From Chitinophagaceae bacterium (lineage in GTDB: Bacteria > Bacteroidota > Bacteroidia > Chitinophagales > Chitinophagaceae): a DNA stretch of 49,692 nucleotides. The position numbers and the translations under genes are program-made. A model generated the notes under the pieces. The model ran no database searches, had not been told where the DNA came from, and saw only the letters and a program-made list of their open reading frames with translations. The stretch covers positions 1 to 49,692 of the forward strand of contig CANFLL010000023.1 in assembly GCA_947447825.1 (NCBI GenBank), read 5' to 3'. Shown piece after piece: positions 1 to 49,692 of the stretch. Within the stretch, counting starts at the first letter, position 1. Every line of letters starts with the position of its first letter.

Positions 1-78
1 CATAAAGCAATTAGCACAACATTGATGGTTTCTCTACTTGCCTTTTTAGTTGATTGCTTTAGAAATTGGGGGTATTGA
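1..78 (+). pseudogene. C-terminal end of an unidentified ORF cut by the window edge (possibly transposase-like)
   Basis: Frame 1 is open from the first base to a TGA at 76-78 and reads as 25 residues ending in LVDCFRNWGY. The peptide is hydrophobic in its middle (LMVSLLAFLV). It could be the last residues of a gene that starts outside the window; a transposase tail is one guess because the next 300 bases are repeat-like. The fragment is too short to assign. I see the open frame; the identity is speculation. Confidence 0.25.
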
Positions 79-400
79 AATTATTTTTCATGCCGTTGCA
101 TTATTTTGTCAAAACAATCCCTCATCTTTGCGTTAGGTAAGAGAGGTGTCCGTTGAAAATCTGTCCGAGAGAACCTTCTTTTCCTGAAATTTTAGCGGAG
201 CGAATACCAGTTACAAACTGGTTCGATTTAAAAGATGTTTCGTGAAGACACGAACCAAGGCTTAGTTTAAAAGACCTTAGCGAATGCACACGCCACAGGC
301 GATGCGCTAGCCCTTATAGATTTTAGCGAGTGGCTTGGACTAGCTGGGAAAACAGAACGTATTTTTAGATAACTAATAATAATTTTTTATCTTAAGCTTT
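79..400. other. Non-coding leader with short hairpins upstream of the RNase H gene
   Basis: No gene is seen here. A possible Bacteroidota-type -7 element (CATCTTTG, 7 of 8 to TAnnTTTG) lies near 125-132. Short perfect hairpins follow: ACCAGTT/AACTGGT at 206-222 with an ACA loop, and TTCGTG/CACGAA at 239-254 with an AAGA loop. A third GC-rich one (CGCC-ACA-GGCG) lies near 288-300. The density of 3- and 4-base-loop hairpins resembles the stretch that follows the helicase gene, so both may belong to the same repeat-rich background. Confidence 0.4.
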
Positions 401-1033
401 ATGAAAAAACAAAAATATTATGTAGTTTGGGTAGGAAGGGAAGTTGGAATTTTTAAAACTTGGGAAGAATGTAAAGCACAAATATTTGAATATCCCAAAG
501 CTGAATACAAATCTTTTAAAACATTGGCATTAGCCGAGGAAGCCTTTTTTAGTCTGAGCGAGGACTTTATAGGAAAGAGTTTTTTTGAGTCTGAACTAAC
601 AGAAGAACAAAAGAAGTTAATTGGTGAACCAATTTTAGATAGCATATCCGTAGATGGAGCATGGAACACTGCAACAGGTATAGTTGAGTATCAAGGTGTA
701 CATACCGGCACTAAAGAAAAACTTTTTCATTACGGACCTTGTGAAGATGGCACAAACAATATAGTCGAATTTTTAGGCATTGTTCACGCTCTTGCCTACT
801 GCAAACAAAAAGACCTTAATTATCCCATTTATTCAGACAGTAGAAATGCTATTAATTGGGTTCGCGATAAAGAAGCTAGAACTAATCTAGAGAAAAGTGA
901 TAAAAATAAAAAACTTTTTGAACTAATAGATAGGGCTTTAAAGTGGCTTAATGAAAATGAATACCAGAATAAAGTTTTAAAATGGGAAACAAAGGCATGG
1001 GGTGAAAACCCTGCTGACTTTGGCAGAAAATAG
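401..1033 (+). CDS. rnhA: Ribonuclease H1 with N-terminal hybrid-binding (viroplasmin-like) domain
   Basis: RNase H1 cleaves the RNA strand of RNA:DNA hybrids (R-loops, primers) in the cytoplasm. The 210-residue protein has two parts. Residues 4-50 (YYVVWVGREVGIFKTWEEC, then a Y-K-S-F and AEEAF segment) match the viroplasmin/hybrid-binding fold found at the N-terminus of RNase H1. Residues 80-210 are the catalytic domain, with the four acidic residues in order: D85 (SVDGAW), E123 (NIVEFLG), D146 (YSDSRNA) and D206 (NPADFG). Length is normal for the two-domain type. The stop is 17 bases before the helicase start, so the two genes probably form an operon; both act on structured nucleic acids. 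I am sure of the family. The link to the helicase is inferred from spacing. Confidence 0.92.
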   Translation: MKKQKYYVVWVGREVGIFKTWEECKAQIFEYPKAEYKSFKTLALAEEAFFSLSEDFIGKSFFESELTEEQKKLIGEPILDSISVDGAWNTATGIVEYQGVHTGTKEKLFHYGPCEDGTNNIVEFLGIVHALAYCKQKDLNYPIYSDSRNAINWVRDKEARTNLEKSDKNKKLFELIDRALKWLNENEYQNKVLKWETKAWGENPADFGRK

Positions 1034-1050
1034 GAATAAAAAACATTGTA

Positions 1051-3201
1051 ATGAATCAACCGAAAACAGATTTAAGCAATTTAAATGATGGGCAGCAAGA
1101 GGCGGTTATAAGCGAAGATGCCCGTATCTTGGTTTTGGCTGGTGCTGGCTCTGGAAAAACTAAAACCCTGCTGCAAAAGCTTATTTATCTTATAGAAAAA
1201 AAAGAAATTAGTCCTTCAAGTATACTTGCAATCACTTTTACAAAGAATACAACGAATGAAATGATTGACCGACTGATTATTTCAGCCGATACCACAGGAC
1301 AATATGAAACCATGCTTTTTGATAAGCAATTAAGTAAAGCTGACAAAGACAAGGAAAGAATTTATAACCAAAAAAAGTATAAATGGATTGATGGGCTAAC
1401 CATAAGAACTTTTCATAGCTTTTGTTATGGCATTTTACGTAGCTATGGGGTGAATGAATTTGATAATAAATTCAGGATTATTGGAAATGAAAAGAGGGAT
1501 GAGGAAGATGAACTTTCTAAGAACGTTGCCCCTGAAACTGTATTTGAAGTAGTACACAAACTATTAATTGAGCAATGTGAGGATACAATTTTTTTACTTC
1601 AACTAAAACGATACATTTTAGATTATATAATTGACAAAATCCATTTAAAAAAGAATGACAAAAATATAATACCGAAAGATGGAAAATATTTTACAACATT
1701 AGATGGTACTAAAGTTCGTTCAAAATCTGAACAGTTTATTGCCGATTGGTTTTATAGGCATAGTATAAAATATGAGTATGAGCCTTTACTGAACATAAAA
1801 GATTTTTCTTTTCGTCCTGACTTTTATATACCCGAAGCCAATCTTTATATAGAGCATGTAAGCGATAAAAGTTATTCAACGAAAGATAAGGAAGAGCAAT
1901 TTGTAAAAGGGAATTTGCTGTTAGTCAAAACATTTGAGAGCATGACCAGAGACTCTGCCTTATTCAATCATACTTTAGATAAGATAGTCAAAAATAGGTT
2001 GCCAGCAAATTATCTAAAAACAGTTTCATTAACCTACAAAGAAGAATTTAATGGCTATCATGAAGATGTAAAAGATTTTGTTGCACAAATAATGCGGATT
2101 ACAGACATGATTAAAGTTGAGAATATCGACTTAAAATTAGTTCTAGAAAATGCAAGAAAAGACCAACACGAAAGGGTTAGAAATTTTTATGAGCTTGCTA
2201 TTCCCATAGTTCAGAAATACATACACTATTGTACCGATAAATCATACTTAGATTTCAATGATTTAATTTCTAGGACTACATCCTTATTTCAAAATCATGA
2301 GGACATTGCAAACAAATACAAAAGCAAATACCAATACATTTTGGTTGATGAGTTTCAAGATGTAAATAATTTACAGGTTGAATTGATTAAACTATTGCTC
2401 AAAGAACAAACGCAACTATTCTGTGTAGGGGATGACTGGCAAAGTATTTATGGATTCAGGGGGTCTAACGTTAGCTACATTGTTGATTTTGAAAGTCATT
2501 TTGCTAATTCAAAAGTTATCAAACTAAGTTTGAATTATCGTAGTACACAAAATATCGTTGGCGCAAGCAATGAAGTGATTAAGCACAATAAATTCAAGGT
2601 AGAGAAAGAAATATTTTCTTCCAAAAGATCTGAACATAAGATAGTTATATATTCAGGAAATAGTGAGGATGAAAATATCCAATTTTGTTTTAATAAGGTG
2701 CAAGAACTACTAGAAGAAGGACTTACGAATGATGATATTCTATTTCTTTACAGAAGAAGCAAAATGTATTCTCCTTTTTTCTATAGGTTCAAAAATGAGA
2801 ATGTAAAAGTTCAAGCAAAAACTATTCATGGCGCTAAAGGACTTGAGGCAAAAGTTGTTTTTATTATTGGACTGACACAGGGTAATGGTGGTTTTCCTGA
2901 CATTTGGTTGGAAGATAGAATTTTTCAAGTCATAAAAAAAGCAAACCATGATTTGTTGATGGAAGAGGAAAGGAGACTTTTTTATGTAGCCATTACTAGA
3001 GCTAAAGACAAACTTTTTTTAATAACTGAAAAGGGAAATGAATCAAGCTTCTTAAAAGAGATTCCTGAGATATTTACAGTTAAAACGAGTATTCCAATAA
3101 AATCAGTTGTTGAGAAAGTAATTACATGTCCAAAATGCTTTAGTCAATTGGAAAAATTATTTGTTTTTTGCCCTTATTGTGGGCAAAAAGCAACTGAATA
3201 A
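1051..3201 (+). CDS. UvrD/Rep-family (SF1A) helicase with an inserted restriction-endonuclease-like domain and C-terminal zinc ribbon
   Basis: This is a probable 3'-5' ATP-dependent DNA helicase of 716 residues. SF1 motifs are present in order: Walker A GAGSGKT (31-37), ITFTKNTTNEM (61-71), TIRTFHSF (117-124), Walker B LVDEFQD (431-437), GDDWQSIYGFRG (460-471), LNYRST (494-499), TIHGAKGLEAKVV (591-603) and FYVAITRAKDKL (644-655). Between motif Ic and motif II, residues 222-270 form an insert with SKSEQFIADWF, then RPDFYIP, then YIEH. That E...D...E-x pattern matches the Vsr/PD-(D/E)XK-like insert known in some helicase IV-related proteins. Four cysteines near the end (C693, C696, C707, C710) form a zinc ribbon. 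The gene follows rnhA closely. A repair or anti-phage role is possible; the sequence alone does not decide. Confidence 0.88.
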   Translation: MNQPKTDLSNLNDGQQEAVISEDARILVLAGAGSGKTKTLLQKLIYLIEKKEISPSSILAITFTKNTTNEMIDRLIISADTTGQYETMLFDKQLSKADKDKERIYNQKKYKWIDGLTIRTFHSFCYGILRSYGVNEFDNKFRIIGNEKRDEEDELSKNVAPETVFEVVHKLLIEQCEDTIFLLQLKRYILDYIIDKIHLKKNDKNIIPKDGKYFTTLDGTKVRSKSEQFIADWFYRHSIKYEYEPLLNIKDFSFRPDFYIPEANLYIEHVSDKSYSTKDKEEQFVKGNLLLVKTFESMTRDSALFNHTLDKIVKNRLPANYLKTVSLTYKEEFNGYHEDVKDFVAQIMRITDMIKVENIDLKLVLENARKDQHERVRNFYELAIPIVQKYIHYCTDKSYLDFNDLISRTTSLFQNHEDIANKYKSKYQYILVDEFQDVNNLQVELIKLLLKEQTQLFCVGDDWQSIYGFRGSNVSYIVDFESHFANSKVIKLSLNYRSTQNIVGASNEVIKHNKFKVEKEIFSSKRSEHKIVIYSGNSEDENIQFCFNKVQELLEEGLTNDDILFLYRRSKMYSPFFYRFKNENVKVQAKTIHGAKGLEAKVVFIIGLTQGNGGFPDIWLEDRIFQVIKKANHDLLMEEERRLFYVAITRAKDKLFLITEKGNESSFLKEIPEIFTVKTSIPIKSVVEKVITCPKCFSQLEKLFVFCPYCGQKATE

Positions 3202-3204
3202 ATC

Positions 3205-3250
3205 CCCGCTCTTTGAGGCTTGTAGCCCCCGCTCTTCGAGGCTTGTAGCC
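3205..3250. repeat. Two tandem copies of a 23-bp repeat
   Basis: Copy 1 is 3205-3227 and copy 2 is 3228-3250; they differ at one base (T/C). The right end also forms a hairpin, GAGGCT-TGT-AGCCTC, at 3238-3252. The repeat begins three bases after the helicase stop codon and could act as a processing or termination structure for that operon, although no T-run follows. Confidence 0.75.
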
Positions 3251-3581
3251 TCAAAGGCTTATTTTGTTGCTAAAAGCAACGGAGTATGCCTACGAAACTG
3301 CAAGTTTCGTAGAGCGTTTTGTTAGAGCCATCTTCAGAAAGTCCATTTCTAGCAATCCAATATTATCGGGGTAGTTTGTTGCACTACTATAAATGTAATG
3401 CCCCTACTCTACCTATCGCCCCTGCTAGTCCGCGTCAATCGCTTCAATCTACTAGGGCTACCGCACGCATTTTGCGTGTGGATTCGCTAAGATAGCTGCC
3501 AGTATTTTGGTGACCACGTTTTGTAATAACTATTTGATTGAGGTAAATCCAGACAAAAGCGTGCGGTAGCAGCGAGTAGTG
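3251..3581. repeat. Non-coding stretch with a 10-bp-stem hairpin and a 12-bp inverted repeat
   Basis: No gene is seen. A perfect hairpin, CTACGAAACT/AGTTTCGTAG with a GCA loop, occupies 3290-3312. An inverted pair, GCTACCGCACGC (3457-3468) and GCGTGCGGTAGC (3559-3570), brackets 90 bases, in which a smaller hairpin CACGCA-TTT-TGCGTG (near 3464-3478) sits. The pair could be the ends of a small non-autonomous element, but no flanking target duplication is obvious. Confidence 0.5.
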
Positions 3582-3618
3582 ATAATCCTGACAGGTCTCA
3601 AAGACCTGTCAGGATTAT
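3582..3618. repeat. Perfect 17-bp-stem hairpin with CAA loop
   Basis: The arms ATAATCCTGACAGGTCT (3582-3598) and AGACCTGTCAGGATTAT (3602-3618) are fully complementary, with a three-base loop. Similar GACAGGTCT-type palindromes are, to my knowledge, common between genes in Bacteroidota. This copy abuts the truncated 5' end of the Rpn remnant that follows. There is no T-run, so it is unlikely to be a simple terminator. Confidence 0.85.
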
Positions 3619-3621
3619 GAG

Positions 3622-3904
3622 TTGTGGTGCTACTGGTTAGTTATTGTGAGAGCAAAGGACGAAGGATTAAAAGAAGCCTATACAGAAGCAGACAGACGAA
3701 ATTGGACAAAGCAAGAGTTGGAAGACTATGAAAGAGCCTCAATAAAGGAACGTGATGAAATGGGTAGGATTGAGTTTGCTGAAAAAAAAGCAGAAGAAAA
3801 AGCCCTCAATAAAGTAGCAAAAAACTTGAAGGATAATGGGGGTATCGGTTAACGTAATTATTGGTAGTACTGCCTTAACAAAAGAAAAAATTGAAAAACT
3901 TTAA
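3622..3904 (+). pseudogene. C-terminal remnant of an Rpn/PD-(D/E)XK transposase-like nuclease, frameshifted
   Basis: The frame 3622-3852 (TTG start only) gives 76 residues, including EADRRNWTKQELEDYERA and a Lys/Glu-rich helix. This is the usual C-terminal part of the Rpn (recombination-promoting nuclease) family, normally near 300 residues. The catalytic N-terminal domain is missing. At the G-run near 3838-3842 the coding frame shifts by one base. After it the other frame reads VSVNVIIGSTALTKEKIEKL to a TAA at 3902-3904, which is the typical Rpn C-terminus. The gene is therefore broken twice: truncated in front, next to a strong hairpin, and frameshifted near the end. Assignment is from pattern memory and is moderately secure. 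Confidence 0.6.
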
Positions 3905-4285
3905 TGTTGCATTTCTGCCAACAACTAGGTTTTCGTTGCGCCCGAAGGAAATGAAATGAAAAACCTGTTGAACGAAACCTATGGTAGCCCTTCCAATTCT
4001 CTATTTTTATGGAGATGTGTTTGTGCTAATTCATCATTCCTGTAATGACTGATCAGTCACTAAATTTCAACATACACAAACATCTGCCCCTACCAAAACA
4101 CTTTTGTAGGATATTCTGTGTAATGTTGTCGGACTAGTTTGTAACAGGCTCACAATTAGGTAAAGTTGTTGTTTGATAGGATTGTTATAAATTCCGCTTA
4201 CAAACTGATTTATTGGAAAAACACATGCGACCTAAACCTTATCCCCTACTTTCATTTTATCATTTAATTTTTAGCAAATAAATTA
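3905..4285. other. Non-coding stretch with a 14-bp palindrome
   Basis: No gene is seen. The only structured site found is TGACTGATCAGTCA at 4046-4059, a perfect palindrome without a loop that could be a dimeric-protein binding site. It is more than 1.4 kb from the start of the minus-strand gene to its right, so it has no obvious target promoter. Confidence 0.4.
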
Positions 4286-5539
4286 TTATTGAGCTGGTAT
4301 GCTAACAGTTTTATAGGCAGTGTCTGCACAACCATTTGCTGTAACAATTAGCCTAACCTTGTAATCAGAATTACTTGTTCCAGGATTGCCCTTTGTATAT
4401 CTTATTTCTGTAAAACTGTTGTTGCTATTATCTGCTTTTCCATTTGCAAAATCCCAGTAATATCCATCAATAGCTCCATGTTTCACGGTTGATTGACTAT
4501 TAAAAGACACCAATACATCAGTTGCATATTCTTTTACCCAAGTGTAATAGAATGAGGCAACTGGCTTAGGATTAGGGCCTTTTGCATTCACCGATTTATG
4601 AGTTGTATAAATTGTGCGTCCATTTAGTTTTACAGACATAATTACATCGTAATCGTTCATGTAGGCAAAAGCGTGTTGGGCTGTATAGCCAGAATCATCA
4701 TGCGTGCCATCAGACCAATGCCAGTAATATACCGAACCTCCTGGCACACTAGTAGCTTGAGCAGTAAAATTGAACGTTTCATTTGTACAAGCATTTTGTG
4801 CCTCAGCAGCAAAGTTTCCAGTAATAACAGTTGTATAGTCTGCTGGAACCCAAACGGAAACAGTTGTGTCAGCCGTGCAGCCTGCATCTGTTGTAATTGT
4901 AAGTTTAACTAGATAAGTGACATCCTTAGTTATTTTGGGGAACTGATGCCTTGTTAAAGCAACAGCAATATCAGAAACCGTTCCGTCTCCCCAATCCCAA
5001 TGATAGCTTACAATTGAGCCATGATTCACACTCGATGCACTATTGAAAGTGACATAGTTTGGATTATCTGAAATATCATTTTTTGTAGAAAAAATAGCTA
5101 CAGGTGTTAGCGTTTGTCCCCATGCTTTTAATGGAAAAGTAGCTGAATTAATTACTACACCACCGCTGTTTTTAACATCAACCTGAACAACAAAAGAAGC
5201 AGTATTATTATACCCATGTTGAACAATTAGTCCGGTGTCTTGGTGTCCATCGCCAAAATACCAGTTAATGGTAGAAGCTTCTGTTATGCCAGATACATTA
5301 GCTTTAAAGGTAAATATCTCGGTTGATGGTGCACATGGTGATGTTCTGGTTTCTGTAATAATTAAACTACCAATGGTGTATGTAATGGTGTCTCCAGAAG
5401 TGGAGGTAGTTGTTTTTGTTACTACTTTGTTTTGCGAATTTGATGAACTATTAGTGTCTTTATTGCAAGATAAAAAAACAATCATCACCACAATAAAAAA
5501 TAATAGCTGAGAATAAGTATGTTTTAATGGTTGCCTCAT
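4286..5539 (-). CDS. PKD-repeat surface lipoprotein (paralogue of the next gene)
   Basis: The 417-residue product begins with a lipoprotein signal (hydrophobic LLFFIVVMIVFLSC; lipid-attached Cys25), so it is probably anchored in the outer membrane. Four PKD-like beta-sandwich repeats follow, each marked by a W-x-(F/W)-G/S-D-G core: WYFGDGHQDTG, WDWGDGTVSD, WHWSDGTHDD and a weaker YWDFANGKAD. PKD domains mediate protein or polysaccharide contacts; no catalytic domain is seen. The ATG is preceded by AGAAGG at good spacing. The gene lies 41 bases downstream of a paralogue of nearly equal length that shares the IYTTHKSV segment and domain order, which points to tandem duplication. Ligand unknown. 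Confidence 0.8.
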   Translation of the reverse strand: MRQPLKHTYSQLLFFIVVMIVFLSCNKDTNSSSNSQNKVVTKTTTSTSGDTITYTIGSLIITETRTSPCAPSTEIFTFKANVSGITEASTINWYFGDGHQDTGLIVQHGYNNTASFVVQVDVKNSGGVVINSATFPLKAWGQTLTPVAIFSTKNDISDNPNYVTFNSASSVNHGSIVSYHWDWGDGTVSDIAVALTRHQFPKITKDVTYLVKLTITTDAGCTADTTVSVWVPADYTTVITGNFAAEAQNACTNETFNFTAQATSVPGGSVYYWHWSDGTHDDSGYTAQHAFAYMNDYDVIMSVKLNGRTIYTTHKSVNAKGPNPKPVASFYYTWVKEYATDVLVSFNSQSTVKHGAIDGYYWDFANGKADNSNNSFTEIRYTKGNPGTSNSDYKVRLIVTANGCADTAYKTVSIPAQ

Positions 5540-5580
5540 TTACCTTCTTGTTTTTTGTAACCTATATTTTACTAGCTAAT

Positions 5581-6864
5581 TTAGTAGGTGTATTTACCAA
5601 TAATTGGAACAACAAACGAAGAGGTCGCCGTGTCTTTACAGCCTACATTGCTTGTTACAATGTGCTTTATGGTATGCTGCGAGGTAGTTAGTTTTTTATT
5701 AAACTCATAAATTTCGTAAGTATCGTTTGTATTAGTATTTATCAAAACATCATCCATATACCAAGCATTAGTAGCGATGTAGCCATGTGGCGGACTAATG
5801 CCAGCGCTATACATAGCCCATTTCACATAAGTTGAATCTTCATAAGAAACATTCTTGAAAAACAAAGCGGTAGGCTGAACATTTTGCCCATTTGCCCAAA
5901 CTGATTTGTGGGTGGTGTAAATAATTTTACCATTCATGCTCACATACATCTTCACATCGAATGTATTTTGGTAAGTAAATGTGTGCTGAATGGGGTTGCC
6001 TACACTAGTGCCTGTAGCATCTGAAAAGTCCCAAGTAAACACTGCACCTTGAGGAATATTCTTGGCATTTGAAGTGAAAGTGAAATATTCTGCTGTGCAA
6101 GGATTATTTTGAACGGTGTCGAAGTCACCAGAAATATTATTATAAATCGCAGCAATTGATACTGGAACATACGCAGTATCCTTACATCCTTCACTTGAGG
6201 TAACAATAAGCTGAACAGGATAAGAAACATCTTTTGCTACCTGTGGAAAGTTATGTGGAGTATTGTCTGCTGTGGCAGCACTAGTTGTTGTGCTATCTCC
6301 CCAAATCCAGTAATAATTACTGATATGACCATTGGTTACCGATGAGCCATTGGCATTAAAATTATAATTGTTTGGATAGTTAATATCGAATATCTGTGCA
6401 TAAAACGAAGCATGTGGTGATACTTGTTGACCATGTGCTGCAACGTTAACGGTGGTTACACTTAGGCTAACTTTATTAACGTCTTTTATTGTTAGAGTGA
6501 CTGTATACTTTCCTGGAGAAGCATAAATATTTCCTACAGTTGCTCCATTACCTGCACCATTAATGGTGTGACCATCTCCAAAATCCCAATTCAAAGTAGC
6601 TCCTGTTGGCAAAGAGGTTGCATAAGCCGTAAATGCAAAAATTTCATTACTAGGATAGCATTGGCTTGTTCTGCTGTATTTTAAGGTCACTTTGTTAATA
6701 GTAGCCTCAACTGTGTCCTTATAAGCGGAAGTAATTCCGCCAACTGTTTTTATGGTGTCTGTAGTTGGGGTAGTAGTTGATTGTGTGTCGGTAGTTTTAT
6801 TACATGAAGTAAAGGCGGCACCTAAAATTAGGAGAAGAAGTATGTATTGAAATGTATGTTTCAT
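5581..6864 (-). CDS. PKD-repeat surface lipoprotein
   Basis: This is a 427-residue lipoprotein with signal ILLLLILGAAFTSC and lipid-attached Cys21, followed by a Thr-rich linker. PKD-like repeats show as WDFGDGHTI, YWIWGDSTTT and FTWDFSDATG, plus a final, diverged AWYMDD unit. Residues near IIYTTHKSV match the neighbouring gene at 4286-5539 closely, so the pair are paralogues. It is the first gene of the minus-strand pair and diverges from the T9SS-cargo gene at 7147. A good -7 element (TATATTTG) lies upstream at 6897-6904. The role is probably cell-surface binding; no enzyme motif is visible. Confidence 0.8.
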   Translation of the reverse strand: MKHTFQYILLLLILGAAFTSCNKTTDTQSTTTPTTDTIKTVGGITSAYKDTVEATINKVTLKYSRTSQCYPSNEIFAFTAYATSLPTGATLNWDFGDGHTINGAGNGATVGNIYASPGKYTVTLTIKDVNKVSLSVTTVNVAAHGQQVSPHASFYAQIFDINYPNNYNFNANGSSVTNGHISNYYWIWGDSTTTSAATADNTPHNFPQVAKDVSYPVQLIVTSSEGCKDTAYVPVSIAAIYNNISGDFDTVQNNPCTAEYFTFTSNAKNIPQGAVFTWDFSDATGTSVGNPIQHTFTYQNTFDVKMYVSMNGKIIYTTHKSVWANGQNVQPTALFFKNVSYEDSTYVKWAMYSAGISPPHGYIATNAWYMDDVLINTNTNDTYEIYEFNKKLTTSQHTIKHIVTSNVGCKDTATSSFVVPIIGKYTY

Positions 6865-6896
6865 TGTGTTTTTTGTTCTAAATACTATATAATCTA

Positions 6897-6904
6897 CAAA
6901 TATA
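6897..6904 (-). promoter_or_regulatory. -7 element (TATATTTG) for the PKD lipoprotein pair
   Basis: On the minus strand the site is a perfect match to the Bacteroidota -7 consensus TAnnTTTG, about 33 bases upstream of the ATG at 6864. No TTTG is found at the usual 19-21 bases further upstream, so the -33 half is weak. Confidence 0.4.
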
Positions 6905-7146
6905 ACATCCCAAGCGTCAAAACCTCCCCCTCAAATAAAGGATTGAATAATTGTTTACCTATAACAACTTTTGTTACCATCAAGAAGCTTTCCCACAAAG
7001 AGTTGCTGTCTTATTTCAAAATAAAATTTCATCCTTTAATTAATCAAAAGCGATTCTATTACAAAATGAATACAAACAGCACTTCTTTTATTTATTGAAG
7101 TGTTTTCTTAAATAATTTTCATTCAAAACTCAAAAAAACAAAAAAC

Positions 7147-8559
7147 ATGAAGAAAGTCTACCTTGTAATTGCATTGTTTTGTTTGTACGCATCTAGCAAT
7201 GCACAGAAAGTATACTTTAGACAAACTTTTGATAAACCTACGTTTGATGGTAAGGTTAATTTCATAAGTTCTGGAGACCTATTCGGTCCTGATTCATTTG
7301 CTGTGGCTTTGAGTAGCAACTATTCTAAACCAAAACCAGATAGCACTCAGTTTACTTATATAGGTACTAGTTCTGCTTACATTGGTACAGACTCTTTAGT
7401 ATCCGACGGCAATGGTGGCTATGCAATCGATTTAATTAAACAAACAGGTAGCGGAAATGCAGCCTCTTTGGCTAGGTCAGTTCCTTTAGCAGAGTTGACA
7501 CCTTCCTTTCTTAAAATGAATTTTGATATTACTCCGAGTGAATTCTCAGCTGCTAAAGCAGCCAATTCTTTCTATGTAACACTAGGACAGATTTTAGACA
7601 CAATTAGGTCTGAGAGCGCCAAAACTAACATGACTTTCAGGATGGCAATTTCTCCAAATGGTGGTGCAACAAATATTTTTAGACTCCGTGACCCTGCTAC
7701 TCCAGCAACAATGGGAGTTGATTCATTCATAACCGGCTCAAAATATAACATTACTCTTGTTGCCAATAATGGCAGCGACACAGCAGCATACCATATTTAT
7801 TCCTCTCCTGATGGCAAAACAGATAGTGTTTTAGGAGGTAGGTGGGATGCTTGGATTACCACTTCTGCCGGAATCTCTACTAAGGAATTAGTTGGCAGAA
7901 AGATTGTTAATCCATCTATTGCCATGACTGGATTTCGTTTTTTAGTTACCAATGCACCACAGGTTTCTTATATTTTAGATAACATATTAATTACAGATGG
8001 CAGCAATGCAACCCTGCCAATCAACATCAGTAAGTTTGACGCTACTAAACTAAACTCAAACGCTTCCTCCATTTCTTGGTCTGTTGCGAATGCTAGCAGT
8101 GTTAAACAATTTATTATAGCAAAAAGTAGTAATGGTGAGAATTTTAAAAATTTAGGGACTGTTTCCTATGCTGGTACAAAAAACTACTCTTTCACAGATA
8201 ACTCTTTGAGTTCTGGCATTAGTTACTATCGCCTTACTACTGTTGAGTTAAATGGCGTTCAGAGTTATAGTAAAGTAGTTGCTATTGTAAACAAACCATT
8301 AGGTGCAGCTGTAATTTCGTTAGCACCATCTTTAGTAAGAAGTACAACTACTTTGAGTGTTAGTGCTGCTACAACAGATAAAGTTACTGCGAGAGTTGTG
8401 GATGCATTTGGACGGACTGTTATTGTTAAAAGTACATCTATTCCGGCAGGGAACACGCAACTTGCAATGGACTTTAGTACGCTGAAAGCTGGTAGTTACT
8501 ACCTTCAAACAATATTTTCTGATGGTAGTGGCAAAACAATTCTTTTTGAAAAACAATAA
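7147..8559 (+). CDS. Secreted protein with type IX secretion C-terminal sorting domain
   Basis: The product has 470 residues. A Sec signal peptide (KKVYLVIALFCLYASSNAQ) precedes a mature part that starts KVYFRQTFD. The middle (to about residue 290) looks like a beta-sandwich of the kind found in secreted Bacteroidota proteins, but I recognise no catalytic motif. Residues about 295-385 resemble a fibronectin-like module (FIIAKSSNGENFKNLG, SYYRLTTVELNG). The last 75 residues form a type A T9SS sorting domain: ARVVDAFGRTV, then LKAGSYYLQTIFSDG and a basic end. The protein is therefore probably exported across the outer membrane and anchored or released. The next gene starts 45 bases downstream, which suggests co-transcription. 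Confidence 0.8.
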   Translation: MKKVYLVIALFCLYASSNAQKVYFRQTFDKPTFDGKVNFISSGDLFGPDSFAVALSSNYSKPKPDSTQFTYIGTSSAYIGTDSLVSDGNGGYAIDLIKQTGSGNAASLARSVPLAELTPSFLKMNFDITPSEFSAAKAANSFYVTLGQILDTIRSESAKTNMTFRMAISPNGGATNIFRLRDPATPATMGVDSFITGSKYNITLVANNGSDTAAYHIYSSPDGKTDSVLGGRWDAWITTSAGISTKELVGRKIVNPSIAMTGFRFLVTNAPQVSYILDNILITDGSNATLPINISKFDATKLNSNASSISWSVANASSVKQFIIAKSSNGENFKNLGTVSYAGTKNYSFTDNSLSSGISYYRLTTVELNGVQSYSKVVAIVNKPLGAAVISLAPSLVRSTTTLSVSAATTDKVTARVVDAFGRTVIVKSTSIPAGNTQLAMDFSTLKAGSYYLQTIFSDGSGKTILFEKQ

Positions 8560-8604
8560 GTTTTTAATTGATAGGTGATAATTGATAATTCATTATTTGC
8601 ATTT

Positions 8605-9519
8605 ATGAATAAGGTTAGTTTGGTTTTATTGTTTTGCCTCTGGGCTTCAGTAAGTTTATTAGCACAGCCTTTTAAGGAAGGGAATGTATATTATGACAAA
8701 AATAAGTGGGTAGAGTTTGTGCCTGGCAATATGCCCTTGGTGATTAGTGTGCCGCATGGAGGATTAATTAATTTGGCTGATGTGCCTGATAGAGATTGTC
8801 CAGACGCAGTAGTTGTAATCGATTCTCATACACAGGATTTAGCAAGGGCTATTGACTCAGTTTTTAGACGTGATTATCATTTTCATCCCTACATTGTTTT
8901 TTGCAATTTGAGAAGATTAAAAGTAGATATGAATCGAGAAATTGAGTTAGGCACATGTGGCCACGAGGAGATGCGAGGTACTTGGATTCATTGGCACAAC
9001 ATGGTAGATACTGCTTTGGCAATGGCTGTGAAGCAATATGGACAGTCTGTTTACATTGATTTACATGCACAAGGGCATCCTGAACAGCGGCTAGAGTTGG
9101 GGTATTTATTAAAAGAAAGCGAGTTAAAAGAGTCTTTCACTGGTGGCAACGATACTGTTTACACTTCAAAAGCATCCATCAACAACTTAATATCTGGCAG
9201 CAAGGGAAAACTTAATTTAAAAGATATGCTTACAGGCACAAATGCGTTTGGAACATGGATGGTGGAATCTGGTTTTCCTTCGGTACCAAGTAAGCAAGAT
9301 CCTTTTCCATACCCTAATCAGAAATATTTTAATGGAGGATATAATACTGCTCGGTACTCCAAAACACCCAACGTTTTTGGTTGGCAGATAGAAACAAACT
9401 ATAAAGGTGTTAGGGATACGCCTAATGCCTATTACAGTTTTGCAGAGGCATTTGTGAAAAATATAATGCGGTACATTGCTACCTATACAACAATAGATGT
9501 AAAGAAGATGGGTAAATAG
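8605..9519 (+). CDS. N-formylglutamate amidohydrolase-like secreted enzyme
   Basis: I place the start at the ATG 8605, because it leaves a clean signal peptide (MNKVSLVLLFCLWASVSLLA) in a 304-residue protein; a GTG at 8575 in the same frame would add ten residues. Family motifs, numbered from 8605: SVPHGG (H51 region), a VVIDSHTQDLA segment, NLRRLKVDMNRE (101-112) and IDLHAQGH (151-158). These match the zinc amidohydrolase fold of N-formylglutamate amidohydrolase (PF05013). The cytoplasmic members act in histidine degradation. This one is exported and has no hut neighbours, so its substrate is probably different. It follows a T9SS-cargo gene by 45 bases and ends in a terminator. Confidence 0.7.
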   Translation: MNKVSLVLLFCLWASVSLLAQPFKEGNVYYDKNKWVEFVPGNMPLVISVPHGGLINLADVPDRDCPDAVVVIDSHTQDLARAIDSVFRRDYHFHPYIVFCNLRRLKVDMNREIELGTCGHEEMRGTWIHWHNMVDTALAMAVKQYGQSVYIDLHAQGHPEQRLELGYLLKESELKESFTGGNDTVYTSKASINNLISGSKGKLNLKDMLTGTNAFGTWMVESGFPSVPSKQDPFPYPNQKYFNGGYNTARYSKTPNVFGWQIETNYKGVRDTPNAYYSFAEAFVKNIMRYIATYTTIDVKKMGK

Positions 9520-9558
9520 TTTTTTTGTTTAGTTGGTTACTGTTAGTCAACATGTAAG

Positions 9559-9591
9559 GGCATGGCTTTAAAACAAAGCTGTGCCTTTTTT
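9559..9591 (+). terminator. Rho-independent terminator after the amidohydrolase gene
   Basis: The arms GGCATGGCTTT (9559-9569) and AAAGCTGTGCC (9575-9585) pair through 11 positions, two of them G-U, around a five-base loop. Six T follow. It lies 40 bases after the stop codon. Confidence 0.8.
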
Positions 9592-9680
9592 ATTAAAATA
9601 TACCTTTTACTTTTTAGCATATAAATACATTTAGATTTTATTATCCGAGGTCGTTATTTAAGGGAAATTCTAAATACGAA
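9592..9680. other. Short AT-rich spacer
   Basis: No gene or regulatory motif is seen between the terminator and the foldback element. Confidence 0.4.
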
Positions 9681-9901
9681 GGAAAGTTTCGCTTAAAACG
9701 AAGGTGTGTGTAACATTTTTTCAACAGAAATGAAATATGAATATTTTGCCACCAATTTCGCTAATGAACACTTATAAATATATTCTATTCTATTTGTGTT
9801 TATTTGTGTAGTTAGTGGCAAAATACTTTCTCTGCCAAATTTTATTGTCTCCATAAACTCTTTGAAAAAAAATGTTATACACACAAAAGGAAGCCTTCCT
9901 T
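9681..9901. repeat. Foldback (MITE-like) element with imperfect long inverted arms
   Basis: The left arm (9681-9780) and the reverse complement of the right arm (9781-9901) align over most of their length. Shared blocks include GTGTGTGTAACATTTTTTCA (left, about 9705) and GTGTGTATAACATTTTTT (right, reverse strand), then TATTTTGCCAC in both. The outer ends are hairpins in their own right: a GGAAAGTTTCG/CGAAGG structure at 9681-9704 and AAGGAAG-C-CTTCCTT at 9887-9901. No reading frame of consequence is inside. The hairpin at the left end has a relative at 44008-44037. Confidence 0.65.
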
Positions 9902-10662
9902 AACTAAAGAGCATTGCATCATTAATGGAAATATGTCTTTATAATTCTACTTTGACACATTAGATTTTATGATTTTTGTTTGAAAAATATTTAGGATTGG
10001 CAATAGCTTTTATCAAAATCGCTAGGACAAAAGGATGAACCCTAATATCATAAGAGTAAAATATTTAGGTTTTACAAAAATGAATTTAGTTAGGTTATAC
10101 CATTTATAGAATGATTGGGCATAGGGGAATGATTAACATCCTTGATTTCAAATGAATGAAGCTTATCTCATTTAGCAAACCAAATTCTGCTGAGTATAAT
10201 CTATAAACCCCTTAAACACTTTACTGTAAATGAATACATCATTCAATTTAGCAATTTTAGCATCAGAAAGCGTCATTTATTAATTTGAGTGAGTCGACGA
10301 CTCAACTGAATCCTTGGCCCAATCAAGTGAGTCGTCGACTCACTTAGGTGAATAAATGGAAGAAAGAGGACTAAAACAAGGAACTCACTTTGACATTCAG
10401 CGTGTTTGGAAAAAGCTCCGAGAAAGTTTAGAGCTTTCTTAGAGTTGACACAGTTTCATAAAAATTTATCGCTTTTATCTTTTATAACTAGCCTAATCTT
10501 ACATATCTACAATAGTTAGGAGATTATCGCCTATTTGTTTCGCTAATTTATGTGGCTATTTTTATCAAAAGAAACTAATTTATTAATGCAAATAGTTTAT
10601 GCGTTTAATTTGTGTTGTAAATAACTTGAAAATTTGTCATTACCAAAGTTTAGTATTTCAAC
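9902..10662. other. Non-coding stretch with a pair of mutually inverted palindromes
   Basis: No gene is seen in 760 bases. The notable sites are TGAGTCGACGACTCA (10290-10304) and its exact reverse complement TGAGTCGTCGACTCA (10328-10342), described as a separate entry. The rest is AT-rich. A weak -7-like AAAATTTG precedes the GT14 gene by about 30 bases. Confidence 0.5.
10290..10342. repeat. Two 15-bp near-palindromes in inverted orientation
   Basis: TGAGTCGACGACTCA (10290-10304) and TGAGTCGTCGACTCA (10328-10342) are reverse complements of each other, and each has arms TGAGTC/GACTCA around a 3-base centre. The right copy extends to AAGTGAGTC/GACTCACTT (10325-10345). The composition is more GC-rich than the surroundings. 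Possible roles are a dimeric regulator site pair for the downstream sugar genes (about 320 bases away), or a mobile-element end. Confidence 0.75.
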
Positions 10663-11496
10663 ATGAAAATAGCTCACCTTATTTTAGCACACAATCATCC
10701 AACACAATTGGACAGGCTTGTTAAACGAATTGTAAATGAACAAGCAGATGTTTATATTCATTTAGATAAGAAAACAGATATTACCCCTTTTGTACACCTA
10801 GAAAAACTAGCCAACGTATTTTTTGTGAAAGAGAGAGTTGTGGTTAAGTGGGGAGAGTATAGTGTTATTAAAGCTACCTTAGAGGGTATGAAAGCTATCC
10901 TTGCCACTAAGATTACCTACACCCACATTAATTTATTGAGTGGAAATGATTATCCATTAAAAAGTAATGACACCATCCAACAATATTTATTTGCCAATTA
11001 TGGCAAATCATTTATGTGGTTCGACCGCATTTTTAATGATTGGCCGGAAGGACAATTGAGATGCAATAAATATGATTTTGGCGATTATGGTTTTCCAGGA
11101 AGGTATCAGTTAACTAAACTATCAAACACTTTTTTGCCAAATCGAAAGCCCCCCTATAAACTTGTTCCTTATGGTCGATCTCAATGGCTAACAATTACCC
11201 CGACCTGTGCTGAATATGTTTTAAACTATTTAAAAAATCATTCTAAGGCAGCAAATTATTTTAGATTAACATGGTGTGTTGATGAAATTTTTTTTCAAAC
11301 TATTCTTTGTAATTCTCCTTTATCCACTACACTCATAAATAATAATTTAAGACACATACCCATCGATAATGAATGTAGGCCATACACGTTCACAAGTACA
11401 GATGTTACAGAACTAAAAGCTTCGGGAAAGTTCTATGCTAGAAAATTTGATTTTGAAAAGGATGAAACTATTTTCAATTTATTAGACGAAGATTAA
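10663..11496 (+). CDS. GT14-type (core-2/I-branching) glycosyltransferase
   Basis: The 277-residue protein carries the bacterial GT14 pattern: an N-terminal IAHLILAHNHPTQLDRLV, VYIHLDKK, a VKWGEYSVIKATL block, and NLLSGNDYPLKS in the middle, followed by a WFDRIF region and a conserved YGRSQWLTIT segment. GT14 enzymes transfer N-acetylglucosamine or xylose; the donor and acceptor here are unknown. There is no signal peptide and no membrane span, so it is cytoplasmic. A second, related GT14 gene follows after 216 bases, and both precede sugar-nucleotide genes, so they probably act on the same glycan. Confidence 0.85.
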   Translation: MKIAHLILAHNHPTQLDRLVKRIVNEQADVYIHLDKKTDITPFVHLEKLANVFFVKERVVVKWGEYSVIKATLEGMKAILATKITYTHINLLSGNDYPLKSNDTIQQYLFANYGKSFMWFDRIFNDWPEGQLRCNKYDFGDYGFPGRYQLTKLSNTFLPNRKPPYKLVPYGRSQWLTITPTCAEYVLNYLKNHSKAANYFRLTWCVDEIFFQTILCNSPLSTTLINNNLRHIPIDNECRPYTFTSTDVTELKASGKFYARKFDFEKDETIFNLLDED

Positions 11497-11712
11497 TCTA
11501 ATTTTCAAGCTATTTGGTATGCTTAACAAAATCAATCAACTAAGGACACTTCTTTTTTAGCCAACGGAATTAAAGAAAATACCAACCCCAAAACAGATTC
11601 GGGAAATGTTATAAAACAAATGAAGTTCAATTTCTTTAATTTTTTTTTAATATTTAATACTTATTTTATACTTTTTTGTATATAATTGCAGAACTGTAAT
11701 ACTAGTTAATTT

Positions 11713-12573
11713 ATGATGAAGCAAAAGAATGCTGTTATAATTCTTACGTACACCTCACCAAAGCAGACATTAAGATTAGTTAACGCAATGAATAACGGAG
11801 ATTTTGATTTTTATATCCATCTTGACAAAAAAGTAGATATGAAAAGCCATGAAGAATTCGACGTTTACAACAATGTATTTTTCATTGAGGAGCCAATTGA
11901 TATCAAATGGGCGGGATACTCGACTACTGAAGCCATCATTAAAAGTGTAAAATTTATAGAACGCTCCGGAAATAAATATTCTTATATTTCTTTGATCTCT
12001 GGTCAAGATTACCCAATAAAGTCGGCTGCCTACATTACTCAATTTCTTAAGGACAACGCAGGGAAAGAATTTATTAATTACAGGTACTTTGATGAATGGA
12101 CAGAAGCTATTGAGCGAGTTGAAAAATATCACCTAACAGAATATCAATTTAGAGGACAATATCTTATTCAGAAAGCAATTAATGGAATACTTCCTAAAAG
12201 AAAGTTCCCGGTTGATACCAAACTTTGTGGTAAAGAAACTTTCTGGACTCTTACTTACGAATGTGCCATTTATACAGCACATAAAATAGATTCAAACAAA
12301 CAATTAAAAAGGTTTTTACGCTACACTTGGGGCTGTGATGAGTTCATTTTTCAAACAATAATTATGGGTTCTCCTTTCAAAAAAAATGTGGTAAATGACA
12401 ACCTTCGTTTTATAAATTGGCCTGATGGTCAAGCAGCGCGTCCTAACTTTTTTGTTTCCTCAGATTTTGAAAGAATACTTGCTTCTAAGGCTCTCTTCGG
12501 AAGAAAGTTTGATATTAAACTAGATGAACATATTTTGGATTTATTAGACCATGAATTTTCAATAACCTTTTAA
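11713..12573 (+). CDS. GT14-type (core-2/I-branching) glycosyltransferase, second copy
   Basis: At 286 residues it has the same architecture as the gene at 10663: AVIILTYTSPKQTLRLV at the N-terminus, FYIHLDKKVDM, IKWAGYSTTEAII, SLISGQDYPIKS, then KETFWTLTYECA and WGCDEFIFQT. The two proteins are clearly homologous but well diverged, so the duplication is old or the genes came in separately. ATG codons at 11713 and 11716 are both usable. The next gene starts nine bases downstream, which indicates translation from one message with the ketoisomerase and the aminotransferase. Confidence 0.85.
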   Translation: MMKQKNAVIILTYTSPKQTLRLVNAMNNGDFDFYIHLDKKVDMKSHEEFDVYNNVFFIEEPIDIKWAGYSTTEAIIKSVKFIERSGNKYSYISLISGQDYPIKSAAYITQFLKDNAGKEFINYRYFDEWTEAIERVEKYHLTEYQFRGQYLIQKAINGILPKRKFPVDTKLCGKETFWTLTYECAIYTAHKIDSNKQLKRFLRYTWGCDEFIFQTIIMGSPFKKNVVNDNLRFINWPDGQAARPNFFVSSDFERILASKALFGRKFDIKLDEHILDLLDHEFSITF

Positions 12574-12582
12574 AAATGTTTT

Positions 12583-12957
12583 ATGGCGTACATGTTAAAG
12601 CTTACATCTTTTTACGATGAAAGAGGACGATTAACACCGGTAGATGGAGTTTTACCTTTCGAAATAAAGCGAATGTATTATATCAGTAATGTAAATAACG
12701 AATCAGAACGTGGAGGGCATTCCCATATTCTAACAGTTGAAGCATTGTTTTGTGTAAGTGGTAGTTTTAGTGTTGTTATTAATAATGGTAAAACAAAGGA
12801 AGAATTTTATTTAAACGACCATAATCATTGTCTTATTATAGAACCTAATGACTGGCACATGATGCATAACTTTAGTATGGGTGCTATTCTGTTGGGAGTT
12901 TCCTCAACTTCTTATGATAAGTCAGATTATATTTATGAAGAGCCTGAAATAGTGTAA
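12583..12957 (+). CDS. WxcM/FdtA-like sugar 3,4-ketoisomerase (cupin)
   Basis: This is a 124-residue single-domain cupin. Diagnostic segments are FYDERGRLTPVD, IKRMYYISNV, ERGGHSHILTVEALFCVSGS and EPNDWHMMHNFS, which correspond to dTDP-4-oxo-6-deoxyglucose 3,4-ketoisomerases (FdtA, QdtA, TylM3). The expected product is a dTDP-3-oxo-6-deoxy sugar. The following gene, starting at the very next base, is the matching aminotransferase, so the pair would make dTDP-3-amino-3,6-dideoxy-hexose (Fuc3N or Qui3N). The sequence does not tell which epimer. An alternative start at 12592 (MLKLTSF) is possible. Confidence 0.85.
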   Translation: MAYMLKLTSFYDERGRLTPVDGVLPFEIKRMYYISNVNNESERGGHSHILTVEALFCVSGSFSVVINNGKTKEEFYLNDHNHCLIIEPNDWHMMHNFSMGAILLGVSSTSYDKSDYIYEEPEIV

Positions 12958-14052
12958 ATGATACAATACGAAAACTTAAAAAGGTTAAATGAACCATTTG
13001 AAACAGCGTTTCAAGAAAAATACAATGAAGTAATTGCAAGCGGACATTACATTCTGGGTCCATCTTTACAAACTTTTGAAAAAGAATTTGCAGCGTACCA
13101 TTCTGTAAACTATTGTGTGGGGGTTTCTAATGGGTTAGATGCCATTATTTTAGCATTGAAAGCACTCAATTTACCAGAAGATGCGGAAGTAATTGTTCCC
13201 TCTAATACCTATATTGCTACAATATTGGCTATTGTGGCTTGTAATCTAAAACCTGTTTTAGTTGACCCATCTATAAACACTTACAATATAGACCCAGAAA
13301 AAATTAAACAGTGCATTACTCAAAAAACCAAAGTGTTGCTAATTGTTCATTTGTTTGGCAAGATGTGTGCAATGGATGAAATAATGGCCATCAAAGAAAA
13401 GTATAAACTATACCTTATTGAAGATTGTGCACAAGCCCATGGAGCAACTTACAAAAATAAACTAGCAGGTACTTTTGGTGAGTTTGGCGCATTCAGTTTT
13501 TATCCTACCAAAAATTTAGGAGCATTAGGAGATGCTGGTGGAATAATATGCAACAACGAAACGCATTACAACACACTACTTCATTTACGCAATTATGGCT
13601 CATTAAAAAAATATTACAATGACATTCTAGGCTATAATAACAGAATGGATGAATTGCAAGCTGCTTTTTTAAGTGTTAAGCTACCTTATCTAAATCAGAT
13701 GAATAGCCATAGAAACAAATTGGCTTCATTATATCACCAACATTTAAACAAGTCAAAGTTCATCCTTCCATCCAAAGACGAACATTATTTTGATGTTTAC
13801 CATGTGTTCAATATTCGGAGCAGAGATAGAGATAATTTGCAGAAGTATTTGCAAGATAATGGGGTGGGTACACTAATTCATTACCCAGTTGCCCCCCATA
13901 AGCAAAAAGCTTTGGCCCATTTGTTTGTGGGGATGGAGTTCCCTATAGCCGATGAAATTCATAGCACTACTTTAAGTATTCCTTGTTCTTTCTGTCATAC
14001 AGAATCTGAAATATTACAGGTCATTAAAGTGTTAAATGGTTTTAATGCTTAG
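12958..14052 (+). CDS. DegT/DnrJ/EryC1-family sugar aminotransferase (FdtB/QdtB-like)
   Basis: A PLP-dependent aminotransferase of 364 residues, the usual length. The Schiff-base lysine is K185 in SFYPTKNLGA, the cofactor-binding Asp is D156 in IEDCAQAHGA, and SNGLDA (57-62) binds phosphate. The NRMDELQAA segment is also typical. Substrate choice comes from context: the ATG follows directly on the stop codon of a 3,4-ketoisomerase, which fits 3-amination of a dTDP-3-oxo-6-deoxy sugar. No N-acetyltransferase or dTDP-glucose dehydratase is next to it, so those steps must be encoded elsewhere. The acetyltransferase at 22307 belongs to a different type of transferase. Confidence 0.9.
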   Translation: MIQYENLKRLNEPFETAFQEKYNEVIASGHYILGPSLQTFEKEFAAYHSVNYCVGVSNGLDAIILALKALNLPEDAEVIVPSNTYIATILAIVACNLKPVLVDPSINTYNIDPEKIKQCITQKTKVLLIVHLFGKMCAMDEIMAIKEKYKLYLIEDCAQAHGATYKNKLAGTFGEFGAFSFYPTKNLGALGDAGGIICNNETHYNTLLHLRNYGSLKKYYNDILGYNNRMDELQAAFLSVKLPYLNQMNSHRNKLASLYHQHLNKSKFILPSKDEHYFDVYHVFNIRSRDRDNLQKYLQDNGVGTLIHYPVAPHKQKALAHLFVGMEFPIADEIHSTTLSIPCSFCHTESEILQVIKVLNGFNA

Positions 14053-14277
14053 ACAGTTATATATGATAAAAAGAAGCAAGAAACATCTATAACCATATAC
14101 AACTTTGAAAAATTAAAATAAGAAAATTGTAATTTGATTCATCGATAATACAATTTACAAGATCGATGAATCAAATTACATTTAAGGTTTTCAATACAGA
14201 TTATAATGGGGCAATATAATTCCCTTTCCAATGATGATTAATTAACCATGTAAGGATTCAATAATCATCATTCACCA
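14053..14277. other. Spacer with a 19-bp-arm inverted repeat
   Basis: The arms TGTAATTTGATTCATCGAT (14128-14146) and ATCGATGAATCAAATTACA (14162-14180) are perfectly complementary around a 15-base loop. It lies 75 bases after the aminotransferase stop. Without a T-run it is not a textbook terminator, but it could stabilise the 3' end of the sugar-operon message. Nothing else is seen in this stretch. Confidence 0.7.
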
Positions 14278-14532
14278 CTAATACCATTTTTCCACCATTG
14301 CCCTCATAAAGGCAAGGCTTCCTTTTGCTAAGCCTGCTGAATTATATTTTGATGGTCGCAACAAAGAAGTAGGGCCTACTAAAGCCGTTATTTCCGACGA
14401 AAAGTTTTCCAGTACCAATGGACTTTGATAATCAATTTCAGCTAATCCCTTAAATAAATCATCCCAATGCACATTCCCCTCCCCTAGCATACCTCTATCA
14501 CTTTCCGTTATGTGCAGGTGCTTTAAATGTTT
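14278..14532 (-). pseudogene. C-terminal remnant of a sugar phosphate isomerase/epimerase (TIM-barrel)
   Basis: The minus-strand frame is open from a TGA at 14533-14535 and reads HLHITESDRGMLGEGNV, then WDDLFKGLAEIDYQSPLVLE and a C-terminal SLAFMRAMVEKWY. This is the end of a sugar phosphate isomerase/epimerase (tagatose/psicose 3-epimerase-like) of about 280 residues; only about 85 remain. The E and H residues of the metal-site region (HITESDRG, LENF) are present, but the barrel's first two thirds are missing. A stop interrupts the frame upstream. The remnant points to past gene loss at this locus. Confidence 0.7.
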
Positions 14533-14810
14533 TCACTAATTAATTACAGGTTGATAAAAGTTGCGTTTTTCAATATTCATCTAAAAAGTAACGCTAGTGC
14601 CATCAGTTCCATTTAATTTAGGCGTAAATTGAATGGTAGGCAAAATGTCCATATAATTTTGCTCCATCCTTCCAGCTAATGATCCTTGCCAAAAAAGATT
14701 CAGTTTTAACCTACAATGACCACCCCTTTTTATAAAGAGAAAAGTTTCCATCAACACTTTAAAGCAATTTTAGTACTAAAAACGAACTATTTCCCTTAGA
14801 TGAACTTGAC
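14533..14810. other. Decayed or non-coding spacer
   Basis: A minus-strand frame at 14581-14751 reads 56 residues (includes FWQGSLAGRMEQNYMDILP) and could be another gene remnant, but I do not recognise it. No other structure is seen before the palindrome array. Confidence 0.3.
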
Positions 14811-14995
14811 TTTACTGTACAGGAATACCTTTTTCCTGTACAGTAAAATCATTTTACTGTACAGGAAAATCATTTTACTGGTGAGGAAAACCATTTTACT
14901 GTACAGTAAAACTTCATTACTCTAGAGGAAAATCATTTTACTGTACAGTAAAATCAATTTACTGTACAGTAATGCGCCATTACTCTACAGTAAAA
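14811..14995. repeat. Nine-unit palindromic tandem array with an exact 21-bp period
   Basis: Nine units, each a near-perfect palindrome with consensus TTTTACTGTACAGTAAAA, follow one another. Their six-base centres start at 14816, 14837, 14858, 14879, 14900, 14921, 14942, 14963 and 14984, so the spacing is 21 bp at every step. Six centres are TGTACA; the others are TGGTGA, TCTAGA and TCTACA. Half-sites come in two kinds, GTAAAA and GGAAAA, mixed among units. All frames contain stops, so it is not a coding repeat. Two helical turns per unit place all sites on one face of the DNA, as expected for an array of dimer-binding sites. Unlike a CRISPR array, it has no unique spacers. Confidence 0.9.
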
Positions 14996-15659
14996 ATTGC
15001 CTTTTAATGAGTTTGAAACTTTTATCGTAGGCAAAAGGATGGGGCATTAATGAGAAAAAGTTTGAATCATCAGAAACAAAACTTTTCGCATAGTGAGAAA
15101 TGAAGGAGATTATTTTTATGATTATATAACTTAAATAAAAAGAGTCTACCTTATTTTATTAAACACAAAGATGCTAAGACTGAAAGAAGCACAAAGACCA
15201 GTTTAATTTTCTTTTACTATTTTCCTTTGCGCATCTTAGCGTTTTTGAGTCTTTGAGTTGAAGAAAAAAAAGGAAAAAAAGAGGTTTGAAAAAGTATTGT
15301 TATAAAATTAATAATCATCCGAAGAATTAGGTATTAACCACATTTAAAAAAGAAACTTTATTGAGTTATTCAAAGTTTTTTTCTTAGAGGAAGAAATACG
15401 TAATTATTTAAGAAATAACTGAGTGGTAAGTTTTAAAAAGTGAAGGTGAGTATGTTTTTATTAGAAAGAAAAATGTCATAAAAAATAAATATTATTTATC
15501 AGGTGATTTCTAGGTTTCAAATAGGTTGGCACAAATCATTAAACAATTAATTTTTACAGGAATGGCAGTATTATTATCTGAAACGTATTATAGATAAGTA
15601 ATAATCCTGCAACTTTGCCGATTGCTGTTTTTACGCTAAAAAATGTATTAATTTAAAGT
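14996..15659. other. Non-coding stretch with a diffuse inverted repeat
   Basis: No gene is seen. A left segment with CACAAAGATGCTAAGAC (about 15164) and a right segment whose reverse complement contains CGCTAAGATGCGCAAAGG (about 15223-15240) form an imperfect inverted repeat of a type I recall as frequent in Bacteroidota spacers. A -7-like CAACTTTG lies about 45 bases before the S9 peptidase start. Confidence 0.4.
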
Positions 15660-17573
15660 ATGAAAAAGATTTTACTACTTCTTACCATCGGTACTACCCT
15701 ATTTGCTTCGGCTCAAAACATAATGACTCCCGATCTTCTGTGGAAGCTTGGAAGAGTTGGTGGAATAGGTATCACAAAAGATAAAAATTATGTGGTATAT
15801 GTTGTTACTAAACCAGACTTACAAGGCAATAATTCTAGTAGTAAATATTATAAAGTTCCAATTAGTGGAGGCCAATCTATTGAACTAGGAGATGCGGTTG
15901 ATAGTTTACTGGTGAATGAGAAAATTTCTCCAGATGGCAAATATCTTTTAACAACGGAGGAAGTTCAAGTGAAAAAAGTGCACTCTAGTAACCTTTATCC
16001 AGATTTACCTAAAGCAAATGCTTACGTGTATGAATCGCTTAATTATCGTCATTGGGACACTTGGGAAGATGGAAAATTTGGACACGTATTCTTCACGCCA
16101 ATAGTAAATGGGCATTTAGGAGAATCGAAAGACATCATGGCAAATGAACCATACGATTGCCCTCAAAAACCTTCTGGTGGCGGAGAAGATTTTATCTGGA
16201 ATCCCGACAGTAAGCACATTCTATATGTTACTAAAAAGAAGTTTGGAAAAGATTATGCAGTTAGTACTAATACTGATTTGTATGAGTATGATATTACAAA
16301 CGGAACTACCAAGAACTTAACAGAAAATAATAAAGGGTATGATGTTGACCCTGCTTATAATAGTAAAGGAGTACTTGCGTGGTTGCAAATGAAGCGGGAT
16401 GGATATGAATCGGACAAGCAGGATTTGATTGTTTACGACGGGAAAAATAGTATCAACCTAACCAAAGATCACGACGAAATTCATGTTGAAGGTTTTAAAT
16501 GGGCCGAAGATGGAAAGAGTTTGTTCTTTTGGGCACCACTGAATGGAACAATACAAATATTTTCTGTAACCTACTCCAATAACACGCTATTAAAGCCAGT
16601 AATAAAACAAATTACCAAAGGAGAATTTGACATAACTGGGGTGGTTGCACAGAAAAAGGATACTTTAATATTATCTAGAACTGACATGAACCATGCAACA
16701 GAATTATTTTCGTACGTTCTGGCTTCAGGATCAATGCAACAATTAACGCATACAAATGATGACGTTTATAATACCTTGGCAAAATGCAAAGTGGAACGCA
16801 AATATGTTACTACTACAGACGCTAAGAAAATGTTAGTATGGGTAATATATCCACCGGCATTCGATTCTTCTAAGAAATACCCAACACTTTTATATTGCCA
16901 AGGAGGACCGCAAGTGGCACTTACTCAGTTTTATTCTTACAGATGGAATATGCAATTAATAGCCTCACAAGGATATATTGTGGTAGCACCATGCAGAAGG
17001 GGAATGCCAGGCTTTGGTTCAAAATGGAATGAAGAAGTTAGTAAAGATTGGGGTGGGCAGGTAATGAGAGACTACCTAAGTGCGATAGATGCAATTAGCA
17101 AAGAAAAGTATGTGGACATTAACAGGAGAGGTTGTGTGGGAGCAAGCTTTGGGGGGTATTCAGTATATGAACTAGAAGGAATGCACCAAGGACGTTTTAA
17201 AACTTTTATCGCTCATGACGGAATTTTTGATTTCAAGAGTATGTATGGCACTACTGATGAAATATTTTTTACTAATTGGGAAAGTGGTGGTAAATATTGG
17301 GATAAAAGCAATATAGCTGCTCAAAGATATTTTAGTCAAAGTCCAAGTAATTTTGTACAGAATTGGAATACGCCAATAATGATTATTCAAGGTGGCAAGG
17401 ATTACAGAGTGCCATTAGAACAAGCCCAGCAAGCGTTTCAGGCAGCACAACTAAAAGGCCTTAAGAGTAAATTACTCTATTTACCCGAAGAAAACCATTG
17501 GGTATTATGCCCACAGAATGCAATTGTGTGGCAAAGAGAATTCTTTAAATGGCTAGAAGAAACTTTGAAATAA
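15660..17573 (+). CDS. Secreted S9 family peptidase (prolyl oligopeptidase/acylaminoacyl-peptidase type)
   Basis: The 637-residue serine peptidase has a signal peptide (MKKILLLLTIGTTLFASAQ), an N-terminal beta-propeller (to about residue 380, with PDGKYLL-, NPDSKHILYV- and EDGKSLFFW-type blades) and a C-terminal alpha/beta-hydrolase domain. The catalytic triad is S496 in GASFGGY, D581 in GGKDYRVP and H613 in EENHWV. The oxyanion region YCQGGPQ (412-418) is present. It probably degrades peptides in the periplasm or on the surface. It is monocistronic: a strong bidirectional terminator starts 23 bases after the stop. Confidence 0.9.
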   Translation: MKKILLLLTIGTTLFASAQNIMTPDLLWKLGRVGGIGITKDKNYVVYVVTKPDLQGNNSSSKYYKVPISGGQSIELGDAVDSLLVNEKISPDGKYLLTTEEVQVKKVHSSNLYPDLPKANAYVYESLNYRHWDTWEDGKFGHVFFTPIVNGHLGESKDIMANEPYDCPQKPSGGGEDFIWNPDSKHILYVTKKKFGKDYAVSTNTDLYEYDITNGTTKNLTENNKGYDVDPAYNSKGVLAWLQMKRDGYESDKQDLIVYDGKNSINLTKDHDEIHVEGFKWAEDGKSLFFWAPLNGTIQIFSVTYSNNTLLKPVIKQITKGEFDITGVVAQKKDTLILSRTDMNHATELFSYVLASGSMQQLTHTNDDVYNTLAKCKVERKYVTTTDAKKMLVWVIYPPAFDSSKKYPTLLYCQGGPQVALTQFYSYRWNMQLIASQGYIVVAPCRRGMPGFGSKWNEEVSKDWGGQVMRDYLSAIDAISKEKYVDINRRGCVGASFGGYSVYELEGMHQGRFKTFIAHDGIFDFKSMYGTTDEIFFTNWESGGKYWDKSNIAAQRYFSQSPSNFVQNWNTPIMIIQGGKDYRVPLEQAQQAFQAAQLKGLKSKLLYLPEENHWVLCPQNAIVWQREFFKWLEETLK

Positions 17574-17589
17574 AGAAAAGAAAAGCAAT

Positions 17590-17637
17590 AAAAAAGGGTA
17601 CTAATAAACTTGGAAGATTATTAGTACCCTTTTTTTA
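17590..17637. terminator. Bidirectional rho-independent terminator
   Basis: The arms GGGTACTAATA (17596-17606) and TATTAGTACCC (17619-17629) are perfectly paired. Seven T follow on the plus strand and an A-run precedes, so it can stop both the plus-strand S9 peptidase transcript and the minus-strand capsule transcript. Confidence 0.88.
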
Positions 17638-17762
17638 TTGAGTTATGTATAAATTGTAATCTATTTCTCGGTTAACATTCTTATAAAAAACAAGCCTTTA
17701 AAACTAAAATGAAACTATAGATACTCAGAGAAATATAATAATCTACAATCGGACAGTTAAGT

Positions 17763-18533
17763 TTAATGCGATGATTTTACTTTTAAAATTTTTAATTTTA
17801 TAAGTTCAATAGTAATCAAATAAAGAAAGATTGAGTTAGTAACAAAATATCTTTTGAAAAGTCTTTTTGGATCTTGAATAAACCTAAAAAGCCATTCAAG
17901 ACTATATTTCTGCATCCACTGTGGTGCACGCCTTTGCATCCCTAGCATTACTGGCAATGCGCCCCCTATACCTACCATGCAACAATTAATTTTACCTTTC
18001 ATGGATGACATCCATTTTTCTTGTTTTGGACATCCAAGTACTGCAAAAACTAGGTTTGGATTTTCTTTATTAATTAACTCTACCATAGATTTCTCTTCAA
18101 CAAAAGTCAATGGCCTAAATGGGGGAGAGTAACAACTTAAATTTTGAATGTTTGGATATTTATTAAGTATGAATTCCTTTGCTAAGTTTAGCATTTCATT
18201 AGTTCCACCATATAAAAAAATAGAAAATTTATTTTTGTTAGCTTCATTTAATAAATCAGGTAACAAATCCATTCCTGCAACCCTATCAGAGGATTTACCC
18301 AAAATCTTTCTTGAAGCTACCACTAAAGGCATTCCATCGGGAGTAACTAAATCAGCATTATCAATAATCTTTAGAAAATTTTCATCTCTATAAGCTTCAA
18401 TAAACATGTGAACATTTGCAACACAAACGTAAGAAGAGATATTTTTTTTAGCCATTATAATAATTTCATTTAAAAAATCATTATAATCACCTAAATTAAG
18501 CTTAAAGCTAAATATTTTACCTTCAGATAGCAT
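17763..18533 (-). CDS. WecG/TagA/CpsF-family (GT26) glycosyltransferase
   Basis: At 256 residues it is of normal length. Family segments: NADLVTPDGMPLV, SSDRVAGMDLLPDLL, FAVLGCPKQEKWM and RRAPQWMQKYSLEWLFR near the C-terminus. GT26 enzymes add the second sugar (N-acetylmannosamine or its uronic acid) to undecaprenyl-diphosphate-linked GlcNAc on the cytoplasmic side. That suggests the polymer here starts from such a lipid intermediate. The gene is the last of the minus-strand polysaccharide cluster, 351 bases downstream of the beta-helix gene, and ends near a bidirectional terminator. The sugar donor cannot be read from the sequence. Confidence 0.88.
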   Translation of the reverse strand: MLSEGKIFSFKLNLGDYNDFLNEIIIMAKKNISSYVCVANVHMFIEAYRDENFLKIIDNADLVTPDGMPLVVASRKILGKSSDRVAGMDLLPDLLNEANKNKFSIFLYGGTNEMLNLAKEFILNKYPNIQNLSCYSPPFRPLTFVEEKSMVELINKENPNLVFAVLGCPKQEKWMSSMKGKINCCMVGIGGALPVMLGMQRRAPQWMQKYSLEWLFRFIQDPKRLFKRYFVTNSIFLYLITIELIKLKILKVKSSH

Positions 18534-18884
18534 TCATATAAATTTTCATAAACATAAATTAAAAAACTAAATACTTTACGTTAAGACTTTCTGGATTCGT
18601 GTAAGGAAAGAAACTTGTTATTCTAAATAAAAAAATTACTGAACTTTTCAAGAAAAAATATGCATTTACATTATCGTTAAGATTACTTATTACAAGACGT
18701 TAAAATTTAAAACTTTTGAATCAATTTAGCGTTTGATAAAATATCGTTTATCAAAATGAATAATATGACAAAAATAATAAAACAAAAGAGAGTAATTTTC
18801 ACTAGGAAATTATTATTAGAAAAAGATAGTGGTAATAACAAATAATTTCATTAATTGAACATATCATAGAAATAATAAAATATG
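18534..18884. other. AT-rich spacer inside the polysaccharide cluster
   Basis: No gene, terminator or clear promoter is seen between the beta-helix gene and the GT26 gene. Its length leaves room for a separate promoter for the GT26 gene. Confidence 0.4.
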
Positions 18885-20732
18885 TTATTCAATTAATTTT
18901 TCAAACTCCTTAGTTCTTTCTTTATCTATTTGTGGTTTAGACTTCCATTTTAAATTTCCAGAAAGCCCAATTTGCCTCAAATCTATAGAAGAAAAATTTA
19001 CAATATCAAGTAACTTTTTATTGGAAAAAGAAATTCTTTTATTTGGAATAAAATGAATAAAAGGATTTGAAACGAAAGAATGAAAATCATGTCCCAATGC
19101 TTTCCATTTTGAGAAATCATCTGATAAGAATGGAAATTCGTTTCCAGTTGATTTATAGTAGATATTACTATCTATAATAGCATCTATTTGATTCCAGGGA
19201 CCAGAAAATAAATTACCTTTTTCCCAAATTATTATATTATTTTTTAATTCAAAGGCCTGGTGCTTCTCAACTCTAGCACAAATCAATTGATTTTGAGTTG
19301 CATTTAAGAATATGTTATTTCTAACTATATTATTTTTTCCATAGTGTTGGTAAAAGCTTGCACTTTGAGCATTATAAACAACATTACTCATAATAAGTAC
19401 ATTTGAAGTCCCCTCGTCGGTATAAATTCCATTAGCCCCATAAACATTACAGGCTACATCATGAATACAGTTATTCAAAATACGTGTATCATTAGAAATA
19501 CCCAAAGTATAAATTCCAGCCATGTCACTCAATCTCCCCCATCCTATATGATGAATATTATTAAAAGCAATAAGATTATTATATGAGAAAGAAGTACCAT
19601 AGCCCCATACCCAACCTACTGATATTCCAGAGTAGTATAAATCAGAAATATCATTATGAGTAATTTGATTTGAAGAACTTTGTGTAATCAATATTCCAAC
19701 AGCTTCAGGAATCAATTTTCCACATCCCTCAATAATATTATTGTTAATAATGATATTTTTAGTTGTAATATTATCAGAATTAATTCCTACATCTCCGATT
19801 TTAATTCCTCCTGCTCCTAAATCACCAAATTCACAATGATTTACATTACAAAAATTGCAAGCTGAGTCAAACCAAATACCATAATTTCCAGTATGTTTTA
19901 TTGAACAGTTTTTAAAAATAATATTATTTGCAAAATCGATTTTAATAGAAGCGTTTTCATTTGCAGCAGCTTGACAGGGTTCATGATTTATGGATTTTAA
20001 TTTAGTATACTCAAAGTCAATTCCTTCAAAAGTAAAGTCAGAAATTCTATTTTCCTTATCTCCCCTAATCACTAAAAGTTGATCTATTGATGGAGCAATT
20101 AGGTTGTCAAGCGTATGAATATCATTAATAAATTTAGGCTTAAATATTAAATTTCCATTTTGATCTACGAGATAGTCTCCACAATTTTTGTGTGACAATA
20201 AATCCTCTGCATTTAAGATTTGGTAACATGTATTTTTATCAATTGGATTCCAATTTAAAATTGGGTTTCCACTTATAAAAAAAGAGCTATCTTTTATATT
20301 AAGGGAATCAATTTTTTTTATCGTTACATTCCAATTATGATACAATAAAATATATTGAGGCTTTCCTAATTGAAAATTTGTAAAAACATAATTTGAATGT
20401 GAAGAATTAATTTTTAGTTCTTGAATTGCTGGACCAGATTTTCCAAAAGAATTAAGACTTAGAACTTTTTGCCTAAAATATTTCAACTTGTAGTTTTTAT
20501 CAAAATCAGTTTCACATAATTTAACACGATGACCATTCAGAAAAAGTTGAGGAATTTCTTGTAAAGAATCGCTTCGAAGATTATTTACTTTAATTATATT
20601 ATTTTCAAGCTTAAAAATAATAGATTTTTTATTGTCACCAGAAAGAACAACATGCCCTATATTTTCAGCTTTAAAATTGACTTTAAAACCCAAACAGGTA
20701 AACTCTTTAGTAATTAATATTGGAGAATCCAA
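18885..20732 (-). CDS. Right-handed parallel beta-helix protein, probably secreted; N-terminus likely further upstream
   Basis: From the TTG at 20732 the product has 615 residues. Residues about 220-510 are rungs rich in Asn and hydrophobics (IIINNNIIEGCG, THNDISDLYYSGISVG, RILNNCIHDVACN, YGANGIYTDEG). This is the parallel beta-helix of pectate lyase-like enzymes, uronate epimerases and phage tailspikes. The frame stays open upstream to about 20996 and encodes FIVISFFIFSTVNSHYS, then FIISPNGNDKNICGPFKTF. That is a signal peptide plus the usual beta-strand opening of this family, so the real protein is about 87 residues longer. No ATG is available; a CTG at 20991-20993 is the best candidate. 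It may trim or epimerise the polymer made by the cluster; catalytic residues were not identified. Confidence 0.78.
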   Translation of the reverse strand: MDSPILITKEFTCLGFKVNFKAENIGHVVLSGDNKKSIIFKLENNIIKVNNLRSDSLQEIPQLFLNGHRVKLCETDFDKNYKLKYFRQKVLSLNSFGKSGPAIQELKINSSHSNYVFTNFQLGKPQYILLYHNWNVTIKKIDSLNIKDSSFFISGNPILNWNPIDKNTCYQILNAEDLLSHKNCGDYLVDQNGNLIFKPKFINDIHTLDNLIAPSIDQLLVIRGDKENRISDFTFEGIDFEYTKLKSINHEPCQAAANENASIKIDFANNIIFKNCSIKHTGNYGIWFDSACNFCNVNHCEFGDLGAGGIKIGDVGINSDNITTKNIIINNNIIEGCGKLIPEAVGILITQSSSNQITHNDISDLYYSGISVGWVWGYGTSFSYNNLIAFNNIHHIGWGRLSDMAGIYTLGISNDTRILNNCIHDVACNVYGANGIYTDEGTSNVLIMSNVVYNAQSASFYQHYGKNNIVRNNIFLNATQNQLICARVEKHQAFELKNNIIIWEKGNLFSGPWNQIDAIIDSNIYYKSTGNEFPFLSDDFSKWKALGHDFHSFVSNPFIHFIPNKRISFSNKKLLDIVNFSSIDLRQIGLSGNLKWKSKPQIDKERTKEFEKLIE

Positions 20733-21037
20733 ACCATAATATCCATCCTTTATAATTATGGTTACATTTTCATTATTTTTCGAAATTTTTAATTTTTTAA
20801 TTTGAAAAAGTGCCCCAGTAAAAGTTTTGAATGGACCACAAATGTTTTTGTCATTTCCATTTGGTGAAATAATAAATATCTTATTAGCAATTGAATAATG
20901 ACTATTTACTGTTGAAAATATAAAAAAACTTATTACAATAAATGATTTATTGAATTTAGGAAATAAACTAAAATTAAAATAAAAATGATTCAGATGAAAA
21001 AATTATTAAATTATTGTAAATTATTAAATTTATTAAT

Positions 21038-22150
21038 TTAAATATTTTCAAGAATAGATACTAATCTATTCTCAAAAATATCTATGGTGAATTTATTTTC
21101 ATATTTTTTTCTACCTGCTTTACCCATTTCTGTGGCGAGATGACGATTGTTAATAAGTATTTCAATTTTATCCGCAAGCTGTTGAACATTTCTCTGTGGT
21201 ACTAAAAATCCAGTGATTCCATCTTCAACAATATCTGGAATCCCTCCTTCGTAGGTAGAAATGATTGGAAGACTATATTGCATTGCTTCCAAATTTACTA
21301 AACCAAATGTTTCATTTTGATAATAGGTTGGAAAAACAAAAACTGATGCACTTTTAAAGTATTGTACTTTGTCGAGACCATATTTTTTTCCTTCATATTT
21401 TACAATTTCATTTAAATCTAACTCAGTTGTCTTCTTTTCAAACAATTCCTTATTAATATCCCCCTCACCACCTATAAATATGCAATTAAATTCATAACCT
21501 TTATTTTTTAATAAATAACAGGCCTCAATAAGTATATAAACACCTTTTGTTTCAATTAGATTTGATAAAAATAGAATTGAAAACTGATTACGATTTGAAT
21601 TCTCATTAGTGTTTTCAATTTTAATTATTTCAGATATTCCATTAGGACAAATATGTATCCTATTTTTGGGTACAAACATGTCAATGTCAGAATATAAAAT
21701 AGATGATAACAAAATCACTTCTGATTTATAAAATACATATTTATAACAGATTCTATAAAAAAAGTTATCTTTATAGTTACGTACTCCTTTGTTATGCATG
21801 TGGTAAACTAGTTTTACTTTAAATAATTTTAAAATAAAAATAAGTAAAACATCCTTAAAAAAGGCAGCTCCAGTTGCTGTTATGGCATAATAACACAATA
21901 AAGGTTTTACATTTTTTAACTTATGAAGTAATATAAAAAATGTTTTTACAAAACCCATTAACTTAAAAAAACTTAATTTTCCAGTACTAGCAACATCCTT
22001 GGATGCCAGTAAGTTAATATATGAACATTTAAATTTAGTGTTTATAAATTCACTATCATATATAGTCTTACCAATTATAGAAGAACCATGTACTGGAGGA
22101 GGAAGATGAAGTAAAAAAAGGATTGATTTTATATTGTTTTTATTCACCAT
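21038..22150 (-). CDS. GT4-family glycosyltransferase
   Basis: A 370-residue retaining glycosyltransferase with GT-B fold. The N-terminal PPPVHGSSIIGKTIY loop and the C-terminal EX7E motif (NETFGLVNLEAMQ), followed by LPIISTYEGGIPDIVEDGITGFLV, are typical of GT4. It would add one sugar to the lipid-linked repeat unit at the inner face of the cytoplasmic membrane. It lies between the acetyltransferase (156 bases upstream) and the beta-helix gene. The sugar specificity is unknown. Confidence 0.88.
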   Translation of the reverse strand: MVNKNNIKSILFLLHLPPPVHGSSIIGKTIYDSEFINTKFKCSYINLLASKDVASTGKLSFFKLMGFVKTFFILLHKLKNVKPLLCYYAITATGAAFFKDVLLIFILKLFKVKLVYHMHNKGVRNYKDNFFYRICYKYVFYKSEVILLSSILYSDIDMFVPKNRIHICPNGISEIIKIENTNENSNRNQFSILFLSNLIETKGVYILIEACYLLKNKGYEFNCIFIGGEGDINKELFEKKTTELDLNEIVKYEGKKYGLDKVQYFKSASVFVFPTYYQNETFGLVNLEAMQYSLPIISTYEGGIPDIVEDGITGFLVPQRNVQQLADKIEILINNRHLATEMGKAGRKKYENKFTIDIFENRLVSILENI

Positions 22151-22306
22151 TTACACTTAAATAAATTTCCAGAATTAATAAAAAAAGAGTAAAAAATAGA
22201 GTTAGTGAGTTTTGATTACATAATATTCAGAACATATTTTCAAACAAATCTGTAGCTATTAAAAAAATTAGAGAGGATTAGATTCAAATAAGAAATGAAG
22301 AATTGC

Positions 22307-22813
22307 TTAACCACCAATTATCCTAGCAGGATTTCCAACAACAATTGAATCAGATGGAACATCCTTTACAACTACAGAACCAGCGCCTATTTTTACGTTA
22401 TTACCAATTTTTATAGGTCCAATAATACATACATTAGACCCTATATCAACATTATTACCAATAATAGGACTAGCAGAATAGTTACCATCAATTAACTGCT
22501 TATTGCCAATTGTTGTTGAATGACGTAATATACAATTATTACCTATTACAGTCCCATCATTAATAACCAAACACTGCCCATGATAAATTCTTAGACCACT
22601 TCCAACTATAGTTTTGTAAGGAAGCTCACAACATAATAACCATTCAACCAAAATTCTATAAAAAATTAAATAGGGAATAAAAACTAGAAAAACTATCTTA
22701 TTTTTTGTTGCTAAATGACTTAATCTAAATAAAAAAAGAATAAATCTTGCTTTTGGATTTTTATTATTAGATTTCCAATCCTGAAACAATCCATTATTAT
22801 TTATATTACTCAT
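22307..22813 (-). CDS. Serine-acetyltransferase-like hexapeptide-repeat acyltransferase
   Basis: This 168-residue protein has a hydrophobic N-terminal third (KIVFLVFIPYLIFYRIL) and a left-handed beta-helix from about residue 85, with hexapeptides such as VIGNNC, IIGNNVDIGSNV, IKIGNNVKIGAGSVV and a final VVGNPARII. The His in RHSTTIG fits the active site of this family. In capsule clusters such proteins O- or N-acetylate a sugar of the repeat unit. Its start codon overlaps the stop of the GT2 gene by one base, so translation is probably coupled. It is shorter than true CysE serine acetyltransferase. Confidence 0.82.
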   Translation of the reverse strand: MSNINNNGLFQDWKSNNKNPKARFILFLFRLSHLATKNKIVFLVFIPYLIFYRILVEWLLCCELPYKTIVGSGLRIYHGQCLVINDGTVIGNNCILRHSTTIGNKQLIDGNYSASPIIGNNVDIGSNVCIIGPIKIGNNVKIGAGSVVVKDVPSDSIVVGNPARIIGG

Positions 22814-23598
22814 TAAATATTAAAATATTTTATTTTAAAAACTTTTTTAACTGCAAAATGCAAATATTTTAACAAAACAAACAACTGAAGTTCAAAGAAA
22901 TTTAGTCCGACATTCCTTCGAGCTTGGAACCCTTCATTTATATCATTCTTTAAACTCATTTTACCAGAAACACCATAATTTAGTCTAAAGTTTACATAAG
23001 CATGTGGAATATATTTGAATTTATATTTATATTTCAAATATAAAGTATAAACCAATTGATAATCAGATGTAGATTTTAAAATGGTATTATATTGAAGTTC
23101 TTCATACAAACTTTTATGAATGAACATAGAAGGATGACTAAAAGTCATAGTTAAATAACGTAATTTCAATTCTGAATTTTTATATCTATATAAGTGTTTA
23201 GCCCCATCAATATCAACGTCATACCTATCTCCATGAAAAACTTTAAACGAATCGTCCTTTATAAATTCGGATACTACTAATTCTAGAGCATCTAACTCAT
23301 ACCAGTCATCACTATTTAACAACCCAATAAAAATGCCTGACGATAAGTTTATTCCCTTGTTCATTGCATCGTATATACCATTATCTCTTTCACTTATAAA
23401 AATTGATATATTATCTTTATATCTTTCAATAATGTCTAAGGTACCATCAGTAGAACCACCATCAATTATAATATATTCAAAATTTTTATAAGTCTGATTT
23501 ATAACACTTAATATTGTTTGTTCAATTGTAGAAGCAGAATTATAAGATACAGTAATAATAGAAATTAAAGGAAATTCATTGTGATTTTTGTTTAACAT
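22813..23598 (-). CDS. GT2-family glycosyltransferase
   Basis: The 261-residue GT-A enzyme shows the family N-terminus [20 protein letters not shown] (10-29), the nucleotide-binding [11 protein letters not shown] (43-53), [13 protein letters not shown] (70-82) and the metal-binding NSDDW (95-99). It would transfer one sugar to the lipid-linked repeat. The frame overlaps the upstream GT4 gene by seven bases and touches the acetyltransferase gene by one base, so it sits in a tightly packed translational unit. Confidence 0.9.
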
Positions 23599-24737
23599 AT
23601 CTTAATTTTTAACTTATTTTGAACAACATCCGAAAGTATATTTAAGTTAGATCTTGAAGAATATTTATCAAAAAATATTTTATGAGCTATATCAGTCATA
23701 TCAAAATTATTGTTTAAAACATCAATAATAGATTTTTTAAACAATGATGAAGTATTTGCAATTAGTATGCTTCCTTTATGCTCAATACCTTCCGCACCTA
23801 CATCAGTACTAACAATTTGTGTTTTTAAAGCCATCGCTTCGACACATTTTAATCTTGTTCCACTTCCTTCTATCAATGGAACAACGGAAACCTTTGCCTT
23901 AGCAATAATGCTCTTCAAATCAGATACACTACCTAGGGCTTTAACATTTTTTAAATACACATCTTTCAACTGAGGAATATCTAATGCTTCCTTTGAATAG
24001 TTTCCTGCTAAATATAATTCTGTTATCAAACTTAATTCTTCGTCCCAAACTTCATTAAGAAACCAAATTAGTCCATTAAGACTTTGTATGGTATTAAAGT
24101 TTGCTGAAAAAATAACATAATTACTCTTTGACTCAGAAGGAAAATATTCTTTTTCAGATACAAAGTTTGGCAAAAGAATATTTTTTGAAGCAACTGAGAT
24201 CTTAGAATGATAATTCAAATCAATTTGAGATACAGAAATAATATAGTCCGATTTATTGAAATAAAATTTCTCATGAAAAGAAGCAAGAGTAAAATTTAAT
24301 TTACCTCTAAAAGTGTGACCATCAACTTGTTTTATAAGATTTGCTTGGGAATTGTGTGTTCCATATAATACAGGTATCCCTAAAGATTTAAAAAATAAGA
24401 TATACTGCCCTAAAAAACCGTAATCTAAGAAAACAAGAGAAATCTTCTTAACTTGAATGATTGAAACTATTAATTCTTTTAATTTCTTATCAATAATGAA
24501 ATAATCACTTGCTTTGCTAAAGTAATTTTTCTTCCTAAGAAAATCAAACTCATGGAATATAATATTAGGAGATAAATTAGTTGGATATTCAGAAAGCGAA
24601 TTTCCTATAATTGCGTTAACAGACATTCCCATATCTGAAAATAAATTAATTAACCCTAATGATCTAATCTTTTCACCACCATAGGTAGGAAACAAAGAAA
24701 TTTGTGTTACAAATAAAATTGAGGAAGTATTACTCAT
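23592..24737 (-). CDS. GT4-family glycosyltransferase
   Basis: At 381 residues this is a GT-B enzyme: an N-terminal [19 protein letters not shown], and a C-terminal [20 protein letters not shown], then [13 protein letters not shown]. It resembles the glycosyltransferases that act late in capsule repeat synthesis. The start overlaps the stop of the polymerase gene by four bases (ATGA), and its end overlaps the GT2 gene. Donor and acceptor are unknown. Confidence 0.87.
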
Positions 24738-26095
24738 ATTTTCTTGGATTTATGTTCAAATGTGTAAAATGAAAAAATGACTAACAAAAATATTGGAAGA
24801 ATACCTTTCTGAAAAGGGGCCCACCCTGTCAACCCATAAAATATATATGAGAAAACAAATCCAATAAGTGTAAATGAAAATATTGTGTTTTTTTCATTTA
24901 TTAATGAAATTTGTTTTTTTGCATCTGCAATACCCCCAAAGAGAAAACAGATCCAAAGTGAAATTCCTAATAACCCAGTTTCTGCAATAGTAATAAGATG
25001 TATATTATGAATTGGATTTGTTGAATAAAAATCATCCATGTGCGGAAGTAACTTTTGTATAGAATACATTTTATCAAAATAATTTAAATGAGTATTAATG
25101 CCAACTCCTATAATTGGAGAAGATTTGAATATCATGAAAGACATAATAAAATGTATTGTCCTAGCTTCATACATATCAGATGAATCACTCTTAAGAAAGT
25201 TTTCACTAAATGGAGATAAAAAAACAACATAATATAATAAACCTAAAGTAGGAACTAAAAAGGTAACTAAATTAGTTAATGAAAAAATTGTTTTGTACCT
25301 AAATTTATAGAAATAAATAAGTAAACAAATAACTAAAACAAGTGTTAAATAGGAGGTTCTAGAATAAGTTAATACAGTTATAATAATGTTTAATAGAATA
25401 AGATACAAAGATTTATCACGTTTATAATTATTGAAAAACGTTGCCAAAAAGAAAGATATAGACATAATCGCAAATAACGCTAAACTACCAGGATGCACAA
25501 AGATTCCAACGGCACCTACTCGAGTACCCATTCTTGTAGCCCACTCAGATGCAATTTCACCATGAAATAATTCAGTTACAAAATTTATTCGCAAAACTGG
25601 AAAACAAATAGCAAGAATAAACTGTAAAATGGCTAAAAAAGAAAATGAATGGTAAAAGCCATTAATAAAATCGTATTGTGATAAATTAGCAGAAATTAGA
25701 ATAATAAAAAGTAAATTACTAGTTAGAAACACAACAAAACAAAATGTAGCCAATGTATCCACATTATGTGGATTAATAAAAGAAACGATAATTAGCCCAT
25801 ATATATATATAATCCATTTATTCAATGATAAAGAATAAAAAACATATCTAATCTTTACTTTAAAAAGAAAATATAAAGTAAGTAATGTTGGTAAAGAAAT
25901 ATTAATAACTCTTCCCCAAATTCCTTGCATATCATTTTTATTCATTGCAGTTAGACTGAATTCATATTGCATTGGAGTGCATAGTATAAAAAAAGATAGA
26001 ATTAAATATTTTGTCTCTTTTCGTTTTGATACATTAATCAAATAGGATGCACAATAAAAAAGAATTATAAAAATTAAAATTAAAATTCTACTCAT
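24734..26095 (-). CDS. O-antigen polymerase/ligase family membrane protein (Wzy-like)
   Basis: The 453-residue protein is almost entirely hydrophobic with about ten to twelve membrane spans. A large periplasmic loop with R/H/D residues lies near residues 295-345 (IIGVGINTHLNYFDKMYS). This fits Wzy/WaaL-family proteins; Wzy polymerises repeat units in the periplasm. Sequence conservation in this family is low, so the call rests on topology, the GVGxxTH-like loop and position between the pyruvyltransferase and the glycosyltransferases. Polymerase is more likely than ligase, because the cluster has a flippase and a copolymerase. Confidence 0.8.
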   Translation of the reverse strand: MSRILILIFIILFYCASYLINVSKRKETKYLILSFFILCTPMQYEFSLTAMNKNDMQGIWGRVINISLPTLLTLYFLFKVKIRYVFYSLSLNKWIIYIYGLIIVSFINPHNVDTLATFCFVVFLTSNLLFIILISANLSQYDFINGFYHSFSFLAILQFILAICFPVLRINFVTELFHGEIASEWATRMGTRVGAVGIFVHPGSLALFAIMSISFFLATFFNNYKRDKSLYLILLNIIITVLTYSRTSYLTLVLVICLLIYFYKFRYKTIFSLTNLVTFLVPTLGLLYYVVFLSPFSENFLKSDSSDMYEARTIHFIMSFMIFKSSPIIGVGINTHLNYFDKMYSIQKLLPHMDDFYSTNPIHNIHLITIAETGLLGISLWICFLFGGIADAKKQISLINEKNTIFSFTLIGFVFSYIFYGLTGWAPFQKGILPIFLLVIFSFYTFEHKSKKI

Positions 26096-26102
26096 TTTTT
26101 TA

Positions 26103-27212
26103 TTAAATCAAACTTTTCTTAAGAAATTCATAAGACTTATTCTTGTAAAACTCAATATTATTATTAACAATATTATAATCAATTTTATTATTAAACAAAA
26201 TTGAGAAATCTATTTCATCATTCTCATCAAAAAAACGATTTTCTATGCCAACCATTTCAAAAAGAGATATCAATCTATCAGTTCCTCTACTTTTATTTGC
26301 AATACATACAAATTCTTTATTAAATATAAGACAGAAAACAACACCATGAAATGAGTCAGTAAGAATAAAATGAGCGTTTTTAATATTCCATAACCAGTTA
26401 GAGAACGAAGGGAAAATGTGACATTTATTTGGTATAATATCTCTTTTCAATGAAAAATCAAAATTTGAAGATCTATATATATTTACTAATTCAAAATTTG
26501 AAATTTGACAAAAAATATTAATTAATCTTATTTTTGATTCGGAAAAGTCTAAAAAATAACGCACATTGAAGTCAGTCTTATTAATATTCACAATTTCAGA
26601 TTGATCTATTATTGATTCATAAAATTTTGCAGGATGTAAAAGAGTGGGATCAACTACATGTAAAGCTTCTCTGTTAAAATAATCTCTACAAATAACTGAT
26701 CCAGAAGCTTCTCGTACAGAAATTGCTGAAAAAGTTTCTAATAGTATTCTTATTTTATCCAATTCACTCTCAGATGCGTCAAATTTATTTGTACCAAAAC
26801 TCGCGGCATAAGATATTTTCCTAATATTCTTATTTTTAACAAAATCTAAAAAAAAATTATATCCAAACCCGATTTCCTTTGTAAACTTTAACCGCCATAC
26901 TTGATCACTCCCAACAATTATAGCAAAAAAATCAGATGATTCATGTGTTAATAACGTATCATTATAAATGGGTTTAGTAATGTTTTTGAAATACATTTCT
27001 CTAAACCGATAAAAGTTTCTGTATATGTAATAATTTGCAACTTTGAAATACGCTTTTTTAAAAAAATTGCATTTATCATAAATTCTCCTATCCAAAATTA
27101 TAGGAATATATCCCAAATTTAACAAAGCACTATAAAGTGCATAAGTTTGCAAAAAGCCACCATAATTATTTGAAAATTGAAGTGTTAGTATACCTATTTT
27201 TTTGTTCGCCAT
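26103..27212 (-). CDS. Polysaccharide pyruvyl transferase family protein
   Basis: The product has 369 residues. Diagnostic segments: KIGILTLQFSNNYGGFLQTY (5-24), IVGSDQVWRLKF (99-110), AASFGTNKF, an SAISVREASG segment and the C-terminal LTDSFHGVVFCLIF with NKSRGTDRL. The PS_pyruv_trans family (PF04230, CsaB-like) adds a ketal pyruvyl group from phosphoenolpyruvate to a sugar. That gives the polymer a negative charge and can be bound by SLH-type proteins. It overlaps the flippase gene by one base. The modified sugar is unknown. Confidence 0.88.
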   Translation of the reverse strand: MANKKIGILTLQFSNNYGGFLQTYALYSALLNLGYIPIILDRRIYDKCNFFKKAYFKVANYYIYRNFYRFREMYFKNITKPIYNDTLLTHESSDFFAIIVGSDQVWRLKFTKEIGFGYNFFLDFVKNKNIRKISYAASFGTNKFDASESELDKIRILLETFSAISVREASGSVICRDYFNREALHVVDPTLLHPAKFYESIIDQSEIVNINKTDFNVRYFLDFSESKIRLINIFCQISNFELVNIYRSSNFDFSLKRDIIPNKCHIFPSFSNWLWNIKNAHFILTDSFHGVVFCLIFNKEFVCIANKSRGTDRLISLFEMVGIENRFFDENDEIDFSILFNNKIDYNIVNNNIEFYKNKSYEFLKKSLI

Positions 27213-28735
27213 TAGTAATTATTTTTTTTTAATTTCATTATAAAACTTTCTATTATTCTCTTTTCATCAATGTTTAAACCTACTAAGTAAATTGCGGTAA
27301 AAAAAACAGTGGAAGATATTAAGAAGTTAACGATAAAACTAAATCTAAAATGAAAAAATTGAGAAAAGAAAAAACTACATACAATTATTGTTATCAATGG
27401 GATTATTTCTCTCAGGAACACATTCTTAACAAATATTAATATTGAAAGATTTCCGATTTTTTTTAAAAAAAACAATCGAAACATACATGCTGATAACTCT
27501 ATAATTATATAGCTAATCAAAACAGAATAAGCTTTACATCCAATCTTTAAGAAAAAATATGATAATGGAACATTTAAAAAAATTAAACCTCCAACAACAA
27601 TTTGATAGGTTTTTATTTTTCCAATTGCTTGTAAGCCTGATTGAATTCCAATTGTTAATTGATTACATAAAAGAGCTATTAAAATTAATTCACAAAAAAT
27701 ATCTGTATAAACTGGAACACCTTTTAGCCAAAAAACAAGTATACCCTTCATTTCAAATATAAAAGGTACTGCAAAGAGGGCAAGAAGATAAAAACTAAAT
27801 TTACTTGCAGTCATACATAATCTTAACATCTTAGCTCTATCACCACTTCCCTCAGCTTTCATAATCTGTGGGTTAATTGCTTGCAATAATGTTACAGAAA
27901 AGAAATTAACTTGAGAAGCTACCTGATTTGCAATTCCATAGGAAGCATTTATGACAGCTCCAAAAAAAATATTCAACAAAATAGCCAACCCTTCTGTTCT
28001 ACCCAATGCACAAAGAGTTCCAAATAAATTCCAACCGGCAAAAGAGGTTAGTTCTTTTACTAATTTTTTGTCATAATTAAGTAAATTATCAAAAGTAAAT
28101 TCCTTGTATTTACTTTTACAATAAATAAAATAAGTCGTAAATATACACAAACTAATACCAGCAGTTAACATTCCATAAACACGCAATTTATTATTTGCTA
28201 CAACCAATAGTAAAAGAGCGATACAAAATTTTAGAAGTACTTCAAATAGTCCAACAATTGCAATTACTATAAGATTCTCATGCGAATTAAGTAGAGCAGT
28301 CATTGGTACTGATAAAATGGTAAATAATACAGTAAATGACATTATATGAAAAAGAAACTTAGCAACTTGAATTTTATTTGAAGGAATATTTAGAAAGCCA
28401 CTAAATAAAAATAATCCTAAAAATTCAAGAGTACAAACAACAATCAACCCTATAACGATATGTATAAAGAAGCTGTTTTTAAAAACATTTCTTTGAAATT
28501 CAAAATCATTTTTTCCTTGATGGTACGATAAATATCTTTGTGTGGATGTAGTCATTGCAACATTCAAAAATGATAGCATTGCAATTAAACCTGCAATTAA
28601 ATTGAATATACCATAATCTTCACTTCCAAGCGCATTTAGAACAACCCGAGTAGAAAATAAAGAAATACCAACAGTTAGTAACATTCTTATATATGTAATT
28701 CCTGTATTAAAAGCTACCCGCTTAGCTGCATCCAT
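27212..28735 (-). CDS. Polysaccharide flippase (Wzx-like, MATE/MVF fold)
   Basis: This protein has 507 residues with about twelve to fourteen hydrophobic spans and an N-terminal AAKRVAFNTGITYIRMLLTV, then STRVVLNALGSEDYGIFNLI. That opening (conserved LGxxDYGxF) is typical of oligosaccharide flippases that move lipid-linked repeat units across the cytoplasmic membrane. It lies between the copolymerase gene (89 bases upstream) and the pyruvyltransferase. Confidence 0.88.
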   Translation of the reverse strand: MDAAKRVAFNTGITYIRMLLTVGISLFSTRVVLNALGSEDYGIFNLIAGLIAMLSFLNVAMTTSTQRYLSYHQGKNDFEFQRNVFKNSFFIHIVIGLIVVCTLEFLGLFLFSGFLNIPSNKIQVAKFLFHIMSFTVLFTILSVPMTALLNSHENLIVIAIVGLFEVLLKFCIALLLLVVANNKLRVYGMLTAGISLCIFTTYFIYCKSKYKEFTFDNLLNYDKKLVKELTSFAGWNLFGTLCALGRTEGLAILLNIFFGAVINASYGIANQVASQVNFFSVTLLQAINPQIMKAEGSGDRAKMLRLCMTASKFSFYLLALFAVPFIFEMKGILVFWLKGVPVYTDIFCELILIALLCNQLTIGIQSGLQAIGKIKTYQIVVGGLIFLNVPLSYFFLKIGCKAYSVLISYIIIELSACMFRLFFLKKIGNLSILIFVKNVFLREIIPLITIIVCSFFFSQFFHFRFSFIVNFLISSTVFFTAIYLVGLNIDEKRIIESFIMKLKKNNY

Positions 28736-28824
28736 TAAAAGACAAATTGAATAATAAAAAAAAATCTAAAGGAAATAATGTAAAATAAAAAAAATCCATA
28801 CATCAAGAATCTTATCCATAAAAC

Positions 28825-31224
28825 CTAAATTTTTTTAGTTTTACTAACCTCATGCCCATAACCATAACCATAACCATAACCATAACCATAACCATAACCA
28901 TAACCATAACCATGTTTACCAGACTTCCCCTTAATGTCATTTACAACAATGTATAGATTATTTAATTTTTTTCCAATACTTAATTCATTAATAATATTAA
29001 TTTGGTTTTTGAAAGTAAAACGATCCCTAACTACATATAACGAAACATCTGCAAAGTCAGAAACTATTTGGGCGTCAGAAACTAACCCAATTGGAGGCAT
29101 ATCCATTATTATAATATCAAACATTGATTTCAATTCAGAAAATAAATTTTTAGTTTTATCACTCATTAATAATTCAGCTGGATTAGGAGGAATAACCCCA
29201 GATTGAATGATAAATAAATTATCCATATGACTACTTTTTACAATAATATCAGACAAGTGGTATTGATTACTTGAAATGTAGTTGGTAAAGCCAGTCATAT
29301 TTTCGATGCCTAAAGCGGAAGATAATTTAGGTTTTCTTAAATCAAGTTCCATCAATAAAACTCTTTTATTTGAAGCAGCATAAGCATTGGCTATATTCAA
29401 GGCTATAAAAGATTTACCTTCACCACTCATACTTGATGTCAACAAAATAGATAAACAATTTCTCTCTCCTGCAATAAATTGAATATTGGTTCTCATTGAC
29501 CTAAACTGTTCAGCAAAAATTCCTCTTCCCCCATCTTTAAATACCGACATATTTACATTATCACTATGCAATATTTCATTCAGTATAGGAACTTTTGTCA
29601 TACTTTCAATTTCTTCTTTTGACTTTATTCTAAAACTAACTATTTCCAATATATAAATCACCAAAATTGGTATAAGAAGGGAACAAAAAACTGCAATACC
29701 AAGTAATATTCCTAACTTAGGAGAAGATTGTTTCAGCTCAGATTTTGGCCTATCAATTATTCTAGCACTCGCAATGTTTGCAGCCTTGGAAACTGCGGTT
29801 TCTTCTTTCTTAGTTAGCAAATAAAGATATAATTGCTGTTTAACATTTTGAGTCCTAGATAAATCTAAATATTCTCGTTCTTGTGATGGAACTTTTTTAA
29901 TTTTATTGTAGTAATCTTTGTTCAGGAATTCATCTTTATCTTTTGCTAATACTATAGATTTTTTTTGATTATCTAAATTTTTTATTAAGTCTCTTCTCAA
30001 ATTCTGTATTTGCATATTCATATTAAGCAATACAATATTGTTATCAGTATTTGTTAGAAGTAATTTATCATATTGCATCTGCAGTTGATTATACTTTTCT
30101 GCTAATGACAAAAAAGTTGGGTCTGCAGAAACCATAGTTGGTACTAGACGTCTCAAACTTTGAGGATTTCCAAGATATGTTTCCATTTTATCAATCACTT
30201 CATACTCTAAATCTAATTTAGTTCTATCTTTTAATAAATCTGATGCACTATTCAATAATATCTTAGCTTGCTCTGGTAAATCAGCTAAATTATTCTTTTG
30301 TTTAAAACTTTCTATATCTTTTTCAATTTTATTCAAATCATTTTCAACAATATCTATTCTTTCATTTATAAAATTGAGTGTACTATCAGCTATTTGATTC
30401 TTCTGATTTAGGGAAACATTAATATACTCCTTAATGAGGTTATTTAAAACATCTTCTCCTTTTTTAGGTATATTAGTAGTCAATGAAAGATCAATTATTG
30501 TAACAATTTTATTCTTTATTGAAACATCTAGATGCTTGATATATTTCTCAACTGTTTGATCTATTGTAGATATTTTAAAAAAGTACTCGCTGTAAACAAA
30601 AGGTTTTCCTGTTTTGTGAATTGAAAACTTACCCCCTTTATAAACAACAGGCGTGTCATAAGCTACCACTAAAGTGTCTTTTTTTCTAGTAGTTGACTTA
30701 TTTCCAAAAGTAATAGTATCAGCGTCTGAGTTATTAGTATAGATTTTACAATTAATATCATTAAATGGTGAAACATTAAATACTATTGGTTTCTCCAACG
30801 TATCCGCTAATGTCAAATTATTAATTTCAAATGGCAAATCCTTGTAGATTTCAACAGCATTAATTTTTCCTTTTTCAAAATATTCGACGTTTAAAGACAT
30901 ATTGCGTACAACAGACTCCATTATATCTCTAGTTTGCAAAATTTCAGCATCATTGTCAACACTACTTTTAGATCCAAAAAGAGAACCTAGCTCCTTAAAA
31001 TCACTAGAACTCCCCATCATACCACCACCTTTATCTTCATCAGCAACTAATACTCTTGCAAAAACTTTATAACTTTTAGAAGAATACCTGTATGTAAAAA
31101 ATGCTAATGAGAGAAAAAAAGATAGAGAAATTAAAAACCAAAACCAATTACTTGCAAACAAATAAACATATTTCCTAAGATCAACACTATTTTCATTCTG
31201 ACTAGAATTATTATCAATTATCAT
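28825..31224 (-). CDS. Polysaccharide copolymerase with bacterial tyrosine kinase domain (Wzc-like) and a Gly-Tyr repeat tail
   Basis: In 799 residues this inner-membrane protein combines two parts: a periplasmic Wzz-like chain-length domain flanked by membrane spans (about 28-45 and 510-530), with a coiled-coil middle (about 270-480), and a cytoplasmic BY-kinase domain. The kinase has Walker A SGEGKS (K604), Walker A' LLMELDLRKP and Walker B IIMDMPPIG. Autophosphorylation of a tyrosine-rich tail controls polymer length and export. Here the tail (residues 772-790) is nine perfect Gly-Tyr dipeptides, a 6-bp unit repeated nine times at 28857-28910. It lies 13 bases from the Wza-like gene and pairs with it. 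No phosphatase gene of the Wzb type is in the window. Confidence 0.93.
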   Translation of the reverse strand: MIIDNNSSQNENSVDLRKYVYLFASNWFWFLISLSFFLSLAFFTYRYSSKSYKVFARVLVADEDKGGGMMGSSSDFKELGSLFGSKSSVDNDAEILQTRDIMESVVRNMSLNVEYFEKGKINAVEIYKDLPFEINNLTLADTLEKPIVFNVSPFNDINCKIYTNNSDADTITFGNKSTTRKKDTLVVAYDTPVVYKGGKFSIHKTGKPFVYSEYFFKISTIDQTVEKYIKHLDVSIKNKIVTIIDLSLTTNIPKKGEDVLNNLIKEYINVSLNQKNQIADSTLNFINERIDIVENDLNKIEKDIESFKQKNNLADLPEQAKILLNSASDLLKDRTKLDLEYEVIDKMETYLGNPQSLRRLVPTMVSADPTFLSLAEKYNQLQMQYDKLLLTNTDNNIVLLNMNMQIQNLRRDLIKNLDNQKKSIVLAKDKDEFLNKDYYNKIKKVPSQEREYLDLSRTQNVKQQLYLYLLTKKEETAVSKAANIASARIIDRPKSELKQSSPKLGILLGIAVFCSLLIPILVIYILEIVSFRIKSKEEIESMTKVPILNEILHSDNVNMSVFKDGGRGIFAEQFRSMRTNIQFIAGERNCLSILLTSSMSGEGKSFIALNIANAYAASNKRVLLMELDLRKPKLSSALGIENMTGFTNYISSNQYHLSDIIVKSSHMDNLFIIQSGVIPPNPAELLMSDKTKNLFSELKSMFDIIIMDMPPIGLVSDAQIVSDFADVSLYVVRDRFTFKNQINIINELSIGKKLNNLYIVVNDIKGKSGKHGYGYGYGYGYGYGYGYGYGHEVSKTKKI
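28857..28910 (-). repeat. Nine perfect 6-bp repeats (cataac) encoding the Gly-Tyr tail
   Basis: The plus strand reads cataac nine times without a change, from 28857 to 28910; the imperfect flanking units at 28851-28856 and 28911-28916 keep the pattern. Slippage would add or remove whole Gly-Tyr pairs without breaking the frame. Confidence 0.95.
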
Positions 31225-31237
31225 AAAATATTAATAT

Positions 31238-32056
31238 TTATTTTAATCTTGTTAAAAATATTATAACTACAGCAAGTATGGATGAAATGATAGTATAATT
31301 TCTATTCTGACTTGCATCTATATTCGCCAATTTCTCCTTCCTTGGTTCAACGTAAACTACATCATTTTGACGTAAATTGAAATATGGGGACGATACAATG
31401 TTTTTAGTATTTAAATTTAATCTTATCATTTGTTTAAAATTTAAGGAATCCCTGATAAGGAGTAGATTTTCACGCTTCCCATAAATTGTTAAATCTCCAG
31501 ACAGCCCTAACAGTTCAAAGAGATTTACATTTTCACTTGATAAATAATAAGTCCCTGGTCTAGATACTTCTCCTAAAATAGTAACCTTAAAATTAGCCAA
31601 ATTAACTTCAACAAGAGGCATCTTATAAGAGTCGGACAATTTATGTTGAATAATGTTTTTAACTTCCCTAGTTGTCAAACCTACAACGCTTATTTTTCCT
31701 AAAAGAGGAAATTCAATATTTCCTAATGAGTCAACTTTATACGTTCCATCTTGCTTCTGTAAAACTAGTGACGTAGTACTATTTGCATTAGCGGCAGCTA
31801 TTCCTGCAGAAGAAACCGAAGAATTACTTATAGCTTGACCACTAGATGTATTTAAAATACTATTTGTTAATCCATCTAGAGTATTTATACTGACAGATAA
31901 AATGTCAGTATTTTTAATTTTAATACCGACATTTTCACAGATAATCACTTTTGTGTGTACAGTGTCTGGAATATCTTCGAAGTAAGCAACATGCTTGTAA
32001 TTGGTACAAGAAAACAAAAAAAATAAAAAAAACCAGAAGAACAAATATAACTTCAT
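31238..32056 (-). CDS. Polysaccharide export outer-membrane lipoprotein (Wza-like)
   Basis: The 272-residue lipoprotein has a short signal (LYLFFWFFLFFLFSC, Cys17), then the Poly_export region with a KNTDILSVSIN segment near residue 50 and a SLBB-like domain with FPLLGKISVVGLTTREV and VTILGEVSRPGTYYL. A single hydrophobic span at the end (IISSILAVVIIFL) is usual for the Bacteroidota versions. It forms the outer-membrane exit for the polysaccharide made by the genes that follow it, together with the copolymerase. Confidence 0.9.
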   Translation of the reverse strand: MKLYLFFWFFLFFLFSCTNYKHVAYFEDIPDTVHTKVIICENVGIKIKNTDILSVSINTLDGLTNSILNTSSGQAISNSSVSSAGIAAANANSTTSLVLQKQDGTYKVDSLGNIEFPLLGKISVVGLTTREVKNIIQHKLSDSYKMPLVEVNLANFKVTILGEVSRPGTYYLSSENVNLFELLGLSGDLTIYGKRENLLLIRDSLNFKQMIRLNLNTKNIVSSPYFNLRQNDVVYVEPRKEKLANIDASQNRNYTIISSILAVVIIFLTRLK

Positions 32057-32379
32057 CTTTACTATATTAATTTATTTATAAATTATTATATCATCAAAAT
32101 TTAATTCTATTAATGATTTATTATAGCCTTAACCCAACATAAATAAGTTTTTAGTTCTGAATATCTAATAAATTTATCTGAATTTAGGAAATATTATTTA
32201 AAAATAAAGCGAATTAAATAAATCAAACTAAGTAAAAAATATGCTATACTATTAAAATTCTTACTTACTTTTAGAATTAAATATTTTTGGCTTATATAAA
32301 AAAATGTAAACCTACGCATTACTAAGTTTTAATAATTTGATACATTCTACAAGAAAAATTATATTAAAATTTTATAAAA
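32057..32379. other. AT-rich spacer, possible promoter region of the export genes
   Basis: No gene is seen in 323 bases between the unknown 421-residue protein and the Wza-like gene. It is long enough to hold the promoter of the main cluster on the minus strand, but I cannot place a convincing -33/-7 pair. Confidence 0.35.
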
Positions 32380-33645
32380 CTATAAATCTTTTAACCTCCA
32401 TGCAACCGACTCTAATGGAAAAAACCAAATCTCATAAAGATTTTTGAAATTAAAATGGTCAATTAATTGTTGCAAATCTGGGGATCTTTGGCGTAGTAAA
32501 GACTCATTAGGTGCTTGGCAAATTACCCAAGCAGCAAAAGATGGTTCTCTAACAAACATATTTTCAATGTTTCGTCTTGGAAAATTGGCGTTTATATAAA
32601 GTAGTTGTTGGATAGCAATTTTATAACTAACTGTATCTGAACTTTGATTCTTCCAAAATGAATTTAAATTTCTCCAATCAATATCAAATTTAGAGCTTTC
32701 AATATATGGCATTTTATTACCTAAACTTGTGATACTTAACATTGCATTATTAGCACTAACCTCTAAACCTTGTCGATAAATATCTTTAATTGTACTATCG
32801 GTTTCCAACTCCCAGAGTAACCTTAAACAACCTATACTTGGACTACGATGCCATGTAGAAAAGTCAACAAGTCCTGAAGGTATTCCATTTCGTAAGATAT
32901 TCAATCTAGTTGTAGTAGAATTCCTAACTGCAAGATCATTTCTCCTTGTCCTATAAATACTATCCCAAAAGTTATCTTTAGTAAGGGAAAAACAAGCCTT
33001 GCACACAAATAAGAGTCTAGCAGCTCTGTCGTCAAAACTTGAAAAACTGCCCCGTTTATAAAAAGGTGCCTCAGCAGGTATTGACCAATTTAACTTAACT
33101 ATTGCCTTAGCTGTACTTATAAATTTGTTTGATATCAGAACCCTTTCAGAATCTGAAGGAAGTGAGGTTTGTAAATACCGCCATATACCATAGAACCATC
33201 CCCCAGCTTGATCATCAGAACTCATTGGATAATGAGATTTCCCATCTGTACTAATTCCTCTGGCAAAAAAACCTTCTACAGAGCTAACACTCGCCAACAA
33301 CATTAAGCCTTTTGCAAGCCTTTTTACATTAACAGAATCTTGACTTTTTTTCGTATGTTGCCATCGCTTAATTGCCCCATCCATAAAAATTCCACCAAAA
33401 AAAGAAGCATTTTCTAAGGGTGACCACCAACCTAAAGCATTTGGCATACCATCTACTACCTCGCTTGGGAGAGGTAAATTTAATTTGCCATCCAAATCTG
33501 TGTATTCTACTAATGTATTTGAATTAGCAACAAAACGTCCCCAAATCTCACTATTAATTAAATCAACTTGTTTTTCACTAACTGATTGACTAAATGAAAC
33601 CTGAAAGCAAAACAAATGCAAAAGAAGTATTCCTAGGGTTTTCAT
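32380..33645 (-). CDS. Secreted protein of unknown function, probably an alpha/alpha-toroid
   Basis: The product of 421 residues has a clear signal peptide (MKTLGILLLHLFCFQVSFSQ). The mature part is rich in Trp and in helical segments (WGRFVANSNTLVEY, ALGWWSPLENASFFGGIFMD, DDQAGGWFYGIWRYL, FSTWHRSPSIGCLRLLWELE). This spacing of aromatic-rich helices resembles (alpha/alpha)6-barrel glycosidases or polysaccharide lyases, but I recognise no family or catalytic pair. It lies 15 bases downstream of the propeller protein gene, so the two form an operon next to the capsule cluster. It could process the polymer; that is inference from position. Confidence 0.6.
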   Translation of the reverse strand: MKTLGILLLHLFCFQVSFSQSVSEKQVDLINSEIWGRFVANSNTLVEYTDLDGKLNLPLPSEVVDGMPNALGWWSPLENASFFGGIFMDGAIKRWQHTKKSQDSVNVKRLAKGLMLLASVSSVEGFFARGISTDGKSHYPMSSDDQAGGWFYGIWRYLQTSLPSDSERVLISNKFISTAKAIVKLNWSIPAEAPFYKRGSFSSFDDRAARLLFVCKACFSLTKDNFWDSIYRTRRNDLAVRNSTTTRLNILRNGIPSGLVDFSTWHRSPSIGCLRLLWELETDSTIKDIYRQGLEVSANNAMLSITSLGNKMPYIESSKFDIDWRNLNSFWKNQSSDTVSYKIAIQQLLYINANFPRRNIENMFVREPSFAAWVICQAPNESLLRQRSPDLQQLIDHFNFKNLYEIWFFPLESVAWRLKDL

Positions 33646-33660
33646 GTATGATATTTAAAA

Positions 33661-35352
33661 TTATCTAACTATTTCAATTTTCCTGATTATATCAACATCT
33701 TCTATTTTTAGATAATAAAACCCAGAATTTAAAAAAGATAGAAATAGTTGAATCTCATTTACCCCATTTACTAAATTTAGACACTTGTTAAACTTTACAT
33801 TCCCAGAAACATCTAATACTTTCAAAGTTTTCTTAATGCGAAAATTTGAGTGGATTTTCAATTTAAAATATCCACTATTTGATTGTGTAGGATAAACTAA
33901 AAAAGTTTCTTGTTGACATGTAGCAACTTCGATAATATTACTATAATATTTTTTACCATCTTTGAAATGTGCGACTATTCTGTAACAAACTTTATTAACA
34001 TTTTGCCAAATTGTATCTAAATAAGCATACCTACTAATGCTGCTTTGAGAAGAATTTATTGATACAATTGTCTCAAAATTGTTTCCTGAATAATTACGTT
34101 CAACAGAATAATTTACAACATTCCTTTCATCTGTTGTTTCAAACTTGATTAAAACATGATTATGATCTACAGAACATGCAGAAAAAGAGACAATTCTTAA
34201 TGGAAGCGTTTTCTGTGAATACTTTGCTACAAAATATTTTCCATTTTCATTTTTATTCCAACCAGAAACATAAATATTTCCAAATGAATCTCCATGAATT
34301 GTTTCTATACTCCCCTTTTCTTTTGAAGCCCCAAATCCCCTCAAATGTATCCAATTTACCCCATCCCATTTTGCAACTAAACAATTATTTCTATTATCAT
34401 TAGTTATACTAAAATCACCCGCAACAAATAAACTATTTGAAAACTCATCAAAGTGAATTGCGTTTAAAGAAGCATTCGCACCCAAACTACTCTTGCCCCC
34501 AAGTTCACTCCATCTCTTTCCGTCCCAAATAGCAACATAATATTTTCCGTTTGTAGAGTCAATGCCATTTGTGAATCTACCACAAGCATATAAGTTTCCA
34601 GAAGTATCGTTACAAATTTGATTTATTGAATTATTTGCAGCTAATCCATCTTTTTCACCCAAAATATGCCACTTGTTATCTAAGTTTCTCCATTCAATTA
34701 CCTGATTTTTATTTGAGCTGTCTGTAAAGCCCCCAGCTACATAAATGCTATTTTTCCCATTTGGAATAACACTATTAATCCCGCTTTTGGCATTTAGTCC
34801 TGCAAAATCAGAATTCCCAACTACTGTCCACTTATTTTTAGTTCGAATCCACTCTGTAACAATTCGCTGACCATTTGAATCGGAGAATCCACCTACGGCG
34901 TAAACATTACCAATACTATCACAAATAACGCTTTTAATATTCCAATTGGCTGATAAACTGTTTACTCCCCCCAATTCTTGCCAAAACTTACCATCCCACT
35001 TTGCAACATAATTCATTCGGTTTGAATTTGTAAAACACCCTGCTACGAAAATATCACCAAATTTATCTCCTGTTATTGATAATATGTAACTATTTGCAGC
35101 AAGACCATTTAACCCGCCCAATTCACTCCAATCGAAACCATCCCATTTAGCAACATAATATTTACCACTATCATTAGTGAAATATCCTGCCGCATATACA
35201 TTCCCACTTTTGTCAGAATATACAGATTTAACTGCCCAATTAGCATCTAAAGAACCTAACTCTACAAAACCATCCTGTGCCTTTAATTTAGTTTTCGCAA
35301 CTAAAGATAAAAAAACAAAGAGTAGCAATACTTTTTCAGTTAGACACAACAT
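33661..35352 (-). CDS. Secreted seven-bladed beta-propeller protein with T9SS sorting domain
   Basis: Seven repeats of about 50 residues make up residues 30-385. Each follows the pattern ANxxIxSI..D..GNVYAAGxFTN.....YVAKWDG..WSELGG; repeats 1, 2 and 5 are the best preserved, 7 the weakest. The count of seven fits a closed propeller. A linker (390-470) and a T9SS type A domain follow, with LVYPTQSNSGYFKLKIHS, LKVLDVSGNVKFN and LNSGFYYLKIEDVD. The signal peptide is LLLFVFLSLVAKTKLKAQ. The protein should end up on the surface or in the matrix; binding a carbohydrate is possible. It is the first gene of a two-gene unit beside the capsule export genes. Confidence 0.82.
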   Translation of the reverse strand: MLCLTEKVLLLFVFLSLVAKTKLKAQDGFVELGSLDANWAVKSVYSDKSGNVYAAGYFTNDSGKYYVAKWDGFDWSELGGLNGLAANSYILSITGDKFGDIFVAGCFTNSNRMNYVAKWDGKFWQELGGVNSLSANWNIKSVICDSIGNVYAVGGFSDSNGQRIVTEWIRTKNKWTVVGNSDFAGLNAKSGINSVIPNGKNSIYVAGGFTDSSNKNQVIEWRNLDNKWHILGEKDGLAANNSINQICNDTSGNLYACGRFTNGIDSTNGKYYVAIWDGKRWSELGGKSSLGANASLNAIHFDEFSNSLFVAGDFSITNDNRNNCLVAKWDGVNWIHLRGFGASKEKGSIETIHGDSFGNIYVSGWNKNENGKYFVAKYSQKTLPLRIVSFSACSVDHNHVLIKFETTDERNVVNYSVERNYSGNNFETIVSINSSQSSISRYAYLDTIWQNVNKVCYRIVAHFKDGKKYYSNIIEVATCQQETFLVYPTQSNSGYFKLKIHSNFRIKKTLKVLDVSGNVKFNKCLNLVNGVNEIQLFLSFLNSGFYYLKIEDVDIIRKIEIVR

Positions 35353-36517
35353 TTATATTGCTTAGATAGTATAAAAAAATTAATTTTTAACAAATTAATT
35401 TCGTAAGTGATTAAATTTTCTATTCTTTAGAAATTTTTATTTTGCTGAGGCGAAATTTTGTGTATTTAATTAATTTCTTGATTTAAATGAAATACAATAT
35501 CCAAACTATCGTGGTTTAGAGACATCACAAAGCTTCGCCATCTGAGTCACACTCATTATTTTTAATGCTTGGTAAAAAAATATTAACTTTCAACAAAGAA
35601 AATATTTCAAACTAATTATTAATAAAAAATCTATGATTTTAATGATGTTAATTCATACTATGAGAGAACTCTGAACGCCGAAAATAGGGTTTTCAGGCCA
35701 TTTGGACAAATGGAATCTTTAAAAAGCTAACCTCTGATGCGCATATAAAAACAGTTGTGAAAACGTTTTCTAATAACAGACTAGAATTCCTTTAAAATTT
35801 CATTCATCTTTTTACATTATTTATTTATTACACATGACATAGTGCTGAATGGTCATTTAAATATAAAATATTCTAATTTATTAATGGGAAGATGCAATTT
35901 CAATAATTAGATTTAAAGGTTTGAAACTATTTCTCATTAAAAAAATAGTAAAATTTAAAAGCGTCCTGCGACAATCATAATCAAAATAGAACAAAGCATT
36001 CAGGCTATTTAGTGATTATATTAGACATTATGTCGATTTAATTTCAGGGTTATTAAAACATGAAGAAGCGTGATATTGTTGTTTTCTTCCTCCATCAGCT
36101 TTTAAATTAGTTGCATTTCTATCATTGCTGGCATTGCTCCCAAATCAGACAGAGTATTTTTTTAAATAGTCGTAAGACCATACACAAATTCGTTTCATTG
36201 GTCTTTCGTCATATCAAAAAATGCTGAATGATGTTCTTGTATAGGATTCAACTTTAGTAAGAAGGTATTAATACCAATCTATCTTCAATGGTAGGTAATG
36301 GACTTGAATGATAAATGACAACCTTTAGATACGGCTTTCTATGACAATCATTTAAGTGATATTTTGATAAATATTACTGATGTGACGATTCAAAATAAGG
36401 CAAAAATTCAATTCCATATAATGCTAATCATAAAAAAATTAATATTTAATGCCTTCTAAGAATGAGAAGTAACTACTCAAAACTTGTAACGAATAATTTT
36501 TACTTTTATATACAAGT
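35353..36517. other. Long non-coding stretch
   Basis: No gene is supported in 1165 bases. A minus-strand patch near 36040-36190 reads protein-like (for example NASNDRNATNLKADGGRK) between stops and might be decayed coding DNA. The minus-strand promoter of the propeller gene should lie at the left end; a -7-like TTAATTTG is the best fit, without a matching -33 element. Confidence 0.4.
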
Positions 36518-37228
36518 CTAGTTATTTATTGGTACTTCAACTACAATAAAAGAAGTATCTGGTTCTACATGTAATGGAATAACAATTGTTTCCCAGACCC
36601 CAATACTGTCTCTTTTATCGATGTCTGTTCCACAAATGTTAACCCTTCCCGCAATAACAAAAATGTAAACACATTTATTAGTTTCATTAAAATGATAAGT
36701 AACCTCTGTTTTTGCAGTGTAATATCCAAGACTCAATTTTGCATTTTGGTTTATCCAGCAGTGTTCTGTTCCTTCTTCATTGCTAACAATCGTTTGCAAC
36801 TGGTTTTCTCTTTTATCTTTAGGAAAATATCTGCGCTGATATCTAGGATTAATGTTTTGTAGCTTTGGCTCAATCCAAATCTGCAAAAAATTCACTTCAT
36901 CTTCGCCCACATTATGTTCTTCATGGCGAAGACCACTTCCTGCACTCATAATCTGCACGCAATCTTCTTGTACAACTTCACTATATCCCATGGTGTCTTT
37001 ATGATTCATCTTACCCGCAATCATAACACTCACTATCTCCATGTTTGTGTGAGGATGAAGCCCAAAGCCATTGCCAGGCAACACAATATCATCATTAAAT
37101 ACCTTTAGGAGACCAAAACCGTTACGCATAGGATTAGTGTAAGACGAAAAACTAAAAGTAAAATTACTAATTAACCATCCTATATCTTTCACGCCTCTCT
37201 CAGATGCCTTAAAAATGGTATATTTCAT
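36518..37228 (-). CDS. Pirin family protein
   Basis: This is a bicupin protein of 236 residues. The N-terminal cupin has GFGLHPHTNMEIVSVMI (H58, H60) and GSGLRHEEHN (H102, E104), which are the metal ligands of pirin-type proteins (quercetinase-like YhhW and human pirin use the same H-x-H...H-x-E set). The upstream sequence shows KVFNDDIVLPGNGFG, the usual pirin opening. Its role is probably oxidative-stress linked, but the substrate is unknown. It is a single gene with a well-formed promoter. Confidence 0.9.
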   Translation of the reverse strand: MKYTIFKASERGVKDIGWLISNFTFSFSSYTNPMRNGFGLLKVFNDDIVLPGNGFGLHPHTNMEIVSVMIAGKMNHKDTMGYSEVVQEDCVQIMSAGSGLRHEEHNVGEDEVNFLQIWIEPKLQNINPRYQRRYFPKDKRENQLQTIVSNEEGTEHCWINQNAKLSLGYYTAKTEVTYHFNETNKCVYIFVIAGRVNICGTDIDKRDSIGVWETIVIPLHVEPDTSFIVVEVPINN

Positions 37229-37267
37229 TTTAATAATTTTATTGAGTGTACTTCTGTCCTATTTATG

Positions 37268-37298
37268 CAAAAATGTACTTTTCATTTGGGTTATCAAA
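37268..37298 (-). promoter_or_regulatory. Bacteroidota-type promoter of the pirin gene
   Basis: On the minus strand TTTG (37295-37298) is followed after 19 bases by CATTTTTG (37268-37275), a 7-of-8 match to TAnnTTTG. It lies about 40 bases before the ATG. Confidence 0.6.
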
Positions 37299-37660
37299 AA
37301 GAAAGAATACACAAACAATTTTAAATACTATTGGGATGTACTTTAACCACAAGAAACACTAAGGTAGAAAGCATGAATGTAAAATCAATTAAAATGTCAT
37401 TTTGGGAGCATTAAAACATAAAATTGTAAAGATATTTCTCACTAAGAGGCCAAAAAAGATTCTTATAATTATACAGACATTACTTGAACAGAATCTAGAA
37501 CCTGTAAGACTAGGAAGAAGTAATCCTGGAAGGGAGAAAAGCACTAGATCAAAAGAAAAATCCCAAACATTCACTAACTTTAGAAGAGAGGTTAATGATT
37601 AAAAGTAAAATGACATTGCCCCTTAGCCATGCGATTTGCTGAATGAATTGACTAGGTCGG
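37299..37660. other. Spacer without a supported gene
   Basis: Overlapping short frames on both strands near 37389-37602 have no recognisable features. Short related motifs near the ends (AAAATG-T-CATTTT at 37391-37403, AAAATGACATT near 37608) could be termini of a small element, but the match is short. Confidence 0.3.
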
Positions 37661-37702
37661 AAAACAAAAAAAGGCTGTAAATCATACGATTCACAGCCTT
37701 TT
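37661..37702 (-). terminator. Rho-independent terminator of tRNA-Ser
   Basis: On the minus strand GGCTGTGAATC and GATTTACAGCC pair (one G-U) around a four-base loop (plus-strand arms 37673-37683 and 37688-37698), followed by a T-run. It begins about 25 bases after the tRNA. Confidence 0.85.
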
Positions 37703-37725
37703 AGTCTGTTTTAATGAACTTTTTG

Positions 37726-37810
37726 CGGAGAGAGAGGGATTCGAACCCCCGGACCTGTAACAGTCAACAGTTTTCAAGACTGCCGCAATCGACCACTCTG
37801 CCATCTCTCC
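37726..37810 (-). tRNA. tRNA-Ser (anticodon UGA)
   Basis: The 85-base gene has a 7-bp acceptor stem (GGAGAGA with TCTCTCC, discriminator G), a D arm with AGAGTGGTCGA, and an anticodon arm with CTTGAAA (anticodon TGA). A long variable arm follows, as in serine tRNAs, and a T arm with GGTTCGAATCC. The 3' CCA is not encoded. It decodes UCA and related serine codons. Confidence 0.95.
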
Positions 37811-37815
37811 GAGTG

Positions 37816-37847
37816 CAAAATAAAGGGTATCAGATTGAATAGCCAAA
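37816..37847 (-). promoter_or_regulatory. Promoter of tRNA-Ser
   Basis: On the minus strand TTTG (37844-37847), 20 bases, then TTATTTTG (37816-37823; 7 of 8 to TAnnTTTG), ending six bases before the tRNA 5' end. Confidence 0.6.
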
Positions 37848-37867
37848 TAAAATAATATTTCTTCTGC

Positions 37868-37875
37868 TACATTTG
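37868..37875 (+). promoter_or_regulatory. -7 element (TACATTTG) for the ABC exporter
   Basis: A perfect match to TAnnTTTG, 14 bases before the GTG start, which would give a very short leader. No TTTG lies at the usual distance upstream. Confidence 0.4.
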
Positions 37876-37889
37876 CCAAAATAATTAAT

Positions 37890-39755
37890 GTGAAGCATCT
37901 CGCCGCAGTCAATAAATACTTCTGGAAATATAAGAGTCGTCTAATATTCGGAATCCTATTTATCATTCTTTCCAACTACTTTAGAATATTAAGTCCGCAA
38001 GTTTCTGGTTACGTAGTTGATAAAGTTACCCAAGCTATTAAATTGAAAAAAGGATTGCCTATTACAAATACGCCAAGAAATAGAAATTATGACGTGCTTG
38101 TTAAACAACTTGTTTATTGGGTTGAAACAGGTAATATTTCGTTTAGCAATATGATTGTTTTTAGTGGCATCACTTTGCTGATACTAGCTTTGCTTGGTGG
38201 CTTCTTTATGTTTTTAATGCGACAGACCATTATAGTGATGAGTCGTCACATAGAATATGATCAAAAGAATGAAGTGTTTCAGCATTACCAAAAACTCGAT
38301 ATAGGCTTTTATAAAACCCATACTACTGGCGATTTGATGAACAGAATCTCCGAAGACATTAGTAGGGTTAGGATGTACACTGGACCAGCTATTATGTATG
38401 TGATTAATTTGAGTGCAACAATTTGTTTCAGTGTATATTTTATGATTAAAGAAAATGCCGAACTAACCATGTTTGTTCTGGCTCCGTTACCCATATTAAC
38501 CATCACTATTTATACAGTTAATACGATTATTCATAAAAAGAGTGAGAAGATTCAAAGCCTATTGTCTGGCCTTACCACTACTGCTCAAGAAAGTTACTCT
38601 GGCATTCGAGTTATTAAATCATTTGTTCAAGAAGCCGCAATGATGCGCTTTTTTAAAGAAAAAAGTAACCTCTATAAAAATAATGCAATAGGTCTTGCAA
38701 AAGTGGAAGCAATTTATTTCCCCTCAATGGCATTACTTATTGGTGTCAGTACGCTGCTCACTATTGCAATTGGGGGATGGTATCATGTTTCCCACCATCA
38801 ACCAGAAGTGAGTGCGGGAACAATTACGGAGTTTGTGATTTATGTTAACCTGCTAACTTTTCCAGTTACAGCATTAGGGTGGACAGCAAGCATGATTCAG
38901 CGAGCAGCTGCATCCCAAAAAAGATTGAATGAATTTTTGCAAATTCAGCCCAATATCTTCGATGATAATTGTGCATCATTATCGTCTTTAAAGGGCGACA
39001 TCGTTTTTAAAAACGTTTCTTTTACCTATCCGCATACAGGTATAAAAGCGATTACCAACTTTTCTCTATCAATAAAGGAAGGTCAAAAAGTATTGATAAT
39101 TGGTAGAACAGGAAGTGGAAAATCGACCCTAGCTCAATTACTTCTTAGGTTTTATAATCCTGAAAATGGCAATATTAAAATTGGCAATCATCCATTACAA
39201 TCCATCTTTCTAAGTCAATTGCGCGAGGGTATAAGTTATGTTCCTCAGGATGTGTTTTTATTCAGTGATACAGTCTCCAATAATATAGGTTTTGGAATGC
39301 CCTCAAGTCCTAGCAAACAAGAGATTGAGAATGCTGCAAAGTTTGCAAGCATTCATAATGAAATAATGAATTTCGATAAGCAATACGATACCATGATAGG
39401 GGAAAGGGGCGTAACCCTAAGTGGTGGACAGAAGCAACGGATTGCGATTGCAAGAAGTTTAATAAAAAACCCTGAAATTGTTGTTTTCGATGATTGTTTA
39501 AGTGCAGTAGATTCCAAAACCGAAAGTGAAATTATCAATAATTTTTATCAATATCTTCAAAATAAAACCGCAATCATCATCACACATAGGATATTCTCTA
39601 CCATTCGATTTGATAAAGTGATTGTTCTGGACAAAGGTGCAATTATTGAAGAAGGCACCCACAATGAGTTGATTCAGCTAGATGGTTATTATGCTGAACT
39701 TTATAGACTTCAACTTAATAGAGGTGAATCCATTGGGGATAGTTCCTTGGCTTAA
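37890..39755 (+). CDS. ABC exporter, fused membrane and ATPase domains (MsbA/MdlA-like)
   Basis: The 621-residue half-transporter starts at a GTG. Residues 1-345 hold six membrane spans; residues 365-600 are the ATPase: Walker A GRTGSGKS (405-412), Q-loop YVPQDVFLF (450-458), signature LSGGQ (510-514), Walker B IVVFDD (530-535) and H-loop ITHR (564-567). The residue after the Walker B aspartate is Asp (D535), where the catalytic Glu is usual. That substitution is known in one half of heterodimeric exporters (for example LmrC/MdlA type). No partner gene is adjacent. The substrate (lipid or drug) is unknown. The gene diverges from tRNA-Ser. Confidence 0.9.
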   Translation: MKHLAAVNKYFWKYKSRLIFGILFIILSNYFRILSPQVSGYVVDKVTQAIKLKKGLPITNTPRNRNYDVLVKQLVYWVETGNISFSNMIVFSGITLLILALLGGFFMFLMRQTIIVMSRHIEYDQKNEVFQHYQKLDIGFYKTHTTGDLMNRISEDISRVRMYTGPAIMYVINLSATICFSVYFMIKENAELTMFVLAPLPILTITIYTVNTIIHKKSEKIQSLLSGLTTTAQESYSGIRVIKSFVQEAAMMRFFKEKSNLYKNNAIGLAKVEAIYFPSMALLIGVSTLLTIAIGGWYHVSHHQPEVSAGTITEFVIYVNLLTFPVTALGWTASMIQRAAASQKRLNEFLQIQPNIFDDNCASLSSLKGDIVFKNVSFTYPHTGIKAITNFSLSIKEGQKVLIIGRTGSGKSTLAQLLLRFYNPENGNIKIGNHPLQSIFLSQLREGISYVPQDVFLFSDTVSNNIGFGMPSSPSKQEIENAAKFASIHNEIMNFDKQYDTMIGERGVTLSGGQKQRIAIARSLIKNPEIVVFDDCLSAVDSKTESEIINNFYQYLQNKTAIIITHRIFSTIRFDKVIVLDKGAIIEEGTHNELIQLDGYYAELYRLQLNRGESIGDSSLA

Positions 39756-39897
39756 TTGAATTTAAAAATATTTGTAAATATCGACTACTGAATAAATGCA
39801 ACGGTTTCTTTTTATTGCATTACGCATTTTATAATCACTTTACTCGATAATATTTCATTAAAAACCTTATATATTTGGCTGCTTTAATATTTTATTC

Positions 39898-40224
39898 ATG
39901 ACAATTGATGATTTCTTTTCATTATTTATTGATAACTTTTATATTGTTGTTTTAGTTGTAATAATTGTCAAGTTATTTTTATCGTTTTGGTACAAGCCCC
40001 ACCGTCCAAGTTTCATTTGGAAAAGTTTTTTTAGGATTTATTCCAAAAAAGTTGTCTCATCTAGGAAGAATTCCAATTGGCCAGTTTTTAAAATGTCACA
40101 TAATTTCTTGACAGTAATTCTTTATTCAGTTATCTTTTTCAAACTGGTGCTTGCAGCAGCAATTAATTTACAAGCACCATCTGATAAGATTCAAAAAATA
40201 GCCAATCAAATGCCTAGAAAGTAA
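39898..40224 (+). CDS. Small membrane protein of unknown function
   Basis: The 108-residue protein has two predicted membrane spans (FYIVVLVVIIVKLFLSFW near 14-31, and LTVILYSVIFFKLVLAAAIN near 73-92) with a basic segment between them. I recognise no family. Its codon content and a perfect terminator after it support a real gene. It lies 142 bases after the ABC exporter and might be co-transcribed. Confidence 0.6.
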   Translation: MTIDDFFSLFIDNFYIVVLVVIIVKLFLSFWYKPHRPSFIWKSFFRIYSKKVVSSRKNSNWPVFKMSHNFLTVILYSVIFFKLVLAAAINLQAPSDKIQKIANQMPRK

Positions 40225-40296
40225 GTTATTGCTGTTAATTTAGGAATTTAAAAGTTATAAGCTATTTGTATCAAACATCAAATTGCTTCTGATTAA

Positions 40297-40337
40297 AATA
40301 AAAAGGTTGTTAGCGGTTTGCTAACAACCTTTTTATT
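40297..40337. terminator. Bidirectional terminator between convergent genes
   Basis: The arms AATAAAAAGGTTGTTAGC (40297-40314) and GCTAACAACCTTTTTATT (40320-40337) pair perfectly around a five-base loop, with T-runs in both directions. It serves the small membrane protein gene and the GH2 gene. Confidence 0.92.
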
Positions 40338-40377
40338 TTGAAAAAAACATTACGAATAAAACAAATCTCACAACTCA

Positions 40378-43332
40378 TCAAGGTATAGCATATATCTCCG
40401 CTTCAATAATACTTAGCCTGCCTTTGCTACCTTTATTATCTCGCATGATGCCATCATCTAGTTTCTTTCCGTTTACTTCTACCCCAGTATCTTGGTTATC
40501 TGTACTGGCACCTGCCAAGGCAATCTTAACCTTACTACCTTTTGTAGGCGCAAAGGAAGCTGTGAAGTAGCCAAGGTTTGGTGTGGTGGCACCATTAAAT
40601 ACTTGCTTATCATCTACAAATATATTCAAATTGTAAACCCTAGTTCTAAAGTTGTTTAGCTTTAAGGATACCTGATTTATCATGTCTGCCTTTTCTACGT
40701 TGTACTGTATCCAAGCTGTAGAAACATCGCCATCATTTATCCAGTCTGTAGCCTCATTGTCATCATAACTCTTATAAGCACTATCACTGTTAGATCCTGC
40801 TGTAGCACTAACAATGTTCAATGCTTTTCTAACTATTTTGTAAGATGGTGTTGCTGGTGTTGGTCCCTTAGCTAAATTGCCTGTAAGACCTTCATCATGC
40901 AACGTAGTACTCAAGCCTTTATTAGATACAAATGGTAAGGATGTAAGTGTAAGTGTTCTTTCTTTCAATCCATCAGAAGTTGCCTTAATAACAATATTAC
41001 CAGCTTTTGTGGTTGTTCTTATAAATGCCCTGTTTACTCCACATTCTACAGGAAACTCTTGTGCTAAAATATAATTATCAGGACCTTGTGCCATACCGCC
41101 ACGCCATTCGGCAGGGCCACTAACATCAAACTTTACCATGTTTAAGGCAGTAGGGCATCTGTTGCCTTTTGCATCTACCACTTCAAACTCTACCAAAGCT
41201 AAGTCTTGACCATTTGCCACTAACCCTTTCGGACTAATGATTGGCGTTAGTTTAATAGCCAAAGGATTACCGGCAGTGGTCATACTTGTTGCACATATTT
41301 CTTTGCCAGCAGCATCAAAACCTGTTGCGGCAATAGTTCCTTCTTTGTAGGCAATGTCTTTAAATGTGAACAGAAAATGATTGCTCCGTACACCAAAGCC
41401 CATCGACTTGCCATTAATCTTCAACTCTACCTTATCAGCCGAAGAGATTACATATACATTTTTCTTTACACCGCTCTCATAGTTCCAGTGACCTATTATG
41501 TGTATGCCCGGATGTTCTACATCAACCCAGCCATCCCACATAATCTGGTTGGCATAAAAGTTATCTTTTATAATACGCAAGGCATCAACCCCACCACTTC
41601 TTCTAAAGTTTTCTGCACCACGATGGTGTGTATTACTTTCGCTAAATATAATCTTAACCCCTCCACCATTTACACGCTTGCCAGTGCCGGGGCGTGCATT
41701 GTAATACTCTTCCCAACGCACAATGTTTTCAATGGCATGACTATCTTGGTTGCGGTTGTAGGCCGAAGCATTTTGCCCTTGGTGCAGTGGACCATCACCA
41801 TCCTTGTGATACGGCGGCGTAAACTCATCCCAATATTTCCTCAAACCTTCATCCCTACTGTATTCCATCATCCACATCGGCTTGGTAGCACTCTTATTTA
41901 TGTATAGCATTTCACCACCATACTCTGCTTCCTTACTATCTAGCATATTTCTAGAGCCAATTGCCCTGCCACCATTTGGATCATATTGATTCCTTATCTG
42001 CTTCATTTCCGCCATGTGTTTCTCACTTATCGGCGCATTACCACATTCATAAAAGACGATACTAGGATTGTTTTTATTATAAATAATGGCATCACGCATT
42101 ACTTCCTTACGTTGTTCCCATCGTCTGCCTTCCACATCTTTTTCAGCATCACCAGCCGGCATTGCTTCAATCAAACCTACACGGTCGCAACTTTCCACAT
42201 CTTGTTTCCAAGGGGTTACGTGCATCCAACGTACAAGGTTGGCATTGCTTTTTACCATCAGGTTATTACTGTAATCGCTCAACCATGCAGGCACCGAATT
42301 GCCAATTGCAGGCCACTCATTGGTAGTACGTTGTGCATATCCATGCACTTGTATTACCCTATCGTTAAGGGTAAGCACTCCATTTGTAAAAGTTGTTTTT
42401 CTAAAGCCCGTTTTAGTATTCACCACATCTACCGCCTTGCCATCTATCTTCAAAGTAGTTTGTACTGTATAGAGATAACCATAACCCCAACTCCAGAAGT
42501 TCAGTCCGCTAGCATTGGTAGCTGCTTCAACGGTCTTTGTTTCTCCAGCATTAATCGTAAAAGTATTCCCCTTAGCAGTCTGAATTGTCTTTCCATCCAT
42601 ATCTATTATAGCAACTTCATAACCAACAGTTTGTGACTTGCCACTTTCATTCTTTACCTGCGAAGAAGTATGAATGGTGGCAGTTTTTTGTGCAATATTA
42701 AAGTTGTCGGCATATACATAAACGCCCGTGGTACCAAGGTTGCTAAACAAAGGCAGTGTCTGGTAAACAGGATTCATTATATGAATAAAGACGTTCTTAT
42801 TAATGCCGCCGTAGTTGGCATAAAAGTTCTTGTCGTTCCACTGAAAACCGCTCTTAGTTCCTTTTTCGTGATAGTTCCACGCATTATCTATCTTAGCTGA
42901 GATTACATTGTCTTTTCCAAATAACACATCATTGGTAATATCAAATCCAAAGGCCATGATACCATTTTCGCTCAAGCCAATAGATTTTCCATTTAAAAAG
43001 AATTCTCCCGCTTGTCTAATACCTTCAACCTCTAAGATTATCTTTTTCCCTTTATTAGATTCATCAATGGTGAAATGTTTTCTGTACCAAGCAATGCCCG
43101 TACTCAATTGGTCGATAGAAACCCTGAATGCATCATTCTCATTCCAGGCATAAGGCAAGGTAATTCCCTTCCACGATTCATCATTAAAACCAGGCGCATC
43201 CGCACCAGTAGTATCACCCACTTTTACTTTCCAATCACTATTGAAATTGAATTTTACACGTTCACTTTTCTGGGCAAATACGGTAGCTAAGAACATGAAA
43301 CATAGCAAGGAGAGAGAGGCAATTTTATTCAT
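40378..43332 (-). CDS. Glycoside hydrolase family 2 protein (beta-galactosidase-like), secreted
   Basis: The 984-residue protein has a signal peptide (MNKIASLSLLCFMFLATVFA). The GH2 order follows: a jelly-roll sugar-binding domain (26-190, ISTGIAWYRKHF-like and GEFFLNGKSIG), an immunoglobulin-like domain (200-310) and a TIM barrel (320-600). GH2 C-terminal Ig-like domains come next (DUF4982-like; ATGFDAAGKEIC, LVEFEVVDAKGNRCP), then a discoidin-like end (about 865-984). In the barrel, the nucleophile candidate is E490 in WMMEYSRDEG. The acid/base position, normally Glu in GNE, is A433 in ECGNAPIS. The enzyme may use another residue or have altered activity. Upstream lie two copies of a 42-bp repeat. 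Confidence 0.85.
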   Translation of the reverse strand: MNKIASLSLLCFMFLATVFAQKSERVKFNFNSDWKVKVGDTTGADAPGFNDESWKGITLPYAWNENDAFRVSIDQLSTGIAWYRKHFTIDESNKGKKIILEVEGIRQAGEFFLNGKSIGLSENGIMAFGFDITNDVLFGKDNVISAKIDNAWNYHEKGTKSGFQWNDKNFYANYGGINKNVFIHIMNPVYQTLPLFSNLGTTGVYVYADNFNIAQKTATIHTSSQVKNESGKSQTVGYEVAIIDMDGKTIQTAKGNTFTINAGETKTVEAATNASGLNFWSWGYGYLYTVQTTLKIDGKAVDVVNTKTGFRKTTFTNGVLTLNDRVIQVHGYAQRTTNEWPAIGNSVPAWLSDYSNNLMVKSNANLVRWMHVTPWKQDVESCDRVGLIEAMPAGDAEKDVEGRRWEQRKEVMRDAIIYNKNNPSIVFYECGNAPISEKHMAEMKQIRNQYDPNGGRAIGSRNMLDSKEAEYGGEMLYINKSATKPMWMMEYSRDEGLRKYWDEFTPPYHKDGDGPLHQGQNASAYNRNQDSHAIENIVRWEEYYNARPGTGKRVNGGGVKIIFSESNTHHRGAENFRRSGGVDALRIIKDNFYANQIMWDGWVDVEHPGIHIIGHWNYESGVKKNVYVISSADKVELKINGKSMGFGVRSNHFLFTFKDIAYKEGTIAATGFDAAGKEICATSMTTAGNPLAIKLTPIISPKGLVANGQDLALVEFEVVDAKGNRCPTALNMVKFDVSGPAEWRGGMAQGPDNYILAQEFPVECGVNRAFIRTTTKAGNIVIKATSDGLKERTLTLTSLPFVSNKGLSTTLHDEGLTGNLAKGPTPATPSYKIVRKALNIVSATAGSNSDSAYKSYDDNEATDWINDGDVSTAWIQYNVEKADMINQVSLKLNNFRTRVYNLNIFVDDKQVFNGATTPNLGYFTASFAPTKGSKVKIALAGASTDNQDTGVEVNGKKLDDGIMRDNKGSKGRLSIIEAEIYAIP

Positions 43333-43469
43333 TAATCAGTATTGTGTTTTTGAAAATTGAAATTACTTATAGAGTACTAATTGAGCATTGAACGTTAAAA
43401 AAGTTTAAATATAACAGAAAATAAGTCACTTTACAGCGATGCAATTGCAAAGGGGTGGCAAAATAAGTG
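43333..43469. other. Leader region of the GH2 gene
   Basis: This is an AT-rich stretch between the GH2 start and the 42-bp repeats. No clear promoter was placed. Confidence 0.3.
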
Positions 43470-43553
43470 TGCTCTTAGACCTAAGAGGGCATGTAATTGG
43501 TCAAATATGTATGCTCTTATACCTAAGAGTGCATATAATTGATCAAATATGTA
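43470..43553. repeat. Two tandem 42-bp direct repeats upstream of the GH2 gene
   Basis: Copy 1 (43470-43511) and copy 2 (43512-43553) match at 38 of 42 positions. Each contains a short palindrome, CTCTTA-GAC/TAC-CTAAGAG-like, followed by AATTG-TCAAATATGTA. The pair starts about 140 bases upstream of the GH2 start codon and could be operator sites; the exact 14-codon period also leaves a frame open on the minus strand, which I do not consider a gene. Confidence 0.8.
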
Positions 43554-44007
43554 CACCATTATTGGCATTAATTGGTATTTTGAGGATGAACATAGCACAT
43601 ATTTCAGTAATAAATGCCTCTGATTGAGGAGTAGGACCTGGAGTAGTAGTCTCAACCTTAAAATCATAAAAATCATTCTAATCCTGATTTTTTAAGTTTA
43701 ACTATTGGGAAATGAAAAGAAATTCTATGTTGGTTTAAGCAGTAGACAATGTGGTGAATTTAGTTTACCCAAGTTGCAACTAATTGGACTAAACTTTAGT
43801 TTTTTTATGGGCTTTCATTTTTTTAGTGGAGTTGTGTGAAACTCCTATCCTTGCTTGATAATAATCTTGTTTCAGAAATTAATTGGTAGCACTTTTCAAT
43901 AAATCACCCGTGAATTAAACAATCTCCTTGCCTCTTTTAACTATAGTTTCTTCTCCAAGCCCCCATTCCCTCAAGGACTCTTATCTTTTTATTAAATTAT
44001 CTAAGAA
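43554..44007. other. Non-coding stretch
   Basis: No gene is seen. A small hairpin, GGAGTT/AACTCC, lies at 43828-43844. Confidence 0.35.
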
Positions 44008-44037
44008 GGAAGGGCTTCGTTTAAAGCGAAACCTTCC
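44008..44037. repeat. Hairpin repeat related to the one at 9681-9704
   Basis: GGAAGGGCTTCG and CGAAACCTTCC pair around TTTAAAG. The reverse complement of the site at 9681-9704 matches this sequence over about 20 of 23 bases, so this is a dispersed hairpin family. It lies just after the 3' end of the pRiA4b-like gene. Confidence 0.7.
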
Positions 44038-44060
44038 AAATTAAAAGTCTATCCAGCGAA

Positions 44061-44630
44061 CTACTTTTTACAAAAACTCAACTTCCTGTTTATATCCTCC
44101 AAATCAAACATTTCAGAATTAAAATCTTCGCCCACCCACTCTAACATATCTTCATGTTCCTCATGTGCGGGGTTGCCCAATATTTGAAACATCCGATAAT
44201 ATCCCCATATTCCACCACAATCTTCTGGCGGGCAGTTCAAAGCACCTTTCACACAAAATGGAAGCTGTTGATCATCTTTCACTTCTACTATTTTCTCAAA
44301 AGCGATGTCGTGCCACCAGTCATCTCCGAAGTCGTACCAGTATTTTATTTTTTTCTTTTCACCACTAAAAAAAGAAGAAACTTTGGTGGCATCACTATCT
44401 ACTTTATCATCGTCGTCATTCCATCCAAAAAAGTTATTATCTTCTCTTATTTTACCTATTCTAAAATCGGTTGCTTGAAACTCCCATAAATGACAATCCT
44501 CCCATCCCATGGCGTCTTGAATAACATGGTGCAGCCCCGTAAAAGTTGTATCTATAGGCACTAAAACCTTACGCCATATAGAAGGTTTACTATTTTTAAG
44601 TGTAATCTTAATTTGAAATGCTTGCTTCAT
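44061..44630 (-). CDS. Plasmid pRiA4b ORF-3-like family protein
   Basis: At 189 residues it matches the PRiA4_ORF3 family (IS1096-element-associated): QIKITLKNSKPSIWRKVLVP (near 5-24), FTGLHHVIQDAMGWEDCHLW, YWYDFGDDWWHDI and a Cys-containing NCPPEDCGGIWGYY. The function of the family is not known, although it is often found on or near mobile DNA. Nothing mobile is seen next to it here. It is a single gene. Confidence 0.9.
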   Translation of the reverse strand: MKQAFQIKITLKNSKPSIWRKVLVPIDTTFTGLHHVIQDAMGWEDCHLWEFQATDFRIGKIREDNNFFGWNDDDDKVDSDATKVSSFFSGEKKKIKYWYDFGDDWWHDIAFEKIVEVKDDQQLPFCVKGALNCPPEDCGGIWGYYRMFQILGNPAHEEHEDMLEWVGEDFNSEMFDLEDINRKLSFCKK

Positions 44631-44934
44631 ATTTTCAATTTTGACAAAAATGGCGCAATCGCTTTATTGAAAGAAATGATGTTATTCACAAAAAAATTGA
44701 CAATCGATATTTGTTTGTTGTTAAGTAGTATCTCACATATAAACGCAACCATAATTCGCTATTTTTTTCATTCCTTGCAAAAGACTATTTTTCTTGTTTG
44801 TATTTTAGTTTAGGCGTTTCTTCACAAAAAAGTTTCTCTACGATACAACACTGCATACTATGCCTTTAATTTGTTCTCCATATTTTAAAAAAGTGATGAT
44901 TATTTCAATTCGACTATAAAAATGTAGACCTTCC
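44631..44934. other. Spacer
   Basis: About 300 AT-rich bases with no supported gene. A -7-like CATTTTTG on the minus strand (about 44645-44652) may serve the pRiA4b-like gene. Confidence 0.3.
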
Positions 44935-47900
44935 TTACAGCAACGCCCTCAATGTTGCCTTTCCCGTATTAATCACCTTACTTTCGCCCGACTTTCGCCC
45001 TTCATAACTAAAACTAATCTCTAGGCTATTAATTAATCTTTTGGTAAAATCTATACCCCATAAATAATTTTTACCCGATTGTAATCCATCCAGCATCACA
45101 TAACTTATGGACGTATTTTCTGTTCCTTTATAACTAATATCGCTCAATGTCAATCTACCCGTAAGGCTAGTGTTCTGTACTGCATTATATTTTGCTTCCA
45201 TCACCAACGAGTTACTCATCAACGATTCTCCACCATAAACAACTGTGTTCTTTTTATAGGTATACACATAGCTAGTCTGTAGCCTAAAAATGGTCGCATT
45301 GGTAAAAACCAATCTAGGTTCAGTTACCGAGGTTTTGATGGTATAATTCTGGTTGGTATAGGCAGGCGTAAGCAAACTAGTATTCGCTATCTTTTGCGAT
45401 AAGTCTATTGTTAAGTTCCTATTAAAAGAAGCCCTTACTTTCATGTCCCACTCGTTTTGTTCATTACTCTGCAAACCATAAGTAAGTAAGTTTTTATTGT
45501 TTATCAGCAATCTGGTAACATCTATTCCCCATTTACTGCTACTGCGGTTGAAAGAAAGGGTATTACTGAAAATATATTTTAGACTAATCAATGCCGTATC
45601 AGCAATTTTTCCGCCCACTGGATTAAACACAAAATCGGACTGTGCCAACACCTTTTTACCACTTTGTAAGGATGATTGCAAAGCGAAACGTCCCACAAAA
45701 TCCTTCAATCTTTTATTGACCATTCCATTGCTTATAGCTCGAGGAATAACCATTATGCTATAATTGAACTGGGTATTATTTGTTTTAACGTACACATTTG
45801 TAGAAGTAAACAATCTTATGTAAGTGGCCTGATCGGAAAAACGAGCTAATTCAAACTCATTCAGTTGTTGCACTCCATCTTTGTTATAATCTATCCAAGT
45901 ATATTGCCCTTGCCCCGCAGAAACTTGCACATAAGATATAGCCAGTTTTTGTTGCTGCCCAGAGCCTATTTCATACAATGTATTTCCTGTAATAAAACCA
46001 TTCCAAGCTTTAAAATTATACTCTATTTTGCTTAGTAGATTCTTATCTAGTGTAAGGGTAGTAATGTTGGCATTATATACTTCAAACTTTCGATAAGTAA
46101 CGTCCAAACGTAATTGTTGCTTTTTAGTTTGCATCATTTCAAGCAAAAAATTGTAGGTATGACTTCTATCTATTTGCAAAAAAGTTTGTTGATATGCTTG
46201 CTTGTCATTCCTTAGCGTGTAAGTAAACGCCCAATTATTCCCCTTATTAAAATTATTTTTTAGATAAGCTGACAACGTATTAAAATGGAAACTTGCAGAT
46301 GAAAAAGTGTCTACATTGGCGGTTCTTTGTTGGTTATGTTCCAGTGCATACCCTCCGCCTATTAATAAATTTTTAAAATAGGGCATTGTCCTATTAACCT
46401 CCAAAGAAGGCTTAAAGTAATAGCCTTTACCACCATTATTGTAATTATTTGTGAGGCTTACATCGCTTTTAAAGTGCCAATCAGCAACAGATTGAATATG
46501 CTGCAATGTTTGCCTGATGCCACTATAATTATCGCTGCGTAGGTAGCCTGCTGCCGAATATCTGAATAAGTTATGGCTACTGTCTTTCAACTCTAGGCTC
46601 ATACTAGGCAGTTGTTCTGTGGCACTAGTTGCTACCAAATTGAGTCCCCAATCTCTTAAAAACTCTACTGATCGCAAACGTTCAATTGGTTTAAAGTTTT
46701 CATTGGCATATTCATAACCTAGGGTAGTATTATATTTCAGAGGTTTATGCCGATAGAACACATTATCCGAACGGAGCAACTGTACCCTACCCGCCATGCC
46801 TACATCATTACTTTTTTGCCGGGCAGATAAAGTATTAATATCATAATTACTCACGGCCATATCTGTTTGTAGGGTCGTTTTACTATTAATTTGATAGATA
46901 CTACTCAGGTTCACCAACTGCTGCTTTTTTGGTGTTACCAAAAAAGTGGCTGGTTCATAGTTACCTTGAAGCACACCGTTTTTGGGAGCCACATACTGAT
47001 AAACATTGCCATTTGCCCCATTGTAGAACGGTACATAGTTGCCCTTATTTGTACCCACCAACACAAAACTGAGAACATATTTAGCACTGTCCTTATTGGT
47101 GGAATATTGATAGATGGAATCGGTGCTGTTGGGCAATCTTATTTTAGAATACATGATTCTTGTAGCATCAAAAGTGTCGATTGAATAACTAGGATAGAAA
47201 GCATTCTGAATGTTATCGCCAATGTTTGCCAAAAATCTTTTCTCACTAGAATCTAGGGTTTGGTTGATGGGAGAGTTTTTTGCATCGCTGTTGTTGTAAA
47301 ACCCAACGTTAAAGGACAGCTTTTTATTAACCCTAATTTCATCATTTGCAAACAACAGTACGTTCAGGTAATTCTGATCAGAATATTCAAATTCTACCTG
47401 AATACGTTTATTCACTGTTATCAATCTTTTGGCGGTAAAAGTTATTTCGGCGGTGTTATAGTTGATTGTATAGTCTTGGTCATCGCCTCGTTGCAATAGT
47501 TCACCATCTATAAAAACATGCTCTGTATTTGCTAGCACTACAAAATAAAGTTCATTATTTGCTCCTTGCAATCGGTATGGACCTTGGTTTCCTTCTACTC
47601 CTGCAAAAATATTTCTGGTAAACTTTCCTTTAGCAATAGCCCCGCTCATGGTGAGTTTGTTGCCCACCCTCTCCCCTACTCTCGATTCTAATTGATATGA
47701 AACACCTTGCAATCTTTTGTAGAAATTGAGGTAATAATTTTTGTTTTGACGCAAATCAACATCACCAAGGTTCAGTTCCCAATTGTGTTTCTTAAACTGG
47801 AGTAATATCTTATCAAATTCATTTAGTTGTTTGGTGTTGCCATCAGGCTGAATAGGAACATTATTATCCGTAATGGCGGCAGCCATCATAATGCTATCCC

Positions 47901-48360
47901 CAATCATACCGCTTAGTTGCAGGTTCAATTGCGAATTGAATACCGCATTTTGGTTATTGCCTACCGAAATACTTCGCCCCATACTGCCATTATAATCGAT
48001 GCCACTACCAAAGTTGAACAAGCTTTTAGAAGAAAAATCGTTGCTAGAATTATAGACAACTGGTTTATGAGCCAAGAAGTTATTACTTATACTGTCATAA
48101 TTAAAACGCCGAATGGGCGCATAGAAGCTTATTGGAAAAGTGCGATAGGTAATCAATACGCTATCTTTAGGCAGGGGATGTTTCCATAAAAGCATAGCCC
48201 TGAAATAATCTATTGAGTAAAAGTTAGTGTCAATGCCTTTGATAACAACAGAATAGGGCACCAAACTTTGTTTATCTAAAACAACCAATCCATTAGTCGC
48301 AATGGTTTTTGAATGAAGATTAGACAACTGTCCATTAGCCACAAAAGCTATGGCAAACAA
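44935..48360 (-). CDS. Very large probable outer-membrane beta-barrel protein; true start probably upstream at 48390
   Basis: From the TTG at 48360 it has 1141 residues. The N-terminal part is periplasmic-like. A characteristic segment near residue 285 (VFIDGELLQRGDDQDYTINY, then EITFTAKRLI) recurs in large Bacteroidota surface proteins. From about residue 340 the sequence alternates polar and hydrophobic residues with many aromatic strand ends, as in an outer-membrane barrel. The frame is open upstream to a stop near 48399 and begins at CTG 48388-48390 with LKKSTFILYLLFAIAFVANG, a clear signal peptide. I therefore prefer that start. I recognise no named family; a role in surface assembly or transport is a guess. 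Confidence 0.65.
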   Translation of the reverse strand: MFAIAFVANGQLSNLHSKTIATNGLVVLDKQSLVPYSVVIKGIDTNFYSIDYFRAMLLWKHPLPKDSVLITYRTFPISFYAPIRRFNYDSISNNFLAHKPVVYNSSNDFSSKSLFNFGSGIDYNGSMGRSISVGNNQNAVFNSQLNLQLSGMIGDSIMMAAAITDNNVPIQPDGNTKQLNEFDKILLQFKKHNWELNLGDVDLRQNKNYYLNFYKRLQGVSYQLESRVGERVGNKLTMSGAIAKGKFTRNIFAGVEGNQGPYRLQGANNELYFVVLANTEHVFIDGELLQRGDDQDYTINYNTAEITFTAKRLITVNKRIQVEFEYSDQNYLNVLLFANDEIRVNKKLSFNVGFYNNSDAKNSPINQTLDSSEKRFLANIGDNIQNAFYPSYSIDTFDATRIMYSKIRLPNSTDSIYQYSTNKDSAKYVLSFVLVGTNKGNYVPFYNGANGNVYQYVAPKNGVLQGNYEPATFLVTPKKQQLVNLSSIYQINSKTTLQTDMAVSNYDINTLSARQKSNDVGMAGRVQLLRSDNVFYRHKPLKYNTTLGYEYANENFKPIERLRSVEFLRDWGLNLVATSATEQLPSMSLELKDSSHNLFRYSAAGYLRSDNYSGIRQTLQHIQSVADWHFKSDVSLTNNYNNGGKGYYFKPSLEVNRTMPYFKNLLIGGGYALEHNQQRTANVDTFSSASFHFNTLSAYLKNNFNKGNNWAFTYTLRNDKQAYQQTFLQIDRSHTYNFLLEMMQTKKQQLRLDVTYRKFEVYNANITTLTLDKNLLSKIEYNFKAWNGFITGNTLYEIGSGQQQKLAISYVQVSAGQGQYTWIDYNKDGVQQLNEFELARFSDQATYIRLFTSTNVYVKTNNTQFNYSIMVIPRAISNGMVNKRLKDFVGRFALQSSLQSGKKVLAQSDFVFNPVGGKIADTALISLKYIFSNTLSFNRSSSKWGIDVTRLLINNKNLLTYGLQSNEQNEWDMKVRASFNRNLTIDLSQKIANTSLLTPAYTNQNYTIKTSVTEPRLVFTNATIFRLQTSYVYTYKKNTVVYGGESLMSNSLVMEAKYNAVQNTSLTGRLTLSDISYKGTENTSISYVMLDGLQSGKNYLWGIDFTKRLINSLEISFSYEGRKSGESKVINTGKATLRALL

Positions 48361-48568
48361 CAGGTATAATATAAAAGTGCTTTTCTTCAGTGTTATTTAT
48401 TATAGGTGCAATGTTACTTATAAAGATTCTAGTGAAAATTGATTGCCATAAAAGTTAGGATAAGTTCAACAAATAGCTATCATAGGCTTTTATAGAAAAA
48501 ATATTTTAACTCAATTAAATTATAAAAGAAAGATGCTTCAAAACTGCGTATTGTCTTCAAGTATGTAC

Positions 48569-48598
48569 AAAAAAAAGGGGGAGCTGAAATAGCTCCCC
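48569..48598 (-). terminator. Rho-independent terminator of the PKD/T9SS gene
   Basis: On the minus strand GGGGAGCT and AGCTCCCC pair around a five-base loop (plus-strand arms 48578-48585, 48591-48598) and are followed by eight T. It starts 33 bases after the stop codon. Confidence 0.9.
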
Positions 48599-48630
48599 AC
48601 ATTTGGCTTGGTTAAAATGAATTAGTCTAT

Positions 48631-49692
48631 TTATTTAGCCAGTTTTACAAATTGGCTAGAAGAAATAGTATTTCCTTGTTCGTTTGAAACTTTTAATACA
48701 TAAGTACCTGAACTTAAATTCGAAACATCAACCTGCACTGAGTTATTAGAGCCCACATTAGCTGATTGGTTTACAGATTTAACAACCCTTCCAAGTAAGT
48801 CAACAACTTTTATATTCACTTTCGAAGTTGTAGCAACGAAACTTACTTTTAGTGTAGATGATGCAGGATTAGGAGAAATAGATACTTTACTTGAAGCTAA
48901 AGCTTCTTGTGCCAAAGTATTTTTGTTTACAACTGAATAACCTTCTGTTCCGGGATACACATTAATTGTTTTAGTTACAGCACTAGAACATCCAGCAATA
49001 GAACTTGTTGCTGTTAGTTTAACATTGTAGGTAGTGTAAGCTAAAGTGTTATTAACATTATAAGGATAGGAAGCCGTCAAAAACACGTGATCTGGGTTTG
49101 AAAGTTTAGATGTATTCAATTTATTAGGATCATTTGCATCTCCAAAATCCCAAGCATAGCTCAAATTACCAGCTGAAAGAGTTGATGTACTATTGAATGA
49201 ATAACTATCGTTTTCTCCATTTCCTGTGTTTGACTGATAAACAAAGCTTGCAACAGGATCAGGAGCTACGGTAACCGATAAAGTAACCGTTTTAGAATCA
49301 TTCAACAGGTTTGTTTGTGTCAACTTCACAGTATAAACACCTGGTTTTGCATAAGTATGTCCTCCAGTAAGAGGTGCAAGTTGACCATTTTGGGTACCAT
49401 TATAAGCAGTAGTACCATCACCAAAATCAATTACAGCTTTAACATCTGGATTTAATAAACCGTAGTTGAACGTGTATTTATTGCTGGCAAGACACTGAGA
49501 ATCTGCTACATAATACAAAGAAAGACTTGGATTTAAGGTTGTTGGAACATAAGCAGGGAAAACAGTAATATTCTTTGTTAATGAAGATGCACAACCACCT
49601 ATTGAATTGGTTACTTTCAGAGTAACTGGTAATGCAGAACCATTCGCAGCTTTGAAAGTATCTACTGGGTTGGAAGTAATTAAACTTGTGGC
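48631..49692 (-). CDS. PKD-domain protein with T9SS sorting domain, 5' end beyond the window
   Basis: The frame is open to the right edge of the window (354 codons), so the start lies outside. It reads: an end of one domain (to SLTKNITVF), a PKD repeat (DFGDGTTAYNGTQNGQ), a second PKD repeat with YAWDFGDANDPN, and a Ser/Thr-rich stretch ending in KTINVYPG. A T9SS type A domain follows with SISPNPASSTLKVSFV, KVVDLLGRVVKS and LSSGTYVLKVSNEQG, then a basic end. It is therefore a surface or secreted protein, probably adhesive. The gene ends in a strong terminator. Its size and N-terminal content cannot be judged from here. Confidence 0.85.
   Translation of the reverse strand, partial: ATSLITSNPVDTFKAANGSALPVTLKVTNSIGGCASSLTKNITVFPAYVPTTLNPSLSLYYVADSQCLASNKYTFNYGLLNPDVKAVIDFGDGTTAYNGTQNGQLAPLTGGHTYAKPGVYTVKLTQTNLLNDSKTVTLSVTVAPDPVASFVYQSNTGNGENDSYSFNSTSTLSAGNLSYAWDFGDANDPNKLNTSKLSNPDHVFLTASYPYNVNNTLAYTTYNVKLTATSSIAGCSSAVTKTINVYPGTEGYSVVNKNTLAQEALASSKVSISPNPASSTLKVSFVATTSKVNIKVVDLLGRVVKSVNQSANVGSNNSVQVDVSNLSSGTYVLKVSNEQGNTISSSQFVKLAK

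Follow-up and report, generated by a model that had tools for sequence, protein, structure and literature searches.

Several kinds of periodic or palindromic bacterial DNA are well described. In iteron and plasmid-centromere arrays (such as the ParR-parC type), the sites for a protein follow one another at a whole number of helical turns, all on one DNA face, and each array lies at a single locus beside the gene for its binding protein. CRISPR arrays are regular palindromic repeats with unique spacers of constant length. MITE-like elements are non-autonomous, multi-copy, and non-coding, with terminal inverted repeats and a target-site duplication.

The array that we describe here, and the class of arrays to which it belongs, resemble each of these systems in part. 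Like iteron and centromere arrays, they have whole-turn spacing (20, 21, 40, or 42 bp for 52 of 53 pairs of the box described below), but the unit family of our array is found at ten loci, the class extrapolates to about 235 arrays per genome, and the neighbors of our array encode an aminotransferase and a peptidase. As in CRISPR, the palindromic repeats are regular, but there are no spacers. Like MITEs, the arrays are multi-copy and non-coding; inverted repeats lie at the ends of one family (the TGAGTCA family) and, weakly (34 nt, 71%), around our array, where they may be element ends. Unlike in MITEs, the core is a strictly periodic array; no consistent target duplication was seen in the flanks of 12 copies of the TGAGTCA family.

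The nearest published work concerns heptamer direct repeats such as TAACTGA, which the accessible part of that report describes as intergenic tandem repeats with many copies and unproven function in Beggiatoaceae, Cyanobacteria, and five Bacteroidetes (PMC4679880). Our arrays are also intergenic, tandem, present in many copies, from Bacteroidetes, and of unproven function, but the heptamers, as that part of the report presents them, are 7-bp direct repeats of one sequence, while we find 20- or 21-bp boxes with a dyad and many unit sequences. REPs are likewise small palindromes with many copies, and most carry a GTAG/CGTC tag at one end, according to the accessible part of another report (PMC3733652); by eye, no such tag is visible in our unit consensus. 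In the literature, we found no title or abstract opening that describes 20- or 21-bp intergenic box arrays (most subscription papers were outside the scope of this search). The arrays point to an undescribed DNA-level element.

Nine units with an exact 21-bp period

The window (the whole stretch of 49,692 nucleotides that we analyzed, from an uncultured freshwater member of the Chitinophagaceae) contains the array and its surroundings as follows.

14810–14995, no strand: nine near-palindromic 18-mers with 3-bp linkers, period 21 bp (from reading the units, Tandem Repeats Finder, and lag identity)
12958–14052, plus strand: upstream neighbor, DegT/DnrJ/EryC1 aminotransferase
15660–17573, plus strand: downstream neighbor, S9 prolyl oligopeptidase
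14715–14748, plus strand: left arm of a 34-nt, 71% inverted repeat around the array; possible element end
15015–15048, minus strand: right arm of the same inverted repeat

The units begin at 14810, 14831, 14852, 14873, 14894, 14915, 14936, 14957, and 14978, and the final 18-mer finishes at 14995. All of the steps are 21 bp, as the original prediction had it, and this places all of the sites on one DNA face. Tandem Repeats Finder reports either a period of 21 with 7.6 copies (14811–14969) or a period of 63 (14811–14995). The identity at lag 21 reaches 81 of 105 positions; when DNA from an 850-kb sample of the same genome was block-shuffled, every window stayed below 58 of 105 across lags 12 to 31. 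The units are imperfect: the center is GGTG in unit 4, CTAG in unit 6, and CTAC in unit 9, and the ends of units 1, 6, 8, and 9 differ from TTTT or AAAA.

The original prediction also described the array as non-coding and as lying in a 1.6-kb gap, and both descriptions hold: each of the six frames has at least one stop, and the bounding open reading frames (ORFs) end at 14052 and start at 15660, which leaves a gap of 1,607 bp. It is not CRISPR, as was also stated, because there are no spacers; the units run head to tail with 3-bp linkers, which are mostly YSR where AAAA meets TTTT. A simple heptamer repeat is ruled out by the identity at lag 7, which is just 0.24.

The left flank of the array is partly similar (by eye) to sequence beside another array of the same unit family (L053), and the right flank is similar to sequence beside a third (L051). 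Since parts of the flanks recur at these two places, the array may lie within a short element of about 330 bp. The array is not conserved in place: when we read 1.5 kb upstream of the S9 peptidase orthologs in the seven other genomes that were readable there, we found no 21-bp array, and a conserved array upstream of this peptidase is ruled out in these genomes. It follows that arrays move or arise anew, and that some are then kept.

Some other features of the window were noted. Right after the aminotransferase gene, at 14125–14183, is a 22-nt, 95% inverted repeat that is perhaps a terminator. A 42-bp unit (2 x 21) with an inner CTCTTA-TAAGAG palindrome is repeated 2.2 times at 43461–43553, and CCATAA is repeated in 9.7 exact copies at 28856–28913, within the end of a minus-strand ORF. 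The GC content is low (about 24–30%) across 18000–33000, where the genes tested include glycosyltransferases.

A class of intergenic arrays with lag 21

We scanned 849,692 bases (about 850 kb, or 18%) of the window's own genome (G000), comprising the window and 40 stretches of 20 kb. This sample is not a random draw, as it takes the first 40 kb of each of 20 large contigs. We called an array where a 105-bp window had at least 63 matches at any lag from 12 to 31. Lag 21 accounted for 43 regions, lag 14 for 10, lag 28 for 8, lag 22 for 3, and lag 12 for 2, and lags 16, 18, and 24 had one each. The remaining lags, including 19, 20, and 23, had none, and neither did shuffled DNA. Extrapolating by length from this non-random 18% gives the figure of about 235 arrays per genome. 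The original prediction named arrays of any period at random places as the case against its own reading; we did not encounter this case, as lags other than 21, 14, and 28 are nearly empty.

For 145 arrays, the commonest periods from Tandem Repeats Finder were 21 (47 arrays), 42 (19), 14 (13), and 7 (12). Period 21 was also the commonest, or tied for it, in samples from four congeners (G004, G006, G011, and G012). In the lag scan, parts of G006 and G012 matched at every lag; these parts are probably masked or of low complexity and were left out of the counts. Arrays of at least three tandem copies were absent from samples of three genomes from other genera of the family (80 kb each of G016 and G034 and 60 kb of G123).

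The 43 arrays have a median length of 9.3 units. They fall into 26 BLAST families of unit sequence, a number that varies with the BLAST threshold. The identity at lag 7 was below 0.55 for 36 of them, and the other seven are also 7-periodic. (Separately, the genome has 7-bp tandem arrays of the TAATCAC and ACTTTTA types, at L123 4923–5055, L120 86–213, and L113 10680–10795.) Relative to column permutations, 27 of the 43 arrays were palindromic at p < 0.05 and 22 at p < 0.01, and by hand tally 13 of the 26 families have a member that is palindromic at p < 0.01.

Among all 43 arrays, a single one extends more than 20 bp into an ORF of at least 150 amino acids (by 23 bp), and none lies inside such an ORF. 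As 21 bp corresponds to seven codons, an array could be the remnant of a gene for a heptad-repeat protein, and some arrays, such as those of the TGAGTCA family, do have open frames of 80–90 amino acids. But frames with no more than one stop (98 of 258) are as numerous as expected by chance (96.7 by column permutation, standard deviation 5.8), every frame of the window array contains a stop, and 20-bp arrays exist. We consider coding heptads to be ruled out by the first of these results, and a heptad remnant to be extremely improbable.

We could place 32 of the 43 arrays in predicted gaps between ORFs of at least 90 amino acids. The orientations of these gaps (20/8/4) are as expected from gap length (19.7/8.7/3.6). 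This rules out a promoter-side or terminator-side element and argues for an architectural element rather than a promoter element. It also bears on the idea that each unit family is a cluster of operators, bound by a dedicated regulator that controls the neighboring genes. Such operators would fit with the palindromic units on one DNA face and with the unit vocabularies that are common to several loci of a genome. Against this idea, there is no upstream preference, and 26 families would require as many regulators. Nor did the 21 array loci that we compared have a common neighboring gene: flanking genes were alike only at orthologous places or, weakly, among common families (surface proteins, sensor kinases, and transporters). 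Dedicated operators are therefore a poor explanation that we think has little chance of being correct. A test for even spacing of the arrays along the contigs gave no significant result (dispersion p = 0.11).

The unit family of the window array and its conserved box

A BLAST search with the window array against its own genome gave 22 matches at ten places (on contigs 7, 13, 17, 23, 47, 57, 61, 63, 75, and 78), and these arrays have 7 to 9 recognizable units each. The search of the genome that the original prediction called for thus shows the window array to be one of ten in its family, and this family belongs to a much larger class. At two of these places (L046 7932–8141 and L047 3257–3487), a 21-bp array of other letters abuts the window-family array in the same phase. 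We asked whether the window-family arrays had been copied whole, with the order of their units preserved. The best register had a mean identity of 0.76 versus 0.73 for the next, so that most pairs do not discriminate, but a few stand out (for example, L046/L048).

The half-sites do come in two versions, as the original prediction had noticed, but they are not freely interchangeable. Among the 89 units of the ten arrays, the combinations at positions 5 and 14 are A-T in 38, A-G in 24, C-T in 24, C-G in 1, and other in 2. The C-G combination, in which both halves are of the GG type, is avoided (1 seen versus 7.2 expected; Fisher p = 0.001, with the units treated as independent).

The units are near-palindromic, as predicted, but the palindrome is not the element that recurs. 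In the comparison of related genomes, the box that is best conserved across species in the window superfamily is the junction AAAA-YSR-TTTT (A4-YSR-T4), not the ACTGTACAGT palindrome, whose center is particular to G000. In the window, the boxes are as follows (the first four are from the box-pair search).

14845–14855, no strand: AAAATCATTTT box
14866–14876, no strand: AAAATCATTTT box, 21 bp further
14887–14897, no strand: AAAACCATTTT box, 21 bp further
14929–14939, no strand: AAAATCATTTT box, 42 bp further; the intermediate box at 14908–14918 is degenerate
14971–14981, no strand: variant junction AATG-CGC-CATT; AATG and CATT covary across the junctions of the family

Within arrays, 46 of 55 AAAA-NNN-TTTT junctions were YSR (28 of 35 in the ten arrays of G000 and 18 of 20 in five arrays of G001, G003, G004, and G006), versus 18 of 220 in the sampled DNA of G000 outside the window array, a background that kept the other arrays of the sample in. 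The difference has a Fisher p of about 2e-28, with the units treated as independent, which they are not fully. The ends of the junctions covary: AATG was paired with CATT or CAAT nine times, as compared to four cases of AATG-TTTT and two of AAAA-CATT (p = 3e-6).

We then searched 13 genomes for pairs of boxes at every distance from 14 to 42 bp. Seven of the genomes had such pairs. By hand tally, the 53 forward pairs were 21 bp (16 pairs), 42 bp (19), 20 bp (14), 40 bp (3), or 30 bp (1) apart, where pairs within one array are not independent; the reversed control gave four matches. The 20-bp spacing occurs at some loci in G003 and G004 and for one pair in G011, and the spacing is 21 bp elsewhere. 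In two related species, box arrays have a period of 20 rather than 21:

L064 7216–7385: A4-YSR-T4 box array, period 20
L066 3784–3940: A4-YSR-T4 box array, period 20

Both 20 and 21 bp are about two turns of B-DNA. As 20 is not a multiple of 3 or 7, neither codons nor heptamers explain the spacing of the boxes, which is two helical turns rather than seven codons. The combination of conserved spacing with varying unit sequence, which the original prediction had proposed as the mark of a binding array, is seen across some related genomes.

A pattern of three boxes matched 4 of 394 Chitinophagaceae genomes (G000, G003, G006, and G200), and the control had no matches. G200 belongs to another genus and has a ten-copy 21-bp array at its match. 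In a scan for a strict two-unit pattern across one genome for each of 84,980 species, which may leave out the window's own genome, only three Chitinophagaceae MAGs matched, and these are members of the same genus (G001, G003, and G006).

An array at the same place between mraY and murD

We searched for the gap between mraY and murD in 13 genomes, of which 11 were readable (G007 had no match to mraY, and G008 had no murD motif on the contig). Lag 21 was the top lag in 7 of the 11. It was strong in G000, G001, G003, and G004 (0.77–0.83) and weak in G009 (0.58), G002 (0.57), and G006 (0.50, with the next lag at 0.48). The unit phase is the same in all seven genomes: counted from the first base of the mraY stop codon, the units start 13 bases on. 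G005, G010, G011, and G012 have no such array in this gap. Example units are as follows.

G000: CTTTCTTGATGAAGAAAA
G004: TTTTCGTGATAACGAAAA
G001: TTTTAATGATGATTAAAA (also one unit of G003)
G003: TTTTAATGATAAGGAAAA
G006: TTTTAATCCGGATTAAAA
G009: CAATTCGTATACGAACTG
G002: TTTTGTTCATGAACAAAA (three units only; dyad not significant, p = 0.17)

For the six pairs among G000, G001, G003, and G004, the in-register identity was 0.59–0.75, as compared to 0.40–0.55 at fourfold sites in mraY and a mean of 0.30–0.32 for shifted registers. The array and the fourfold sites differ in composition, so these identities are only roughly comparable. In the comparisons with the other three genomes, the array is about level with fourfold sites: the values are 0.48–0.51 in register and 0.41–0.56 at fourfold sites for G006 versus these four genomes, 0.41–0.43 and 0.40–0.48 for G002, and 0.33–0.36 and 0.34–0.36 for G009. 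Some identical units are common to G001 and G003. Given the in-register identity relative to the fourfold sites and to the shifted registers, the register is kept where the letters turn over, and in four species the letters, too, are kept beyond the level of fourfold sites.

We compared two other loci. The array between an EamA gene and a phosphatase gene is 96% identical between G000 and G004, as compared to 69% at 123 fourfold sites. The next 55 bp are 100% identical, so local divergence may be low, and we did not count this array as evidence. At this gap, G003 has a 20-bp array of other letters, and there was no clear array beside the gene in the other nine genomes that we read. For the pair L053/L065, the G004 array is short and degenerate and aligned poorly.

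The array between mraY and murD sits in an operon-like gap. If such gaps are transcribed, the arrays might fold into rows of RNA hairpins that affect mRNA stability, termination, or coupling. Relative to mononucleotide shuffles, the window array had a folding z score of -12.0, and the seven mraY-murD arrays had scores of -5.0 to -9.4 with the exception of G006 (-1.4); relative to column shuffles that keep the period, the scores were -1.4 to -5.3. The sense strand folds better in four of these seven arrays. But strong predicted folding follows from the palindromes. RNA stems would favor GT mismatches on the transcribed strand, and there was no excess of GT over AC across the dyad: there were 13 GT and 14 AC mismatches in the seven mraY-murD arrays in the sense direction, and 20 and 19 in the window family on an arbitrary strand; a count centered on the junction gave 11 and 7. 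The pooled mismatches (246 AC and 194 GT) come from arbitrary strands and are uninformative about the transcribed strand. Also, the window family often has A-G and C-T mismatches but avoids C-G, and divergent and convergent gaps are used as often as expected. No Rfam family reached the gathering score in the regions searched (9000–16000 of the window, L217, L097, and L129), which rules out a known Rfam RNA there. Overall, the similar numbers of GT and AC mismatches rule out RNA hairpins as the main reading, and we consider an RNA element to be improbable.

Spread of the arrays and the origin of their period

The array of the TGAGTCA family matches 40 places in G000 by hand count (40 of 51 candidates scored). 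An alignment of 12 copies gives a 706-bp element with near-perfect inverted ends of about 16 bp (by eye), and by eye the flanks of these copies have no consistent target-site duplication. The arrays in the copies that we read are 189, 210, or 231 bp long, so they differ by whole units. As the arrays of this family change length by whole units and are carried in a 706-bp inverted-repeat element, there is a real component of repeat spreading. A partial copy of this element, about 75% identical, is found in the window at 9942–10353. In most of the other families with multiple members in the sample, similarity is confined to the array or extends no more than about 100 bases past it; an exception is L137/L140, whose similarity runs 481 bp past the array. 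The window family is at ten dispersed places, and the window array has no open frame.

These observations raise the possibility that the arrays are mutational or selfish: a cellular or element-encoded process might add whole units of 20–21 bp to palindrome-prone intergenic DNA, for example by making symmetric staggered cuts at a distance of two helical turns, filling them in, and joining the ends, with transposition of inverted-repeat elements spreading the arrays. The spacing and the dyad would then reflect the enzyme and not any use. Besides the TGAGTCA family, with its 40 places, its 706-bp element, and its whole-unit length differences, this would account for one common period among 26 BLAST families, for the near-identical units within single arrays (such as 103 of 105 lag matches in L129), for the random gap orientation, and for the 27 of 43 arrays that are palindromic at p < 0.05. 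But it leaves unexplained the constraint on YSR across species, and the register at mraY-murD along with identity above that of fourfold sites among four genomes. We regard it as a possible explanation, if a somewhat doubtful one.

We favor another reading over a pure duplicator or a selfish array, although both can hold for different arrays. Tentatively, and with a chance that we judge to be just short of even, the arrays are platforms with multiple sites along one DNA face, where a putative dimeric architectural protein that reads A/T tracts would dock; most likely, the arrays spread partly inside small inverted-repeat elements. The period is exact, the box and its spacing law of 20 or 21 bp hold in the genus, the arrays are intergenic, there is neither a coding signal nor a mismatch bias of the RNA type, and the register is conserved at mraY-murD. 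The array is a non-coding DNA element with dyad-symmetric A4-YSR-T4 boxes in a row, placed two helical turns apart so that they all point to the same side of the double helix. The boxes may be read by sequence or by groove shape (an A-tract, a flexible Y-R step, and a T-tract), and the reader could be a dimeric architectural or nucleoid-type protein that acts cooperatively on neighboring boxes. The 10 bp between boxes vary among species and may tune affinity. Copies would spread as short elements, partly bounded by inverted repeats, that are tolerated between genes.

Two alternatives raised by the original prediction can be judged in this light. A single partition site is unlikely, given the number of arrays. 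An expanding repeat describes part of the data, in that the TGAGTCA family does spread, but we prefer the platform overall.

Against the platform, most of the 26 families of G000 have no A4-YSR-T4 box in their consensus, so one protein that reads this box cannot explain the whole class. In addition, the unit vocabularies that recur at several loci of a genome could stem from copying instead of shared selection. We also considered an element class that is defined by geometry, with intergenic arrays whose sole invariant is a dyad within a two-turn period. Such arrays would be built one unit at a time by a dedicated two-turn duplicator and then used, at conserved sites like mraY-murD, as docking rows for a nucleoid protein whose letter preference drifts among species. 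We think that this is unlikely, but it deserves some weight.

Within a single genome, the unit lengths of tandem repeats would be expected to vary widely. In G000, dozens of arrays share a single unit length, equal to two helical turns, although their unit sequences are unlike; in related species, the register stays and the letters differ. The explanation is either a protein that responds to geometry more than to sequence or a machine that counts helical turns as it duplicates.
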